Shown: piece after piece, positions 1-64,000 of the stretch
Layout: every line of letters starts with the position of its first letter
How positions within the stretch are numbered: position 1 is the stretch's first letter
The notes under the pieces: generated by a model
Database searches by the model: none
What the model saw: only the letters and a program-made list of their open reading frames with translations
What the model was told of the DNA's origin: nothing
Origin: Kribbella voronezhensis
Lineage (GTDB): Bacteria; Actinomycetota; Actinomycetes; Propionibacteriales; Kribbellaceae
Direction: 5' to 3'
DNA length: 64,000 nt
NCBI RefSeq assembly: GCF_004365175.1
Contig: NZ_SOCE01000001.1
Coordinates: forward strand, 3,975,403 to 4,039,402
Translations under genes and position numbers: made by a program

Positions 1-6
1 GGTGAG

Positions 7-606
7 TCAGGATCGCGGCGACTCCGGTAGATATGGCGAGAGCAGCAGATCCAGCTGGTCCCGCAGGAAGTCGGTGAGGCTGCCCCAGCCGTTCACGGCC
101 CAGACCTGCAGGGCGCCGTTGAAACAGACCAGGGTCAGCCGCGCCAGGGCCGGCACGTCCACGTCGGGCTTGAGCTCGCCCGCCTGCTGAGCGGCTGCCA
201 GCAACCGGGTCGAGCTGTCGACGATCGCGGCCGAGTGTGCGAGGGCGTGGTTGCGGAACTCGGGATCGGCGACATCCAGCTGGACGAAGCCGAGTCCGTT
301 GCCGAGCTCCTCGCGATGCTTGATGTGGGCAACGCTGGACAGGGCGAAGTCGCGCAAAGCCGCCAGTGGTGAGGTGTTCCGGGCCTCGGCCTCCTGGACC
401 GCGCGCAGGACCACGTGGGGCGACCGCGCCGCCGAGGCCAGCAGGAGCCCGCGCTTGGACCCGAACCGCTGCATCAGGGTCGGTGGAGCGAGCCCGACGC
501 GCGCGCCGACGGCCGCGAGGGTGAGCTTGGCGGGGCCGAGCTCGGCCAGCACCTGGCGGGTCGCGTCCAGGATCGCGTCGTCACTGATCAGACGGGGTCT
601 GGCCAC
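7..606 (-). CDS. TetR/AcrR family transcriptional regulator
   Basis: A 199-residue protein with the TetR layout. The N-terminal DNA-binding domain (about residues 8-55) has a helix-turn-helix around TLAAVGARVGLAPPTLMQRF, followed by a helical ligand-binding domain. The family normally represses nearby transport or enzyme genes and releases DNA on binding a small ligand; the ligand is unknown here. The gene diverges from the membrane protein at 785. The 178-bp gap holds a partial dyad (629-645) that could be its operator. The ATG at 606 is the natural start because the HTH needs all of the N-terminus. The class is secure; the target is inferred. Confidence 0.9.
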   Translation of the reverse strand: MARPRLISDDAILDATRQVLAELGPAKLTLAAVGARVGLAPPTLMQRFGSKRGLLLASAARSPHVVLRAVQEAEARNTSPLAALRDFALSSVAHIKHREELGNGLGFVQLDVADPEFRNHALAHSAAIVDSSTRLLAAAQQAGELKPDVDVPALARLTLVCFNGALQVWAVNGWGSLTDFLRDQLDLLLSPYLPESPRS

Positions 607-628
607 GGCACCCCCACTCCCGATTTGT

Positions 629-645
629 GAACGGCCATTCGTTAA
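629..645. promoter_or_regulatory. Candidate TetR operator dyad
   Basis: The stretch GAACGGCCATTCGTTAA carries outer arms AACG (630-633) and CGTT (640-643) around a 6-bp centre. It lies 24 bp upstream of the TetR start and 140 bp upstream of the divergent gene. Its length and position suit a TetR dimer. The symmetry is short, so this is only a candidate. Confidence 0.35.
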
Positions 646-784
646 CTCGGCCGAGAGTAACAGATCTTTGTCCGATCAGTTATTCCTTCACGACGGGTGG
701 ACGGCGAGGTGCGCCTCGCTAAGGTCTGTTCCGGTCGGCCCTCCGCCACGGGCCGAACTTGTCGTACCAACGGGGAGCTCCACC

Positions 785-2509
785 ATGCGTTTCGCCCGCG
801 TCGTCCTCGGCCTGTTGCTGGCCCTGGCCGGCTTGCTGATCACGATCGCCGGTGCCGTCGCCGCCTTCTGGCTGGTCGGCCCGGACGACACCGTCGACAC
901 CGGTGAACACCGGCTGACCGGCAAAGGTCTCGCGGTGATGACCGCGCCGGACCTGCTCGACCGGCACGGTCCGACGCTGCACGTGACGGCGACGTCGGCC
1001 AAGCCGGTCTTCGTCGGGATCGGCCAGGACCTCGACGTGGCCAGCTACCTCGCCAGCTCGCAGTACTCGCGGGTGGTCCGGCTGAGCCTGCCGCCGAAGT
1101 TCGAGACCCAGGAGATGACGGGCGGCCTGCGCCCGCTCACCCCGCCGGCCGGGCTGGACTGGTGGACGGTGAAGGCCAGCGGTGCGGGTAAGCAGTCGAT
1201 CAGCTGGCCGATCGCCGACGGCGCGTACGACGTGGTCGCGATGAACGCCGACGGTACGCCGGGGACCGAGGTCGGGCTGACCCTCGGCGTGCAGCTGGCC
1301 GGGTTGTTCGGGACCTGCCTGCTGATCTTCGGGGCCGGGCTGGTGCTGCTGGTGGTCGGGCTGATGCTGCTGTTCTTCCGGCGGCGGCGTCCCCCGGTGC
1401 CGCTTCCCGCCGTGGCGGTGGTCAAGCCGCTGCCCGAGTTCGTGACGGCGAGCGCTTCGTCGGGGCCCTCTTCGCCGTCGAACCACGCGCCCTCGAACCA
1501 TGCGCCGGCGTACCAGTCGCCGACGTACAAGGGCCCGGCTCGCCGGGTCGCCGGTACGGCGGTGTTGTTGCTGGTGGCAACTGGTTGTGTCGCGGTGCCG
1601 GTGAAGAACACCAGCGCGTCGACGAGCCGTCCGGCGGTCACGGTGGCCGATGGCCAGGCCGTCGTCGCGCGGTACAACGAGCTGAACAACCAGGCCAACC
1701 AGGCCCGCGACCCGAAGCGGTCGGAGGCGATCGAGGGCAACCCGACACTGGCGATGACCCGGGCGGGGTACCAGATCAGCCGCATCACCGACCCGGCCGG
1801 CAAGAACCTGATCAAGCCGTTCACCTACGTCAAACCGAAGATCGGCGCGCCGCAGTTCAGCTCGTACCCGATGCGGTTCGTGGTCGACTCCGGCGTCTCC
1901 AACGATCCGAACAGCCGCCAGCTCGGCGTGTGGCAACGGCAGAACGCCGGTACGCCGTGGGTGCTGACGCACTCGGTCTACCCGGCGTCGACGATGCCGC
2001 TGCCACCACTGGAGGGGCTGCGGATCCCGGCCCAGGCGGACATGGACAAGTTGTCCACCTTGCCGCAGGCGGCCGCCGCCAATCTGGCGGTCTACCTCAC
2101 CGGCGGCGCGCGATCCCCCAAGTCCGCGCTCTTCACCCCGTCGCCCGGCATGGTCAACCTGCTGAACCAGCGGGTGAAGGAACGGACCGCCGACGTGGCG
2201 CAGAGCTACATCGCGAACGCCACCGACACGTTCCACCCGGCCGGTGATCCGGTCACCTTCATCACCTCGGCCGGCGAAGGGCTCGTCTTCCTGACCGTCA
2301 CCGAGCAGTACCTGCAGCTGATCGAGCCGGGTTCCAACGCCTACTGGACCAGCGGCGAGGTGACCGCCTTCAGCAGGATGGTCAAGTACACCCAGACCCT
2401 GCACCGCGACTACCTGCACCAGATCGCCCTCGTCATCCCCCTCAAGGGCCACGGCCGCATCCGTGTCCTGTCCATGGACGGTCAACTGGTCGGCGCCGGC
2501 GGGTCCTGA
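785..2509 (+). CDS. Uncharacterised three-span membrane protein with C-terminal extracytoplasmic domain
   Basis: A 574-residue protein of no family I recognise. There is a membrane segment or uncleaved signal at residues 5-30 and an extracytoplasmic domain at 31-165. A second segment at 168-198 ends in four arginines. A Ser/Pro-rich linker (220-252) with NHAPSNHAP repeats precedes a third segment at 256-272, which ends in a near-lipobox (VATGC). About 300 residues of soluble domain follow. It looks like an actinobacterial membrane protein joined to a lipoprotein-like domain. The ATG at 785 follows a GGGGAG ribosome site; the upstream reading-frame extension crosses the TetR gene antisense and is not coding. 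Function is unknown. Confidence 0.8.
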   Translation: MRFARVVLGLLLALAGLLITIAGAVAAFWLVGPDDTVDTGEHRLTGKGLAVMTAPDLLDRHGPTLHVTATSAKPVFVGIGQDLDVASYLASSQYSRVVRLSLPPKFETQEMTGGLRPLTPPAGLDWWTVKASGAGKQSISWPIADGAYDVVAMNADGTPGTEVGLTLGVQLAGLFGTCLLIFGAGLVLLVVGLMLLFFRRRRPPVPLPAVAVVKPLPEFVTASASSGPSSPSNHAPSNHAPAYQSPTYKGPARRVAGTAVLLLVATGCVAVPVKNTSASTSRPAVTVADGQAVVARYNELNNQANQARDPKRSEAIEGNPTLAMTRAGYQISRITDPAGKNLIKPFTYVKPKIGAPQFSSYPMRFVVDSGVSNDPNSRQLGVWQRQNAGTPWVLTHSVYPASTMPLPPLEGLRIPAQADMDKLSTLPQAAAANLAVYLTGGARSPKSALFTPSPGMVNLLNQRVKERTADVAQSYIANATDTFHPAGDPVTFITSAGEGLVFLTVTEQYLQLIEPGSNAYWTSGEVTAFSRMVKYTQTLHRDYLHQIALVIPLKGHGRIRVLSMDGQLVGAGGS

Positions 2510-2624
2510 TCACGGTTGGTTATCGGGGGTTGTGTGCGGTCGATGAGGGGTTGATGCTGTAGGCCGGTTGCCGGCGAGGCAGGTGGGGATCGGTCTCGCG
2601 GCATTGGGGGAACAAGGGTGGGGT

Positions 2625-3272
2625 ATGCGATCAGGACGTTTGCTGTGTACTGCGGTGCTGTTGCTTTCCGCCGGACTGCTGACGGGATGCGGGGCGGAGG
2701 AGAAGGCAGCGGGTCAAGTGCCCGTCGCTGCTCCGGTGACGACTGTGGAGACGACGCCGTCGGTCGAGGTGACGCCGAGTGAAGTCGCGCCGACGCCGGT
2801 AGAGGCCAGTACGCCGGTGCAGCCGACCGCGCCGCCGGTGTCAGCGGCGCCGGTGACGGTGAAGCGGACGGTGGTCGAGACGAAGACCATTCCGTTCAAG
2901 AAGCGGACCGCACTCGACTCGTCGGTGCCCAAGGGACAGAAGTCGATCACCAAGCGAGGCGTCAACGGCGTACGGCGGTTGACGTACGAGGTGACGCTGG
3001 TCGACGGGGTGCAGACCGCCAAGCGGCTGGTCAAGCAGGTCGTGGCGACCCAGCCGGTCACGCAGATCACCACGGTCGGCACCAAGGTCGACGAGCCGTC
3101 CGGTGGCGGTGGCTGCGACCCGAACTACTCCGGCTGTGTCCCGATCGCCAGTGACGTCGACTGTGCGGGCGGCAGCGGCAACGGACCGGAGTACGTCCAG
3201 GGGCCGGTCACTGTCATCGGCTCGGACATCTATGGGCTCGACGCCGACCACGACGGCATTGGTTGCGAGTGA
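2625..3272 (+). CDS. Secreted lipoprotein with G5 domain and Excalibur-like C-terminus
   Basis: A 215-residue lipoprotein. The signal peptide ends in lipobox LTGC (Cys22). A Thr/Pro/Val-rich spacer (30-77) reaches through the wall, then a G5 domain (about 78-154) with the usual alternating polar strand pattern. The C-terminus has four cysteines (164, 171, 180, 214) and the ending DADHDGIGCE, which matches the calcium-binding Excalibur signature. G5 domains occur in cell-wall binding proteins and resuscitation-promoting factors, so adhesion or wall association is likely. The start at 2625 is chosen because it begins the signal peptide and follows AAGGGTGGGG; the in-frame ATG at 2568 would bury it. 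Confidence 0.85.
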   Translation: MRSGRLLCTAVLLLSAGLLTGCGAEEKAAGQVPVAAPVTTVETTPSVEVTPSEVAPTPVEASTPVQPTAPPVSAAPVTVKRTVVETKTIPFKKRTALDSSVPKGQKSITKRGVNGVRRLTYEVTLVDGVQTAKRLVKQVVATQPVTQITTVGTKVDEPSGGGGCDPNYSGCVPIASDVDCAGGSGNGPEYVQGPVTVIGSDIYGLDADHDGIGCE

Positions 3273-3273
3273 G

Positions 3274-3642
3274 TCAGCGCTGAGACAACAGCCAGCGCCA
3301 GCGAGGCCGTTCGGTGTAGAGACACGCAAGCGCCAGCAGGCTGACCAGTACTGCGACCGGCAGCGGCCAGGCGAGCCACGAGCTCACCACGGCCGCTACC
3401 AGTTGCAGTAGGACGATGAGGATCGTCACGAAGCCGGGCACCGGCACGACAGTGCGTGCCTTGTCGCCCGGCGTCTGGAAGACGCTCGGTACACCGATCA
3501 GTACTACGACCGATGCGATGGCCAGCGGAATCGAGTGAGGCGCCAGAGCCCAGGGTGTCGCGGTCCAGGCGATCAGCTCGGTGAGGAAGCGGAGGGCTGA
3601 GGCCGCCCGCGAGTCCGGTGACGCTTGAACCTGCTCAGTCAT
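3274..3642 (-). CDS. YrdB-like (DUF2568) small membrane protein
   Basis: A 122-residue protein with about four hydrophobic segments and the pattern of the DUF2568/YrdB family (a GDKART-type turn between spans, ending in a short basic tail). Function is unknown in all members I know of. It converges on the G5 lipoprotein with a single base between the stops. It lies 38 bp beyond the end of the polysaccharide lyase gene, which is read in the same direction, so it may be read through from it. Family assignment is by overall pattern only. Confidence 0.7.
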   Translation of the reverse strand: MTEQVQASPDSRAASALRFLTELIAWTATPWALAPHSIPLAIASVVVLIGVPSVFQTPGDKARTVVPVPGFVTILIVLLQLVAAVVSSWLAWPLPVAVLVSLLALACLYTERPRWRWLLSQR

Positions 3643-3680
3643 GGCCGCACGATGTCACGCGCGTGGGTCGACGCGCGGTG

Positions 3681-6125
3681 TCAGGACCGCAGGATCGTTG
3701 AGAGCGTGCGGCCGTAGGTGTGGTTGGTGTTGTACGTCAGGCGGGTGCCGGTGACGGTGTGGGTGACCGTGGCGTCGCCGGAGACCTTGTGCAGCCATTG
3801 GCCGGTGAGTGTTGTGGTGATGGTGGCTCGCCTCATCGTGGGGTCGGAGACGGCGACCGTGGTGCTGCGGTCCGGGTGTCGCTGGGTCAGGACCGAAGCC
3901 GGGCCGTCGATGGTGAGGCCTGGGAGGGCGTGGCGTCCTGGTGTAAAGGCGTTGGCGGCAGTGAGGTTCAAGGTGGTGTGGCGGATCGCCTGGAGCCGTT
4001 TCGTGTTGGAGAGCAGCAGAAGCCTGCCGTGCGCGTAGGTGCGTAGTCGCGCCTCGGTTGCGTTGGGGACGAGGGCGTAGGCGAGCGCAGTACTGGCAGA
4101 GGTGAGGGTGAAGACCTTCTTCGTCACCGCGGTGTCCGGGTTGGTCGCACGGATCACGCGGCGGCTTCGGGTGACGTCTGTGAGGTCTGTGGTCACGTCG
4201 CTGGGGGCAAGCAAGTAGTAGCCGACAGAGGTGCCTGCGGTGACGTTGGCGTAGCGCAGCCACCTCGCGTCGCGAGTGACTACTACCTGGTCCGTCGGTG
4301 CTGCTATGCGAGCGTCCAGGGACGTCGTGACGGCTCTGGTGTCGTCACCGATGCCGGCCGCGAGTACGACGATCTCCTCGTCGAGCATGAACCACGACTT
4401 GGTGGACCGCGCGTTGCGGTAGACCACGAAGTCGTCCGGCAGCGAGTCGCGCTCGGCGTACGCGACGTCGTCGGACTGGATCCACCCGGCGGCCCCGTAC
4501 GCACCGAGGGTCGCGCCACCGGAGTACTGGTTGGTTCCGCGTGGGAAGTAGACGTAGGTGTTCTGCGCTTCGGAGGAAGCGGTGAAGACAGGCGGGTTGT
4601 CGTAGTACTGCGTGCCGCAGAGCTCCGGGATCGTGCGGCGCTCTTCTACTGGTGCAGTGACGCCGCCGAGGGCGTAGGGCGAGACGGTGGTGAAGTAGTC
4701 GACACCGAAGGACTTCGTCTGGTCCTGGCCCGACAGGTAGAGGTAGTGCGCGCCGTCGCCCTGGAACCACGGCATCAGGTTCTCGCCGCTCATGTACTCG
4801 TACTTGCTGATCCGGTCCGAACTGCGCGCCAACGCGAACGCGAACCCGGGTCGCCTGTGCACGGTCCGATCCATAGCGTTGAAGGCGACACTGCTGGCCG
4901 CTGGATTGAGATCAGCAGCCTGTACTGCGGGGTCGCTGATGATGTCGGCGAAGCGCGCCACGCTGACGGGGGAGACGAAGCTGTTCGGGTTCAGCGTCGG
5001 CCGGGCGGTGAACTTGACGTAGCCCTTGAGCAACGCGGCATCCGCGGCCGCGGCGTAGTCGGAGAGGTCGACGATCGCCTCCACCACGACCGCGACGTCG
5101 TCGTACCCGGTGGTGGTCCGGCTGACCGCACGGCCCTTGACGATCTCCATCATCCAGCCCTCGAAGATCAACGGCGCGAAGCCGTTCACCACCCAGCCCT
5201 GGACGATACCGACCAGGTCGCCGCTCTGCGCGTAGCCGGTGCCGTCGAGCATCTTGATCGTCTGCACGACCCGGCTGAGCAGGCCCTTGCCGTACGACCC
5301 GGTGTACGCGACCGAGTCGTGCTGAATGAACGAGCCGTCCGCGTAGTACCCGTCGGTGACGCCGTGCTGCAGGTCGTACGGGTCGATGGTCGCGAAGACC
5401 GTGAACTGATCCTGCAACGCCTTCCGGATCCGCGCGTCGTCCTCGAGCAGCGCGCCCTGGATCACCCGGTTGGTGGTGATGTCGGCAAGGTTCGCGCCGG
5501 TGTGGAAGCGGGAGTCGAGATTCACGTCGCCGTTCGTCCCGTTGCGCAGATAGGCGTCCATCGACGCGACGTACGTCGTGATCAGGTCGCGCGGCGCATC
5601 CAGCAGGGCGAGCGTGCGACCGACGTACGTCGAAATGCCGATCTCCCAGGTGAACCAGTTGCCGTAGTACCCCTTCGTCTGGTCGCCGTAGTAGTTCGTG
5701 TGCAACCACGCGAGCTTGTCGAGCAACCGCGTTCGTACCTCGGCGTTGCCCTGCAGCTCCGACGCCGGGCCGGGGCGTCGGGTGGCGAGCGCGATCTCGT
5801 AGAGGTGCTGGTACGACGCGCTGAGGTTGGGGTCGCTGGTGCCGAGGGGGAGGCCGGCGAAGAGCTCGCCCGACTGGGCTCGGTCCATCGCGCTGAGCCA
5901 GGTGCGCGCCGTCTGATCGATCGCCGCGACCTTGGCGGCAACCTCCGGCCGCGCGTTCGACTCCGCGGTGCCGGCGAAGATCGCGATGGCATTGTCGAGC
6001 AGCCTTGCTTCCCCTGGCGGCTCGTCCAGACCGGCGGCGATCGCCTCACCAGGCCGAACCGCGCTCACCAGCGCGGCAGCGGGAACGAACGACAACAGGC
6101 GGCGACGCGTGATCTCCACTGGCAC
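3681..6125 (-). CDS. Secreted polysaccharide lyase family 8 (hyaluronate/chondroitin/xanthan lyase type)
   Basis: An 814-residue secreted enzyme of the PL8 family, which cleaves uronic-acid polysaccharides by beta-elimination. A twin-arginine-like leader (TRRRLLSF, residues 6-13) and hydrophobic stretch end near AIAA. The alpha-toroid domain (about 35-370) carries the catalytic set Asn212 (GANLAD), His269 (FIQHD) and Tyr278 (GSYG). The His-Tyr spacing of nine matches pneumococcal hyaluronate lyase. Beta-sandwich domains follow to the C-terminus. Substrate (hyaluronan, chondroitin or xanthan) cannot be decided from sequence. It has no sugar-uptake or unsaturated-glucuronyl-hydrolase neighbours. 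Confidence 0.92.
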   Translation of the reverse strand: MPVEITRRRLLSFVPAAALVSAVRPGEAIAAGLDEPPGEARLLDNAIAIFAGTAESNARPEVAAKVAAIDQTARTWLSAMDRAQSGELFAGLPLGTSDPNLSASYQHLYEIALATRRPGPASELQGNAEVRTRLLDKLAWLHTNYYGDQTKGYYGNWFTWEIGISTYVGRTLALLDAPRDLITTYVASMDAYLRNGTNGDVNLDSRFHTGANLADITTNRVIQGALLEDDARIRKALQDQFTVFATIDPYDLQHGVTDGYYADGSFIQHDSVAYTGSYGKGLLSRVVQTIKMLDGTGYAQSGDLVGIVQGWVVNGFAPLIFEGWMMEIVKGRAVSRTTTGYDDVAVVVEAIVDLSDYAAAADAALLKGYVKFTARPTLNPNSFVSPVSVARFADIISDPAVQAADLNPAASSVAFNAMDRTVHRRPGFAFALARSSDRISKYEYMSGENLMPWFQGDGAHYLYLSGQDQTKSFGVDYFTTVSPYALGGVTAPVEERRTIPELCGTQYYDNPPVFTASSEAQNTYVYFPRGTNQYSGGATLGAYGAAGWIQSDDVAYAERDSLPDDFVVYRNARSTKSWFMLDEEIVVLAAGIGDDTRAVTTSLDARIAAPTDQVVVTRDARWLRYANVTAGTSVGYYLLAPSDVTTDLTDVTRSRRVIRATNPDTAVTKKVFTLTSASTALAYALVPNATEARLRTYAHGRLLLLSNTKRLQAIRHTTLNLTAANAFTPGRHALPGLTIDGPASVLTQRHPDRSTTVAVSDPTMRRATITTTLTGQWLHKVSGDATVTHTVTGTRLTYNTNHTYGRTLSTILRS

Positions 6126-6560
6126 TCCCGGGCGAAAGGGAAAACCTCACCCCCCGAGTCAACCAGCCGAAACTAACTTACGGCAACCGCCAATCCCAGC
6201 CCGCCTGTCCGCAGCCGCCCGTCGTCCTCGAGGCAGCATCCGTCCTGGGGGACGCAGAACAAGAAGTTCACGACGATCTCGGTGTCGGCAACGAGATCGT
6301 GCTGGACGATATCCGGACGTGTTTTGCGCTTCATGTGGAATCGAAATCAGATGTGCGCGTGTTCAGCGGTTGTCCGTTGCGGGGGTCAACGTTCTGGTGT
6401 CAGTTGTGTTGCTGAAGACGCCGGACGACCGGGTGCAGTTCGACGGTGGCTAGGCGCCGGAATGTCAGAACCTGTGGGGCACCTTCGCGGGGGACCTGGC
6501 GCCAAGGAGTGGTAGGTCGGCGGTCGAAGGTTTCGGGCGACGGTGGCCCGGAGACGGCGA
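6126..6560. other. Intergenic region upstream of the lyase, no gene supported
   Basis: About 435 bases between the lyase start and the tRNA terminator. Short frames here lack ribosome sites and recognisable products and show weaker third-position GC bias than neighbouring genes. It must contain the lyase promoter (minus strand, near 6126-6250). I see no repeat or mobile-element remnant. Confidence 0.5.
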
Positions 6561-6596
6561 AACCCCAGGTCGGGGAGTTGGTCCTGACCTGGGGTT
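6561..6596 (-). terminator. Terminator after tRNA-Gly
   Basis: A perfect 11-bp inverted repeat: AACCCCAGGTC at 6561-6571 pairs with GACCTGGGGTT at 6586-6596, with a 14-nt loop. Read on the minus strand it starts 4 nt beyond the tRNA 3' end and is followed by TTT. The position and stability fit an intrinsic terminator for the tRNA. Confidence 0.75.
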
Positions 6597-6600
6597 TTGG

Positions 6601-6674
6601 TGGAGCGGGTGACGAGAATCGAACTCGCACTGTCAGCTTGGGAAGCTGATGTTCTGCCATTGAACTACACCCGC
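6601..6674 (-). tRNA. tRNA-Gly (anticodon CCC)
   Basis: The minus strand folds into a complete cloverleaf. The acceptor stem GCGGGTG pairs with CACCCGC. The D-stem is GTTC/GAAC. The anticodon stem TCAGC/GCTGA closes the loop TTCCCAA, placing CCC at positions 34-36. The T-arm is GCGAG-TTCGATT-CTCGT. Discriminator T is followed by an encoded CCA. It reads GGG codons. A stem-loop terminator follows directly. Confidence 0.97.
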
Positions 6675-6813
6675 CGAGCTGGCCGTGAACCAGCAGACCG
6701 CAGGATCATACCTGAGGCCGCGGGCGGTTTGCACGGGGGGTTCTGGGGGAGTTTTCCACAAAGGGCTCGCCCAGGACTGGGCAGGCGGGTCAACATCTGG
6801 CAGATTAGAACGC

Positions 6814-6889
6814 GTTGCCGGGGGCAACATTCGACGCAACGTGAGGATGCGGTCCCTGCCGGGACCGGACAAGATGGTTGCGGGGCAAC
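6814..6889. promoter_or_regulatory. Twin dyads upstream of the marR-type gene
   Basis: Two related inverted repeats precede the MarR gene: GTTGCC-GGG-GGCAAC at 6814-6828 and GTTGC-GGG-GCAAC at 6877-6889. They share the same GGG centre and half-site. A third, different dyad (GGTCCC-TGCC-GGGACC, 6851-6866) lies between them. The nearer twin is 20 bp from the GTG start, which suits autorepression by a MarR dimer. Function is inferred. Confidence 0.45.
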
Positions 6890-6909
6890 TGAAAAGAAGG
6901 GGTGAACAG

Positions 6910-7350
6910 GTGGCAACTGAGACCAACGACGCGCTGGAGAACCTGGAGAAGGAGCTCGTCACGTTGGCGCGCCGGCTGCGTGGTCTGCAGCGGACGCTGT
7001 CCGACGAGGCACATCCGGACCTGGAGCCGGCGCAGTACGCATTGCTGAACCACGTCGAGGACCTGGCGCCGGTGCGGATGGCGGATCTGGTGGCGGCACT
7101 CGAGGTGGACAAGGGACCGGTCAGCCGGGCCTGCGCGCGACTGGAGGAGGAAGGCCTGCTGAAGCGGGCCGCGGACAAGTCCGACGCCCGCGCGACTCTG
7201 CTGACGCTGACCGCCAACGGCAAGCGCAAGCTGGCGGCCGCGCGGAAGAAGCGGCACAAGGTGATCGAGGACCTGCTCAAGGACTGGTCGCCGGCCCAGG
7301 TGAAGACGTTCGCCAGCCAGGTGTCGAAGTTCAACAAGCTGTCCGGCTGA
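6910..7350 (+). CDS. MarR family transcriptional regulator
   Basis: A 146-residue winged-helix protein of MarR type. Dimerising helices flank a wHTH (about residues 45-105: ALLNHVEDL...MADLVAALEVDKGPVSRACARLEEEGLLKR), followed by the wing SDARATLLTLTANGKRKL. The C-terminal part is unusually lysine/arginine-rich (KRKLAAARKKRHK). MarR proteins usually autorepress and respond to phenolic or oxidative ligands. GTG at 6910 is chosen because AAAAGAAGGGG lies at correct spacing; the upstream extension has no family match. The next gene, dcd, is 141 bp away and may be independent. Confidence 0.9.
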   Translation: MATETNDALENLEKELVTLARRLRGLQRTLSDEAHPDLEPAQYALLNHVEDLAPVRMADLVAALEVDKGPVSRACARLEEEGLLKRAADKSDARATLLTLTANGKRKLAAARKKRHKVIEDLLKDWSPAQVKTFASQVSKFNKLSG

Positions 7351-7491
7351 TCCGTTGCCAAAGGCCCGTAGCTGGGGCGATCCGGGGAGCTGAGGGCTCC
7401 GGAGGGCCATCTTCGGGCCTGTGGCGGCTGTGACCGTGCCAGGCAGGACGGGGGCGGGCGCAACGACGGCTTGCTGCGGTAGGTTGCGTTT

Positions 7492-8067
7492 GTGCTGCTC
7501 TCCGACCGTGACATCTTGGCCGAGATCGACGCGAAGCGGGTCCAGCTGGACCCGTTCGATGCTGCGATGGTGCAGCCGTCGAGCGTCGACGTACGGCTGG
7601 ACCGCTTCTTCCGGGTGTTCGAGAACCATCGGTACCCGCACATCGACCCGGCCGAGGAGCAGCCCGACCTGACCCGGATGGTCGAGCCCGAGGGTGAGGA
7701 ACCGTTCATCCTGCACCCCGGCGAGTTCGTGCTCGGCTCGACGTACGAGCTGGTCACGCTGCCCGACGACGTGGCGGCGCGGCTCGAGGGCAAGTCCTCG
7801 CTCGGCCGGCTCGGCCTGCTCACCCACTCCACCGCCGGTTTCATCGACCCCGGCTTCTCCGGGCACGTGACGCTGGAACTGTCGAACGTGGCGACGCTGC
7901 CGATCAAACTCTGGCCCGGCATGAAGATCGGCCAGCTGTGTTTCTTCCGGCTGTCCTCACCCGCCGAGCACCCGTACGGCTCGGAGAAGTACGGCTCGCG
8001 GTACCAGGGACAACGCGGCCCGACGCCGTCGCGCTCGTACAAGAACTTCCACCGCACCGACATCTGA
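7492..8067 (+). CDS. dcd: dCTP deaminase (likely dUMP-forming)
   Basis: A 191-residue homotrimeric cytosolic enzyme that deaminates dCTP; in actinobacteria it often also hydrolyses to dUMP, feeding thymidylate synthesis. The signatures are complete: the nucleotide-binding segment [20 protein letters not shown] (residues 100-119) with Arg106, and HVTLELSN with catalytic Glu129. The C-terminal [18 protein letters not shown] caps the active site. The start is the GTG at 7492, giving the standard N-terminus MLLSDRDI. Length is typical. Whether it is mono- or bifunctional cannot be settled here. Confidence 0.97.
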
Positions 8068-8081
8068 GCCGGTACGCCGAA

Positions 8082-8109
8082 GGCCCGGCGCGGAGATCCG
8101 CACCGGGCC
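8082..8109. terminator. Bidirectional terminator between dcd and the lipoprotein pair
   Basis: A near-perfect hairpin. GGCCCGG-C-GCGGA (8082-8094) pairs with TCCGC-A-CCGGGCC (8097-8109) with one C-A mismatch and a 2-nt loop. It lies between two convergent genes. It lacks a long U-tract, as is common in actinomycetes. Confidence 0.6.
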
Positions 8110-8126
8110 CTCTCAGCCGTCGACGA

Positions 8127-9608
8127 TCAGCCGATGGCCTTCTGGACCACCAGGATCTTCTCGGTCGTGAGAGTCGCCTTGTTGCCGGGCTCCTGCAGAT
8201 AAACGCTGCCGTACTTCGAGACCATCACCGGCGACAGTTGGTTGCCGGACAGCAGTGAAGTGTCACCCCAACCGCCGACGTTCCCGATGCCGGACGACGA
8301 CGTGTCGTCGGGTGTCGTCCCGGCCGTCGGAGTCGCGCTGGGTGTTGCGCTCGGGACGACGACGTCCTGGCCGGTCTTCGCGTCCAGGATCGCCGGCTGG
8401 CTGTCGGCCTGCCCGTAGACCAGCCCGTTGTAGATCGTGGTGATCTTCGGGACCAGCCGGTTCGACGACGAGTCGTAGCCCCAGGCCAGCTTCCCGGTCG
8501 CATCGTCGAACCCGGAGATGGCAGTCTTCTGATCACCCAGCGAGCGGTTGCAGACCACGGCAGCCACATGGTCGGAGAAGCAGGTCGCCTCGTTGGAGTC
8601 CCCCGAGGGCGGCAACTTGTTCTCGACCACTTCCCCGGTCGCGATGTCGGCGGCGTAGATCGCGTTCGCATGATCGGCGTCGTCCTTGGCGCCGGCCACG
8701 GATCCGGTGCCCGCGAAGTAGGCGTGCTTGCCGCCCGAACCGGTCGGGGTCAAGTAGTTCATCGCCGGCACCGGCACGGTCTTCTTGACGGCTCCGGTGA
8801 CACCGTCGGCCTGGACGATCGCGTTGTCCTTCGCGCCTTCCTGCTGGCTGCCCTTGACGCCGACGACGACGCCGTTCAGTACGCCGGCCGCGCGGATCGC
8901 CGGGATCGTGGTGGCCTTCTTGGTCGCCGGGTCGGCGAACACAGAGAAGTCGCGGACCTTCGACGGTGCGGCTTCGTCGTACTGGGCCTGGAGGCTGACC
9001 ACGATCTGGCCGGTCGCCGGGTCGTAGGCCGGATTGCCGAGGCCGGAGCTGCTGTTGCCGGGCCCGAGCAGGGTGCTCAGATCGGCGACGGCGGTGGCCA
9101 GGACGTCTCCTTCGGCCGGATCGATCCACTGGAAGCTCACCTGGTCGTGCGACTTCTGCGTCCCGCCGCCTTCGACGACCTGCTTGTACGCGATCGCAAC
9201 GACCTCTTTGCCGTCCAGCTGCACGGCCATCGGCGCGGTGAGGTCGGTGGTCTTCGTGGTCGAGTCCTTGGCGGACGGAACCTCCCAGCTGTTCGCGTCG
9301 AGGGTGTTGCCCGCCAGGCCGGTGCGCAGCCCGTACAGCGCGGTCTTACCGACCATGCCGGCCTCGGTGTAGTAGAGATTCGGCATTCCGGCGACACCGC
9401 CCTTGGCCAAGGCCGCGACCGGTGCGAACGCCTTGGGCTGGTCGAACGTCGCCAAGGCCGGCCCGGACGGATCCTCCGACGCCGATGATCCGCCGTCGGA
9501 CGGCTTGTCGGTGGCCTTGTCGTTGTCGTCACCGCCGCCGCAGCCGGCCAGCAGGGTGAGTGCGACAGTCGCCGTGATCAGCGGCCGCAGTACGCGCAGG
9601 TCTGGCAT
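8127..9608 (-). CDS. Secreted lipoprotein, PQQ-like beta-propeller (paralogue B)
   Basis: A 493-residue lipoprotein. The signal peptide ends in lipobox LLAGC (Cys23), followed by a Gly/Asp/Ser-rich spacer. The body has repeated strand units of the kind seen in PQQ-like/WD-type propellers, with DAKTGQDV, DATGKLAWGYD and DPATGQIVV motifs. It is a clear paralogue of the gene upstream (9608-11134), sharing the order of motifs (VAVAYY/VAIAYK, TGQDI/TGQDV). Its ATG overlaps the stop of that gene by one base (TGATG), so the pair is translationally coupled. Ligand and role are unknown. Confidence 0.85.
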   Translation of the reverse strand: MPDLRVLRPLITATVALTLLAGCGGGDDNDKATDKPSDGGSSASEDPSGPALATFDQPKAFAPVAALAKGGVAGMPNLYYTEAGMVGKTALYGLRTGLAGNTLDANSWEVPSAKDSTTKTTDLTAPMAVQLDGKEVVAIAYKQVVEGGGTQKSHDQVSFQWIDPAEGDVLATAVADLSTLLGPGNSSSGLGNPAYDPATGQIVVSLQAQYDEAAPSKVRDFSVFADPATKKATTIPAIRAAGVLNGVVVGVKGSQQEGAKDNAIVQADGVTGAVKKTVPVPAMNYLTPTGSGGKHAYFAGTGSVAGAKDDADHANAIYAADIATGEVVENKLPPSGDSNEATCFSDHVAAVVCNRSLGDQKTAISGFDDATGKLAWGYDSSSNRLVPKITTIYNGLVYGQADSQPAILDAKTGQDVVVPSATPSATPTAGTTPDDTSSSGIGNVGGWGDTSLLSGNQLSPVMVSKYGSVYLQEPGNKATLTTEKILVVQKAIG

Positions 9609-11134
9609 CAGCCGACCGCCTTCAGGATCTGCAGGGTGCCGCTGAAGTCGTCGCTCAGCTCCGGCTCGGCGAGGTAGACGCCGCCGTACTCGGAGACGCT
9701 CTGTGGCGATTGGAGCTTGTTGGCCGGTTGGGCGGCAACGGGGGCGCCGGAACTGTCGCCGGAGGGCGAGCTGTAGTCGGTGTTGCCATCGGTCGGCGTC
9801 GGGTCCTCGCTCGGCGTCTCGCCAGGTGTGCCGGTCGGGCCGCCGGTGTCCGCGCCGGTCGGGACGGTCGGCGTCGGAGTGGGGATGTCCTGGCCGGTCA
9901 ACGCGTTCACCAGCACCGGCTTGCTTTCGGCGGTGGCGTAGAGGACGCCGTGGAACGCCGCAGTCACCTCGGGCACCACCCGGCCCGCGCTCGCGCCGGT
10001 GAAGCCCCAGATCTTCTTACCTGTGGTGTCGTCGAAGCCGACGATCTCCGGCTCCGCCGCTCCGGGCTGGTCGGCCGTGCAGACGACCGTCTTCTGGCCG
10101 TCGGCGAAGCAGCTGTAGTTCTGCAGGTACTGGGTCTTCTTGACGGCGGTCCTGGTCTGGACGACAGCGCCGGTCGCCGGGTCGACGGCGTAGAAGTAGC
10201 CGATGTAGTCACCGGCGTAGCCGATGCTCTTGTCGTACTTCTGGCCGTACAGGTAGACGTACCTGCCGCCGTTGGCGCCGGTCGGCGTCAGCCCTTCCAG
10301 CCCGGGCAGCAGACCCGACTTGGTGATGCGCCCGGTGGCGGCGTCGACGAGGGCCACCGTGCGCCGCGTGTTCTCCTTGCCCTGCGTACCGACCAGGACG
10401 CCCTTGCTGAGCCCGGCCGGCCGCATGAACGGCAGGCCGACGGCCTTCTTGGTGGCCGGGTCGGCGATCACGGTGACGACGCCGGACTTGGCGCCGATCA
10501 TGCTGGTCGGCGCGACACCGACCGCCACCTGTCCGGTGGCCGGATCGAAGGTCAGATTGGTGAAGCCGCCGGGCAGGCCGCTGTTCACCTCGTTGTCCCC
10601 GAGCAGTGCCGTCACGTCGAAGGTTGCCTCCGACAACGGCTTGCCGTCGGCCGGGTCGAGCCAGCGGAACAGCACCGAGACCCCTGGCTTCGCCGTTCCG
10701 GCGCCCTTGACCCGCTGGTAGTAGGCGACCGCGACGGCCGGCTTACCGTCGAGTTGGACGGCGACCGGGACCGACGCGTCGTTGATCACGACGCTGCCGT
10801 CGGTGGTGTCGGTGGCCAGGGTCTGCCAGGGCTTGGCCGGCCCGGCGACGTTCTGGCCGTCGACACCGCGGAGGCTGTTCGCCACGGCGGTCGAGCCGAC
10901 CATGGCGACCTCGGGCTTGAACGAGCTGTGCCCCTTCACCTCGGGCAGGGAGTACGCGTAGGTGGCTTCGAAGGCCTTCGGCGGGTCGTAGGGCGTGAGG
11001 GCCGGCGCACTCGGCGTACCGGGAGTCTGGCTCGCGCCGTCCTTCGAGGTGTCTGCGGATTTGTCGTCACCCCCACTGCAACCGGCCAGCAGGACGACTG
11101 CTGCGGTGGCGGCGGCCAGCGAGCGCAACACCAT
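9608..11134 (-). CDS. Secreted lipoprotein, PQQ-like beta-propeller (paralogue A)
   Basis: A 508-residue lipoprotein with lipobox LLAGC (Cys19) and a propeller-like body similar to the downstream paralogue. A Thr/Pro/Gly-rich insert (PTPTVPTGADTGGPTGTPG...) lies before the last repeat. Typical repeats include DDTTGKKIWGF and NALTGQDI. The start at 11134 is chosen because GGGAAGAGAGAG lies just upstream and the signal peptide begins there; the ORF extends 45 bases further without a ribosome site. A 16-bp dyad lies 91 bp upstream and recurs upstream of the LppX-like lipoprotein gene. Function is unknown; the order implies tandem duplication. Confidence 0.85.
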   Translation of the reverse strand: MVLRSLAAATAAVVLLAGCSGGDDKSADTSKDGASQTPGTPSAPALTPYDPPKAFEATYAYSLPEVKGHSSFKPEVAMVGSTAVANSLRGVDGQNVAGPAKPWQTLATDTTDGSVVINDASVPVAVQLDGKPAVAVAYYQRVKGAGTAKPGVSVLFRWLDPADGKPLSEATFDVTALLGDNEVNSGLPGGFTNLTFDPATGQVAVGVAPTSMIGAKSGVVTVIADPATKKAVGLPFMRPAGLSKGVLVGTQGKENTRRTVALVDAATGRITKSGLLPGLEGLTPTGANGGRYVYLYGQKYDKSIGYAGDYIGYFYAVDPATGAVVQTRTAVKKTQYLQNYSCFADGQKTVVCTADQPGAAEPEIVGFDDTTGKKIWGFTGASAGRVVPEVTAAFHGVLYATAESKPVLVNALTGQDIPTPTPTVPTGADTGGPTGTPGETPSEDPTPTDGNTDYSSPSGDSSGAPVAAQPANKLQSPQSVSEYGGVYLAEPELSDDFSGTLQILKAVG

Positions 11135-11224
11135 CGGATCTCTCTCTTCCCCAAGAGTCTTGAACCACAGGACGGCCAAAACCTAGCAGCGTCAGCGGGT
11201 CGGGGAGGTGAGGAGGCCGAGGCG

Positions 11225-11240
11225 TTGCAGCAAGCTGCAA
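11225..11240. promoter_or_regulatory. Shared dyad, copy 1
   Basis: TTGCAG-CAAG-CTGCAA, a 6-4-6 inverted repeat 91 bp upstream of the first propeller lipoprotein gene. A nearly identical copy (15 of 16 bases) occurs at 14897-14912, 71 bp upstream of another lipoprotein gene in the same orientation. The two look like binding sites for one regulator; its identity is unknown. Confidence 0.6.
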
Positions 11241-11262
11241 AGTGCCTGATAAGTCATCGATC

Positions 11263-11481
11263 TCACCGGACCACGGACAGGCCGGTACGGCGGTGGCGGG
11301 GCTGCGGTTCGAGGCGGTCGGCCAGCCGGCGCAGTACTCCGGCGAGCTCGTGCCGCGGGCCGGCGGGCTCGCCCTCGGCGCGCAGCGCGTCGCGCTGTTC
11401 GTTGCGTAGGGCCCGTAATTCGGCGGTCCTGATCTGCTCGGCGACCCGGTGCCGGGCGACCTCTTGGTGTTCGGTGATCAT
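11263..11481 (-). CDS. Small charged helical protein of unknown function
   Basis: A 72-residue protein, arginine- and glutamate-rich, predicted largely helical (EVARHRVAEQIRTAELRALRNEQRDALRAE). It ends in a basic tail and has no membrane segment or cysteine. The ATG at 11481 follows GAAGGAG at proper spacing. It is the last gene of the ribbon-helix-helix / DUF4097 operon, 38 bp behind the DUF4097 gene. I do not recognise a family. The good ribosome site and conserved codon bias support it as real. Confidence 0.65.
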   Translation of the reverse strand: MITEHQEVARHRVAEQIRTAELRALRNEQRDALRAEGEPAGPRHELAGVLRRLADRLEPQPRHRRTGLSVVR

Positions 11482-11519
11482 GGCGGTTTCTCCTTCACAG
11501 AGGTTTGCTGGTGGGTGGT

Positions 11520-12350
11520 TCAGACCCGGACGACGGTGATGTCGCCGGAGACGGTGCGGGCCCGCAGGATCAGCGAGCGCTCGCCCTCGGCCGGCCGCTC
11601 GCCGGCTTCCAGGTCGCACCGGATCTCACCGGTGACCGTCTTCAGGTCCAGATAGGTCGGTACGCCGTCCGGTACGCCGATGTGCACGTCGCCGCGGGCG
11701 GTCTCGGCCCGGACGCTCGGCCCGTCGGCGAGCTCGACCGTGACGTCACCGGAGCCGGAAGTGGCGACCGAGTGGTCCCGGATCCGCTCGATGGTGATGT
11801 CGCCGGAGCCGACCTTGACGGTGGTGGGACCGGCCGCGTCGCCGATCCGGATGTCGCCCGATCCGGTGCTCAGGCCGAGGGAGTCGGCGGCCTCGCCGAT
11901 GTCGATCGCGCCGGAGCCGGTCTTGGCGCGGACCGGGCCACCGGCGTACCGGACCCGGAGCTCGCCGCTGCCGGTGTTCGCGCCGAGGCTGCCCTCGACC
12001 CGGTCGAGCTGGATCTCGCCGGAGCCGGTCGACAACCGCGACTCGCCCAGCGTGGTGCTGGCGATGATGTCGCCCGAACCGGTCTTGATCCGGGTGATCA
12101 ACTGTTCCGGCGTCTGGATCCGGACCCGGATCTCCGGCCCGCGGCGGACGTTGCGGGGCGCCTCGACGACCAGTTCGCTGTTGACGACCTCGAACCAGAC
12201 GCTCTCCTCGTCGCCTTCGTCGGTGTCCACCGACACCAGGGTCTTGTCGCCGTCGACCGGGAGGATCTCCACCAGGCCGGCGCCGATGTCGATCCGGACG
12301 CTGTCGATCTCGCCCGGCTCGGCGACCACCTGCGAATGGAAGCCGCTCAT
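11520..12350 (-). CDS. DUF4097-family beta-solenoid protein
   Basis: A 276-residue protein made of repeated short strands. The motif GSGD/E-[IVL] (TGSGDI, TGSGEI, TGSGEL, TGSGAI, VGSGDI, SGSGDV) recurs every 15-20 residues, as in DUF4097 putative adhesin-like solenoids. There is no signal peptide or membrane segment, so it appears cytoplasmic. Its ATG overlaps the stop of the ribbon-helix-helix gene (ATGA, 12347-12350), implying coupled expression; a GTG nine bases upstream is possible but less well placed. The family function is unknown. The tight operon suggests it works with the DNA-binding partner. Confidence 0.85.
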   Translation of the reverse strand: MSGFHSQVVAEPGEIDSVRIDIGAGLVEILPVDGDKTLVSVDTDEGDEESVWFEVVNSELVVEAPRNVRRGPEIRVRIQTPEQLITRIKTGSGDIIASTTLGESRLSTGSGEIQLDRVEGSLGANTGSGELRVRYAGGPVRAKTGSGAIDIGEAADSLGLSTGSGDIRIGDAAGPTTVKVGSGDITIERIRDHSVATSGSGDVTVELADGPSVRAETARGDVHIGVPDGVPTYLDLKTVTGEIRCDLEAGERPAEGERSLILRARTVSGDITVVRV

Positions 12351-13093
12351 TGTGCCCACCCCGTCATCTGCTGGCCCGGACCGCGTCCACCGCGGCGTCC
12401 GTGGTTGTCCCGGCGGCCGTCGCGCCGCCGGTCGCGGTCGCCGCGCTTGTCGCGCTCGCCGAAGACGCCGTCGGGTCCGAACGGGCCGTCAGGTCCGAAC
12501 ACACCGTCCGGGCCGAAGACTCCGTCGGGTCCCAGCGGGCCGTCCGGTCCGAGCGGACCGTCGGGGCCGAAGAAGCCGCCTCGCGGTGCGCGCGGCGGGC
12601 GGGGCGGCCGGGGGCCACCGCGGCGGCCACGATCGCCGGTCAGCGCGGTCATCACGGTGCGCATCAGCCAGGCGTTCGAGGAGATGCCCTCGGTCGCGGC
12701 GGCTTCGTCCACCTTGTTCTTCACCGAGACCGGCAGGCGCAGCGTGATCCGCGCGGTCGGCTCGTCGGCGTCCGGGGCGATCTCCTCGGCGACGGCCTCG
12801 CGGTCGGCGGCCTCGTCGTCCAGGTCGTCGTCGGAGCTGGTCAGCTGGCTCGGAGCCGGCGTGACCACGAACTCGGGACGGCCACCGGCCATCCGGAGCT
12901 CGACCGAACCGGGCGACAGCTCACGGCTGATCTCACCGGCGGCGTCGGACAGGGCTGAGATGAGGGCCAGGCGGCCCGCGTCATCCAGCGTGGCACCGAG
13001 GCGCTGGGCCACGGAGCGGGTTTGGTCGTCGGCCAGTGCGGTGGCGTTCTCCACGCTACGGCGGACCGACTCGAGGTAGTGGTCAAGTTCCAT
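12347..13093 (-). CDS. HicB-like ribbon-helix-helix protein with collagen-like tract
   Basis: A 248-residue protein. Residues 1-65 are helical and 66-110 acidic. Residues 112-152 match a ribbon-helix-helix DNA-binding fold (ARITLRLPVSVKNKVDEAAA...SSNAWLMRTVM) as in HicB antitoxins. A Pro/Arg-rich linker follows, then twelve uninterrupted Gly-X-Y triplets (176-211, GPD alternating with GPL, GVF or GPF) and an Arg/Asp/Gly-rich disordered tail. No HicA toxin is adjacent. The upstream region holds TGACGTCA boxes at 11-bp steps, one reaching the start codon, consistent with cooperative autorepression by RHH dimers. The DUF4097 gene follows with a 4-bp overlap. Confidence 0.85.
   Translation of the reverse strand: MELDHYLESVRRSVENATALADDQTRSVAQRLGATLDDAGRLALISALSDAAGEISRELSPGSVELRMAGGRPEFVVTPAPSQLTSSDDDLDDEAADREAVAEEIAPDADEPTARITLRLPVSVKNKVDEAAATEGISSNAWLMRTVMTALTGDRGRRGGPRPPRPPRAPRGGFFGPDGPLGPDGPLGPDGVFGPDGVFGPDGPFGPDGVFGERDKRGDRDRRRDGRRDNHGRRGGRGPGQQMTGWAQ
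12461..12568 (-). repeat. Collagen-like coding repeat, twelve Gly-X-Y triplets
   Basis: These 108 bases encode six hexapeptides of the form GPD-G-[PV]-[LF], which read as twelve perfect Gly-X-Y triplets within the RHH protein. At DNA level it is an 18-bp tandem array with synonymous variation, so it has been maintained at protein level rather than being a fresh slippage product. Confidence 0.85.
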
Positions 13094-13144
13094 GACGCAA
13101 TACTGACGTCACGATGACGTCACTGTCAACCCATTGTGATGTCA
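13093..13144. promoter_or_regulatory. Phased TGACGTCA operator array
   Basis: Boxes start at 13093 (TGACGcaa), 13104 (TGACGTCA), 13115 (TGACGTCA) and 13137 (TGATGTCA). The steps are 11, 11 and 22 bp, one or two helical turns. The first overlaps the ATG of the RHH gene. Tandem 8-bp palindromes at helical phasing are the usual operator design for ribbon-helix-helix repressors. The array also reaches toward the divergent SDR gene (start 13220) and could influence it. Confidence 0.7.
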
Positions 13145-13219
13145 TGACGCCGCCATCGTGCCGTCAAGGTGGGTTCCGGGTGCGGCAGAATGAGGGTTCA
13201 CCGAGGCGAGGAGTGCGTT

Positions 13220-14020
13220 GTGAGTGTGTCCAGAGGAGTGCTCGTCACCGGGGCGTCGCGAGGAGTCGGGGCGGCCACGGCGAAGGCTTTCGCGGCGGCC
13301 GGAGACCGGGTCGTGCTGCATTGCCGCAGCGCTGTCGACGAGGCCCGCGCAGTACTGGCTCAGCTGCCTGGCGACGGTCATTCCGTCGTCACCGGTGATG
13401 TCGGCGATCCGGCCGGAATCCCTGCCCTGGTTGAAGAATCGGCCACATCGCTCGGCCGCATCGACGTCCTGGTGAACAATGCGGCCCTGTACGTCGAGGA
13501 GCCCGTCGCCGGGTCCCGCCGGATCGGGCACCCGCTCGCGGACACGTCGTACGACGAGTGGGTCGCGGCCTGGCGCAGGACGCTGGCGGTGAACCTCGAA
13601 GGGGCCGCGCACCTCACCTGGTGCGTCGCCCGGCAGATGCTCGACGTAGCGCCGGCCGATGGCGTCAAAAGGGGTGCCATCGTGAATGTCGGGTCTCGCG
13701 GCGCCTATCGCGGCGAGCCGGACGTACCGGCGTACGGAGCGGCCAAGGCGGGTCTGCACGCCCTGGGGCAGTCGCTGGCGGTGTCGTTGGCGCCACATGA
13801 CATCACCGTGACGTCAATCGCGCCCGGCTTCATCGCGACCGACATGACCGAACAGTTGCTGGCGGGACCAGGCGGCGACGCGATCCGGGCGCAGAGCCCG
13901 TACGGCCGGGTCGCGACCGCCGAGGAGGTCGCCGACGCGATCGTCTGGCTCGCCTCCCCGGCCGCCACCTGGTCCAGCGGCGCCGTCCTCGACTTCAACG
14001 GCGCCTCGTACCTGCGCTAG
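13220..14020 (+). CDS. SDR family NAD(P)-dependent oxidoreductase
   Basis: A 266-residue classical short-chain dehydrogenase. It has cofactor motif TGASRGVGAA near the N-terminus, the NNAALYVEEP region, a catalytic serine in NVGSRGAYRG, the YGAAKAG (Tyr-x3-Lys) motif, and PGFIATDM. It resembles FabG-like 3-oxoacyl reductases, but the substrate cannot be told. GTG at 13220 is chosen because GAGGCGAGGAG lies upstream. Its stop TAG shares the palindrome CTAG (14017-14020) with the stop of the convergent lipoprotein gene. Confidence 0.9.
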   Translation: MSVSRGVLVTGASRGVGAATAKAFAAAGDRVVLHCRSAVDEARAVLAQLPGDGHSVVTGDVGDPAGIPALVEESATSLGRIDVLVNNAALYVEEPVAGSRRIGHPLADTSYDEWVAAWRRTLAVNLEGAAHLTWCVARQMLDVAPADGVKRGAIVNVGSRGAYRGEPDVPAYGAAKAGLHALGQSLAVSLAPHDITVTSIAPGFIATDMTEQLLAGPGGDAIRAQSPYGRVATAEEVADAIVWLASPAATWSSGAVLDFNGASYLR

Positions 14021-14826
14021 CGCTTGACGATCTTGCTCGCCGGCGGCGCCTTGATGCTGACCGGGTGGTTGTACTCGCTCATGGTCATCACCATGCTGAC
14101 GCCCTGCAGGTTGAACGTCATCTTGCGCACGAGGTGATCCGGGCCCATCCACACCGTGTACGGCAGCGTCTTCGGAGCGCCGGCGGGCAGCTTCTTGCCC
14201 TGGAGCTTGAGGACCGCGGCGGTGTTGACGCTCACCTGGTAGCGGTCGAGCTTCACGCCGTCGACGGTCTCCGACCGGACGAACTTCACCGTCTGCAGGC
14301 CCTTGCCGAACGCTTCGAAGGTCTTGGTCGGGTCGCCGCCGTTCAGCAGCTCGCTGAAGTTCTCCGCGCCCGGCGTGTTCTTGAGGTCGACCTTCAGGAA
14401 CTTTCCGGCCGGGCTGACCCCGGGCATCGACATGTAGAGCATCCCGCCGACCACGACCATCTTCGCGGTCTTGCCCTGGAACGCGAGGCCGCTCATCTCC
14501 AGCGAGGCAGCCAGCGGCTTGGCCTGCTGGTAGCCGCTCATCGTCATCACCGTCCGGCCTTCGGCGGTCATCGTGGCGACCGTCCGCCAGGTCTTCTGCT
14601 TGCCGAACGCCGCGTTCATCGCCGGCACGAAGGTGACCCTGTTCAGATGGGCGACCGGCGCGGCCTTCAGCGGTGCGGTGGTGGCCGGCGCGGTCGGCGA
14701 CGAGCTGGTCACCGGTGTCGGCAGCGTGCCGGTGGCTTCCTTCTTGTCGGCGCCCCCGCAGGCAGCCAGGCCGAGTGCGAGCGGCACGGCGATGGCGGCA
14801 GCTGCCACCCGAGTACGAAACCTCAC
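14017..14826 (-). CDS. LppX/LprAFG-like secreted lipoprotein
   Basis: A 269-residue lipoprotein with lipobox LAAC (Cys23) and a Thr/Pro/Ser-rich spacer (to about 55). The body resembles the LppX/LprG fold used to carry lipids across the actinobacterial envelope: a long curved beta-sheet with WRTVATMTAEGRTVMTMSGY and a late YTVWMGPDHLVRKMTF strand pair. That final segment is characteristic of the family. Lipid transport is inferred from the family. The 16-bp dyad at 14897-14912 lies 71 bp upstream of the start. Confidence 0.8.
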   Translation of the reverse strand: MRFRTRVAAAAIAVPLALGLAACGGADKKEATGTLPTPVTSSSPTAPATTAPLKAAPVAHLNRVTFVPAMNAAFGKQKTWRTVATMTAEGRTVMTMSGYQQAKPLAASLEMSGLAFQGKTAKMVVVGGMLYMSMPGVSPAGKFLKVDLKNTPGAENFSELLNGGDPTKTFEAFGKGLQTVKFVRSETVDGVKLDRYQVSVNTAAVLKLQGKKLPAGAPKTLPYTVWMGPDHLVRKMTFNLQGVSMVMTMSEYNHPVSIKAPPASKIVKR

Positions 14827-14896
14827 GACAAAACCCCTCCTAGTGGACCCCGAGCCGCTGGATCCTACGGCCCGGACGGTCCAAGAGGAAGGGTTT

Positions 14897-14912
14897 TTGC
14901 AGCAACCTGCAA
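14897..14912. promoter_or_regulatory. Shared dyad, copy 2
   Basis: TTGCAG-CAAC-CTGCAA, differing from copy 1 (11225-11240) at one base. It lies between the etfD stop and the LppX-like gene start, on the promoter side of the latter. It could also act as a hairpin, but the spacing matches copy 1, which favours a binding site. Confidence 0.6.
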
Positions 14913-14934
14913 CGAGTAATGCCCGTAGGGGAAG

Positions 14935-17085
14935 TCAGCTGCCGCGCTTGACCGAGGTGAGCAGCAACTGGGCGACGTCCTGGACCTCGACGGACTCGCG
15001 GGCCGAGCCGTCGGCCTGCTTCGCGGTCAGGCCGTCGGACAGCATCACCCGGCAGAACGGGCAGCCGGTGGCGATCTTGTCCGCACCGGTCGCGACGGCC
15101 TCGTCGGTCCGGTTCAGGTTGATCCGGCTGCCGGTCTTCTCCTCCATCCACATCCGGGCGCCACCCGCGCCGCAGCAGAACGACTTCGTCTGGTTCCGCG
15201 GCATCTCGGCGAACTCGGCGCCCGGGATGATGTCGAGCAGTTCACGCGGGGCGTCGTACACCTGGTTGTGGCGACCGAGGTAGCACGGGTCGTGGTACGT
15301 GATCTTCTGGCCGTTGAGCGCGCTGTCGGTCGGCGCGACCGGGGTGAGCTTGCCCTCGCGGACCAGCCGGTTCAGCAGTTGGGTGTGGTGGATGACGTCG
15401 AGTTCGACGCCGAGCTGGGAGTACTCGTTCTTCAAGGTGTTGAAGCAGTGCGCGCAGGTGGAGACGACCTTCTTCGCGCCGGTCTCCTTGAACACCTCGG
15501 CGTTCTGCATCGCCAGCTGCTGGAAGACGAACTCGTTGCCGGCCCGCCGGGCCGGATCACCGGTGCACGTCTCACCATCGCCCAGTACTGCGAACGAGAC
15601 ACCCGCGATGTTCAGCAACTCCGCGACGGCCTGCGTCGTCTTCTTCGCGCGATCCTCGAAGGCACCGGCGCAGCCGACCCAGAACAGGTACTCGACCTCG
15701 GCCAGGGTCTCGACATCGGTGCCGACCTGCTTGACCTCGAACGGCAGGTCCTTGGCCCAGTCCATCCGCCCCGACGGGTTCATGTTCCACGGGTTGCCCT
15801 TGTTCTCCAGGCCCTTGAACAGCCCGTTGAGCTCGGACGGGAACGACGACTCGATCAGCACCTGGTAGCGGCGCATGTCCATGATCGCGTCCACGTGCTC
15901 GATGTCGACCGGACACTGCTGCACGCACGCGCCACACGACGTACAGGCCCACAGTGCCTCTTCGTCGATCACGGCGACATCGGGCGAGCCGACCAGGGGA
16001 CGCTCCACCTCGGCCTTCACCAGGTCGGGCAGCGACTGGCGTTCTTCGTCCGAGGAGGCCAGCAGGTACGGCGCCTTGGCGTACGCGTGCTCGCGCAGGT
16101 TCATCATCACCAGCTTCGGTGACAGCGGCTTCTCGGTGTTCCAGGCCGGGCACTGCGACTGGCAGCGGCCGCACTCGGTGCAGGTGGTGAAGTCGAGCAG
16201 GCCCTTCCAGGTGAAGTCCTCGATCTTGCCGACGCCGAGCGCAGCGTCCTCGTCGAGTTCCTCGATGTTCTCGAAGTCGATCGGCTCGCCCTTGACCATG
16301 ATCGGCTGCAGCGCACCCAGCGCCGTACCGCCGTCGGCCTTGCGCTTGAACCAGATGTTCGGCCAGGCGGTGAACCGGTGCCACGCGACGCCCATCGTGG
16401 CGTTCAGCGAGATCGTGATCATCCAGGCGAACGAGATCAGGATCTTGATCATCGCGACCAGGTAGATCGCGTTCTCCAGACCGTGCTCGGACAGCCCGCC
16501 GAACAGCGACGTGCCGATGAAGAACGTGGTCGGGAAGTGGAACTTCGACGCCTCGCCGAGCTGGTACTCCAGCCCGCGCAGCAACAGGATGCAGATCAGT
16601 ACGCCGAGGATCGTGTACTCCACGTAGTACGCCTGCCAGGCGCGCGAGCCGAAGAAGCGGCTGTAGCGACCCTTCTCGCCCTTCGGCAGGTTGCGCAGCC
16701 GGATCGCGATCAGGCCGACGATCGAGACCAGACCGGTCCAGGTGAGGAACTCGCTGACCCACTCGAAGACGAACCAGTGGCCGATCACCGGCAGCACCCA
16801 GTGCGCGGAGAACAACTGCCCGAACGCCGTCACCAGGCTGAGGAACAGCCCGATGAAGCCGAACGCCACGAACCAGTGCAGGACACCGATGTGGCTCCAC
16901 TGCAGCATCCGGGTGTGCAGCAGCGACTCCTTGGCGAGGGTGGCCGTGCGCTGCCCCGGGTTGTCGGTCCGGCGGGCCGGCTGACCGAGCTTGATCACGG
17001 ACACCATGTGCCCGATCGTCTTGCCGAACAGCGCGATGCCGACAGCGGCGATCGCGAGCGAGACGACGATGGCGAGGATCTGCAT
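14935..17085 (-). CDS. etfD: Membrane-bound Fe-S oxidoreductase, EtfD (Rv0338c) family
   Basis: A 716-residue membrane protein. About six hydrophobic helices (residues 3-25, 65-90, 95-130, 155-170, 185-225) resemble a NarI/HdrE-type haem-binding domain. A ferredoxin-like domain follows with two 4Fe-4S motifs (Cys302/305/308/312 and 381/384/387/391). Two CCG-type cysteine-rich domains are present ([12 protein letters not shown]...; DPCYLGRHN and [10 protein letters not shown]). This is the architecture of mycobacterial Rv0338c (EtfD), which passes electrons from electron-transfer flavoprotein, reduced by acyl-CoA dehydrogenases, to the quinone pool. It is monocistronic here, with no etfAB in view. 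Related HdrD-like proteins are the only alternative. Confidence 0.9.
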
Positions 17086-17540
17086 ACCAGCGATGTTATT
17101 GGTTGGTTACCGGTCAGTCATGTCGGTGAGGGCCTCATCACGCCAGCGTGTCCCGTCTCACTCTGCCTACGTGGAGGAGGGCAGGGCTCGTGTGAGTGCT
17201 GTCGCCGTAGTCCATGGCTGCCTGCGCAGCGCACGCCAAGTCGGTGGACTACGCCATGCCGAAGCCCGCGAACCGCTGCCCGAAGCAAGGAGAAGGAAGC
17301 GGTGATGGCGAAGCTGGACGCGATGCGGTCGTCGAGGTGCCTCTGTGCACTCCCCCAAAGGCGAGATCCGCTGCGCCGTCAACGCGCTGCGAGACGCACT
17401 CGCTCCGGGCCAGCATATTTGCATGAACCTGCAGCGGAATCGGAGCGTCACACACTGGTGACCGCAACGAGAGATGGGTAACTTCCCTGCCTCGCGTCGC
17501 TTCGCGACGTCGCTCGGGGGAGCGACCATTAGGAGGGGCT
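17086..17540. other. Intergenic region between etfD and the amidase
   Basis: 455 bases with the etfD promoter on the minus side; an ACCGGT-centred partial palindrome lies at about 17109-17120. A strong ribosome-site-like run (AAGGAGAAGGAAG, about 17288-17299) precedes GTG-ATG at 17302, opening a 59-codon basic frame to 17481. A different frame from about 17343 reads a plausible 38-residue peptide ending near 17458. Neither has a recognisable product and the two overlap, so I do not call a gene. A short hairpin (GTCGC-TTC-GCGAC) lies near 17495. Confidence 0.4.
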
Positions 17541-18797
17541 ATGAAATTAGGAATCATAGGAGGCAGGGGGCGGGCCATGTTGGTTGGTGCGTCCGCGGCT
17601 GCAATGGTGGTCAGCGGCTTGGGAGTACAGACCGCAGCCGGCGAGAGAGCACCTAGCACCCTGGATGCAGCGGTCACCTCGACGGAGAAAACCGAACTGC
17701 TGGTGCTGGCAAAGAATTATCTGACGGACCGGACGTCGCGGGTGGTTTCGGATGGTCGAGGGCGTGCGGTCGCGTCAAAGAATCTGTCGTCGGATCGTCT
17801 GTCGGTCAGTCTCCGGCAGAAAGTGCAGGGGACTGATGGGGTGCTCGAAAGCAACCGGATCAACCTGGCCAAGCATGGGCAGCGCTGGATCGCTTCCCAA
17901 ACGACAGTGACGCCGATCTCCTTCGAGCGATCCGGGCCGGGCACGATCGTGGCAAAGGTGCGTGAGTACACACGGCTCGAATTCGACCGCAAGCTGGATC
18001 CGGAGGCGCCGCCGGCGACTGAGCAGTCCGTCGACAGAACCTTCACCTTCGACGAGGCCGGCGGTCAGTGGCAGATCGTCAAGACCGTGGCTGACGGTCA
18101 GGGAACGTTAGTCAACGACGTCCCGCCGACACAGAATCCCCTGCCGACGATCATGTCCCCGAACATCAGCACTCCCGAGTACAACTACGGCACCAGCACA
18201 TTGTCAGCAGCTGACCAGGCCGAGGACGCAACTCCGGAGCCGGATCCAGGGCTGTTGCCGGCGGACGCCCCCGAAGACGGCCTGCCGTCGAGTGAGCCTC
18301 CGAAGACTGACGGGAGCTCCGGCCTGACCCAGCAACTCACTGCCAGCTACTGCTACTCATGCATGGTCAACTATGCGAATACGTATTGGCAGAATTACAA
18401 CCCCAACTATCGGAAATGGGCCACCGACTGCACGAATTTCGTGTCGCAGGCTCTGAAGAGTGGCGGCTGGGCTTATGACTACGGCTGGTACACCAGCGGA
18501 TCCAACTGGTGGTACAACAGCATCCATCAGACGTATACCTGGTCTGCTGCGGAGAACTTCTCACATTTCGCACCGAAGCGAACGGCGCGGCTGTCCAGTG
18601 TCTATTATCTGCTCGCCTCTGATGTGCTGCTGGCGGACTGGACCGGGGACAACCACATCGACCATGCCATGTTCGTCACTTTGAAGACGACCGGGAACAT
18701 CTATCTCACGTACCATACGAACAATGTCCACAATATGCCGCTGACCTGGATCATCAGAGATAACAGAGGAGCGAAGTACTATGCCTATCGCACCTAA
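17541..18797 (+). CDS. Secreted protein with amidase domain (PF12671 type)
   Basis: A 418-residue exported protein. The signal peptide (1-33) has a hydrophobic core near LVGASAAAMVVSGLG. A mixed N-terminal domain and an acidic Pro-rich linker (about 215-265) follow. The C-terminal putative-amidase domain (about 268-418) has a catalytic-type cysteine in TDCTNFVSQ and histidine in HIDHAMFV. It begins with the family's YxxxYANxYW motif. Such domains resemble NlpC/P60-CHAP cysteine hydrolases, suggesting cell-wall or peptide cleavage. The ribosome site TAGGAGGGG precedes the ATG. Codon usage is less GC-biased than its neighbours and it has one TTA codon (18108-18110). It overlaps the next gene by 17 bp. 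Confidence 0.85.
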   Translation: MKLGIIGGRGRAMLVGASAAAMVVSGLGVQTAAGERAPSTLDAAVTSTEKTELLVLAKNYLTDRTSRVVSDGRGRAVASKNLSSDRLSVSLRQKVQGTDGVLESNRINLAKHGQRWIASQTTVTPISFERSGPGTIVAKVREYTRLEFDRKLDPEAPPATEQSVDRTFTFDEAGGQWQIVKTVADGQGTLVNDVPPTQNPLPTIMSPNISTPEYNYGTSTLSAADQAEDATPEPDPGLLPADAPEDGLPSSEPPKTDGSSGLTQQLTASYCYSCMVNYANTYWQNYNPNYRKWATDCTNFVSQALKSGGWAYDYGWYTSGSNWWYNSIHQTYTWSAAENFSHFAPKRTARLSSVYYLLASDVLLADWTGDNHIDHAMFVTLKTTGNIYLTYHTNNVHNMPLTWIIRDNRGAKYYAYRT

Positions 18798-19233
18798 GTT
18801 GGCTCGCCGGCCCGTTCTGGTCGGCGGTGCGGCGGTACTCGCAGCCGTAGCAGTGACCGTGGTCGTTGTGGTGAAGAATCAGGACCATGGTGGGGCGGAG
18901 TCCAGGGATGCCCTGATCAGGGCGGTGCAGAACGGTGTAGCGGACCGTAGCGAGGACCGTCTCCTCGCGGTGGCGGATCCCAATTTCGTCGATCGTGCCG
19001 ATGCGGTCCGGCAGTTGATCAACAGGTGCGGCAACCCTGCCTTCGCAAGCGCCGCTGTCACTGTCAGTTCGGACTACGGTCCGGAGGCTGCGCGGGCGGA
19101 TTTCCGCCTTCCGCAGGGCCCGGCCGACTGTCGCGAGTTGACATTGTCGCTCACCCGGCTCGACCAGCGCTGGTACGCGGCTTTCGGTGACAAAGTGGCC
19201 AATCCCCGGCCAAGCTCGGGGACGGATCGCTGA
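18781..19233 (+). CDS. Small membrane-anchored extracytoplasmic protein, unknown function
   Basis: A 150-residue protein with one membrane anchor (about residues 12-33, VLVGGAAVLAAVAVTVVVVV) and a soluble outer domain of about 115 residues with two cysteines likely to form a disulfide. The start lies inside the end of the amidase gene, after AGAGGAGCG, so expression is coupled. The domain resembles small accessory domains of secreted hydrolases in size only; I recognise no family. It is likely a partner or immunity-like companion of the amidase, by position alone. Confidence 0.75.
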   Translation: MPIAPKLARRPVLVGGAAVLAAVAVTVVVVVKNQDHGGAESRDALIRAVQNGVADRSEDRLLAVADPNFVDRADAVRQLINRCGNPAFASAAVTVSSDYGPEAARADFRLPQGPADCRELTLSLTRLDQRWYAAFGDKVANPRPSSGTDR

Positions 19234-19251
19234 GTTCGTCCTGACACAAAG

Positions 19252-19283
19252 ACGGCCGGCCGAGCTTCTGCTCGGCCGGCCGT
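19252..19283. terminator. Bidirectional terminator
   Basis: A perfect 13-bp stem, ACGGCCGGCCGAG (19252-19264) with CTCGGCCGGCCGT (19271-19283), and a 6-nt loop. It lies between convergent genes, 18 bp after each stop. It should end transcripts from both sides. Confidence 0.85.
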
Positions 19284-19301
19284 TCCTGTCGCTGCAGGCT
19301 G

Positions 19302-22226
19302 TTACTTGGTACCGAAGACCTGGATCTCCGACATGTCGGTGAACTTGCAGCCGCCGTAGGCGCCGGCGGGGCAGTTGTTCTGGAAGTCGGGGACCTGCGG
19401 GCTGAGCATCACGAACCGGACGAACTTGATGCCGGTCGCGTTGCCGCTCGGGGTGAGCTCGGTGTACTTGCCACGGTTGGCCGCGGTGAAGGTACCGGTC
19501 TGGGCAGTGGCCCAGGTGGTGCCGTCGACCGAGGTCTCGATCCGGTAGTCGCCGGTCGAGGCGCTGCCCGGGTCACCACAGGTGTTGGACGGGTCGACCG
19601 AGAACTTGGTGACGTTCACCGCCGCCGGCAGCGCGATGTCGATGTGCTTGGGGATCATCACGTTGGTGGGCGTACCGGCGTTGTCGCCGGTGGTGCTGCC
19701 CCAGCCGGTGCCCTGGCTGCTGTCGATCGCGAAGCCCGGCCCACACTGCGGGCTGAAGTCCGGACCGTTGAAGGCCTTCACCGCGCCGCCGCCGGAGGCC
19801 GAGGCCCAGTTGCGCCGCGGGCTGAAGTTCGCCGTGGTGCCGCTGCCGGACACGGTGACCGACTGGTTCAGGATCTCGTAGCCCTTACCCGCGACCACGA
19901 ACTTCGGGTAGGTGCCCGGGAAGACCCCTGAGATCGTGTACTTGCCCTGGGCGTTGGTGACGGCGCTGTAGTCGCCGCCGAAGCCCGAGTCGTGCCCGGC
20001 GATGAAGACCAGGGCGCCGTTGACGGGCGCGTTGGTGTCCTTGTCGATCACGGTGCCGGACAGCGTCGCGGTCGCGCCGGTCGGCGGGACGTGGAAGTCC
20101 TCGGCCGGCAGCGAGTCGCCCGCGTTGGTGGCGCCGGCGAACCAGCCCATGCCGCGGTTGGCGAAGATCTTCCACAGCGCCTTCTGGTTCGCGCCGCCGA
20201 AGGCGACCATGTCGGCCTGCAGGATGGCGTTGCGCATGTCGAGCATCGACGGGTCGGCCGGGGACAGCTCCATCCCGCGGGTGATGTCCGACAGGGCCAT
20301 CGTGCGGCCCAGCTTCTTGCGGATGTCCCACAGCGTCTGGGCCCAGACCTCACCGGAGGCGTGCACCTCGGGTGCGCCGCCGATGGTCGGGAAGTCGCCG
20401 TAGGTGTAGCCACCCTGCGAGCCGTCGATCCCGACGCAGTTCGCCGAGGCGGAGCCGACCGAACAGTCCATCGCCTGGGTGCGGAACAGTGCGCCGAAGG
20501 AGACGTACTTGCCCTCGAGGACCTCGCCGTCCTTGCTGGTGTCCTTCTCGAGGCCGTGCGCGACCAGGTAGTCCATCGCGTAGAAGTCGCTCCACGCCTC
20601 ACCCATCGAACCGGCCTGGATGCTGTTCAGCGTCGAGTTGCCGGAGGCGTCGACCACCAGCCGGTTGGACAGACCGTGGGTGTACTCGTGGTACAGGATG
20701 CTGGCGTCGTTCGCGCCGCTGCTCGGGACGAACGCGTCCTGGGCGTCGTCCGCGCCGGGCGTGTGCCACAGGTACATCTGCATGGTCGGCGACAGGCCGT
20801 CCGGCGGGGTGTTCATGTTCGCGTTGTCGAGGTGGTTCACGTCCGGGCCGCCGTTGGCGTCCGTGGCCGCGCCGTCGAGCGCGTTCAGGCTGACCGGGTC
20901 GCCGCCCTTGGCCTCGAAGTTCCCGGCCGCCGGGGTGAAGCCGATCGGCTTGGTCTCCAGCCAGTCGTGGAAGTTGCTGGCCAGGTAGAACGCGTTGGTG
21001 ACGTCCTGGTTCTTGTTCACCTTCCAGGAGTCCGGCTTGGCCGGATCCCAGGTGCAGATGAAGGCGGCCGAGCACAGCTTGCTGGAGTTGTTCTTGTTGA
21101 ACGACTTCAGCACGTACTCCGCGCCGTGCTTGGTGCCCGGCACCTTGACGCTCTCACCGGGGTTGGCGACGTTGTCGTCGTTGACGTCGGCGAAGGCGTG
21201 CACGGAGGTGCCGTCGAGGGTGGTGGCGCCCTTCAGCAGGAAGCCGCGCTGGAAGAGGTTGACCACGTGCTGCTGACCACCGCGGGGAGCGCCGGGGTAG
21301 TTCTCCTGGACCAGGGCGTCGCCGTTGGCCTCGTCGGTCAGGTCGCGGCGATACAGCACGGCACCGGACTGGGCGTCGATGACGTGCGTGTAGTTGAGGG
21401 AGTCGCCGGCCTGGGTGTACGTCGCCCAGCCCTTGCGCAGACCGTCCGCGGTGTAGAACCACACCAGCTTGGCCTGGTCGCCGTTGGTCCAGTTCTTCAC
21501 GTTGCCCTTGGCGGTGCCCTTGACGGCGGCGGCCTTGCCGTCGACGTCGGAGGCAGCCTTGCCCCGGGCGGAGTCGGCGGAGACCGCCGGACCGGCCGAG
21601 CGGCTCGCGGCCATCCCGTTCAGGCCTGCCACCGGCGAGCCCTGGATCGAGATCAGCTGGCCGCGCTTGGTGACGTTGGCCTGCAGGCCGTTGCCGAACA
21701 GCGGGACGCCGTTGACGACCTGCTCCCACGAGACGTGGTGGGTGCCGACGATGTCCTTGTAGTCCTTGCGGAGCCGGAGCGTCTGCAGGTCCTTCTCGGA
21801 CAGGTGGAAGATCTCCGGGTGCGCCCGGATGTAGTCCAGCGCGACCTTGGCGGCGGGCTTGTTGCTCGGGCCGGTGAGGAAGCCGTTCAGCTTCGCCACC
21901 TGCTTCGGCGTACCGGTCACCTGGTCGACGGAGACCACGCCCTGGCTGCCGAGCGAGTTGCGGAACTTCTGCTGTGCCGCACCCTGCTTGCTCATGGTGC
22001 GGGCGGCGTTGGCGTAGTCGACCCGGTCGCTGGGCGTCCGGGCGTCGAAGTTGCCCTTGCGCTCCTTGGCGGCCTTCTTGTCCGACTGACTGGTCTGCTT
22101 GGACGAGTCGGGACCTGGCTTGGCGGATGGTGCCGCCAGCGCACCGCTGGCGGTCATCGCCAGCACAGTGGTGGCTGAGACAGCGGTGACTGCCAGAAGC
22201 CCCCGCCCCCTGCGTGATGTGGTCAC
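19302..22226 (-). CDS. Secreted M36 (fungalysin) metallopeptidase with C-terminal discoidin-like domain
   Basis: A 974-residue secreted zinc protease. A signal peptide is followed by an FTP/PepSY-type propeptide (about 60-310). The M36 catalytic domain has HEYTH (His513, His517 zinc ligands, Glu514 base) and the third-ligand region GSMGEAWSDFY about 25 residues later. A carboxypeptidase-regulatory-like beta-sandwich (about 710-785) and an F5/8-type C (discoidin) domain complete it, suiting binding to polymers or cell surfaces. GTG at 22226 is preferred: GGAG lies upstream, whereas the ATG at 22241 has no ribosome site and would put a TTA codon at position 4. Two palindromes lie upstream. Confidence 0.93.
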   Translation of the reverse strand: MTTSRRGRGLLAVTAVSATTVLAMTASGALAAPSAKPGPDSSKQTSQSDKKAAKERKGNFDARTPSDRVDYANAARTMSKQGAAQQKFRNSLGSQGVVSVDQVTGTPKQVAKLNGFLTGPSNKPAAKVALDYIRAHPEIFHLSEKDLQTLRLRKDYKDIVGTHHVSWEQVVNGVPLFGNGLQANVTKRGQLISIQGSPVAGLNGMAASRSAGPAVSADSARGKAASDVDGKAAAVKGTAKGNVKNWTNGDQAKLVWFYTADGLRKGWATYTQAGDSLNYTHVIDAQSGAVLYRRDLTDEANGDALVQENYPGAPRGGQQHVVNLFQRGFLLKGATTLDGTSVHAFADVNDDNVANPGESVKVPGTKHGAEYVLKSFNKNNSSKLCSAAFICTWDPAKPDSWKVNKNQDVTNAFYLASNFHDWLETKPIGFTPAAGNFEAKGGDPVSLNALDGAATDANGGPDVNHLDNANMNTPPDGLSPTMQMYLWHTPGADDAQDAFVPSSGANDASILYHEYTHGLSNRLVVDASGNSTLNSIQAGSMGEAWSDFYAMDYLVAHGLEKDTSKDGEVLEGKYVSFGALFRTQAMDCSVGSASANCVGIDGSQGGYTYGDFPTIGGAPEVHASGEVWAQTLWDIRKKLGRTMALSDITRGMELSPADPSMLDMRNAILQADMVAFGGANQKALWKIFANRGMGWFAGATNAGDSLPAEDFHVPPTGATATLSGTVIDKDTNAPVNGALVFIAGHDSGFGGDYSAVTNAQGKYTISGVFPGTYPKFVVAGKGYEILNQSVTVSGSGTTANFSPRRNWASASGGGAVKAFNGPDFSPQCGPGFAIDSSQGTGWGSTTGDNAGTPTNVMIPKHIDIALPAAVNVTKFSVDPSNTCGDPGSASTGDYRIETSVDGTTWATAQTGTFTAANRGKYTELTPSGNATGIKFVRFVMLSPQVPDFQNNCPAGAYGGCKFTDMSEIQVFGTK

Positions 22227-22299
22227 AGCTAAACGCTCCATGAAGTTGTGTTCGCGGATCGCCCTCCACGACCCGTCCGGCCTGACCTTAGGCCCGCTT

Positions 22300-22328
22300 T
22301 TCCGTGCACGGAAGAGTTATTTCCGGAA
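22300..22328. promoter_or_regulatory. Palindromes upstream of the M36 protease
   Basis: TTCCGTGCACGGAA (22300-22313) is a perfect 14-bp palindrome, and TTCCGGAA (22321-22328) an 8-bp one sharing the TTCCG half. They lie 74-102 bp upstream of the protease start, where an operator or activator site would be expected. Confidence 0.45.
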
Positions 22329-22437
22329 TCCCACGCAGACGAGGGTTGTCCTTCGTGCATGCGCTTGTACTGCGAGCAACCAATTGGGTCGCATAGAGCG
22401 ATCGATCAACTGCGAAGAGTGTCGCTCTCCGGACATG

Positions 22438-22482
22438 CCAGTAGCCGACGGCAACTACCTTTGCTTCGCCGTCGGCTACTGG
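22438..22482. terminator. Strong hairpin after the S53 peptidase gene
   Basis: A perfect 15-bp stem, CCAGTAGCCGACGGC (22438-22452) with GCCGTCGGCTACTGG (22468-22482), and a 15-nt loop. It begins 21 bp beyond the S53 stop on the minus strand. It lacks a U-tract, as is common for actinomycete terminators, and separates the S53 gene from the M36 promoter. Confidence 0.7.
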
Positions 22483-22502
22483 ACGTTGTGGAATCGGTTG
22501 GT

Positions 22503-23702
22503 CTAGAAGGCGCCCGCGCCGTTCGGCGTACCGAGGCCGGTCGGGCCGTCCCAGCCGGTCCGGGCGTTGCACCACTGGGTGGTGGGGCAACTGCCGTTGG
22601 AGCCGGTGGTGACATCGAACAGTGAACCGCTGTGCGCGTACGGCAGGGCGTTGGCGTAGCCGGCGGTGTTGCCCGACAGTGCGTAGACCGAGGCGATGAT
22701 CGGCGCGGCCTCACTGGTCCCGCCGAACTGGGCCCAGGTCGAGGCCGTCTTGCTCGTCGGGTAGTAGATCGCCATGCCGCCCTTGCCCGGATCGGCAGCG
22801 GCGGAGACGTCGGCCATCGCGCGCTTGGCGCAGCCGGTGCCGAAGCTCGCCGCCGCGCTCAGTGCGGTGTTGACCGTCGAGCAACCCGAACCGGCGCCGC
22901 TCCAGACCGACTCCGACCAGCCGCGGGTGTTGCTGGCGGCAACCAGTGAGGTTCCGCCGACGGCGGTGACGTAGGACGACGACGCCGGGTAGCTGCCGCC
23001 CTGGTAGCCGTTGTCGCCGGTCGAAGCGGTGACAGCGATCCCTGGGTGGTTGTAGTACGTGCCGTACGTCGAGTCGGCCGAGTCGCCGCCGCCGTAGCTG
23101 TTCGAGATGGCGACCACGCCGGGCTGCTTGGCAGCGGTGACCACCGCGGTACCGAGGTCGGCGAAGCTGGCCGAGTTGGCCTGGACCACCACGATCTTGG
23201 CGTCCGGTGCCGCGGCGGAGACCGCGTCGACGTCGAGGGCCTGCTCGCCGGCCCAGCCGGTGTTGAAGCGCGGCAGTGAGGTGCCGCCGTTCTGGTTGAT
23301 GATCCGCAGGCAGCCGTTGGCGACGGTGCAGGCGGACAGCCCGAACTGGCTCCGGTAGACACCGAGATCCCGCTCGAGGTTCGGGTACCCGTAGGCGTCG
23401 ACGATGGCGACCGTGCGGCCGTTCGCGCTCAGCCCGTTGAGCTTGTAGGCGTCGCGCAGTCCGGCCGGGGTGAGACCGGTGGCCGGTGGCGTGGCCGTCG
23501 CCGGCGAAACCCCCTTGGCGTCGACCAGCTTGAAGGCATGGCAGCTGGCCGTGTGGGGCGAGGTGGCGGTCGCACAGACCTTGGCGGCGTGCTTTCCGGC
23601 GGTGTACGGGGTGGGAGCCGCGATGGCGGCTCCGGTGCTGGTCAGACCTGCGACGGCTAGTGCGCCGACACCCAGGGCGGACACGAGAATCCGTTGCTTC
23701 AA
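22503..23702 (-). CDS. Secreted S53 family serine peptidase (sedolisin type)
   Basis: A 399-residue secreted peptidase. Signal peptide at residues 1-29. The sedolisin active-site set is present: Glu153 and Asp157 (GEQALDVD), oxyanion Asp230 (ASTGDNG) and nucleophile Ser330 (GGTSEAAP). The C-terminal TGWDGPTGLGTP loop matches the family's calcium-site region. Sedolisins are acid endopeptidases, usually with a 170-200-residue propeptide. Here only about 50 residues separate the signal from the catalytic domain, so a full prodomain is missing. The start is taken as TTG at 23702, because GAGGAG precedes it and the signal peptide follows; longer in-frame starts have no ribosome site. Confidence 0.88.
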   Translation of the reverse strand: MKQRILVSALGVGALAVAGLTSTGAAIAAPTPYTAGKHAAKVCATATSPHTASCHAFKLVDAKGVSPATATPPATGLTPAGLRDAYKLNGLSANGRTVAIVDAYGYPNLERDLGVYRSQFGLSACTVANGCLRIINQNGGTSLPRFNTGWAGEQALDVDAVSAAAPDAKIVVVQANSASFADLGTAVVTAAKQPGVVAISNSYGGGDSADSTYGTYYNHPGIAVTASTGDNGYQGGSYPASSSYVTAVGGTSLVAASNTRGWSESVWSGAGSGCSTVNTALSAAASFGTGCAKRAMADVSAAADPGKGGMAIYYPTSKTASTWAQFGGTSEAAPIIASVYALSGNTAGYANALPYAHSGSLFDVTTGSNGSCPTTQWCNARTGWDGPTGLGTPNGAGAF

Positions 23703-23954
23703 CAGAACTCCTCGAGCTGGGCTGGCCCGCTCCGGCACAACTCGGTCGGGGCGGAACCGGCGTTGATTGGTGTTCGGAATCGTCCGCCCGCGCGCCGCCG
23801 TGGTACCAGCGGTTCCGCCCCTGACAAATGTCATGGGTTTCAGCCCGGCAATGCCGGTTTTTCCTTTCATTCCGGCGAGATTGTGCCCTCGGAGAAGATT
23901 GAAGGATTCCCCCTGCTTTTGTGGACCGCACCCTTTGCGGCAGCGCGGCCGGCC

Positions 23955-24331
23955 TCAGAGCAGACCGAGGGCGACGGTCTCGGCGTCGGTGAACAGGCGG
24001 GAGCGGATCAGGAAGCGGACGCCTTCGGGAGCCTCGACCGAGAAGCCGCTGCCACGGCCCTTCACGACGTCGACCGTCAGGTGCGTGTGCTTCCAGTACT
24101 CGAACTGGTTCCTCGACATCCAGAACCCGATCGGCCCGGCCAGCCCGTCGACGGCGAGTTCGGCCAGCAGGATGTCCGCGTTGCCGGTCTTGAACTCGCC
24201 GTCGGGGTAACACATCGGCGAACTGCCGTCGCAGCAGCCACCCGACTGGTGGAACATCAACGGGCCGTGCAGCTCGGTGAGGCGGCGGAGCAGGTCCGCC
24301 GCCTCCTCGGTCAGCGCCACCCGCTCGGTCA

Positions 24332-24332
<1 letters not shown>
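23955..24332 (-). CDS. DUF779 protein, partner of aldehyde dehydrogenase
   Basis: A 125-residue protein of the DUF779 family, recognised by HQSGGCCDGSSPMCYP and the FWMSRNQFEYWKHTHLTVDV core. The paired cysteines and His-rich segment suggest metal binding. Members sit almost always directly behind an acetaldehyde-type dehydrogenase gene, as here: its ATG overlaps the dehydrogenase stop by one base (TGATG, 24332). A maturation or redox role for the enzyme is inferred from this linkage only. Confidence 0.88.
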
Positions 24333-25855
<1,523 letters not shown>

Positions 25856-25884
25856 CGGTCCTCCTGCGGAGTTGTGCCAGGTCC

Positions 25885-25921
25885 GCAACGTAGAGCTGAC
25901 GACGTTGCATCGACGTTGCAT
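25885..25921. promoter_or_regulatory. Repeat cluster between aldehyde dehydrogenase and its regulator
   Basis: CGACGTTGCAT occurs twice in perfect tandem (25900-25910, 25911-25921). An inverted partial copy GCAACGT (25885-25891) pairs with ACGTTGC (25902-25908) across 10 bp. One-turn spacing and the divergent position suggest binding sites for the adjacent GAF-domain regulator. Confidence 0.55.
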
Positions 25922-25965
25922 GAATTCGCTCTTGTACGCCGCACGCTTCCGGGCGACGCTGGAGC

Positions 25966-27420
25966 GTGGACCCACGCGAAGAGGCCCGGCGGCTCACCGA
26001 GCTGTACGACGAGGTGCTCGGCGCGGGCCGGGTGTCCGGTGCGCCACGCCCGCTGGTCGCGGAATCCTGGGAACGTTCACTGGCCGCGGCCGTCGACCCG
26101 GAGTTGGACTCGCCGCCGATGGTCATCTCGACCGAACTGCTGGAGTCGCTGCGGGAGAAGCACCCGTTGCGGGCCGTCCTGCCCTTGCTGCGCCAGACGC
26201 TGACCACGATCGCCGACGAGGCTTCGCACATCATGATCGTCACCGATGCGCAGGGCCTGATCCTGTGGCGTGAAGGCGCGGCCGACGTACGCCGGCAGGC
26301 CGACCGGATCGCGCTGTCCGAGGGCGCGAGCTGGTCCGAGGACTCGATCGGGACCAACGGCATGGGTACGGCGCTCGCCGCTGACCAGCCGGTGCAGATC
26401 CACTCGGCCGAGCACCTGGTCCGCAGGATCCACGCCTGGACCTGTGCGGCCGCACCCGTGCACGACCCGGATACCGGGAAGCTGATCGGCGCCGTCGACG
26501 TCTCTGGTCCGCTGCGCACGGTCCATCCCGCGATGATGGCGCTCGTGACGGCCGCCGCCCAGTTGGCCGAAGGGCAGTTGCGGGTCCGGATGGCGGCGGC
26601 CGATGAACAGCTCCGCGCGCGGAACATGCGGCACCTGATCGCCCTTGGCGATACGCCCGGCGCGTTGCTGACGCCGAGCGGCCGGGTGCTCGCCGTACAG
26701 CCTCTCGAGTGGCTGCCCGACCGGCTGGAGATCGCGGACGGCGCGGACCGGGTCGAGCTCGGCGACGGACGCGAGGCCGTGGTCGAGCAACTCGATGAGG
26801 GTTACCTGTTACGGATCCCAGGCGTCGTACGCCGAACGCGCGCGTCGCTGCGGCTCAAGTTGCTCGGCGCCGACCGGCCGAGCGCGACGATCGGCGGCCG
26901 GGAGATCGCTTTGACACTGCGTCGCGCCGAAGTCCTCGCGTTGCTGCTGCTCCACCCCGCAGGACTCACCGCCGAACAGTTGATGCTGCAGTTGTACGGC
27001 GACGACGGCAACCCGACGACGGTCCGGGCCGAGATGCACCGGCTTCGGAACGTGCTGGGCGAAGGCATCCTCGACACCAAGCCGTATCGGTTCCTTGCCG
27101 AAGTGACCGGCGACGTCACCGATGTCCAGGCCGCCCTCCGCACCGGTGACCTGGCCACAGCGATCACGCTGTACTCCGGTTCGCTGCTGGCGCGCTCCGA
27201 TGCGCCCGCACTCCGCGCGGAACGCGACGAGCTCGACGCGACCTTGCGCGGCGCGGTCCTGGAATCGAAGGATGCCGAGCTGCTGTGGCGCTTCGCTCAG
27301 ACCCCGGTCGGTGCCGAGGACCTGGAGATCTTCGAGACGCTGGCCGATGTGCTGCCCGGGGTCGACTCCCGCCGGGCCGCGGTGAGCGCCCGGCTGCACC
27401 GGCTGGCCGTCGAGAGCTGA
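25966..27420 (+). CDS. GAF-domain transcriptional regulator (AcoR-like sensor, C-terminal winged helix)
   Basis: A 484-residue protein. Its N-terminal region (about 20-210) matches the GAF sensor part of AcoR-type activators ([34 protein letters not shown]). The central sigma-54 AAA domain is absent. Instead the C-terminus has a winged-helix region (about 315-380: [32 protein letters not shown]) and a helical tail. Actinobacteria use this form to activate aldehyde/alcohol dehydrogenase genes, here exaC in the divergent direction. The start is GTG at 25966. It has one TTA codon (26809-26811). Confidence 0.85.
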
Positions 27421-27501
27421 CCGCATGGTGGACGGCGTCCTTTAAGTCGACTGAATTAGTCTAGTTTAGCTCGGGTGGATGCTCTGGTCCGGAGGTCGTC
27501 G

Positions 27502-28515
27502 TCACGCCCGGCTGGGTGGGGCGGCGACCGAGCCGCGCTCGATCAGGGTCGGCTCGACGGTGGTGCGGCGGACCCGGCGGTTCGTGTCGACGGCGGAGGT
27601 GACGCGGGCGACGACATCCGCGACCAGCTCGTCGAGCGGCCAGTGGAAGGTGGACAGCGGCGGAGTCAGCAGCTGGGACATCGGCTGGTCGTCGTACCCG
27701 AGCAGGGACAGGTCGTCGGGCAGCCGGATGCCGAGCTCGGCGCAGGCCGCGTACACCCCGAAGGCCATCGAGTCGGCCAGCGCCAGGATGCCGGTCGGTC
27801 GCGGGCGCGCGGTCAGGATCGTGCGGGCGACGTCGGTCGCGCCGGCCAGATCGTGCGGACACGGGACGATGCGGATCTTGAGCTTCAGCCCGAACGCGAT
27901 CCGCTGGGCGATCTCCTCGGCCGGCCGCTCCACCTCGAACCGGCGGGACGGGCTGAGGACGGCGACGCTGCGGTGACCGGCCTCGGCCAGCCGGCGGAGC
28001 GCCGTACTGACGCCGCTCTCGTTGTCGAACAGGACCTCGGACTTCGCCTTCGCGGCCGGCAGTGCGTCGCCGATCGCGATCACGGCCGCCTGCTGGGCGA
28101 TCCTGGCCCAGCCCTTGGCGCCCGGGTCGATCGGAATCACCACGATCGCGTCGGCGCGGTGGTCGACCAGGTGCTGGGCGAGCTCCAGTTGACGGTCGGC
28201 GTCACCGGCCGAGTCGATGATCCAGGCATTGCGGTCCGGGGCGAGCAACTCCCGGCCGAGAGCGGCCGCCAGCCGTTGCTGCCAGAGGTCCTCGAGCGAG
28301 GCGCAGAGGACGCCGATCGAGCCGCTGCGGCCGGATGCGAGGGCGCGGGCGACGGGGTCCGCCTGGTAGCCGAGCCGCTCGGCGGCCTTGTGCACGCGCG
28401 CCTGCGTCTCCGGCGTCCCTTGCAGACCCCGCAGCGCATACGAGACGGCCGCCATCGAGAGGCCGGTCTCCGCCGCGATGTCCTTGAGAGTCGGTCGGCG
28501 GCTGGTTCCGGACAT
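27502..28515 (-). CDS. LacI family transcriptional regulator
   Basis: A 337-residue regulator with an N-terminal HTH (PTLKDIAAETGLSMAAVSYALRG) and hinge helix (VARALASG), followed by a periplasmic-binding-like effector domain (residues 60-330). It is divergent from the amidohydrolase / cysteine dioxygenase operon. Two GAAGCGCTTC-core operators lie between them (28598-28634), a classical LacI-family site type. The effector could be a sugar, but neighbouring enzymes suggest another small metabolite. The ATG at 28515 is set by the HTH; the longer frame reads back through the operators. Confidence 0.93.
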   Translation of the reverse strand: MSGTSRRPTLKDIAAETGLSMAAVSYALRGLQGTPETQARVHKAAERLGYQADPVARALASGRSGSIGVLCASLEDLWQQRLAAALGRELLAPDRNAWIIDSAGDADRQLELAQHLVDHRADAIVVIPIDPGAKGWARIAQQAAVIAIGDALPAAKAKSEVLFDNESGVSTALRRLAEAGHRSVAVLSPSRRFEVERPAEEIAQRIAFGLKLKIRIVPCPHDLAGATDVARTILTARPRPTGILALADSMAFGVYAACAELGIRLPDDLSLLGYDDQPMSQLLTPPLSTFHWPLDELVADVVARVTSAVDTNRRVRRTTVEPTLIERGSVAAPPSRA

Positions 28516-28597
28516 GGGATCGACCCTAGGGCAAGGCTGGGACAAAAGCTGGCCGGTGCCGGTCGTGGGCCGGCGGCGAAGTTGACAAAGCAGGCTT

Positions 28598-28634
28598 TGA
28601 AGCGCTTCACTGTGACTAGCTTGAAGCGCTTCAA
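28598..28634. promoter_or_regulatory. Two LacI-type operators
   Basis: TGAAGCGCTTCA (28598-28609) and TTGAAGCGCTTCAA (28621-28634) are perfect palindromes with centres 24 bp apart. A TTGACA -35 element (28582-28587) precedes the first. They lie 55-90 bp upstream of the amidohydrolase start and about 85-120 bp upstream of the lacI-type start, allowing control of both. Confidence 0.85.
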
Positions 28635-28688
28635 AGCGGCGCGGACTGCCAAGTTGGACCGAGTCGAGATCGAGTGGGAGGGGTGCTG

Positions 28689-29597
28689 GTGACCGGCGTG
28701 ATCGATGTCCACCAGCACCTGTGGCCGGCTGAGTTCGTCGACCGGCTGCGGGCCCGCACCGAGCCGCCGTACTTGGACGGCTGGACCTTGCACACGGCCG
28801 GCGAACCGGCGTACGAGGTGGATCCCGCGGCGCACGAGCTCGGCAAGCGGGTCGCGATCGAGCAGGATGCCGCGACGGCGCTGGCCGGGGTGTCGCTGTC
28901 GAGTCCGCTCGGGATCGAGCAGCTCGGCGATGGCGCACTGCTCGACGCTTGGCACAAAGGCGCGGCCGCGTTGCCCGAGCCTTTCAAGGCCTGGGCCGCT
29001 GTCGACCTTCTCGAGCCGGACTTCGACGGCCTGGAATCCCTGCTGGGTAAGGGTTTCCTCGGTCTGCAGCTACCCGCCCACGTGCTCGGTACGCCGGCCG
29101 CTTGGGCCGAGGCCGGCGAGTTGCTGGCCGTTGCCGAGCGGATGAACAAGCCGATTCTCATCCACCCGGGTCCTGCCGCGTCGCCAGTTGGAGCTGTGCC
29201 GGGGTGGTGGGCGCCGGTGGTCGACTACACGCTGCAGTTGCAGGCGGCTTGGTGGGCGTGGCATGCCTTCGCCGGCCGGACGGCTTTCCCGCGGCTCCGG
29301 CTGTGCTTCGCCGCCGCGGCAGGGCTGGCGCCCGTTCACCACGAGCGGCTCGCTGCGCGCGGCGGTCGCCTGGGGACCATCGATCCGAATCTCTTCGTCG
29401 ACACCTCCAGCTACGGACCGCAGGGGATCGACGCGGTTGCCCGGGTGCTCGGGATCGACCAGGTCGTCCACGGCACCGATCGCCCGTACGCGGGCACCGT
29501 CGAGCTCCGCCAGGGAGCGGCCGCGACCGCGGTGATCCGCTACAACAACCCGCACCGCCTGCTGTTCGGCGTCGACCCGGCGGCGGCGGAGAGATGA
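28689..29597 (+). CDS. Amidohydrolase family protein (metal-dependent, TIM barrel)
   Basis: A 302-residue protein of the amidohydrolase_2 type (decarboxylase/lactonase-like). An N-terminal metal motif VIDVHQHLW is followed by barrel strands with LIHPGP, and a C-terminal catalytic-type Asp in VHGTDRPYAG. It likely hydrolyses or decarboxylates a small organic acid or lactam; the substrate is unknown. GTG at 28689 is preferred, after GGGAGGGG. It is the first gene of the LacI-regulated operon. Its stop overlaps the start of a 39-codon ORF (ATGA). Confidence 0.85.
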   Translation: MTGVIDVHQHLWPAEFVDRLRARTEPPYLDGWTLHTAGEPAYEVDPAAHELGKRVAIEQDAATALAGVSLSSPLGIEQLGDGALLDAWHKGAAALPEPFKAWAAVDLLEPDFDGLESLLGKGFLGLQLPAHVLGTPAAWAEAGELLAVAERMNKPILIHPGPAASPVGAVPGWWAPVVDYTLQLQAAWWAWHAFAGRTAFPRLRLCFAAAAGLAPVHHERLAARGGRLGTIDPNLFVDTSSYGPQGIDAVARVLGIDQVVHGTDRPYAGTVELRQGAAATAVIRYNNPHRLLFGVDPAAAER

Positions 29598-29713
29598 ACC
29601 AGTACAGACTTTCCGGCCGCGGTCGAGCCGGAGACCCCGCGCTCCGTCGTACGGGGAACCACTATCAACCATGCCGAGTGTTCGGCGTCTTCTCCGAGAG
29701 GGGAGTGCAGTGA
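29594..29713 (+). CDS. Possible 39-residue bridging peptide
   Basis: A small ORF exactly filling the gap between the amidohydrolase and the cysteine dioxygenase genes. Its ATG overlaps the upstream stop (ATGA, 29594-29597) and its TGA overlaps the downstream GTG (GTGA, 29710-29713). The upstream GGAGAG is a usable ribosome site. The peptide is basic with one cysteine. It may only couple translation, act as a leader, or be a true small protein. Chance cannot be excluded for so short a frame. Confidence 0.4.
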   Translation: MNQYRLSGRGRAGDPALRRTGNHYQPCRVFGVFSERGVQ

Positions 29714-30273
29714 CTGTTCAGCAAGTTTCCGACGCACCCGTCGTTCCCGCGCGTCAGGCCAGCCGGCTCGTGGAGCTCAATGGCTGTCTGTCATTGGACA
29801 ACCTGCCGGGACGAGACCTCGAGCCCAGTGAACTGGCCGAGCTGGCCGGCGGGATCGCGGCCCAGCCGCACCTGTGGGAGGACAAGGTCGCCTACAGCGA
29901 CGAGGAGCGTGTCTTCGCCTCGCTGCACCGCGACGCCAACGTGGACGTCTGGCTGATCTGCTGGACTCCGGTCAACGACACCGGCTGGCACGACCACGAC
30001 GTCTCCTCGGGCGCGGTCGCCGTCGCGCGCGGCAAACTCGTCGAGCACAACCTGGCGATCGGCGTCGAGTCGGTCGAGACCGAGATCGAAGCCGGCGACG
30101 TGTACGGCTTCGGCCCCGACCACATCCACCGCGTCGTCGGCCTCGACAAGGGCAGCGTGACCGTCCACGCCTACAGCCCACCGCTGTGGCGAATGGGCCA
30201 GTACTCCGTCAGGGACAACGTCCTGCGCCGGGTCTCCGTGTCGTACGCCGACGAACTGCGCCCGCTCGACTGA
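29710..30273 (+). CDS. Cysteine dioxygenase family protein
   Basis: A 187-residue cupin. The iron-ligand set His94, His96 (GWHDHD) and His138/His140 (GPDHIHRV), plus the conserved Tyr in VHAYSPPLW, mark type I cysteine dioxygenase, which oxidises L-cysteine to cysteine sulfinate. GTG at 29710 follows GAGAGGGGAG. A rhodanese gene often follows this family in actinobacteria but is absent here. Placement in a LacI-controlled operon with an amidohydrolase is unusual. A related thiol dioxygenase specificity is possible. Confidence 0.88.
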   Translation: MTVQQVSDAPVVPARQASRLVELNGCLSLDNLPGRDLEPSELAELAGGIAAQPHLWEDKVAYSDEERVFASLHRDANVDVWLICWTPVNDTGWHDHDVSSGAVAVARGKLVEHNLAIGVESVETEIEAGDVYGFGPDHIHRVVGLDKGSVTVHAYSPPLWRMGQYSVRDNVLRRVSVSYADELRPLD

Positions 30274-30285
30274 CCCGTCCACGAG

Positions 30286-30314
30286 CCGCCCGTCTCCCCT
30301 CCGGAGCCGGGCGG
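30286..30314 (+). terminator. Terminator after the cysteine dioxygenase gene
   Basis: The stem CCGCCCG (30286-30292) pairs with CGGGCGG (30308-30314), with inner CTCC/GGAG pairing, followed by TTT. It lies 12 bp after the stop and between convergent genes. Confidence 0.7.
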
Positions 30315-30332
30315 TTTCGCTGACCCGGCAGG

Positions 30333-31007
30333 TCATCCCGCGAGCTGTGCCGCGAGCTCCTCGAAGTCGGCCACGACGAGGTCGGGCGCGGTGAACGTCT
30401 TCGGGTACGGCGTCCGTCGCCGGTCGATGTACCACCCCTGGAGACCGGCACGCTTGGCGCCGTCGATGTCCCACGGGTGAACGGCCGCCAGCGCCATTCG
30501 ATCCAGCGGCACTTTGCACACCTCGGCCGCATACTCGTACGCCGCTCGGTGCGGCTTCCAGCGACCCGGCTTCGTCACGTCCAGCCGCTGCTCGAGGAGC
30601 GGCAACACTCCCGCGTCGGTGAACATCTGCTCCGACATCCGCGCGGCGCCGTTGGTCAGTGTCACGAGCCGGACCCCCGCTTCGTGCAGACGCCGAAGTC
30701 CCGGTACGACGTCGGGGTGAAGTTTCAGCTGGGTCATCCCGGACAGCACACTCCGGACCGCATCGTCGCCGGAGTCCACTCCGGCGGCGGCGAGCTGGCC
30801 GGTGAGAATGTCGGCGGCGATCGCGCCGAAGTCCGCGGACGTCTCGACAGCGGTCAGCGCGAACCCGTCCCGGAGCACGGCGGCGAACCAGGTGTCGAGG
30901 CTGTCGCCGGGCAGTCCGGCGGCCTCGAACCGCTGCCGCATCGGGGTCAGATCTGACAGCGTCTCGTTGACATCAAGTACCAATACCTCAGGGCGGCTTG
31001 CAGCCAT
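30333..31007 (-). CDS. HAD family hydrolase, haloacid dehalogenase type II
   Basis: A 224-residue HAD enzyme. The nucleophile motif is LVLDVNETLSD, where the DVNET form marks the type II 2-haloacid dehalogenase branch. Motif II Thr is in LVTLTNG, Lys in TKPGRWKPH, and the motif IV area is AVHPWDIDGAKRAG. The natural substrate may be a 2-haloacid or a small phosphate. ATG at 31007 follows GAAGGGG. It diverges from a TetR gene and shares a 53-bp promoter region with a clear dyad. Confidence 0.88.
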   Translation of the reverse strand: MAASRPEVLVLDVNETLSDLTPMRQRFEAAGLPGDSLDTWFAAVLRDGFALTAVETSADFGAIAADILTGQLAAAGVDSGDDAVRSVLSGMTQLKLHPDVVPGLRRLHEAGVRLVTLTNGAARMSEQMFTDAGVLPLLEQRLDVTKPGRWKPHRAAYEYAAEVCKVPLDRMALAAVHPWDIDGAKRAGLQGWYIDRRRTPYPKTFTAPDLVVADFEELAAQLAG

Positions 31008-31025
31008 CACGACCCCTTCCATAAA

Positions 31026-31045
31026 CTTGGACCAGTCGTTCCAAG
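31026..31045. promoter_or_regulatory. TetR operator between the HAD and TetR genes
   Basis: CTTGGA (31026-31031) and TCCAAG (31040-31045) form a perfect 6-8-6 inverted repeat in the 52-bp divergent gap. It covers the space where both promoters must lie, so one TetR dimer could repress both genes. Confidence 0.7.
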
Positions 31046-31059
31046 ATAAGGGGTGCGCG

Positions 31060-31662
31060 GTGCCGGATGTCAAACACTTCGAACCGGAGGGAGTCCTCGG
31101 TGTCGCCGAGTTGCTGTTCTGGCGGCAAGGCGTTGCGGCGACCGGGATCCAGGACGTGGTGGCGGCGACCGGCCTGAGCCGGTCGAGTCTCTACAACGCC
31201 TTCGGCGGCAAGGACGCTTTGTACGTCGGCGCTCTGCGGCGGTACGTCGAGCACCGCTCGACGCCGATGTTCAGTCGACTCGCAGAGGATCGTCGGGGCC
31301 TCCCGGCCATCGAGGACTTCTTCAGCCGGCTCGTCTCGGTGCGCTGCAGAGGCGAGTTCGCCGGTTGGGGCTGCCTCGTGTCGAACGCCCACCTCGAAAA
31401 CCCTTCCGGTGAAGCAAAGACAGTCCTGGACAACCACCAGGCCGGCCTGAAAGCCGCACTGCAGTCCGCCCTCGAAACCGCCGCCGAGCTGAAGCAGCTT
31501 CGTCCTGGCCTCGACTTGAGCGCAACAGCGGAACACCTCACGCTCCTCGCCTACGCCATCAACCTCCGCTCCCGCGCCGGCGCGTCGCCTGATCAGCTCA
31601 AGACCGCGGTTGCTGCCGCACTGAGCCCGCTGGCGCGCGACCCGCGTCGACAAGGCCGGTAA
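31060..31662 (+). CDS. TetR/AcrR family transcriptional regulator
   Basis: A 200-residue regulator. N-terminal HTH: GIQDVVAATGLSRSSLYNAFGGKDALY. It has the C-terminal helical domain of the TetR_C_11-like group (CLVSNAHLENPSGEAKTVLDNH). GTG at 31060 follows AAGGGG. It is divergent from the HAD dehalogenase gene with the operator dyad between them, so it probably controls that gene and itself. Confidence 0.9.
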   Translation: MPDVKHFEPEGVLGVAELLFWRQGVAATGIQDVVAATGLSRSSLYNAFGGKDALYVGALRRYVEHRSTPMFSRLAEDRRGLPAIEDFFSRLVSVRCRGEFAGWGCLVSNAHLENPSGEAKTVLDNHQAGLKAALQSALETAAELKQLRPGLDLSATAEHLTLLAYAINLRSRAGASPDQLKTAVAAALSPLARDPRRQGR

Positions 31663-31787
31663 CGGAAGCTGTGGATCCAGAAGCCTGATTCCCGGCGGAT
31701 CGGATGAACTGATCTGCCCCGGGTTGCCCTGAGGTGCCCCGGGATCTGGCCTGCCGCGTCGAAGCCGGCGCCTCGAGACTCGGCGGT

Positions 31788-32600
31788 ATGACGACTTCTG
31801 TTGATCTTGAGACGCACTACACGAGCCGGCATGACGAGGGGAGCCGGCTGAGCTCGACGTTGAAGGGGCAGTTGGAACTCGCGCGGGTGCGGGACCTGTT
31901 GGAGCGGTACCTGCCGGAGCCGCCGGCCGTCGTCGGGGACATCGGAGGCGGCCCGGGCGTCCACGCGAGCTGGCTGCAGGGCAGGGGGTACGACGTCGAG
32001 TTGCTGGATCCGGTGCAGCGGCATGTCGACCAAGCAGTGGCGGCCGGAATCGACGCAGTACAAGGGGATGCGCGGCGGTTGCCGTGGGAGAACGAGTACT
32101 TCGACGCGGTGTTGCTGGCCGGGCCGATGTACCACCTGCCCGAGGCCGCGGATCGGCGGCTGGCGTTGCGGGAGGCGGTCCGGGTGATCCGGCCGGGCGG
32201 GTTCATCGCGGTGATCGCGATCAACCGGGCGGCGAACCTGATCGGGGCGACGCTCGCGAACAAACTGCAGCAGCGGGAGAAGATCGTCCGCGAGATTCTC
32301 GAGAGCGGGTTCAGTCCCGACAACGAGCGGATGGCCGAGACGACGTACCACACCGTCACGCAGTTGCGGACCGAGTTGACCAACGCCGGGTTGCGGGCCG
32401 TCACGGTGCACGGGCTCACCGGGCCGGGCGGCTGGCTGACCGTCGCCATCGACGCGCACTTCAAGGATCAGCCGTTGCCGGCCTCGCTGAGCGACCCCGA
32501 TCCGTTGCAGACCGCACTGGCCTGCACGCGGATGGCCGATCAGTACCCCGAACTGATCGCTTCCAGTTCGCTCCTCTTCGCCGTCGGCCAGCGTGCTTAG
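31788..32600 (+). CDS. Class I SAM-dependent methyltransferase
   Basis: A 270-residue methyltransferase. Motif I is VVGDIGGGPGVHA (residues 48-60), the acidic residue ending strand 2 is in VELLDPV, and motif III is near LREAVRVIRPGGFI. The substrate is unknown. The start at 31788 gives a complete N-terminus. It overlaps the next gene by 8 bp, implying co-expression with a Prim-Pol-like protein. Confidence 0.87.
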   Translation: MTTSVDLETHYTSRHDEGSRLSSTLKGQLELARVRDLLERYLPEPPAVVGDIGGGPGVHASWLQGRGYDVELLDPVQRHVDQAVAAGIDAVQGDARRLPWENEYFDAVLLAGPMYHLPEAADRRLALREAVRVIRPGGFIAVIAINRAANLIGATLANKLQQREKIVREILESGFSPDNERMAETTYHTVTQLRTELTNAGLRAVTVHGLTGPGGWLTVAIDAHFKDQPLPASLSDPDPLQTALACTRMADQYPELIASSSLLFAVGQRA

Positions 32601-33111
32601 GGAGCGACTCCGGCGACGTGCAGTCCGGTACGTCGAGAACGGGTGGACCGTGGCGCCGCTGGTCGTCCCGAGAGACGGCGTGTGCCTCTGCATTCGTGGT
32701 GACTGCGTCGATCCGCACCTGGCCGGGTCGGTCGTCCGCAGCGTCCGGCAGGCCGATGCGATCTGGAGCGAGCATCCGTGGGACATCGCGTTGATCACCG
32801 ACGCGTACGACGTGGTCGACGTGCCGGCGCAGTACGGCGCGTTGCTGAACCAGTTGCTCAAGGCAACGTGTCCGACAGCGATGGCGCCGGCTCGGCGACA
32901 CTGGTGGTTCTTCGTCGTGGGTGGTTCGGTGCCGGCCGCCAAGGTCGCGGCGGCAGGCGGCGTACTGCGCTCCGGGCCGGGTGAGTGGGTGCCGGCACCT
33001 GGCACCTCCACCGAAGCCACCGGGCGCATCCGCTGGCTGGTTCATCCGCACGTCACCAAGTGGCGGCCGTACCAGCGCCGGGATCCGATCGATGTCGTCC
33101 TCCCGACCTGA
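32593..33111 (+). CDS. Prim-Pol-like (bifunctional primase/polymerase N-terminal) domain protein
   Basis: A 172-residue protein. Its pattern resembles the short prim-pol N-terminal proteins of actinobacteria: YVENGWTVAPL, a Cys pair in CLCIRGDC, ADAIWSEHPWDIAL, VVDVPAQYG, and RIRWLVHPHV. No helicase or C-terminal domain is attached. Whether it makes primers is unknown; many such proteins lack the full catalytic triad. The start is GTG at 32593, inside the methyltransferase gene. It is not next to any replicon or phage gene. Confidence 0.65.
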   Translation: MLRERLRRRAVRYVENGWTVAPLVVPRDGVCLCIRGDCVDPHLAGSVVRSVRQADAIWSEHPWDIALITDAYDVVDVPAQYGALLNQLLKATCPTAMAPARRHWWFFVVGGSVPAAKVAAAGGVLRSGPGEWVPAPGTSTEATGRIRWLVHPHVTKWRPYQRRDPIDVVLPT

Positions 33112-33117
33112 CGGTTC

Positions 33118-33133
33118 TCTGACTATAGTCAGA
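33118..33133. promoter_or_regulatory. Autoregulatory palindrome over the -10 of the MarR-GNAT gene
   Basis: TCTGACTATAGTCAGA is a perfect 16-bp palindrome ending two bases before the ATG at 33136. It contains TATAGT (33124-33129), a good -10 hexamer. Transcription would begin about at the ATG, giving a leaderless mRNA repressed by the gene's own MarR domain. Confidence 0.75.
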
Positions 33134-33135
33134 AA

Positions 33136-34014
33136 ATGGGGATCGCCGATGTCCGGAGATTCAACCGGACCGTGACGCAGCGGATCGGTGCGCTCAACGA
33201 CGCGTATATGTCGCGCGACCGGCCGCTCGGGCAGGCGCGGGTGCTGTGGGAGATCGGGCCGGACGGCTGCGACGTCCGGGCGTTGCGGGCGCGGCTCGAT
33301 CTCGACTCCGGCTATCTGAGTCGTCTCCTCCGCGTGCTCGAGAACGACGGGCTGGTCGAGGTGAAGCAGAGCGGTGACGACGGCCGGGTCCGCATCGCCC
33401 GGCTGACCGAGCACGGCCGGACCGAGCGGGCTGTGCTCGATCAGCGGTCGGACGAACTCGCGGAGTCGATCCTCGATCCGCTCAGCGAGCGGCAGCGCCA
33501 ACGACTGATCACCGCGATGGGCGAGGTCGAACGGTTGCTGATCGCCTCGACCGTCCAGATCGGCATCGTCGACCCGCGACGCCCGGAGGCGAAGTTCTGC
33601 GTGCAGTCGTACTTCGAGGAGTTGGGCACCCGCTTCGACGGCGGCTTCGACCAAGCGCGGACCATCTCGGCCGACGTCGACGAGTTGACCTTGCCCGCCG
33701 GGCTGCTCCTGGTCGCGACGCTGCATGCCGAGCCGGTCGGGTGTGGTGGGTTGAAGTTCCACGCGGGCGAGCCGGCCGAGGTGAAGCGGATGTGGGTCTC
33801 CCCGGACGTGCGCGGTCTCGGCCTCGGCCGGCGGTTGCTGACAGAGCTCGAAAAGCAGGCGTCGGCCCGAGGTACCGCAGTACTGCGGCTCGAAACCAAC
33901 CGCAGTCTGACTGAGGCGATCGCTCTGTATCGCGCGGCCGGCTATGTGGAGGTCGAAGCCTTCAACGACGAGCCGTATGCGCATCACTGGTTCGAGAAGC
34001 GGCTGGCTGAGTAG
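33136..34014 (+). CDS. MarR-type regulator fused to a GNAT acetyltransferase
   Basis: A 292-residue fusion. An N-terminal MarR winged helix (about 30-105, ALRARLDLDSGYLSRLLRVLENDGLVE) is followed by a GNAT domain (about 150-290) with acetyl-CoA motif VRGLGLGRRLL and ALYRAAGYVEVE. Fusions of this kind occur in many bacteria; the acetylated substrate is unknown. The mRNA appears leaderless: no ribosome site, and a TATAGT -10 seven bases upstream, inside a perfect palindrome likely bound by the MarR part. Confidence 0.9.
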   Translation: MGIADVRRFNRTVTQRIGALNDAYMSRDRPLGQARVLWEIGPDGCDVRALRARLDLDSGYLSRLLRVLENDGLVEVKQSGDDGRVRIARLTEHGRTERAVLDQRSDELAESILDPLSERQRQRLITAMGEVERLLIASTVQIGIVDPRRPEAKFCVQSYFEELGTRFDGGFDQARTISADVDELTLPAGLLLVATLHAEPVGCGGLKFHAGEPAEVKRMWVSPDVRGLGLGRRLLTELEKQASARGTAVLRLETNRSLTEAIALYRAAGYVEVEAFNDEPYAHHWFEKRLAE

Positions 34015-34040
34015 TCCCCTGATACTGCTCAGCCAGCCGC
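33999..34040. terminator. Bidirectional terminator overlapping a gene end
   Basis: A perfect 13-bp stem: GCGGCTGGCTGAG (33999-34011, the last codons of the MarR-GNAT gene) with CTCAGCCAGCCGC (34028-34040). The 16-nt loop contains the stop codon region. It separates two convergent genes. Confidence 0.75.
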
Positions 34041-34053
34041 GACGCCTCCAGAG

Positions 34054-35169
34054 CTAGGGGTGCCGCAGCACGCCCAGCAGCCCGTGGGTCTCGTCGTCGA
34101 TGCCGGCGGAGAACCAGACGGCGTCCGTGCCACCGGTGGTCGCCGTACCGGGCAGCAGGGCCCAGAGTCCGGGGATCACCAGGGTGTGGCCGTGGGTGTC
34201 CTTGACCTGGCCGGCGATCTTGCCGGCGAAGCGGCCGTGGGACTTGGCCTTGACGACGTTGATGCGGCCGTCGCCGAAGTTGCCGATCAGGAGGGCGCCG
34301 GCCTGCTCGCCCCACGAAGCAGGCGCGATCGCCAGGCCCCACGGTGCGTTCAGCGAACCCCGGGAGGCGATCCGGTCGACGAAGTGACCGTCCACGGTGT
34401 ACTCGTCGACGAATCCCAAGCCGCGACCGGCGGCTTCCTCACCGGTCTTCGGGTCCACCTTGGCGTAGGCGACGAAGATCCGGCCGTTGAGCGTCTGCAC
34501 GTTGAAGGGCGCGTAGCCCTTCGGCAGGAAGAAGTCCCGGAACGCCCACCACGGTTGCTTGACCGGGTGGAAGGCGTTGTCGAAGACGTCGATCCGGCGC
34601 TGCGCGAAGTTCGCGGCGTACAGCTGGTCGCCCTTCTTGGCGGTGGCGATGGCGAGACCGGTGTAGACCGCGCCCGGCGTGGTCGCCTTGATCTCGGCGG
34701 CACCGATCAGCGGGCTGACCGGCGGGCCCCAGGCAGCGATCTGACCGGTCAGCGTGGCGAAGATGAACCGCGCCGGCGCACTGACCGTGCCGTTGGTGAG
34801 CACGAAGCCGGTGCCCGAGTTGTTCACCTGACCGGTCGGGTGCGGTACGCCGACGCGGACGGTGGGGACCTTCGTCGCGGTGGTCGAACCCGCGGCCGAG
34901 GAGTACAGCGTGGAGGACGAGGTGCCTTCGTTCGACGCCCAGATCGGCGTGGTCGCGCCGAGCGAGAGACCCCACGGGTTGACCAGATCGGGATCCTGCA
35001 ACGCTGCCTTGCCCGGCAGGTCCGACACGAGGTTGACCTGCTGTACGGCGAGGTCGTGGTGGTGACCGTAGGACTCGTGCGCGCTGGCAGTGCTCGGTGC
35101 GACCAGGGCCAGTCCGCCGATCAAGGCGGTGGCGACGGCGAGTGGTCGGCCTTTGGTACGTAGCGACAT
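34054..35169 (-). CDS. Secreted TIGR03118 family protein
   Basis: A 371-residue exported protein. Signal peptide (1-30, cut near ASA-HES), then a beta-propeller-like domain with NPWGLSLGATTPIWASNEG, VYTGLAIA, LYAANFAQRRIDVFDN and LNAPWGLAIAP. This matches the TIGR03118 family, whose function is unknown. The start at 35169 is chosen because AGGAAAG precedes it. It is monocistronic. Confidence 0.88.
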   Translation of the reverse strand: MSLRTKGRPLAVATALIGGLALVAPSTASAHESYGHHHDLAVQQVNLVSDLPGKAALQDPDLVNPWGLSLGATTPIWASNEGTSSSTLYSSAAGSTTATKVPTVRVGVPHPTGQVNNSGTGFVLTNGTVSAPARFIFATLTGQIAAWGPPVSPLIGAAEIKATTPGAVYTGLAIATAKKGDQLYAANFAQRRIDVFDNAFHPVKQPWWAFRDFFLPKGYAPFNVQTLNGRIFVAYAKVDPKTGEEAAGRGLGFVDEYTVDGHFVDRIASRGSLNAPWGLAIAPASWGEQAGALLIGNFGDGRINVVKAKSHGRFAGKIAGQVKDTHGHTLVIPGLWALLPGTATTGGTDAVWFSAGIDDETHGLLGVLRHP

Positions 35170-35308
35170 GACACTTTCCTGTCGGTTGGGAAGTGGAACA
35201 TCGCCTATACGGACGAAACGTGGCGCCGGTTCAGCCCTTTCGCAACGGAATGCCAGTCGGTCGGAACTGGGTATGGATCGTGCGCTCGCCGCCACTTAGC
35301 GTCAGGGA

Positions 35309-36133
35309 ATGCGGATCAGGGTGGTGGATGCGTTTACCGATCAGGCGTTCGCGGGCAATCCGGCCGGCGTGTGCCTACTGGCGGCCGGCGACTGGCCGGA
35401 CGAGACCTGGATGCGGGCGGTGACCGCGGAGCTGCGGCATTCCGAGACCGCGTTCGCCCGGCCGTCCGAGCAGCCGGACGTCGACTGGGATCTGCGCTGG
35501 TTCACGCCAGTGGTCGAGGAGAACCTCTGCGGGCATGCGACGCTCGCGACCGTCCACTCGATGGTCGCCGAGGGGCTGGTGGGTGAAGACGGGAAGGTGC
35601 GTTTCAGTAGCCGGAGTGGAGTCCTGATCGCGGAGGTCGGTGCGGACGGCTGGATCACGCTCGACTTCCCGATCGCGGAGCTCACCGAGAGGCCGGCGCC
35701 GGACGGACTGGTCGCGGCGCTGGGCGTAGTACCGGAGGCTGTCTTGGGGACCGGTGGGCTGCGGGATCTGCTCGTGGTGCTGCCGGACGAGCAGACGGTT
35801 CGTGGGTTGGCGCCGGACTTCGACGGGCTCACCGAGCTGACCGAGCGGGAGGACCTGCGCGGCGTCGTACCGACTGCGCCCGCGGCCGACGGAGCGGAGT
35901 ACGACTTCGTCTCGCGGTTCTTCTCGCCGGGGGACGGGCTGCCCGAGGATCCGGTGACCGGGAGCGCGCACACCGCGCTGGCGCCGTACTGGGCGAAGCG
36001 CCTCGGGCGGGACGACCTGGTCGGTTACCAGGCGTCCGCCCGCGGCGGCCTCGTCCGCGCCGTCCCGGCCGGCGACCGCGTCTACCTCACCGGCCGCGTG
36101 GTCACCGTCCTGGACGGCGACCTGCTGGTTTAG
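35309..36133 (+). CDS. PhzF family isomerase/epimerase
   Basis: A 274-residue PhzF-like protein with the two-fold diaminopimelate-epimerase fold. Catalytic Glu46 is in RHSETAF. NPAGVCLL and the late DPVTGSAHTALAPYW motif are conserved. True PhzF isomerises DHHA in phenazine synthesis, but no phenazine genes are present, so another small substrate is likely. The ATG is preceded by only a weak AGGG. It ends 9 bp from the convergent acidic-protein gene. Confidence 0.9.
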   Translation: MRIRVVDAFTDQAFAGNPAGVCLLAAGDWPDETWMRAVTAELRHSETAFARPSEQPDVDWDLRWFTPVVEENLCGHATLATVHSMVAEGLVGEDGKVRFSSRSGVLIAEVGADGWITLDFPIAELTERPAPDGLVAALGVVPEAVLGTGGLRDLLVVLPDEQTVRGLAPDFDGLTELTEREDLRGVVPTAPAADGAEYDFVSRFFSPGDGLPEDPVTGSAHTALAPYWAKRLGRDDLVGYQASARGGLVRAVPAGDRVYLTGRVVTVLDGDLLV

Positions 36134-36142
36134 TGCCCCGCA

Positions 36143-36778
36143 CTAGGCCCAGGTCTCGGCGTGGGTGACCACGCCGTTCGGGGCGCTGATCTCGGTGGCG
36201 ACGTCGTCGGCGTCGGCCTCCAGCGGCTCGAACGGATATTCCGGTACGACGTACGCGCGTGCTCCGGCGACCAGGTCGACCCCGGGGAGCTCGAACCACG
36301 CCTCGCCCATCTCGCGGCTGATCTCGTAGATCGCCTGCTCGGCGGTGTCCACCGGGTCCGGCTCGCCGGAGTGCTCCAGCTCGGCGGGGTGCCGCTCCTG
36401 GGCAGCCCGGCCGGCGTCGAGCAGCGCGTCCAGGTCGACCACCCGCAGGTCGAACCGCGACACCACGCTGATCACGTGGTCCTGCTCCTGCAGCTCCTCT
36501 TCCTCGTCGGCCTCCCCGGTCTCCTCCTCCAGCAGCAGCGGTGCCGTGCCGGTGTACTCGAAGACCGCGTCGTTCCAGCCCTCGACGAGCTCCTCCAGCG
36601 CGACGTTCTGCTCGTACAGCGCGTCCTGCTCGTCCGGACCGCCGTTCATCGCCAGCAGGGCCTGGGTGTGGGCCTGGAGGCGCTCGGCCAGCAACTGGCT
36701 TGCCTCGGCCAGAGCCTTGCGGCCCTCTTCCGAGAAGAACTGGTCCCCGGAGAACTGCGGCTCATCCACTTCAGTCAC
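36143..36778 (-). CDS. Acidic cytoplasmic protein of unknown function
   Basis: A 211-residue, strongly acidic protein (glutamate runs near residue 95) without signal or membrane segments. It is predicted helical at the N-terminus (EGRKALAEASQLLAERLQAH) with mixed strands later. I recognise no family; similar unnamed proteins are common in actinomycetes. It diverges from the kdp operon across 213 bp, but nothing links the two functions. Confidence 0.75.
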   Translation of the reverse strand: MTEVDEPQFSGDQFFSEEGRKALAEASQLLAERLQAHTQALLAMNGGPDEQDALYEQNVALEELVEGWNDAVFEYTGTAPLLLEEETGEADEEEELQEQDHVISVVSRFDLRVVDLDALLDAGRAAQERHPAELEHSGEPDPVDTAEQAIYEISREMGEAWFELPGVDLVAGARAYVVPEYPFEPLEADADDVATEISAPNGVVTHAETWA

Positions 36779-36875
36779 TGCGTCATTCCCTAACTATCCG
36801 AGGGCGTCTCATTGCCAGGCGTAAGTATGCGCAACTCCGGCCGGAGACCGAAGTCGAGTCCACGAACTGTCCGCA

Positions 36876-36913
36876 TGAGAGGACTGTGAGAGCTGCCGCG
36901 GCCGGTGTGAGAG
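36876..36913 (+). promoter_or_regulatory. Phased direct repeats upstream of kdpF
   Basis: TGAGAG starts at 36876, 36887 and 36908. The steps are 11 and 21 bp, one and two helical turns. OmpR-type response regulators such as KdpE bind head-to-tail direct repeats at this phasing. The cluster lies 79-116 bp upstream of kdpF, in activator position. The motif is short, so this is a candidate only. Confidence 0.4.
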
Positions 36914-36991
36914 ACCTGCGAGAAGACGGCTGACCGAGCAATCAGCGGTGTGCAGTGAAGGCATGAGTACTTCTGCCCAGCGGGAAACCCA

Positions 36992-37081
36992 GTGAGCGCC
37001 GAGAACATCGCAGGCCTCGTGGTCGCCACGGCCCTGGTCCTGTACCTGCTTGCCGCCCTGGTCTTTCCCGAGAGGTTCTGA
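36992..37081 (+). CDS. kdpF: KdpF, small subunit of the K+-transporting ATPase
   Basis: A 29-residue single-span hydrophobic peptide ([20 protein letters not shown]..., ending FPERF) directly before kdpA. GTG start at 36992; the stop overlaps the kdpA ATG by one base (TGATG). KdpF stabilises the KdpABC complex. Size, composition and position are diagnostic. Confidence 0.93.
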
Positions 37082-38742
37082 TGTCCGACACCGCCGCCGG
37101 CCTGCTCCAGGTCGGCCTCCTGATCGCGCTCCTGGCCGCCGCCTATCGGCCGGTGGGCGGCTATCTGGCCCACGTCTACACCACCGAGAAGGACTCCCGG
37201 ACCGAGCGTGGCATCTACAAGCTGCTCGGTGTCGACGCGAAGGCGGAACAGACCTGGGCCGTCTACGCCCGGTCGGTGATCGCCTTCTCCGTCGTCGGGG
37301 TCGTCTTCCTCTACCTGCTGCAGCGACTGCAAGCACACCTACCGCTGTCCCTGGGGCTGCCGAACGTCGGGTCCGGCCTGGCGTTCAACACTGCCGCTTC
37401 CTTCGTCTCGAACACGAACTGGCAGTCGTACTCACCCGAGGCGACGCTGGGCCACCTGGCCCAGTTCGCCGGTCTCGCGGTGCAGAACTTCCTCTCCGCC
37501 GCCGTCGGCATGGTCGTCGCGGTCGCGGTGATCCGCGGCTTCGCCCGCTCGACAACGGACCGGCTCGGCAACTTCTGGGTCGACCTGGTCCGGACCGTAC
37601 TGCGAATCCTGCTGCCGCTCGCCGTCGTCGGAGGCCTCGCTCTGGTCGCGATGGGTGTCGTCCAGAACTTCTCCGGCGGTCATGAGGTCACCTCGGTGAT
37701 CGGCCAGACCCAGACGATCCCGGGTGGTCCGGTCGCCAGTCAGGAGGTGATCAAAGAACTCGGCACGAACGGCGGCGGCTTCTACAACGCCAACTCGGCG
37801 CACCCCTTCGAGAACCCCAACGGCCTGTCGAACCTCTTCGAGATCTTCCTCCTGCTACTCATCCCAGTAGCCCTGACCCGCACCTTCGCCCTGATGGTCA
37901 ACGACAAGCGGCAGGGCTACGCGATCCTCGGCGTGATGGGCACCTTGTGGGCGGCCTTCACCTTCGCCGCCACCTTCTTCGAAACCCAGGGAGCCGGTAC
38001 TGCGACGCAAGCGGCCGGCGCCGCGATGGAGGGCAAGGAGACCCGGTTCGGTGAGTGGGCCTCGGCCCTCTTCGCCTCCTCGACGACCGGCACGTCGACC
38101 GGCGCGGTGAACTCGGCCCACGACTCGTTCACCCCACTCGGCGGCGGCACTGCTCTGTTCCACATGATGCTCGGTGAAGTCAGCCCCGGCGGAACGGGCA
38201 CGGGCCTGTACGGAATGCTGGTCCTTGCTGTCCTCACGGTGTTCGTGGCCGGCCTGATGGTCGGCCGGACCCCGGAGTACCTGAAGAAGAAGATCACCGT
38301 GCGCGAGATGAAGCTGGTCTCGCTGTACATCCTGGCGACGCCGACCGTCGTACTGGTCGGTGCCTCACTGGCGATGGGACTGGCGAGCGCGCGGGCGTCG
38401 ATCTTCAACACCGGCAGCCCGCACGGGTTCACCGAAGTGCTGTATGCCTTCACGTCGGCCGGGAACAACAACGGCAGTGCGTTCGGTGGCCTCAGCGCGA
38501 ACATCCCCTTCTACAACACGGCTCTCGGGCTCGTGATGCTGATCGGCCGGTTCGTGCCGATCGTCATCGTGCTCGCCTTGGCCGGCTCCTTCGCGCAGCA
38601 GACGCCGGTGCCGGTGACTCAGGGCACGCTGCCCACCCACAAGCCCCTGTTCGTGACGCTGCTGATCGGCGTCGTCCTGATCGTCACCGGGCTCACCTAC
38701 TTCCCAGCACTCACCCTCGGACCCCTCGCGGAGGGACTGTGA
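37081..38742 (+). CDS. kdpA: Potassium-transporting ATPase subunit KdpA
   Basis: A 553-residue polytopic membrane protein with ten or so spans and the four K+-selectivity P-loop regions, including [32 protein letters not shown] and SNTNWQSY. It is the K+-binding channel-like subunit of the high-affinity P-type pump. Its TGA overlaps the kdpB GTG (GTGA). Confidence 0.98.
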
Positions 38743-40829
38743 CCACCGCCCTGAAGACCCCCGCAACGCCGCCCCTGGCCGAGCAGGTCGCGACCAAGAC
38801 GCTCTCTGGCCTGTTCGACCCGACGATGCTGCTCACCTCGCTGCCGGACGCCCTGCGCAAGCTCGATCCGCGGGTGATGGTGAAGAACCCGGTGATGTTC
38901 GTGGTCGAGGTGGGTGCCGTCGCGTCGACGGTTCTCGCCTTCACCGACTCCAGCGTGTTCGTCTGGTGGATCGTGGTCTGGCTCTGGCTGACCGTCGTCT
39001 TCGCCAATCTGGCCGAGGCCGTCGCCGAAGGGCGCGGCAAGGCTCAGGCGGCGACGCTGCGCCGTGCCAAGACCGAGACAACCGCCCGCAAACTGTCCGC
39101 GGACCGGCTGACCGAGCAGGAGGTGCCGGCCGCGTCGCTCCAGCTGGGCGACCTGGTGGTGGTCGAAGCAGGTCAGATCATCCCCGGCGACGGTGACGTG
39201 GTCGAAGGCGTGGCCAGCGTGGACGAGTCGGCCATCACCGGCGAATCGGCGCCCGTGATCCGCGAGTCCGGCGGCGACCGGAGTGCGGTCACCGGTGGCA
39301 CGAAGGTGCTCTCGGACCGGATCGTCGTCAGGATCACCACCAGGCCGGGCGAGAGCTTCATCGACCGGATGATCGCCCTGGTCGAAGGGGCCTCCCGGCA
39401 GAAGACGCCGAACGAGATCGCCTTGAACATCCTGTTGGCGAGCCTGACCATCGTGTTCCTGATCGCGACGGCGACGCTGCCGACCTTCGCGGCCTACGCT
39501 CACACCGACCTGAGCCTCGTCATCCTGGTGGCCCTGCTGGTCTGCCTGATCCCGACCACCATCGGGGCCTTGCTGTCGGCCATCGGGATCGCCGGGATGG
39601 ATCGGCTGGTCCAGCGCAACGTGCTGGCGATGTCCGGACGCGCGGTCGAGGCCGCCGGTGACGTGAACACCCTGCTGCTCGACAAGACCGGGACGATCAC
39701 GCTGGGGAACCGGCAGGCCGCCGAGTTCATCCCGCTGGCCGGAATCACCGAGACCGAACTGGCCGACGCTGCACAGTTGTCCAGCCTGGCCGACGAAACG
39801 CCGGAGGGCCGCTCGATCGTGGTCCTGGCGAAGACGGGGTACGGGCTGCGGGCGCGGCACACCGGTGAGTTGCCGCAGGCAACGTTTGTCGAGTTCACGG
39901 CGCAGACCCGGATGAGTGGGGTGGACCTGGACGGCCGGCAGATCCGCAAGGGTGCGGCCGGCGCGATCGCTTCCTGGATCGACGACCAGGGCGGCGCTGT
40001 CGTGTCCGAGCTCGGGGAGATCGTCGACGGCATCTCGGCCTCCGGCGGTACCCCGCTGGTGGTTGCCATCAGCAAGGAAAGCGTGGCCCGACCGCTCGGC
40101 GTGATCCATCTCAAGGACGTCGTCAAGGAAGGCATGCGGGAGCGGTTCGACCAGCTGCGGGCGATGGGCATCCGGACCGTGATGATCACCGGTGACAACC
40201 AGTTGACCGCCAAGGCGATCGCCGAGGAGGCCGGGGTCGACGACTTCCTGGCGGAGGCGACGCCCGAGGACAAGCTGGCGCTGATCAAGCAGGAGCAGGA
40301 AGGCGGCCGACTGGTCGCGATGACGGGAGACGGGACCAACGACGCTCCCGCGCTCGCGCAGGCCGATGTCGGGGTGGCGATGAACAGCGGTACGTCGGCC
40401 GCCAAGGAAGCCGGCAACATGGTCGATCTGGACTCCAATCCGACCAAGCTGATCGAGATCGTCGAGATCGGCAAGCAGTTGCTGATCACCCGGGGCGCGC
40501 TCACGACCTTCTCGATCGCCAACGACGTCGCCAAGTACTTCGCGATCCTGCCCGCGCTGTTCGCGGCGGCGTACCCGGGGCTGGACGAACTGAACATCAT
40601 GCAACTGCACTCGCCGGAGTCGGCGATCGTGTCGGCCATCGTGTTCAACGCGCTGGTCATCGTGGCGCTCGTGCCGCTGGCGCTGCGAGGCGTGCAGTAC
40701 AAGCCGTCCTCGGCGTCCGCGATGCTGCGCCGCAACCTGCTGATCTACGGCGTCGGCGGCCTGATCACCCCGTTCATCGGCATCAAACTCCTCGATCTGG
40801 TGATCTCGCTGATCCCGGGTATCCGCTGA
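38739..40829 (+). CDS. kdpB: Potassium-transporting ATPase ATP-binding subunit KdpB
   Basis: A 696-residue P-type ATPase. The TGES loop (167-170), phosphorylated Asp315 in DKTGT, a KGAAGAI nucleotide site and the hinge [20 protein letters not shown] are all intact. It drives K+ import through KdpA. GTG start with 4-bp overlap to kdpA; 27 bp to kdpC. Confidence 0.98.
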
Positions 40830-40856
40830 CTGTGCCGAGCTGAAAGGGCAACAGAC

Positions 40857-41504
40857 ATGACAAGCAGACTCCCCGCGACGATGCGGCAGATCGGGGTGGC
40901 GACCCGGGCGCTGATCGTGTTCACGATCGGCCTGGGGGTGATCTACCCGCTGGCGATGACAGGAGTGGCGCAGGTGCTGTTCCACGGCAACGCCAACGGC
41001 TCGGTGATCCAGGTGAACGGCAAGGATGTGGCCTCCGACCTGATCGGCCAGGCGTACACCGAGCAGGCGACCAAGGACGGCAAGCCCGAGGTCGATGCCG
41101 ACGGCAAGCCGGTGATGGTTGCCGACCCGCTGTGGTTCCAGACCCGGCCCTCCGCGGTGGACTACGACGCGATGGGCAGCGGCGCCTCGCAGTACGGGCC
41201 CAACAATGACGAACTGCTCGCCGCGATCCAGCAGCGCCGGAAGGCTGTGGCCGACCTGGAAGGGGTCGATCCGGCCCAGGTGCCGCCGGATGCGCTCACC
41301 GCCAGCGGCAGCGGGCTCGACCCGCAGATCAGCCCCGCGTACGCCGCGTTGCAGATCAACCGGGTTGCGAGGGAGCGCGGACTCGGCGTCGCCGAGGTGC
41401 GACAGTTGGTGAAGGAGAACACGTCGGGGCGCACCTTGGGCTTCCTCGGGGAACCTACGGTCAACGTGGTCACGTTGAACGCCGACCTTGCCGCACTGAG
41501 CTGA
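40857..41504 (+). CDS. kdpC: Potassium-transporting ATPase subunit KdpC
   Basis: A 215-residue protein with one N-terminal membrane span (about 14-38). It has the KdpC hallmarks LIGQAYT, LWFQTRPSA.DY and SGSGLDPQISPAYA.LQ.NRVA. It stabilises the pump and assists ATP binding. The ribosome site GAAAGGG lies before ATG. It sits 12 bp upstream of kdpD. Confidence 0.97.
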   Translation: MTSRLPATMRQIGVATRALIVFTIGLGVIYPLAMTGVAQVLFHGNANGSVIQVNGKDVASDLIGQAYTEQATKDGKPEVDADGKPVMVADPLWFQTRPSAVDYDAMGSGASQYGPNNDELLAAIQQRRKAVADLEGVDPAQVPPDALTASGSGLDPQISPAYAALQINRVARERGLGVAEVRQLVKENTSGRTLGFLGEPTVNVVTLNADLAALS

Positions 41505-41516
41505 GACGATGGGGAC

Positions 41517-44102
41517 ATGAGTAGCAGCGGCCGTGGGCACCTGAGGGTCTACCTCGGTGCCGCGCCCGGCGTCGGCAAGACCTACAAGATGCTGGGCGAG
41601 GCGCAGCGCCGGCGGGAACGCGGGACGGACATCGTGGTCGGCCTGGTCGAGACGCACGGCCGCGAACAGACCGCCGCGATGCTCGATGGTCTCGAAGTGG
41701 TGCCGCGCAAGATCCTGGACTACCGCGGCGCGAGCTTCACCGAGCTGGACCTGGACGCCGTCCTGGCCCGCCGGCCCGAGGTCGTGCTGGTCGACGAGCT
41801 TGCCCACAGCAACGTTCCGGGCAGCCGGAACGCGAAGCGCTGGCAGGACATCGACGAGTTGCTGATCGCCGGGATCGACGTGATCTCGGCGGTGAACATC
41901 CAGCATCTGGAGTCGATCAACGACGTGGTCGAGAAGATCACCGGCGTACCGCAGCAGGAGACCGTGCCCGACCGGGTGGTCCGGGCCGCGGACCAGATCG
42001 AATTGGTCGACATGACGCCCGAGGCGTTGCGCCGCCGGATGGCGCACGGCAACGTCTACGCGGCGGACAAGATCGACGCTGCCCTGGGCAACTATTTCCG
42101 GGTCGGCAACCTGTCCGCGTTGCGCGAGCTGGCGCTGCTGTGGCTGGCGGATCGCGTCGACGCCGGCCTGCAGCAGTACCGCGCCCAGCACGACATCGAC
42201 TCCACCTGGGAAGCGCGCGAGCGCGTCGTGGTCGCGCTCACCGGCGGGCCCGAGGGCGAGACCTTGATCCGGCGTGCCGCCCGCATCGCCGCCCGCTCGT
42301 CCGGCGGCGACCTGCTCGCCGTCCACATCGCCCGCTCCGACGGGCTGACCGGCGCCAACCCGGCCAAGCTGGCCCAGCAACGTCAGCTCGTCGAGAGCCT
42401 GGGCGGCACCTATCACCAGGTCGTCGGCGAGAACGTCCCGGAAGCGCTGCTGTCCTTCGCGCGAGCCGAGAACGCCACCCAACTGGTGCTCGGCGGCAGT
42501 CGCCGCTCGCGCTTGGCCGCGCTGTTCACCGGTCCCGGCATCGGCGCCAGTTCGCTTCGGGACGCGGGAGACATCGACGTCCACATCGTCACCCACTCGG
42601 AGATGGGCCGTGGCAGGCTGCCGCGGGCGCAGGGCAGCCTTTCCAAGCGCCGCCTGATCTACGGGTTCGTGCTGGCGGTGCTGCTGCCACCACTGCTGGC
42701 CGTGCTGCTGGGTATCGGTGGCGATGCGCTCAATCTGACCAGCAACGCGCTCGCCTTCCTGTTCGCGGTCGTTGTCGTCGCTCTGGTCGGCGGACTTTGG
42801 CCGGCGATCCTGACGGCAGTCGCGGGCACGTTCGTACTGAACTGGTTCTTCACACCGCCCGCGCACTCCTTGACGATCACCGAGCCGAACAACGTGCTCG
42901 CGCTCAGCATCTTCGTGCTGATCGCCGGCCTGGTCTCGTCGGTGGTCGACCGCGCGGCGCGCCGGACCCGCCAGGCGGCCAGATCAGCAGCCGAGTCCGA
43001 GACACTCGCGACCCTGGCCGGCTCCGTACTCCGCGGCGAAACCGCCTTGCCCGCCTTGCTCGAACGGGTCCGGGAGGCGTTCGGGATGACCGGTGCCTGC
43101 CTGATGGAACGACTCGAGACCGACGAGCTGACCGAGACCTGGCGACCCATCGCCTCAGCCGGTACGCCGACCTGCCGGCGCCCGGAGGACGGCGATGCCG
43201 AGATCCCGGGCCGGGACGACCTCGTCCTGGTCCTGCAAGGCCGGTCGCTGGCCGCCGACGAGCGCCGCCTGGTCGGTGCCTTCGCGGCCCACGCAGCAGC
43301 GTTGGTGGACAAGGCCCGGCTCAGCGAGGCCGCTGCCGAGGCGAAGCCGTTGGCCGAAGCAGACAAACTCCGTACTGCGCTGCTTCGTGCGGTGGGCCAC
43401 GATCTTCGGTCCCCGCTGGCCTCCGCCAAGGCCTCGGTGACCAGCCTTCGCAGTTCCGACGTGGACTGGACTCCTGCGGAGCGGGAGGAGTTGCTCGAAA
43501 CAGCAGACGAATCACTGGACCGGCTCACCCGGCTGGTGGACAACCTGCTCGACCTCAGCCGCCTGCAGGCCGGCGTACTGCCGGTGTTCACCCGGCCGAT
43601 GGCGCTGGACGAGATCATGCCCGGCGTACTGGCCGAGGTGGGTGCTGTCGCCGCTGCGGTCAGCGTCGATCTGCCGCACACGCTGCCGTTGGTCGACGCG
43701 GACGCGGCTCTGCTCGAGCGGGTGATCGCGAATCTGCTGGCCAACGCGGTCCGGCACTCGCCGCAGGGACGGCCGCCGCTGGTCACCGGGAGTTCGCTGG
43801 GTGACCAGGTCGAGGTCCGGGTGGTGGATCGCGGGCCGGGGATCCCGCGGGTCGACCGCGACCGGGTGTTCGCGCCGTTCCAGCGGCTCGGGGACACCGA
43901 CAACGCCACCGGGGTCGGTCTCGGCCTCGCGCTCGCGCGTGGGCTGACCGAGGCGATGAACGGCTCGCTGCAGCCGGAGGACACACCGGGCGGTGGGCTG
44001 ACCATGGTCGTATCGTTGCCGGTGGCAACTGTGCGGCCCGGGGACGCGCCGGTCCCCGGCCGTCGTGAGCGGTCCGCGTCCGGTCCGGAGGTGCAGGGAT
44101 GA
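41517..44102 (+). CDS. kdpD: Sensor histidine kinase KdpD
   Basis: An 861-residue sensor kinase. The N-terminal KdpD domain has Walker A GAAPGVGKT (14-22) and VDELAHSNVPGS. A universal-stress-like domain follows (about 240-370), then four transmembrane helices (about 380-480), a GAF-like region and a kinase core with the phospho-acceptor histidine at 628 (AVGHDLRSPLAS). ATP-binding motifs N and G (LLANAVRHS, VDRGPGIP) complete it. It senses low K+/ionic stress and phosphorylates KdpE. The stop overlaps the kdpE start (ATGA). Confidence 0.97.
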   Translation: MSSSGRGHLRVYLGAAPGVGKTYKMLGEAQRRRERGTDIVVGLVETHGREQTAAMLDGLEVVPRKILDYRGASFTELDLDAVLARRPEVVLVDELAHSNVPGSRNAKRWQDIDELLIAGIDVISAVNIQHLESINDVVEKITGVPQQETVPDRVVRAADQIELVDMTPEALRRRMAHGNVYAADKIDAALGNYFRVGNLSALRELALLWLADRVDAGLQQYRAQHDIDSTWEARERVVVALTGGPEGETLIRRAARIAARSSGGDLLAVHIARSDGLTGANPAKLAQQRQLVESLGGTYHQVVGENVPEALLSFARAENATQLVLGGSRRSRLAALFTGPGIGASSLRDAGDIDVHIVTHSEMGRGRLPRAQGSLSKRRLIYGFVLAVLLPPLLAVLLGIGGDALNLTSNALAFLFAVVVVALVGGLWPAILTAVAGTFVLNWFFTPPAHSLTITEPNNVLALSIFVLIAGLVSSVVDRAARRTRQAARSAAESETLATLAGSVLRGETALPALLERVREAFGMTGACLMERLETDELTETWRPIASAGTPTCRRPEDGDAEIPGRDDLVLVLQGRSLAADERRLVGAFAAHAAALVDKARLSEAAAEAKPLAEADKLRTALLRAVGHDLRSPLASAKASVTSLRSSDVDWTPAEREELLETADESLDRLTRLVDNLLDLSRLQAGVLPVFTRPMALDEIMPGVLAEVGAVAAAVSVDLPHTLPLVDADAALLERVIANLLANAVRHSPQGRPPLVTGSSLGDQVEVRVVDRGPGIPRVDRDRVFAPFQRLGDTDNATGVGLGLALARGLTEAMNGSLQPEDTPGGGLTMVVSLPVATVRPGDAPVPGRRERSASGPEVQG

Positions 44103-44776
44103 CCAGGATCCTGGTGGTCGACGACGAACCACAGATCGTCCGCGCGCTGCAGATCAACCTGAAGGCCAGACGGTACGAGGTGCACGTCGCCGGCAGCGGG
44201 ACGGCCGCGCTCAAGGTCGCCGGGCAGTACCCGCCCGACCTGGTGATTCTCGACCTCGGGTTGCCGGACCTCGACGGCGTCGATGTGATTCGCGGGCTCC
44301 GTGGCTGGACCGAGGCGCCGATCCTGGTGCTGTCCGGCCGGACCGACAGCACCGACAAGGTCGAGGCGCTCGACGCGGGCGCGGACGACTACGTGACCAA
44401 GCCGTTCGGCATCGACGAGTTGCTGGCCCGGATGCGTGCGGTACTGCGCCGGAGCAACCTGGCCCAGGACCAGCCGGTGGTCGTCGTCGGCGGTGCCCGC
44501 GTCGACCTGTCGGCGAAGCGGGTGACGCTGGACGGCGGCGAGGACATCCGGCTGACCCCGACCGAATGGCACCTGCTGGAGGTACTGGTCCGGCATCCCG
44601 GCAAGCTCCTGTCGCAGCGGCAACTGCTGACCGAGGTGTGGGGGCCGGGGTACGAGTCGGCCGGCGGCAATCTACGCTTCTACATGGGCCAGCTCCGCCG
44701 CAAACTCGAAGCCGACCCGGCCCGTCCGGCCCATCTGCTGACCGAACCCGGGATGGGCTACCGCTTCGAGCCGTGA
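44099..44776 (+). CDS. kdpE: Response regulator KdpE
   Basis: A 225-residue OmpR/PhoB-type regulator. The receiver has acidic pocket VVDDE, phospho-acceptor Asp52 (ILDLGLPDLDG) and conserved Lys in VTKPFG. The C-terminal winged helix (about 130-225) includes LTPTEWHLLEVLVRHPGKLLS. It activates kdpFABC under K+ limitation, probably through the direct repeats upstream of kdpF. Confidence 0.97.
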   Translation: MTRILVVDDEPQIVRALQINLKARRYEVHVAGSGTAALKVAGQYPPDLVILDLGLPDLDGVDVIRGLRGWTEAPILVLSGRTDSTDKVEALDAGADDYVTKPFGIDELLARMRAVLRRSNLAQDQPVVVVGGARVDLSAKRVTLDGGEDIRLTPTEWHLLEVLVRHPGKLLSQRQLLTEVWGPGYESAGGNLRFYMGQLRRKLEADPARPAHLLTEPGMGYRFEP

Positions 44777-44783
44777 GAATCCG

Positions 44784-45674
44784 CTAGGCGCCGCGGCTGA
44801 GGAGTTCGTCGAGGATTTCGGGTTCGCGGCGGTAGGGCTCGAAGTGGCCGAGATCGCCGAGTTCGCGCAAAGTTGCTGTGGGCAACTTGTCGACCAGGCG
44901 CCGGGCGGCCGGGAACGGGCAGTTGCGATCGGCGACGCCGTGCCACCAGGTCAGACTGGTCTTGATCGCGGTCAGATCGATGTCGGCCCAGTCGCCGCCC
45001 ATCGCAAGGGTCTCGTCCACCCAGCCGTCCATGCCGTGGGCGAAGGCCGCCTCGATCGCCTTGGTCTGCGCGAGCCGCCAGCGCGGGTCGCTCATCACCT
45101 CCAGGTCGGACGCCGGCGCGGTCTTCATCGCCGCCTCCAGCCCGGCCAGCGGTCCTGCCTGCATGGCCTCGTACGACGGAGTGAGTACCTCGCGTACCCC
45201 GGCCTCGTCGCCGGCCCGGGCGGCCCGGAAGGCGGCCGCGTTGAGCGGGATCATCGCGTCGTACTCGTGGTCCTCCAGTGGCGGCAGCCCGACCGTGATC
45301 GTGGCTGCGACGACCCGATCGGGGTGGTGCGCGGCGAACGCGAGCACGTGCGGACCGCCGCCGCTGCCACCGGTCAGGTAGACCCGGTCCAGCCCGAGGT
45401 GGTCGAGAATCGCGGCCAGGTCGTCGGAGTGCTCGCGAAACCGCCGCCCGGGAAGCCTGCTGGAGCGCCCGTAGCCGGGCCGCTCGGTGGTGATGACCTG
45501 CAAGCCACGGTCGGTCCAGGCCGACCGATCCGCCCGGATGCTCCAGCGCGACCCCGGCGTACCGGGCAGCCGCAGCAACGGCGTACCGGAGCCGGTTCGG
45601 GTCCAGGCGACGGGCCGGCCGTCCGGGCGAATCAGGTCCTCGTCGAGCACATCGGCGTACAGGTCGTCGGTCAT
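44784..45674 (-). CDS. Alpha/beta hydrolase
   Basis: A 296-residue alpha/beta-hydrolase. Oxyanion region RLPGTPGSRW, nucleophile elbow GGSGGGPH (Ser104), an acid residue before a lid, and terminal His in LGDLGHFEPY. It likely hydrolyses an ester or amide; the substrate is unknown. An upstream in-frame ATG at 45686 is possible; neither has a strong ribosome site. It converges on kdpE with 7 bp between the stops. Confidence 0.87.
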   Translation of the reverse strand: MTDDLYADVLDEDLIRPDGRPVAWTRTGSGTPLLRLPGTPGSRWSIRADRSAWTDRGLQVITTERPGYGRSSRLPGRRFREHSDDLAAILDHLGLDRVYLTGGSGGGPHVLAFAAHHPDRVVAATITVGLPPLEDHEYDAMIPLNAAAFRAARAGDEAGVREVLTPSYEAMQAGPLAGLEAAMKTAPASDLEVMSDPRWRLAQTKAIEAAFAHGMDGWVDETLAMGGDWADIDLTAIKTSLTWWHGVADRNCPFPAARRLVDKLPTATLRELGDLGHFEPYRREPEILDELLSRGA

Positions 45675-45759
45675 GGGCGCGATCATGCCAACTCGTCGGG
45701 GTCGTGACGTGTCCGATTCGTTCAAGACTGAGCGCCGCGGGTGCGGGAAGGTGGGGGGC

Positions 45760-46614
45760 ATGGACCTTTTCACTGCTGCCCGGGACTTTGTCCGTACCGA
45801 CGCCCGACTGGTCGAGCGCCGGCTCTTCGCGACCCTTTTCGAAGGCGCCGATCCGGGCGGGGTGGTGGACGCGCTGCGCGGCTACCAGAACGCCGACGGC
45901 GGCTTCGGTCATGCGCTGGAGCCGGACAAGCGGTGTCCGGACAGCCAGGGACTCGACGTCGAGACAGCGTTCGACATCCTGCTGGCGGCCGGTGCCCGCG
46001 ACGACGACCTGGTACGCCGCGCCTGCGACTGGCTGGCGTCGGTCGCAACCCCTGAGGGTGCGGTCTCGCTGTGCACCCCTGCGATCGAGAACTACCCGCG
46101 CGCCGAGCACATCAGCGACTGGACCTACCAGCCGGATCTCAACCCGACCGCCGGTCTGGTCGGCCGGCTGTACAAGCTCGGCGTCGAACACCCGTGGCGG
46201 GAGCAAGCAGCGGCCTGGTGTGCGAAGTCGCTCGCCAACGGTCTGCCCGGTGACGCCCACGCGCTGCACGAGGCGATGGAGTACCTCGAACACGCTCCCG
46301 GCGGAGTCGACCTGGACCCGATCCGTGCGCACCTGGCCAAGGTCTCCTACTACCGGGCCGACGCCGACGACCCGCAGTACGGCGTGACGCCCCTGCACCT
46401 CGCGCCGACGCCGGACAGCGTCTGGCGACCGTTGTTCACCGACGAACAACTCGCCGGGCACCTCGATCGCCTGATCGCCGACCAGCAATCCGACGGCGGC
46501 TGGGCCATCACCTGGGAACCCCCTGGCCCCGCAGCCGAACTCGAATACCGGGGGGTCGAGACCGTCCGCGCCCTCCGAACCCTGCAGGCCTACGACCGCT
46601 TACCGACCAGCTGA
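45760..46614 (+). CDS. Prenyltransferase/squalene-oxidase-repeat-like protein
   Basis: A 284-residue all-helical protein with QNADGGFGHALEPD and QQSDGGWAITW, the QW-type repeats of the terpenoid cyclase / prenyltransferase toroid. It lacks the DxDD of squalene-hopene cyclases, and is half their length, so enzymatic cyclisation is doubtful. Many actinomycetes encode such orphans of unknown role. ATG at 45760 follows GTGGGGGG. It is divergent from the hydrolase gene. Confidence 0.75.
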   Translation: MDLFTAARDFVRTDARLVERRLFATLFEGADPGGVVDALRGYQNADGGFGHALEPDKRCPDSQGLDVETAFDILLAAGARDDDLVRRACDWLASVATPEGAVSLCTPAIENYPRAEHISDWTYQPDLNPTAGLVGRLYKLGVEHPWREQAAAWCAKSLANGLPGDAHALHEAMEYLEHAPGGVDLDPIRAHLAKVSYYRADADDPQYGVTPLHLAPTPDSVWRPLFTDEQLAGHLDRLIADQQSDGGWAITWEPPGPAAELEYRGVETVRALRTLQAYDRLPTS

Positions 46615-46700
46615 GCACCCCGGGCATAACGCGGCACGAGGCGGGCAGACTGATCGTGCGGTTGTGACAGAATCGGCGGTCGTGAGGAGGCCGGCGGATC

Positions 46701-47948
46701 GTGCTGATGGGTGACACCTGGGTGCAGTCGCTGATCTCTGCGATCGCCGCTGTGATGGCCGCCGCCCAGCCGATGGTGCCACCCACGCCGATTGCCGGGC
46801 AGCCGCCCGCGCAGGTCCGCAAGGCCGGGAACTGGGTCGGGAGCTGGGCGACCGCGGTCACGCAGGCCGACAGGACGGGGCTGTCCGCGACCGGCGTCGC
46901 CAACACGACGTTGCGGCAGGTGGTGCATCTTTCCGTCGGTGGCAACTCGGTGCGGATCCGGCTGTCCAACCGGTTCGGGACCCGGCCGTTGGTGGTCGGC
47001 CGGACCACCGTCGTGCCCAGCAAGGTCACGGCCGGCGCGACGCCGACCGTCGAGATCCTGCAGATCCTCCCGCTCACCTTCAAGGGCAAGCCGGCCGTCA
47101 CCATCCCGGTCGGTGCCGACGTGATCTCGGACCCCGTCTCGCTGTCCGTCGCGGAGGACAGCGACCTGGTGATCAGCACCTACTTCCCGTCGGCGACCGG
47201 GCCGCTCACGCAGCATCCGGCCGGCTATGCGACCGCCTTCAGCGCGTACGGCGAGCAGACCACGGGTGGCGGCGCGCAGTACCGGAAGATTCCGGGGATG
47301 GCCCGATTCGTCGTGTCCGAGGTGGATGTGCGTGGCTCGGCGAAGGGCGCGCTCGTCCTGTTCGGCGACTCGATCACCGACGGGGCGGCGTCGCCGATGG
47401 ACCGGAACCTGCGCTATCCGGATCAGCTCGCCGACCTGCTTCTCCTGCGCGGGGTCGGTGCCCTGAACGCGGGGATCGCGGGGAACCGGCTGCTCGCGAA
47501 CGCCGGGTCTTCGGGTGAGGCCGCGATCGGGCGGTTCGAGCGCGACGTGGTGCGGCGTACCGGCGTACAGGCTGTCGTGGTGCTGGAAGGGATCAACGAC
47601 ATCCGGCTGACCAGGGGCGCGATCTCGGCGACCCAGGTGATCGCGGCCCATCGGCAGTTGATCGCACGGGCGCATGCGGCCGGCTTGAAGGCGTACGGTG
47701 CGACGCTCACGCCGTACTGGGCCTCCGCGCAGTACACGGTCGGTGGCGAGATCGCGCGGCAGGCCGTGAACCAGTGGATCCGGACCTCGGGTGAGTACGA
47801 CGGGGTCGTCGACTTCGAGGCCGCGCTCCGCGACCCCAAGTCGCCGCTGCAGCTCCTGCCTGCTTACGACTCCGGCGACCACCTCCACCCGAACGCAGTC
47901 GGCTTCACCGCGATGGCCAAGGCCTTCGACCTCAACCTGGTCGGTTAG
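46701..47948 (+). CDS. Secreted SGNH/GDSL hydrolase
   Basis: A 415-residue probable exported esterase. Hydrophobic leader at residues 7-22. An N-terminal beta-sandwich (about 40-200) precedes the SGNH domain: block I LFGDSITDG with nucleophile Ser, block II Gly in GIAGNRLL, block III GINDI, block V DHLHPN with catalytic His. It likely deacylates polysaccharide or lipid. GTG at 46701 lies 10 bp after AGGAGG; an ATG two codons on is possible. Its stop overlaps that of the convergent lyase-like gene (TTAG). Confidence 0.9.
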   Translation: MLMGDTWVQSLISAIAAVMAAAQPMVPPTPIAGQPPAQVRKAGNWVGSWATAVTQADRTGLSATGVANTTLRQVVHLSVGGNSVRIRLSNRFGTRPLVVGRTTVVPSKVTAGATPTVEILQILPLTFKGKPAVTIPVGADVISDPVSLSVAEDSDLVISTYFPSATGPLTQHPAGYATAFSAYGEQTTGGGAQYRKIPGMARFVVSEVDVRGSAKGALVLFGDSITDGAASPMDRNLRYPDQLADLLLLRGVGALNAGIAGNRLLANAGSSGEAAIGRFERDVVRRTGVQAVVVLEGINDIRLTRGAISATQVIAAHRQLIARAHAAGLKAYGATLTPYWASAQYTVGGEIARQAVNQWIRTSGEYDGVVDFEAALRDPKSPLQLLPAYDSGDHLHPNAVGFTAMAKAFDLNLVG

Positions 47949-49366
47949 CCGGATTCGGCTGGGTGTTCCACCTGGCGGTCGCCCCATTGGGTGAGGAGGC
48001 CGCGGGCGATCTCGAGGTCGTCGCGGAGCGAGCGGTCGGTGAGGTCGTCGGGTAGCGCGGCCAAGGCGTCTGCGAGCCAGGGCCCGACCGCGGCCGGGGC
48101 GAGTTGTTCTGGTGAGATGCCGGCCAGCCGGGCTGCGCGGACCGCCGTGACGAGTTCGCAGGAGAGGACGTCTCGGAGCGCGTCCAGCAACTGCGCAGTG
48201 AGTACTGCGGCTTGCGGGGCGAAGCTTGCGTGGTGTTCGGCGCCCCGGCTGAGGGTCGCCGTGCCCAGCGTCGCCGGTTGCGCGGTGGACCGGACCGAGG
48301 CGAGCGCGTCGTGAGCGACGTACTCGATCATCATCACGCCGGAGCTCGCCTCGGCTCCGCTCGCCAGGAACCGGCTCAGTCCGGTGAACTCCGGATCGAC
48401 CAGGTTCGCGACGCGCGAGGTGGACAGCGTCGCCACGCTGTGCAGGCTCAGCCGCAGTGAGTCCAGGGCGAGCGCGATCGGCATCGCGTGCCAGTTTCCG
48501 TTGTGCAGCACGGTGTCGCCGGCGACCAGCGGGTTCTCGGCCGAGGCGTTCAGGTCGATCATCAAAGCGTTGCCCAGGGCATCGACATGGTCGACGGCGG
48601 GTCCGAGCACCTGAGCGAAGGCGCGCAGACCGAAGGGATCCTGGATCCGGGCCGGCGGGAGCGGTAGCTCGTCCAGCAACCCACGCATCCGGCGGGCGAC
48701 CCGGACCTGCCCTGGTTGCGGGCGCGCCTCGTGCACCCGCACGTCGTACACCTCGGCGTTGCCGCGGAGCGCGACGTGGGAAAGAGCGCCCACCAGCGGT
48801 ACTACGTTGATCAGGGTGGCCGCTTCGACGTACGCGAGGCAGGTGTCGGCCAGCGTGAGTGCGTTGCTGGAGAGCAGGGGGAGTGCGCTGGTCCCGTCGA
48901 TCACGTCGCCGAGTGCGAGCCCGAGCTCCGCGAGCGGGCCGAGGTCGCCGGTGCCGATCGCGCCACCGCGGTGCAGGTCGGGCAGGTTGTCGTCGTTGAG
49001 CAGGCCGACGATCGCGTCGGCGACCTCCGGTGCGAGCCCGGAGCCGCCGGTGGCCAGTTGGTTGACCCGGATCAGCAGGCCGAGGCGAACGACTTCCTTG
49101 GGGTACGACGTGGTCCCGGTGGTCGAGTGCGAGGCGAGCAGCCGGGCGCCGTGTTCGGGATCGTTGGTCAGCACGTCCCGGTTGGCGCCGACGCCGGTCG
49201 TCCGTCCGTACACCGGCCGACGCAGAGCGATCTCCGCGACGGCAGCGGCCGAGTCGGCCATCTTCTTGCGGGCGGTCTCGGCCAACTGCACCGGCGTCCG
49301 CCGCTGCCCGAGCGAGACCGCGTCCAGCGGCGTCAGCCCCACCCCGGAAATCTCGATCGGCTCCAC
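47945..49366 (-). CDS. Aromatic amino-acid lyase family protein lacking the MIO triad
   Basis: A 473-residue homologue of histidine/phenylalanine ammonia-lyases (VYGRTTGVG, NQLATGGSGL, RIQDPFGLR, ENPLV). The Ala-Ser-Gly triad that cyclises to the MIO electrophile is Gly138-Thr139-Gly140 (AIGTGDLGPLA). The tyrosine equivalent to Tyr280 of Pseudomonas HAL is Phe245. Tyr53 and Arg248 are kept, and a Glu is present near the usual Glu414 position (GAEHHAS). Threonine at the Ser site is not expected to form MIO, so classical ammonia elimination is unlikely. The start is taken as GTG at 49366; the ribosome site is weak and ATG at 49411 is possible. The role is unknown. Confidence 0.8.
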   Translation of the reverse strand: MEPIEISGVGLTPLDAVSLGQRRTPVQLAETARKKMADSAAAVAEIALRRPVYGRTTGVGANRDVLTNDPEHGARLLASHSTTGTTSYPKEVVRLGLLIRVNQLATGGSGLAPEVADAIVGLLNDDNLPDLHRGGAIGTGDLGPLAELGLALGDVIDGTSALPLLSSNALTLADTCLAYVEAATLINVVPLVGALSHVALRGNAEVYDVRVHEARPQPGQVRVARRMRGLLDELPLPPARIQDPFGLRAFAQVLGPAVDHVDALGNALMIDLNASAENPLVAGDTVLHNGNWHAMPIALALDSLRLSLHSVATLSTSRVANLVDPEFTGLSRFLASGAEASSGVMMIEYVAHDALASVRSTAQPATLGTATLSRGAEHHASFAPQAAVLTAQLLDALRDVLSCELVTAVRAARLAGISPEQLAPAAVGPWLADALAALPDDLTDRSLRDDLEIARGLLTQWGDRQVEHPAESG

Positions 49367-49477
49367 TCGCTCAGTGTGCGACCTGTGACCCGCGCCACGA
49401 AGGACCTGCACCGCGCCGACGTCTGAAATCCGAGACGCCGAGGTCCTGACCAGTGGGAGGTGCGAGGGCGGGGGTGG

Positions 49478-50311
49478 TCAGCGCTGCCAGGGGATCGGGA
49501 CGGCGATGACCTGGAAAGGTGCGGCTGCGGCGGCACCCTTGGCGGACTGGCCGTTCACGACCAGCAGGCGCTCGCCGTCGAAGGCCACGGTGGTCGGGGT
49601 GTCGAAGCGCGGATCGTCGTACTGCGGGAGCAGGGTGGCCGAAGTCGCGCCCGGGCTGAGCCTCAGAGCGGAGAGGAAGAACTCCGCGGTCTCGAGCACG
49701 TCGCCGCGATTGCAGACGCCGATCAGCAGGTCGCCCAGCAGGAGCAGCCCGTCCGCGGCCCACTCGGTCCGGAGCACCTGGGTGGAACCGTCCAGCTCGA
49801 CCCGCAGCAGCACCTCTTCACCCGGATCGGCGACCAGCAGGACCGAGTCGTCGAAGGCGACGATGCCGTTGGGGTAGACCTTCGGCCCGGTGTCCTCCAG
49901 GTGGATCGGTTCCGGCGCCGCCTCGGTGTTCACCAGATCGAACCGCCAGACCACCGGCTGCGACGAATCGGTCGCATAGGCGTGATCGCCGATCACCCAG
50001 ACGTCGTTGAGATAGCCCTCGACGCTGCGACGGGAGACGAGTTCGCGGGTGGCGAGGTCGTAGGAGTAGAGGGTGCCGCTTTCCGCGCCGCAGACGACCA
50101 GCTGCGCATCGGCGTACAGGGCGAAACCGAGCACGACGGTTCGGCCGTCGGTGCCGCCCGGCGACCAGATCTCCGCGATCTCGCTGGTCAGCTCGCAGCG
50201 GTAGATGGTGCCGTCCGTCCGGCTGCCGGAGAAGAAGTCGCCGGCCGGGCCCATCGTGATGCCCTCCGGCTTCACGAAGTCACCCGGGAGGTCGTACGCG
50301 TCGATGCTCAT
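49478..50311 (-). CDS. SMP-30/gluconolactonase/LRE family protein
   Basis: A 277-residue six-bladed propeller resembling SMP-30 lactonases. Metal-ligand positions are recognisable: Glu in KPEGITMGP, Asn in YPNGIVAFDD and Asp in WAADGLLLLGD. It has no signal peptide, so it is cytoplasmic. The substrate is probably a sugar-acid or other lactone. ATG at 50311 is set by the family N-terminus. It lies 111 bp beyond the start of the MIO-less lyase gene and is read in the same direction. Confidence 0.82.
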   Translation of the reverse strand: MSIDAYDLPGDFVKPEGITMGPAGDFFSGSRTDGTIYRCELTSEIAEIWSPGGTDGRTVVLGFALYADAQLVVCGAESGTLYSYDLATRELVSRRSVEGYLNDVWVIGDHAYATDSSQPVVWRFDLVNTEAAPEPIHLEDTGPKVYPNGIVAFDDSVLLVADPGEEVLLRVELDGSTQVLRTEWAADGLLLLGDLLIGVCNRGDVLETAEFFLSALRLSPGATSATLLPQYDDPRFDTPTTVAFDGERLLVVNGQSAKGAAAAAPFQVIAVPIPWQR

Positions 50312-50369
50312 GGCGCCGAACCTAGAACGCGCGGGGCCGGCCGCCAACTGGGTTTTCGGAGACGCAAAA

Positions 50370-50396
50370 GCCCGCCACTCGCGGGGAGTGGCGGGC
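50370..50396 (-). terminator. Terminator of the CobW-like/rpmE2 transcript
   Basis: GCCCGCCACTC (50370-50380) pairs perfectly with GAGTGGCGGGC (50386-50396), with a 5-nt loop. Read on the minus strand it is followed by TTTT. It starts 17 bp after the rpmE2 stop. Confidence 0.88.
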
Positions 50397-50412
50397 CTTG
50401 GAGCCTGCGGAG

Positions 50413-50661
50413 TTACGAAGCCTTGCCGTAGCGCTTGTTGAACTTCTCCACGCGGCCCTGGGTGTCCATCACGCGCTGCTGGCCCGTGTAGAACGGGTGG
50501 CTGGCGGACGAGATCTCGACGTCGACGACCGGGTAGGTGTTCCCGTCGTGCCACTCGATGGTCTCGGTGCTCTGGCGTGTCGAGCCGGTGAGGAAGCTGA
50601 AGTTGCCGGACTTGTCCCGGAAGACGACCCGGCGGTAGTCGGGGTGGACGTCCTTCTTCAT
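50413..50661 (-). CDS. rpmE2: Ribosomal protein bL31, type B (zinc-free)
   Basis: An 82-residue type-B L31. It lacks the Cys-x2-Cys zinc ligands of the type-A form, has the type-B start [10 protein letters not shown], and ends in FNKRYGK. It replaces zinc-binding L31 under zinc starvation, freeing zinc. Its ATG overlaps the stop of the CobW-like gene (ATGA), so both are controlled by the Zur box. Confidence 0.97.
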
Positions 50662-51758
50662 GCTGCTGCACTTCCTTCCAGATAAGGGGCGAACGGATCG
50701 GTCAGCTGGCTTACCGATTCATCCGCACGAAGGACACAACCATCCAGGCGGCGCTCTAATTCCCAGATGTCCAGATCGATTCCGGTGATGGACAGGTACG
50801 ACGCCCGGTCGCCGTGCTCGGGGTGCCACTCCAGTGCCGAGCGGGCCTGATGGGTCCGGCCCACCTCGGACCAGCGGTCCGCCGGCAGGTCCGCCAGCCA
50901 GCGGCCCAGTACGCCGAGGGAGATGTTCGTACCGAAGCTGTCCCAGCCGAGCCGGAGGTCCGGCCGCGAGGCGAGCCAGACCGTCCCCTTGCCGCGGGCC
51001 GTCCCGGCGACCAGGTCCTCGAGGGCGTCGTACAGGCGTTCGGGGTGGAACGGCCGGGTGGACTGCCAGACGAGCGTGCGGACCCGGCCGCCGTCCTGCA
51101 GTGGTGCCGTGATGGTGCCGGGCTCGACCCAGGTCTCCGCCGTGCCGGGATCATGCAGCCGTACGCCGAGCAGGCCGGCCGGGTCGGTCCGGACCAGCGC
51201 CTGCGGGTTGATCGCCCGGGCCAGCGCCGCGACCGTTTCGTCGGGGTTGCTCAGAATCACCGCGTTGGCGTACTCGAGCTGACGGGCGACCACTTCGGCG
51301 ATCGCGCGGCCGTCCTCGGCGGCGGTCGGGATGCCGCGGTCGTGAATCAGGTCCTCCCCGGTCAGGTCGGTGACAACCGTCTCGGTGTCCAGAACGGTCA
51401 GTACGGCGTCCACCCGGAGCTCGTCGCTGCCGTCGCGGGCGATCTCCTCGGCCAGCGCCTGGGTGTCGCCTGCGCCGGGGACCGACACGATCACTGCTTC
51501 GTACTTGCCGGTCGCGGCGATGCTCAGGAGAAGCGAGACCAGCGAACCGCGCATCGCGCAGGAGACACAGGGGTGGCCCATCCGGATCACCTCCTCGTCG
51601 ATCACGCCGGCCGAGCTCCGCGCGATCCGGATGACGGAGCCGCCGGCGAGACCGCTCACGTCGTACTCGACAAGTACTGCGCTGGAAGTCAGCAGGGTGG
51701 TCGCGACGGCGTTCCGGCTGGTCTCGTCGACCCCTGTCAGCAGGGTGACCGGCAGCAT
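50658..51758 (-). CDS. CobW/COG0523-like protein of the zinc-starvation operon
   Basis: A 366-residue COG0523-type protein. The typical metal-site motif GCVCC is represented by [10 protein letters not shown], and the C-terminal CobW_C domain is present ([13 protein letters not shown], WEPxH-like EWHPEH). The P-loop is degenerate ([18 protein letters not shown], no GxxGxGKT), so GTP binding is doubtful. The family delivers zinc to client proteins. The start at 51758 lies just inside the Zur-box promoter; it is the first gene of the operon with rpmE2. Confidence 0.85.
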
Positions 51759-51775
51759 GGCGTCTCCCGTCTTAT

Positions 51776-51790
51776 TGAAAATGATTACCA
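51776..51790. promoter_or_regulatory. Zur box in a divergent promoter
   Basis: TGAAAATGATTACCA is a 7-1-7 imperfect palindrome matching the actinobacterial Zur site (TGAAAATGATTTTCA type). It lies between the CobW-like gene and rpmG, and overlaps the likely -35 TTGAAA (51775-51780) of a rightward promoter with -10 TACACT (51797-51802). Zinc-bound Zur here would shut both operons. Confidence 0.88.
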
Positions 51791-51894
51791 GTAGCGTACA
51801 CTGCTCAGGACGGCTGGGAATACCGGACTCCACTCCCGGTGTTCACCGTACCCAAGCATTCGACGGCGTCCCGACGCCTGGAAGGAAAGGTCAG

Positions 51895-52062
51895 ATGGCC
51901 AAGCGCGACGGAGTTCGCCCGATCATCAAACTGCGGAGCACCGCGGGCACCGGGTTCACCTACGTGACCCGGAAGAACCGGCGCAACGACCCCGATCGGC
52001 TGACCCTCAGCAAGTACGACCCGAAGGTCCGCCACCACGTCGAGTTCCGCGAGGAGCGGTAA
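51895..52062 (+). CDS. rpmG: Ribosomal protein bL33 (zinc-free paralogue)
   Basis: A 55-residue L33 ([16 protein letters not shown]..., [12 protein letters not shown]) with none of the four zinc-binding cysteines. It substitutes for the zinc form when zinc is scarce. Strong GGAAGGAAAGG ribosome site. It lies 5 bp upstream of rpsN and downstream of the Zur box. Confidence 0.97.
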
Positions 52063-52067
52063 CGGGC

Positions 52068-52373
52068 GTGGCGAAGACCAGCAAGATCGCCAAGAACGAG
52101 CAGCGCAAGAAGACAGTGGCCCTGTACGCCGGGCGCCGGGCGGAGCTGAAGCGGATCATCGCCGATCCGGCCAGTTCGTTCGACGCCCGTGGCGAGGCGC
52201 AGCTGAAACTGCAGAGGCTGCCGCGGGACGCGAGCCCGATCAGGGTCCGCAACCGCGATGTCGCTGACGGCCGACCCCGTGGGTTCCTCCGCAAGGCCGG
52301 GATCTCCCGGGTCCGGTTCCGCACGATGGCGCACCGGGGTGAGCTCCCCGGGATCACCAAGTCGTCCTGGTAG
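52068..52373 (+). CDS. rpsN: Ribosomal protein uS14 (zinc-free, long form)
   Basis: A 101-residue S14 of the long, cysteine-free type ([14 protein letters not shown]..., [25 protein letters not shown]). It replaces the zinc-binding short S14 under zinc limitation. GTG start. It follows rpmG within one Zur-regulated transcript. It converges on the IclR gene with one base between stops. Confidence 0.97.
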
Positions 52374-52374
52374 T

Positions 52375-53133
52375 TCAGCCGTGCAGCCGGCGCGTCAGCG
52401 CGTCGGCTGCCTGTTTCGTCCGGCGGGCCAGCGCCGGGATCGCTTCGGGCGGGACGGATTCGGTCCGGAACGTGACGCTGATCGCGGCGACCGGGTGGCC
52501 GACATGATCGACGGCGGCGGTCGCCACCGAGGCGAATCCCGGCGTGATGTGGGATTCCTCGATGGCGTATCCCTGCCGCCGCTCGTCCGCCAGGAGGCGC
52601 CGCAACTGGCTCAGAGTCTGCGGGCCGGCGTCGGTACGCCGTACAAAGCTTTCCGGGGTTGGGAACAGGGCCCGCACCTGCGGAGCGGGGAGTTCGGCGA
52701 GGAGGGCGCGGCCGGATGCCGTCAACGTGGCCGGCAGCCGTACGCCGACGTCGGTGACCAGCGTGACCGGGCGGGGTGGCTGTTCTTTCAACAGGTACAC
52801 GAGTTCGCGGCCGTGCAGGACGCCGAGGTGGGCGGTCTGGCCGACGTCGGCGACGAGCTGGGCGAGCAGCGGCCGGGCCAGTCGTTCGAGCGGATCGTGC
52901 CGTAGATAAGCGGATCCGATCTCGAACGCGGCGACGCCGAGCCCGTACCGCTTCTCCTCCGGCAGGTGGACGACGAAGCCCTCACTGATCATTGCCTTGA
53001 GCAAGTGATAGGTGGACGAGCGCGGCAGGCCGACCGCGGAGGCGATGCGCTCCATCGGTACCGGACCGGGCTGGGTGGCCAGGAACGTCAGTACCCGCAA
53101 GGTGCGGGTCGAGGCGGGAACGTTGCCGCTCAC
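52375..53133 (-). CDS. IclR family transcriptional regulator (possible hut regulator)
   Basis: A 252-residue IclR-type protein. N-terminal winged helix (RTLRVLTFLATQPGPVPMERIASAVGLPRSSTYHLL) and C-terminal effector domain ending VAAISVTFR. GTG start. It lies near hutH and hutU; IclR-family regulators commonly control aromatic or histidine catabolism. A perfect 6-6-6 dyad (55114-55131) precedes hutH and could be its site. Target assignment is inferred from position. Confidence 0.88.
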   Translation of the reverse strand: MSGNVPASTRTLRVLTFLATQPGPVPMERIASAVGLPRSSTYHLLKAMISEGFVVHLPEEKRYGLGVAAFEIGSAYLRHDPLERLARPLLAQLVADVGQTAHLGVLHGRELVYLLKEQPPRPVTLVTDVGVRLPATLTASGRALLAELPAPQVRALFPTPESFVRRTDAGPQTLSQLRRLLADERRQGYAIEESHITPGFASVATAAVDHVGHPVAAISVTFRTESVPPEAIPALARRTKQAADALTRRLHG

Positions 53134-53157
53134 AACTGCGAGCGTAGTGCCCAGCCG

Positions 53158-53370
53158 TCAGAATTCGGCCGATTGGCGAGCCGGGGGCTCCGTGTCCAGC
53201 GCGGGCCGGCGTTTCCGCCGGATCCACAGTCGTAGGGCTTCGCCGAGCAACGCCAGGCCGAACAGGCCGAGCGCGACACCCCAGGCGAAGTCCTCCTCGC
53301 CGGACAGCAGGAAACCGACACCGGTGGCCAGAGCGGCGAAGACGGTGATCGCGATCAGGAATCTGGTCAT
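53158..53370 (-). CDS. Small two-span membrane protein
   Basis: A 70-residue protein with two membrane helices (about 4-22 and 29-48) and a basic, Pro-rich cytoplasmic tail. Unknown function. It starts 3 bp after the GNAT gene stop and ends 24 bp before the IclR start, so the three genes may share a transcript. Confidence 0.75.
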   Translation of the reverse strand: MTRFLIAITVFAALATGVGFLLSGEEDFAWGVALGLFGLALLGEALRLWIRRKRRPALDTEPPARQSAEF

Positions 53371-53373
53371 GGT

Positions 53374-54273
53374 CTAGAGGTTCTTCTCCGCGGTCCAGGC
53401 CGACGCTGTCGTTTCGTACCCGAGCCGGCGGTTCACCGCGAGCATCGGCAGGTTGTTGCTGTCGTTACCGGTGAACGCGGTGACGAACCCGGCGTCGCGG
53501 CTGCGCGCGAGAGCGGCCGACTTCACCACCTTGGCCAGCCCGCGGCCGCGGTACGACGGGATCGTGCCGGTCAGGTTCGACCAGATCACCCGTCGCTCGG
53601 GGTCGGCCGTGGTACTCACGAACGACACCACCTGCTGGTCGTCGCTCAGCACGGCGATGCTCAGATCGCGCCGGAGATCCGGGTGGTTCCAGTCGGCCGC
53701 GAGCCATTCGTCGTACGCCGGTGTGTGCGACAGCCCGCTCGGATCGCCGTCCGCCACCGCGGCCCAGGCGTCCCAGAGCCGCTGCGGATCGACCTCGTCG
53801 AAGGTGACCAACCGCAGACCCTCTGGTACTGCGGCCGGCGCCGGTGCCTGGCTGAGCTCGGCCTTCGCGTGACTCATCCGCCGGGCGAGGGTGAACCCAC
53901 GCGCGATCGCGAACCTCTTCGAATCGTCGTCGTCCGACACCACGACGAGCAGCCCGCCGGCACCCGCCTTCGCCGCTGCCTCCGTGATCGCCTCGGCCAG
54001 GGCACTCCCGATCCCACGCCGCCGCTCGGTCGGCGGAACCTGCACAGTGATCCGCAACCGCGGTGATTCCGCTCCCTGCTCAGGCAGATAAACGTTGCCG
54101 TAGCCAACGACCTCGTCGTCCTCGACGGCGATCAGCACGACCCGCGAGGTGTTGGTCCGCAGCTCGGCCTCGATCCCCCGCGCCGTCTTCACCAGATGCG
54201 GCATCGCCGCCGCCCACACCCCCGCGATCCCCACCGCGTCCCCGGGCACCGCAGCCCGAATCTCAAACCCCAT
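53374..54273 (-). CDS. Tandem GNAT-domain acetyltransferase
   Basis: A 299-residue protein with two GNAT folds. The first (1-150) has acetyl-CoA motif RRRGIGSALAEAI. The second (about 155-299) has YRGRGLAKVVKSAAL and a late NLPMLAVNRRLGYE. The substrate is unknown. The start ATG at 54273 is divergent from another GNAT gene 76 bp away, suggesting an old duplicated locus. Confidence 0.87.
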   Translation of the reverse strand: MGFEIRAAVPGDAVGIAGVWAAAMPHLVKTARGIEAELRTNTSRVVLIAVEDDEVVGYGNVYLPEQGAESPRLRITVQVPPTERRRGIGSALAEAITEAAAKAGAGGLLVVVSDDDDSKRFAIARGFTLARRMSHAKAELSQAPAPAAVPEGLRLVTFDEVDPQRLWDAWAAVADGDPSGLSHTPAYDEWLAADWNHPDLRRDLSIAVLSDDQQVVSFVSTTADPERRVIWSNLTGTIPSYRGRGLAKVVKSAALARSRDAGFVTAFTGNDSNNLPMLAVNRRLGYETTASAWTAEKNL

Positions 54274-54349
54274 CCCCCGACCCTACGACCGCGAAGGGTC
54301 GCCGATATCTGTTGGAACGTCGCTGTGCCCCGGCCTTAACGTCATCGCC

Positions 54350-55090
54350 ATGACCATCACGGTGAAGCGCTCGGAAGACCAGGAAGGCTGGATCGCTTCC
54401 CGCGACGGCGCCGTGATCGGCGAACTGCACCCGTGGCCGGCCCCGGACCGCAAGCTCCGCCTCTTCTTCGGCGACACCGAGCCGGCGGCGTACGAGCCGT
54501 TGATCGACAAGGTCACCGGCCCGTGCTTGACCACCGTCGACGAAGCAGACCGGCCCACGGTCGACGCGTTGAGGGCGCTCGGGTTCACTCCCGTACGCCG
54601 AGAGGTGCGGCTGGAGATTCCGGTGACCCGGGCGAGCTTCGACGTACCGGCCGGATATCGGCTGATCAGCGCCGCCGACACCGGAGTACAGGACTTGATG
54701 GCGCTGGACGATGCGCTCCGGACCGACGTGCCAGGTGCTGAAGGATGGGAGTCGGACGAGGCCTCGTTCCGCGAGCAGACCTACGACTCGCCGTACTTCG
54801 ATCCGGCCACCTACCTGGTGGCTGTAGACCCGGAGAACACCTACGCAGGATTGGTCCGGATCTGGAACGGGCCGCGTCCGCTGCCCCGCCTCGGCCTGAT
54901 CGGTGTACTCCGGAACCACCGCCGTCGCGGTCTCGCACGGGCGCTGGTCTCCGCCGCGCTCACTGTGCTCGCCGACCGCGGCGCCTCTCTGGTCACTGCC
55001 GAGGCGGACGAGACCAATACCGCTTCTCTGACCCTGCTCGCCTCGTTCGGCGCCGTGCAGGTCGGCGCGGACCTGGAACTCGCCCGCTGA
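54350..55090 (+). CDS. GNAT family N-acetyltransferase
   Basis: A 246-residue protein. A divergent N-terminal half (1-100) is followed by a GNAT domain with VLRNHRRRGLARALVSAAL and EADETNTASLTLLASFGA. The substrate is unknown. The start at 54350 has only weak upstream purines; the ORF extends further up but overlaps the divergent gene. It precedes hutH by 115 bp. Confidence 0.87.
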   Translation: MTITVKRSEDQEGWIASRDGAVIGELHPWPAPDRKLRLFFGDTEPAAYEPLIDKVTGPCLTTVDEADRPTVDALRALGFTPVRREVRLEIPVTRASFDVPAGYRLISAADTGVQDLMALDDALRTDVPGAEGWESDEASFREQTYDSPYFDPATYLVAVDPENTYAGLVRIWNGPRPLPRLGLIGVLRNHRRRGLARALVSAALTVLADRGASLVTAEADETNTASLTLLASFGAVQVGADLELAR

Positions 55091-55113
55091 CCACGCTGCA
55101 CTTTCGCGCGGGG

Positions 55114-55131
55114 TGTCTCGGGTTTGAGACA
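55114..55131. promoter_or_regulatory. Candidate operator upstream of hutH
   Basis: TGTCTC-GGGTTT-GAGACA is a perfect 6-6-6 inverted repeat about 75 bp upstream of the hutH start. It may bind the IclR regulator encoded 2 kb away. No second copy was found near that regulator's own start. Confidence 0.5.
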
Positions 55132-55205
55132 GGAAGTGGGTGGGGGTGCTATCCGGCGGGGGTGGGGCGCGGTGCAATGGGCTGGTGCAGACAGCAGAGG
55201 TGATT

Positions 55206-56729
55206 GTGGGCGTCGGGCCGTTGAGTGCGGGCGACGTCGTGGCGGTGGCGCGGTACGGCGTGCCGGTGCGGATCGATGATCAGGCGCTCGAGCAGATCGC
55301 GAAGTCGCGGGCTGCGATCGAGGCGCTCGCCCATGCGGAGACCCCGCACTACGGCGTGTCCACCGGCTTCGGGGCGTTGGCGACGCGGCATATCGCGCCC
55401 GAACTCCGGGCTCAGCTCCAGCGCAGTCTGGTCCGGTCGCACGCGGCCGGTTCGGGGCCGGAGGTCGAGACCGAGGTGGTCCGAGCACTCGCGCTACTGC
55501 GCCTGTCCACGCTCGCGACCGGCCGGACCGGGGTCAAGGTCGAGACAGCGCAGGCGTACGCCGGGCTGCTGAACGCTCAGCTGACTCCCGTCGTGCACGA
55601 GTACGGCAGCCTCGGTTGCTCGGGCGACCTCGCTCCGCTCTCGCACGTTGCTCTCGCGGTGATGGGGGAGGGCCAGGTCCGCGATGCCGACGGCAACCTC
55701 CGCGATGCCGGTGAAGCGCTCCAGGCCGCCGGGCTCAAGCCGGTCGTGCTCGCCGAGAAGGAAGGTCTCGCGCTGATCAACGGCACCGACGGCATGCTCG
55801 GCATGCTGCTGCTCGCGCTCGCCGACCTCGACCGCCTGCTCAAGACCGCCGACATCGCGGCCGCCATGAGTGTGGAAGGCCAGCTCGGCACCGACCGGGT
55901 GTTCGCCGCGGACCTGCAGGCGCTCCGCCCGCACCCGGGGCAGGGCGCGGCCGCCGCCAACCTGCGCGCAGTACTGGCTGACAGTGCGATCGTCACCAGT
56001 CACCGTGGGCCGGACTGCAACCGGGTCCAAGACGCCTATTCCTTGAGGTGTTCGCCGCAGGTGCACGGTGCTGCCCGCGACACCTGTGCGCACGCGGCGA
56101 CTGTGGCCGGCCGTGAGCTGGCCGCGGCGATCGACAACCCTGTGGTTCTGGAAGACGGTCGCGTCGAGTCCAACGGAAACTTCCACGGCGCGCCGGTCGG
56201 TTACGTGCTCGACTTCCTCGCGATCGCCGTCGCCGACGTGGCCAGCATCAGCGAACGGCGGACGGACCGGTTCCTCGATGTCGCCCGCAACCATGGGCTG
56301 AACGCCTTCCTGGCGGACGATCCCGGAGTCGACAGCGGGCACATGATCGCGCAGTACACGCAGGCCGCGATCGTGTCCGAGCTCAAGCGGCTCGCCGTAC
56401 CGGCCAGCGTCGATTCCATCCCGAGCAGTGCGATGCAAGAAGACCACGTCTCGATGGGCTGGTCGGCCGCTCGCAAGCTCCGCAAGAGCATCGACGGTCT
56501 CCAGCAGGTGATCGCCGTGGAGATCCTGACCGCGGCGCGCGCCCTCGACATGCGGGCACCGCTGGAGCCGTCGCCCGCCACAGCCGCAGTACGGGCTGTA
56601 CTGCGTGAGCATGTCGAGGGCCCCGGTACCGATCGGCACCTCGCGCCCGAGATCGCGCACTCCGTCCGGCTCGTTGCCGACGGCACCTACTTGTCCGCTG
56701 TCGAGGCCGTCACCGGCCCGCTGTCCTGA
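55206..56729 (+). CDS. hutH: Histidine ammonia-lyase
   Basis: A 507-residue enzyme converting histidine to urocanate and ammonia, the first step of the hut pathway. The MIO triad is Cys138-Ser139-Gly140 (GSLGCSGDLAPLSH), the normal actinobacterial form. Tyr49 (HYGVSTGFG), DAYSLR with the catalytic Tyr and Arg, and QEDHVSMG with catalytic Glu are intact. GTG at 55206 has AGAGG five bases upstream; GTG at 55185 is an alternative adding seven residues. It lies 31 bp upstream of hutU, in one operon. Confidence 0.96.
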   Translation: MGVGPLSAGDVVAVARYGVPVRIDDQALEQIAKSRAAIEALAHAETPHYGVSTGFGALATRHIAPELRAQLQRSLVRSHAAGSGPEVETEVVRALALLRLSTLATGRTGVKVETAQAYAGLLNAQLTPVVHEYGSLGCSGDLAPLSHVALAVMGEGQVRDADGNLRDAGEALQAAGLKPVVLAEKEGLALINGTDGMLGMLLLALADLDRLLKTADIAAAMSVEGQLGTDRVFAADLQALRPHPGQGAAAANLRAVLADSAIVTSHRGPDCNRVQDAYSLRCSPQVHGAARDTCAHAATVAGRELAAAIDNPVVLEDGRVESNGNFHGAPVGYVLDFLAIAVADVASISERRTDRFLDVARNHGLNAFLADDPGVDSGHMIAQYTQAAIVSELKRLAVPASVDSIPSSAMQEDHVSMGWSAARKLRKSIDGLQQVIAVEILTAARALDMRAPLEPSPATAAVRAVLREHVEGPGTDRHLAPEIAHSVRLVADGTYLSAVEAVTGPLS

Positions 56730-56760
56730 GCTGTATCTCTGAAGAGAGGCTGGATCACCC

Positions 56761-58416
56761 ATGTCCGGACCACGTCCCGTTCGCGCCCCTCGCGGTACCA
56801 CCCTCACCGCCCGCGGCTGGCAGCAGGAAGCCGCGCTGCGGATGCTGCAGAACAACCTCGACCCCGAGGTCGCGGAACACCCTGACGAGCTCGTCGTGTA
56901 CGGCGGCTCGGGCAAGGCTGCTCGCGACTGGAACTCGTTCGACGCGATGGTGCGCACGCTGACCACGCTGAAGGACGACGAGACGATGCTGGTGCAGTCC
57001 GGCCGGCCGGTCGGCGTCATGCAGACGCACGAGTGGGCGCCGCGGGTGCTGATCGCGAACTCCAACCTGGTCGGCGACTGGGCCAACTGGGAGGAGTTCC
57101 GCAAGCTGGAGGCGATGGGGCTCACGATGTACGGCCAGATGACGGCCGGGTCGTGGATCTACATCGGCACCCAGGGGATCCTCCAGGGCACCTACGAGAC
57201 GTTCGCCGCCGTCGCGGCGAAGAAGTTCGGCGGCTCGCTGGCCGGCACGATCACGCTGACCGCCGGACTCGGCGGCATGGGTGGCGCGCAGCCGCTCGCG
57301 GTGACGATGAACGACGGCGTCGCGATCTGCATCGACGTGGACGACTCCCGGATCAAGCGGCGGATCGAACACCGGTACCTCGATGTGCAGGCGACCTCGG
57401 TCGACGAGGCGCTCCGGCTGGCCGAGGAGGCCAAGGCGGCCCGCAAGCCGTTGTCCATCGGCGTTCTGGGCAACGCGGCGTCGATCGTGCCGGACCTGCT
57501 GCGGCGCGGCGCGCCGATCGACATCGTGACGGACCAGACCTCGGCGCACGATCCGCTGATGTACCTGCCGGTGGGAGTGGAGTTCGAGGACTGGACCACG
57601 GCCCGCGAGAAGGACCCGGCCGGTTTCACCGAGCGCGCCCAGGAATCGATGGCACGGCACGTCGAGGCGATGGTGGGCTTCCAGGACGCGGGTGCCGAGG
57701 TGTTCGACTACGGCAACTCGATCCGCGACGAGGCCCGCAAGGCCGGGTACGCACGAGCTTTCGAGTTCCCCGGCTTCGTACCGGCGTACATCCGGCCCTT
57801 GTTCTGTGAGGGGAAGGGCCCGTTCCGGTGGGCCGCGTTGTCGGGCAACCCGGCCGATATCGCCAAGACCGACCAGGCGATCCTGGAGTTGTTCCCGGAG
57901 AACGAGCATCTGACCCGGTGGATCAAGATGGCGCAGGAGCGGGTCGCGTTCCAGGGGCTGCCGGCCCGGATCTGCTGGCTGGGCCAGGGCGAACGGGACA
58001 AGGCCGGCCTGCGGTTCAACGACATGGTTGCCTCCGGCGAGCTCGAGGCGCCGATCGTGATCGGCCGGGACCACCTGGACACGGGCAGCGTGGCATCGCC
58101 GTACCGGGAGACCGAAGGCATGCTGGACGGCTCGGACGCGATCGCGGACTGGCCGCTGCTGAACGCGATGGTGAACGTCTCCAGCGGTGCCTCCTGGGTC
58201 TCGATCCACCACGGTGGTGGCGTCGGGATGGGCCGGTCGATCCACGCCGGTCAGGTATCGGTTGCCGACGGCACCGAGCTGGCCCGGCAGAAGCTGGAGC
58301 GGGTGCTCACCAACGACCCGGGGATGGGCGTGATTCGGCATGTGGATGCCGGGTACCAGCGGGCGGAAGAAGTCGCTGCTGAGCAAGGAGTCAGGATCCC
58401 GATGCGGGAAAGCTGA
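56761..58416 (+). CDS. hutU: Urocanate hydratase
   Basis: A 551-residue urocanase converting urocanate to imidazolone propionate with bound NAD. It has [15 protein letters not shown]-binding [23 protein letters not shown] and [11 protein letters not shown]. Full length for the family. It follows hutH by 31 bp. The next gene is 143 bp on, beyond a small dyad. Confidence 0.98.
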
Positions 58417-58461
58417 CAGTTCGCACTGTGCGACCGAGGCAATCCATAGCGCTAAGGTGCA

Positions 58462-58476
58462 CATTCATCACGAATG
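58462..58476. promoter_or_regulatory. Dyad upstream of the transporter operon
   Basis: CATTC-ATCAC-GAATG is a 5-5-5 inverted repeat in the 143-bp gap between hutU and the ABC transporter; a TAGCGCTA palindrome (58447-58454) lies just upstream. A separate promoter for the transporter is plausible. Confidence 0.35.
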
Positions 58477-58559
58477 AGATTCGGTCAAATGGGGGTGGTG
58501 CCGGGCTCTCGTGACACTAGGATCGTTCGGGCGATCTCCGACGAGCGCGAAGGGGCGCC

Positions 58560-59560
<1,001 letters not shown>

Positions 59561-59564
<4 letters not shown>

Positions 59565-60217
59565 CCTGGATCGGTGACAACCTCGGGCTGATCTGGGAAC
59601 AGTTGCGCGAACATCTCTATCTGGCGATCCTCCCGGTGCTCCTCGGGTTGATCATCTCGGTGCCGCTGGGCTACATCGCCACCCGGTACTCCTGGCTGGC
59701 GAACCCGCTGATCGCGTTCGGCGGCGTGCTGTACTCCTTGCCGTCGATCGCCCTGTTCATCGTGATTCCGGCGATTCTCGGCACCAAGGTGCTGTCCACG
59801 ATCAACATCATCGTCGCGCTGACGATCTACACGGTCTCGCTGCTGATCCGCAACGTGATCGACGGACTCCGTTCCGTGCCGCCCGACGTCCGCCAGTCGG
59901 CGGTCGCGGTCGGGTACGGCACGTTGCACCGGGTGATCGCGGTCGACCTGCCGATCGCCGTACCGGTGATCTTCACCGGCCTGCGGGTGGTCACGGTGGC
60001 CAACATCTCGATGGTCAGCGTCGGCGCCGTGATCGGCATCGGCGGCCTGGGGGAGCTGTTCACGCTCGGCTTCCAGAAGGACTTCCTCACCCCGGTGGTG
60101 GTGGGCGTCGTGCTGTCGTTGCTGCTGGCCCTGCTGGCCGACCTGGTCCTGGTCACGTTGCAGCGGATCCTGACCCCGTGGGCGCGAGTCGCGACCCCGG
60201 TGGGAGAGGTGGCCTGA
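59561..60217 (+). CDS. ABC transporter permease (OpuCB/ProW type)
   Basis: A 218-residue permease with about six helices and the EAA-like loop SAVAVGYGTLHRVIAVDLPIAVP. It pairs with the second permease to form the channel. The start is set by the ATGA overlap at 59561. It is followed after one base by the second permease gene. Confidence 0.93.
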
Positions 60218-60218
60218 C

Positions 60219-60869
60219 ATGTGGGAGTACCTCACCGACTCGTACAACTGGTCCGGGAACGAGGGCATCTGGGCCCGGATCCTGGAGCACCTCTGGTACA
60301 CGTTCGCCGCTCTCGGGCTGTCCGTGGTGATCGCTCTGCCGATCGGTCTGCGAATCGGGCACACCCGCCGGGGCGCGTTCCTGGCGATCAACCTCGGCAA
60401 CGCCGCCCGCGCCCTGCCCAGTCTCGGCCTGCTGATGATCGCCGTCCTGCTGACCAACCAGATCGGCTTCCTGCCGGTGCTGATCGCGCTGGTCGCCCTC
60501 GGGATCCCGCCGATCCTCGCCTCGACGTACGCCGGTCTGTCCGGTGTCGATCCGGCCACGATCGACGCGGCGCGGGGGATGGGCATGACCGGTGGCGAGA
60601 TCCTGACCAAGGTGGAGATCCCGATCGCGCTGCCGCTGATCATCTCCGGCGTCCGCAGCGCCACCCTGCAGATCGTCTCGACCGCGACGATCGCGGCGCT
60701 GGTATCGCTCGGCGGCCTCGGCCGCTACGTGGTCGACGGACTGAAGCTCCGTGACTTCCCACAGATGTTCAGCGGCGCGCTGCTGGTGGCCCTCCTGGCG
60801 ATCCTGCTCGACGCGATCTTCGCGCTGATCGGCCGGGTCACCGTGTCCAAAGGATTGAAGATCGGCTGA
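60219..60869 (+). CDS. ABC transporter permease (OpuCD/ProW type)
   Basis: A 216-residue permease with about six helices and EAA-loop DAARGMGMTGGEILTKVEIPIALP. Two distinct permeases are usual for OpuC-type systems. It is 82 bp upstream of the substrate-binding protein gene. Confidence 0.93.
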   Translation: MWEYLTDSYNWSGNEGIWARILEHLWYTFAALGLSVVIALPIGLRIGHTRRGAFLAINLGNAARALPSLGLLMIAVLLTNQIGFLPVLIALVALGIPPILASTYAGLSGVDPATIDAARGMGMTGGEILTKVEIPIALPLIISGVRSATLQIVSTATIAALVSLGGLGRYVVDGLKLRDFPQMFSGALLVALLAILLDAIFALIGRVTVSKGLKIG

Positions 60870-60951
60870 ACTGTCCGACGTAGGTGATGAACTTGGGAAC
60901 CTGGAACATCCATCGGCACCCGTCGGTGGCTACGAGACTCTGGAGGCTCTC

Positions 60952-61878
60952 GTGTTGAGATCCACACTCATCCGTACTGCGATCGCCGGGGTGGCGGTGC
61001 TCGGCCTGGCTGGTTGTGGGGGTGGGGACCAGCTCGGTAGCGACAACGCGGGCAACTCGCCCGCTCCGTCGAAGGTGTCGAGCATCACCGTCGGCTCGGC
61101 CGACTTCTCCGAAAGCCAGCTGATCGCGGAGATCTACGGCCAGGCGCTCGCCGCCAAGGGGATCGAGGTGAAGAAGAAGCCCAACATCGGCAACCGCGAG
61201 ACCTACATGGCCGCGATCAAGGACGGCTCGGTCGACCTGGTGCCGGAGTACACCGGTGCCGCACTGGCGTACTTCGACAAGAACTCCACCGAGACCGACC
61301 CGGACAAGGCGTACGACGCGCTGAAGAAGGCGCTGACGCCCGGGCTCGAGGTGCTGGACAAGTCACCGGCCGCCGACGAGGACACCATCGTGGTGACCAA
61401 GGCGACCGCGGACAAGTACAGCCTGAAGTCGCTCGGCGACCTGAAGGCCGTCGGCAAGGACCTGGTCGCGGGTGGCAGCTCGGAGTTCAAGGTCCGCTCA
61501 GCCGGTCTGAAGGGGCTGAAGGAGAAGTACGGCGTCGAGTTCAAGGAGTACAAGACGCTGGACGCCGGTGGCCCGCTGAGCATCAAGGCGTTGACGGACA
61601 ACCAGATCCAGGTGACGAACCTGTTCACCACCCAGTCGGTCATCAAGGACCAGGGGCTGGTCCAGCTGGACGACCCTGAGCACATCCTGCCGCCGAACAA
61701 CATCGTTCCGCTGATCCGGACCGACCACAAGTCGGACGACATCGCCGCGACGCTGAACGCGGTCGACGCCAAGCTCACGACCGATGCGCTGACCGACCTG
61801 GTCAAGCGCCTCGACGTCGGCAAGGAGAGCGCGGACGCGGTCGCCAAGGACTGGCTGTCGAAGAACCCGCTGTCTTGA
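60952..61878 (+). CDS. Substrate-binding lipoprotein of the OpuC-type transporter
   Basis: A 308-residue lipoprotein with lipobox LAGC (Cys22). The OpuAC-type bilobed domain opens with ITVGSADFSESQLIAEIYGQAL and has NIGNRETYMAAIKDGSVDLVPEYTG. The aromatic cage used for quaternary amines cannot be checked by eye, so betaine versus histidine is open. GTG start after GGAGG. Its stop overlaps the next start (TTGA). Confidence 0.92.
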   Translation: MLRSTLIRTAIAGVAVLGLAGCGGGDQLGSDNAGNSPAPSKVSSITVGSADFSESQLIAEIYGQALAAKGIEVKKKPNIGNRETYMAAIKDGSVDLVPEYTGAALAYFDKNSTETDPDKAYDALKKALTPGLEVLDKSPAADEDTIVVTKATADKYSLKSLGDLKAVGKDLVAGGSSEFKVRSAGLKGLKEKYGVEFKEYKTLDAGGPLSIKALTDNQIQVTNLFTTQSVIKDQGLVQLDDPEHILPPNNIVPLIRTDHKSDDIAATLNAVDAKLTTDALTDLVKRLDVGKESADAVAKDWLSKNPLS

Positions 61879-63068
61879 CCGAATCCTTCGAGGCGATGTG
61901 GGCGGACCTGGCCGCCATCGGCAAGGACCCCTCCTCCGGGGGGTACCACCGAGGCGGCTGGACCCCCACCGAGCGGGCGTGCACCGAGTGGTTCACCACC
62001 CAGTGCACGACCCGCGGCCTGTCCCTGGAATCCGACGGCCTCGGCAACCTCGTCGCCTGGTGGGGTTCTACCGATGTGCCTGGTGTGGTGACCGGAAGTC
62101 ATCTCGACTCGGTGATCGACGGCGGGGCTTTTGACGGTCCGCTGGGTGTGGTGTCTGCGCTTGCCGCGGTGGATCGGTTGCGGGCGGAGGGGTTCGTGCC
62201 GTCGGTGCCGATCGGGGTGGGGGCGTTCGTGGAGGAGGAAGGGTCGCGGTTCGGGATGCCTTGTCTTGGGTCTCGAGTGGCGACCGGTGTGCTGACTGCT
62301 GACAAGGCGCTTGGCTTGAAGGACAGAAGCGGCGTGCCGTTGGCGGACGCATTGTCCGAGCTGGGGATCGACCCGGCCGGCGTGGGACCCTCGCCGTTGC
62401 TCGAGCGGATGGGGACGTTCGTCGAGTTACATGTGGAGCAAGGCCGCGCGTTGACCGCGCCCGTAGGAGTGGCGAGCGCGATCTGGCCGCACGGGCGGTT
62501 CCGGTTCACCTTCACCGGCGAGGCGAACCATGCCGGTACGACGTTGATGGAGGACCGGCACGACCCGATGCTGACGTATGCGATGACCGCGCTCGCCGCC
62601 AACAAGCAGGCCCGGCTCGCCGGTGCGCGGGCCACCTTCGGCCGGCTCTCGGTCGAGCCGAACGGCACGAACGCCGTGCCGTCGCAGGTGACTGCCTGGC
62701 TGGACGCCCGGGCGGCGACCGACGAGGTGCTCCAGTCGTTGCTGTCGGCAATTACCAGGCAGGCGGTCGAACGCGCCGAGCGGGACGGCACCAGCGTCGA
62801 GGTGACGCCCGAGTCGGTCTCGCCGATCGTGGAGTTCCCGTCCGGTCTGCGTGACCGGCTGGCCGCAGTACTGGATGATGCGCCGGTGTTGCCGACCGGG
62901 GCCGGGCATGACGCGGGGGTGTTCTCGGACGCGGGGATCCCGACCGCGATGCTGTTCGTACGGAATCCCACCGGCGTCTCGCATTCGCCGGCCGAGCACG
63001 CGGAGATGGACGACTGCCTGGCCGGGGTGGACGCGCTGGCCGCAGTACTGAAGGATCTCGCGAAGTGA
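61875..63068 (+). CDS. M20 family amidohydrolase (allantoate amidohydrolase/N-carbamoylase type)
   Basis: A 397-residue metal-dependent amidase of the M20 hydantoinase/carbamoylase group. Metal ligands are in TGSHLDSV, GAFDGPLG, VEEEGSRF, ELHVEQGR and the late SHSPAEH. Relatives hydrolyse allantoate, N-carbamoyl or ureido acids. Between the hut transporter and hutF, it may act on N-formyl- or N-formimino-glutamate in place of HutG; this is inferred. TTG start overlaps the upstream stop; an ATG seven codons later is possible. One TTA codon (62427-62429). Confidence 0.88.
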   Translation: MTESFEAMWADLAAIGKDPSSGGYHRGGWTPTERACTEWFTTQCTTRGLSLESDGLGNLVAWWGSTDVPGVVTGSHLDSVIDGGAFDGPLGVVSALAAVDRLRAEGFVPSVPIGVGAFVEEEGSRFGMPCLGSRVATGVLTADKALGLKDRSGVPLADALSELGIDPAGVGPSPLLERMGTFVELHVEQGRALTAPVGVASAIWPHGRFRFTFTGEANHAGTTLMEDRHDPMLTYAMTALAANKQARLAGARATFGRLSVEPNGTNAVPSQVTAWLDARAATDEVLQSLLSAITRQAVERAERDGTSVEVTPESVSPIVEFPSGLRDRLAAVLDDAPVLPTGAGHDAGVFSDAGIPTAMLFVRNPTGVSHSPAEHAEMDDCLAGVDALAAVLKDLAK

Positions 63069-64000
63069 CGGCGTACTGGTGTGAGCAAGCGCTTCTGCCA
63101 TCCGGGCTGGCTGCCGGCGTGCTCGTCACGGTGGTGGACGGACGGTTCGCTTCTGTCGAAGCAGACGCATTGCCTGGCGACGCGGTGCGCCTGAGCGGGA
63201 TCGTGTTGCCTGGCTTGGCAAACTGCCACAGCCACGCGTTCCATCGTGCGCTGCGCGGTCGCACGCAGACCGAGCGCGGCACCTTCTGGACCTGGCGCGA
63301 TCAGATGTACGGCGTGGCGTCGGTGCTCACACCGGACAGCTACTACCAGCTCGCGCGGGCCGTGTACGGCGAGATGGTGCTCAGCGGGATCACCGCGGTA
63401 GGGGAGTTTCACTACCTCCACCACGCCCCCGGCGGCAAGCGGTACGACGATCCGAACGCGATGGGGCAGGCATTGATCGCGGCCGCGCGGGATGCCGGGC
63501 TGCGGATCACCTTGCTCGACACCTGTTATGTAGCAGGCGGAATCGACCAGCCGCTGAGGGACGCGCAGGTGCGGTTCAGTGACGGCGATGCGTCGGCTTG
63601 GGCCTCCCGGGTGCTGTCGCTGACCCCGGGCCTCGGAGACGACGTGGTGATCGGCGCGGCCGCGCATTCGGTGCGCGGGGTGCCGGTCGACCAGCTCAGC
63701 GCGGTGGCCTCGGCGCTGCCGACTGCGCCGCTGCACATCCACTTGTCGGAGCAGGTCGCGGAGAACGCGGCCTGCCTGGCGGCGTACGGGCGTACTCCGG
63801 CGCAGGTGCTCGATGAGACCGGCTTCCTGGATGCGCGGACGAGCGCGGTGCACGCGACGCACCTGACGCCGGTGGATGTCGGGTTGCTCGGCAGTTCCGC
63901 GACGTACTCGTGTTTCTGCCCGACGACCGAACGCGATCTGGCCGACGGGATCGGTCCCTCGGTCGCGTTGCGGGACGCGGGATCGCGGCTGACGTTGGGC
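63065..64000 (+). CDS. hutF: Formimidoylglutamate deiminase, truncated by window end
   Basis: The first 312 codons of an amidohydrolase-superfamily enzyme. Zinc-binding HSHAFHRALRGRT, FHYLHH and later HIHLSEQ and HATHL motifs match HutF, which deiminates N-formimino-glutamate to N-formyl-glutamate. GTG at 63065 overlaps the M20 stop (GTGA). It has no stop before base 64000, so the gene continues outside. It places the locus in the five-step hut pathway; hutI is not in view. Confidence 0.93.
   Translation, partial: MTAYWCEQALLPSGLAAGVLVTVVDGRFASVEADALPGDAVRLSGIVLPGLANCHSHAFHRALRGRTQTERGTFWTWRDQMYGVASVLTPDSYYQLARAVYGEMVLSGITAVGEFHYLHHAPGGKRYDDPNAMGQALIAAARDAGLRITLLDTCYVAGGIDQPLRDAQVRFSDGDASAWASRVLSLTPGLGDDVVIGAAAHSVRGVPVDQLSAVASALPTAPLHIHLSEQVAENAACLAAYGRTPAQVLDETGFLDARTSAVHATHLTPVDVGLLGSSATYSCFCPTTERDLADGIGPSVALRDAGSRLTLG

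Follow-up and report, generated by a model that had tools for sequence, protein, structure and literature searches.

The gene at positions 47945-49366 (minus strand) of the window, the 64,000-nucleotide stretch of the Kribbella voronezhensis genome analysed here, probably encodes an MIO-independent betaine lyase with the HAL/PAL fold, and its predicted reaction is most likely the conversion of hercynine to trans-urocanate and trimethylamine. This is the most likely reading given the loss of the MIO triad, the conserved HAL positions, the ranking of fold matches, the betaine-type transporters and the hut and egt neighbours. Weighing against it are loci free of any marker, the narrow egt linkage, the sparse occurrence of GmaS, a small Z lead, and HAL as the nearest relative by sequence.

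The gene, its loop and its conserved residues

Read from a GTG start codon at 49366, the gene specifies a 473-aa homologue of the aromatic amino acid lyases, identified by translation, Pfam, NCBIfam and alignment. The product matches PF00221 with 311.4 bits (gathering cut-off 27.3) and remains far under the cut-offs of the NCBIfam HutH models (252 of 524 and 239 of 539 bits), both of which are exceeded by the HutH of the window (55140-56729, plus strand; Pfam, NCBIfam), with 692 and 640 bits. An earlier note on this DNA had given the coordinates and strand of the lyase and the residues Gly138-Thr139-Gly140, Tyr53, Phe245 and Arg248, all of which were correct on re-reading the sequence. The full ammonia-lyase fold that it claimed agrees with the PF00221 score and with a predicted model (pLDDT 93.6) whose matches span nearly the full length, and the normal HutH that it placed about 6 kb away does carry Cys-Ser-Gly, at a distance of 5.8 kb.

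The MIO loop reads GAIG-TGDL in the Kribbella lyase and GSLGCSGDL in the window HutH; it is one residue shorter, so no Xaa-Ser-Gly triad is left. The codons for Gly138-Thr139-Gly140, computed from the start at 49366, lie at 48947-48955 (minus strand). Related proteins, here called the GTG clade, have G-x-I/V/L-G-T-G-D against the G-S-L-G-C-S-G-D of HutH, a one-residue deletion plus a substitution. The replacement of the triad by Gly-Thr-Gly, as proposed earlier, is thereby confirmed, with the addition of the deletion, which had been missed. The absence of MIO follows from the predicted protein sequence.

Conservation was counted over the 136 different strings among the GTG-type rows, the input being limited to proteins of 380-620 aa; 32 strings are from Kribbella, one gene (L056) is counted twice with different starts, and L123 was included after reading its loop, despite an MIO-pattern label. 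The motif GTGD was found in 128/136 and GTAD or GTSD in seven more, while Thr139 is kept in 135/136. Tyr53, Gln242, Arg248 and Glu377 are invariant wherever the residue is aligned, Glu377 (Glu419 in HutH) in 136/136; the Tyr53 column is empty in five rows (L056, L058, L059, L060 and L062), four of which are also empty at 79-80, and L060 also departs from the 139-140 motif. Among sequences with a residue there, Ser79 is present in 131/132 and His80 in 132/132. This is the HAL-type Ser-His signature for aromatic binding, a passage of PMC3903478 giving FL for PAL and HL or HQ for TAL. The conserved positions are those which in HAL provide the base, hold the carboxylate and adjoin the imidazole, and Ser-His together with Glu377 favours an imidazole-type substrate. 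Ser166, which the earlier note did not mention, stands in 136/136 where HutH has the Asn of L-N-G-T (Asn199 of the window HutH), and position 292 varies between Trp and Phe. Position 245 is Phe in 101 sequences, Tyr in 34 and Ala in one (69, 34 and one, respectively, of the 104 outside Kribbella). The emphasis formerly laid on a Tyr280-to-Phe change was therefore misplaced, about one quarter of the sequences retaining Tyr, and a fixed change as a trait of the clade was rejected. The alignments A1-A3 hold selected members only (20, 38 and 37), and most of those in A2 and A3 were picked by the TGD motif, which makes their invariance at 139-141 partly circular.

The lyase has no internal stops in 38/38 genomes of the host family, all of one genus (Kribbella), and the other 37 copies are 85-99% identical to it; within Kribbella it is not a product of chance or decay. 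The clade also occurs in many further actinobacteria, including soil-dwelling ones. Outside Kribbella, stop codons fall within the matched stretch of five matches (G050, G387, G539, G496 and the second G484 copy); the frames from these loci are still 441-508 aa long, which suggests that the stops are located close to the C-terminus. In a tree of 57 of 247 proteins, retained after a 70% identity filter and without ergothionase, the GTG lyases form a single clade on a 100/100 branch. General family models presently group them with ammonia-lyases, and no paper recognisable as dealing with the clade was found in the open-access literature, most subscription papers lying outside that search.

Hut genes, transporters and egt genes

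Several genes of the window belong to this context. Next to HutH lies the urocanate hydratase HutU (56761-58416, plus; NCBIfam), then the ATPase of an ABC transporter of the betaine/quaternary-amine (QAT) type (58560-59564, plus; 309 bits with the proV model, just below its cut-off of 327). A first permease was placed by similarity near 59.5 kb, inside the ORF 59375-60217, and a probable second one (60219-60869, plus) only by its location, with the ATPase on one side and on the other the transporter's substrate-binding protein of OpuAC type (60952-61878, plus). An allantoate-amidohydrolase-like enzyme (AllC; 61875-63068, plus), a frequent member of such hut clusters, was assigned, like the binding protein, by similarity and neighbourhood comparison, and a hutF-like gene assigned by similarity (63062-64000, plus, start approximate) is truncated by the window end. 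The IclR-family regulator at 52375-53133 (minus; Pfam and neighbourhood comparison) has homologues adjoining hut genes in other genera. Neighbourhood comparison also identified a module that adjoins the lyase in other genera, with a LacI-family regulator (27502-28938, minus, true start probably near 28515), an amidohydrolase (PF04909; 28674-29597, plus) and a cysteine-dioxygenase-like cupin (PF05995; 29671-30273, plus).

In four genomes the lyase is a member of a hutU-hutF-hutI operon, where it fills the place of HutH. It follows hutU-AllC-hutF-hutI on the same strand at L124, L132 and L095/L178, and the order at L208 is AllC-hutF-hutI-hutU-iclR-lyase-MFS. The genomes of L124 and L132 have HutH elsewhere. 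Among the control windows only L233 carries hut genes, and it overlaps the region taken for a lyase locus (L211).

A QAT transporter (ATPase and binding protein) was found at 23 of the 34 sampled lyase loci, which come from 33 genomes, and in 10/15 genera, compared with 0/20 random windows of the same genomes. The G519 locus has this transporter together with HutU, AllC and HutF, and its inclusion gives 24/35 and 14/35, respectively. QAT-type transporters beside hut genes can be histidine transporters (HutXWV), so their presence is no proof of a betaine substrate. A sugar-type MFS transporter adjoins the lyase at 2/34 sampled and 15/65 collection loci. No marker was seen at 3/34 sampled loci and at 27/65 non-Kribbella collection loci (13 of the 27 being Lentzea).

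The egt genes make hercynine, which is N,N,N-trimethyl-L-histidine. They occur within 1-10 kb of the lyase at five loci, of which Actinoallomurus contributes three and a single further genus the other two; four of these loci have egtA-D and L116 has egtB-D. Sixteen egtD regions from other genomes with the lyase contained neither the lyase nor the transporter nor the module (0/16), and egt linkage as a general feature was rejected; the linkage observed is confined to a single lineage. EgtD itself is present in 23 of 30 author-chosen lyase genomes, Kribbella included, and the remaining 7/30 would have to import hercynine. GmaS, of the downstream methylamine route, was found in 5 of 19 author-chosen genomes and not in Kribbella. 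In Actinomycetospora termitidis the neighbours of the lyase include N-methylglutamate-pathway-like genes and a GmaS-type enzyme; with this one case, and GmaS so sparse, methylamine use was rejected as a general partner.

Proposed reaction and alternative substrates

Hercynine would be imported by the transporter or supplied by the cell's own EgtD. Tyr53 would take the beta proton, Arg248 would hold the carboxylate, and His80 and Glu377 may hold or protonate the imidazole, while the positively charged trimethylammonium could leave without the electrophile that ammonia needs. The trans-urocanate would then be degraded by the Hut enzymes. Of the functions considered in the earlier note, an MIO-independent lyase like ergothionase gains support from the motif, the conserved residues, the ranking of fold matches and the neighbouring genes, the reaction itself being a prediction; a hydratase finds no support in the present data.

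It is unlikely that the enzyme is an ergothionase proper, converting ergothioneine to thiourocanate and trimethylamine. Both share the fold and the loss of MIO, and ergothionase 6s7j is the top match in Foldseek (E 4.8e-27) and in VIA-align (Z 42.7, rmsd 2.4, 462 aligned), in the latter ahead of tyrosine aminomutase 3kdz by just 1.2 Z units; the best HAL rows were 7tqr (Z 40.4) and 1gk2 (Z 39.6), and by sequence search the nearest solved relative is HAL, not ergothionase. The egtABCD genes near the lyase in one lineage would also suit ergothioneine, and the cysteine-dioxygenase-like cupin and amidohydrolase, beside the lyase at 10/34 sampled loci, might handle sulfur. However, the five linked HutU proteins scanned (L095, L125, L111, L208 and the window) pass TIGR01228 as urocanate hydratases and reach 299-678 bits with the thiourocanate hydratase model NF058530, below its cut-off of 930, and a route through thiourocanate hydratase was rejected. 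A search of 396 genomes of the phylum gave no match to that enzyme either; the control genomes were equally blank, so the search is no proof of absence. Four catalytic residues are essential in ergothionase, one of them a lysine. The position at which this lysine of the T. denticola enzyme would be expected is occupied by Met or Leu in 136/136 clade sequences.

Rather unlikely, too, is another betaine or modified histidine, or several such substrates distributed over the QAT and MFS contexts. The two transporter types and the variation at Phe/Tyr245 and Trp/Phe292 are consistent with it, but the imidazole-side residues are constant and hut linkage occurs alike with MFS (L208) and QAT (L189).

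Deamination of histidine itself, by a true histidine ammonia-lyase working without MIO, appears improbable. The lyase does agree with HAL at the Ser-His and Glu positions, and in G607 (L095) and G090 (L208) no PF00221 protein other than the hut-operon lyase was matched at E 1e-20. Against this, at least one further PF00221 match is kept in 32/33 and 43/44 tested genomes (one set being 44 of the 65 non-Kribbella loci), so that in most of them another enzyme for histidine would be superfluous, and a passage of PMC3903478 reports that loss of the MIO serine lowered HAL and PAL activity more than 1000-fold. If histidine were nevertheless the substrate, an electrophile long held essential would be dispensable in the sole hut-operon lyase of two genomes.

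A regulatory pseudo-enzyme, also suggested earlier, would account for the loss of both the MIO triad and the HutH Asn199 equivalent, but it is very improbable and was rejected on the strict conservation of the expected acid/base and carboxylate-binding residues in 136 distinct sequences, and the lyase sits in hut operons of genomes with no other PF00221 match.

In the literature covered, the release of trimethylamine from a histidine betaine is connected with a few ergothionases. Should the hercynine reaction be correct, a large actinobacterial clade would run a second, sulfur-free version of such release, which would connect the breakdown of histidine with hercynine, a compound formed on the way to ergothioneine. 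It would also provide a hercynine sink in organisms with ergothioneine genes, and microbes that release trimethylamine into soil. Genomes with both HutH and the MIO-free lyase, and the two without HutH, offer a natural comparison for the role of MIO.

Comparison with known lyases

The GTG lyases share with HutH (Pseudomonas putida 1b8f and the window HutH) the fold, the Ser-His pair, Tyr53 and the Arg, Gln and Glu positions, and urocanate is their likely product. They differ from it in lacking the MIO triad and in having Ser166 for Asn, Glu277 for the Asp of D-N-P and His288 for the Ser of S-N-G-N, each in 136/136.

The GYL-type lyases of a Klebsiella plasmid (L174), Rhizobium (L214), Agrobacterium (L216), Sciscionella (L089/L120) and Saccharopolyspora (L143) are likewise PF00221-type proteins without the MIO triad. 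In L174, L214 and L216 their neighbours are ABC transporters, joined in L174 by hut genes; in L089, L120 and L143 the neighbour is the GTG lyase. Unlike the GTG clade, they sit with the HutH-type rows, across the 100/100 branch, which is most simply explained by more than one loss of the triad.

The T. denticola ergothionase (6s7j) has the HAL/PAL fold, is the best fold match and works without MIO, according to a passage of PMC13405746; the GTG clade resembles it further in that the expected substrate is a betaine of histidine. The ergothionase is 24-26% identical to the Kribbella lyase and its substrate carries sulfur, whereas the GTG clade is linked to urocanate hydratases rather than thiourocanate hydratases.

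MIO-site loop and conserved residues

The minus-strand gene at 47945-49366 encodes a complete PF00221 protein of 473 residues, a predicted MIO-free lyase and a full-length member of the ammonia-lyase family as the earlier note had read it. It scores far under the NCBIfam HutH cut-offs, whereas the normal HutH also noted nearby (55140-56729, plus strand, GCSG loop) passes them. Structure prediction for the lyase was confident (pLDDT 93.6, pTM 0.93), and identity to named Kribbella relatives is 87-99%.

The MIO-site loop reads G-A-I-G-T-G-D-L, one residue fewer than G-S-L-G-C-S-G-D-L in HutH, and lacks any Xaa-Ser-Gly. Thus, the MIO serine was either deleted or substituted by Thr139 within a shorter loop. 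The Gly-Thr-Gly reported in place of the triad was followed through 136 distinct sequences of this loop type (the GTG clade; 32 from Kribbella, 104 others): Thr139 is found in 135/136, the exception (L060) being broken in that region, Gly140 in 128/136, and Asp141 in 136/136. Because Ser to Ala in HAL and PAL lowers activity more than 1000-fold (excerpt of PMC3903478), the sequence makes an MIO enzyme very unlikely.

Tyr53 (131/131 sequences with a residue there) and Arg248 are retained, as previously noted; Arg248, Gln242, and Glu377 are each present in 136/136. His80 (132/132) and Ser79 (131/132) form the Ser-His mark of histidine lyases, a place occupied by Phe-Leu in PAL and by His-Leu or His-Gln in TAL (excerpt of PMC3903478). 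Three changes are specific to the clade, Asn to Ser166, Asp to Glu277, and Ser to His288 (136/136 each). The conservation pattern is unchanged in the 104 non-Kribbella sequences. The reported loss of the second catalytic tyrosine, Tyr280, is no family trait, since the corresponding position 245 is mixed (Phe 101, Tyr 34, Ala 1). The functional roles of individual residues are presumed from HAL.

Distribution and phylogeny

The lyase was found in all 38 genomes searched of the family (a single genus, the window's own genome counted), in 47/245 of the order (these 38 plus 9), and in 29/394 of the class, with the window's genome and three of the nine occurring in both of the latter sets. A scan of named genomes confirmed at least 574 stretches; among the matches listed, 80 were kept, 65 of them non-Kribbella, from Streptomyces, Lentzea, Amycolatopsis, Saccharothrix, Pseudonocardia, Actinoallomurus, and others.

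In a 57-row tree of triad variants, an analysis the earlier note had proposed, the GTG clade (43 rows) is split off by a branch with 100/100 support from the HutH-type rows and other MIO-free rows (GYL). As the GYL rows sit with the HutH-type rows, apart from the GTG clade, the simplest reading is repeated loss of the triad. The GYL proteins read GSVGYL or GSAGYL at the MIO site (Klebsiella L174, Rhizobium L214, Agrobacterium L216, Sciscionella L089/L120, Saccharopolyspora L143) and are candidates for an ergothionase-like function. The Klebsiella gene lies on an IncHI1B plasmid, with an ABC transporter on one side and hut genes on the other, and those of Sciscionella and Saccharopolyspora adjoin a GTG lyase. 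A third PF00221 protein of the Kribbella genome (L002, G000:C1:2830081-2831367) carries Ser-Ala-Gly then Glu at the MIO site (GAGSAGEI), and Ala-Arg where GTG lyases have Ser-His; among the members of its tree clade are L197 and L211, in which this kind of copy is less than 20 kb from hut genes and a GTG lyase.

Gene neighborhoods

The Kribbella window carries, in this order, the lyase, IclR, HutH, HutU, a betaine/quaternary-amine ABC transporter (QAT), an allantoate-amidohydrolase-like (AllC-like) gene, and HutF. A module of LacI regulator, amidohydrolase (PF04909), and cysteine-dioxygenase-like cupin (PF05995) lies 17.7 kb from the lyase, on the side away from the hut genes. Also in the window, a kdpABCDE potassium-transport operon was seen by eye at 37081-44776, and at 50658-52373 a CobW-type GTPase resembles a ribosome-hibernation recruiting factor, under that model's cut-off; beside it are genes that by eye resemble those of alternative ribosomal proteins, S14 included, a zinc-starvation pattern.

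The class and order searches supplied 34 loci (33 genomes, 15 genera) at which markers were sought. QAT (ATPase plus binding protein) was present at 23/34 loci (10/15 genera; Fisher p = 2.6e-7), HutU at 13/34 (5/15; p = 0.006), amidohydrolase plus cupin at 10/34 (7/15; p = 0.005), and at least two egt genes at 2/34 (1/15; p = 0.39), p values that are only a guide because related genomes are not independent. Three of the 34 loci had no marker. Adding locus G519 brings QAT to 24/35 and HutU to 14/35. Only 1/20 random 20-kb control windows of the same genomes had any marker, and it overlaps a lyase locus's fetched region. Among the matches listed, the 65 named non-Kribbella loci included 10 with QAT (ATPase plus binding protein), 8 with HutU, and 15 with MFS genes; 27, 13 of them Lentzea, had no marker. 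In Prescottella agglutinans, two lyase-MFS pairs stand in tandem (L136:4300-12900), with hutU 7 kb beyond.

Predicted product and substrate

The gene series hutU, AllC-like, hutF, hutI precedes a lyase of the same orientation in Actinomycetospora chibensis (L124), Pseudonocardia endophytica (L132), and A. termitidis (L095/L178). Genome G090 has AllC-hutF-hutI-hutU-iclR-lyase-MFS, and in Sphaerisporangium (L125) the lyase is divergent from hutU-AllC-hutF-hutI, which come with an RpiR regulator. The lyase is the sole PF00221 match in A. termitidis (1/44 genomes) and G090 (1/33; completeness 100); all remaining genomes of these searches, among them those of L124 and L132, have one or more further matches. 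The HutU proteins of L095, L125, L111 (Actinoallomurus), L208 (G090), and the window score above the urocanate hydratase and below the thiourocanate hydratase cut-off. These operons and the type of the linked HutU make urocanate the most likely product. Adjoining the A. termitidis operon (L095:11425-17507) are N-methylglutamate-pathway-like methylamine genes (GltB-like, FwdC-like, amidotransferase-like, type III glutamine synthetase, plus amine-oxidase-like), as expected if methylamines arise there.

Ergothioneine as substrate would give thiourocanate, and a search of 396 genomes of the phylum for thiourocanate hydratase was silent, also in its control genomes. With histidine, ammonia would have to leave without MIO.

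Hercynine, made by EgtD, is histidine bearing trimethylammonium, which as a good leaving group should make MIO unnecessary. With moderate confidence, the GTG lyase is most likely a hercynine trimethylamine-lyase supplying the Hut pathway. The egt genes lie 1-10 kb from the lyase in Actinoallomurus (L111, L112, L116) and in a further genus represented by two genomes (L188, L192); the lyase of one of these two pairs with an Actinoallomurus lyase on the tree. The egtA-D set is complete in all but L116, which shows egtB-D at the end of its stretch; scores exceed the NCBIfam cut-offs for EgtA, EgtC, and EgtD in L111 and for EgtB in L112. In Kribbella, egtA-D are on the same contig, 1.8 Mb away. EgtD was found in 23/30 tested lyase genomes; its absence from the other 7, and 16 other egtD regions with no lyase, transporter, or module nearby, count against hercynine. 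The amidohydrolase-cysteine-dioxygenase-like module, which adjoins the lyase in 7/15 genera and in the Actinoallomurus lineage is also close to egt genes, might convert ergothioneine to hercynine by sulfur removal.

Among the open-access papers listed, judged mostly by titles and abstract openings, we recognized nothing on the GTG clade or a hercynine lyase. Ergothionase itself lacks MIO, and its identification is definitive for just a few microorganisms (excerpt of PMC13405746). The window lyase is nearer to HAL than to ergothionase by sequence. By fold, ergothionase 6s7j is the top match of both Foldseek (E 4.8e-27) and VIA-align (Z 42.7, rmsd 2.4, 462 residues), with a small lead over tyrosine aminomutase 3kdz (Z 41.5), followed by the HAL structures 7tqr (40.4) and 1gk2 (39.6). 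The GTG clade is real and conserved, and its MIO-free lyases are probably active; the MIO-independent lyase suggested earlier holds as a prediction, with a conserved clade, no Xaa-Ser-Gly, and, as its closest predicted-fold match, a solved relative that is itself MIO-free, ergothionase 6s7j.
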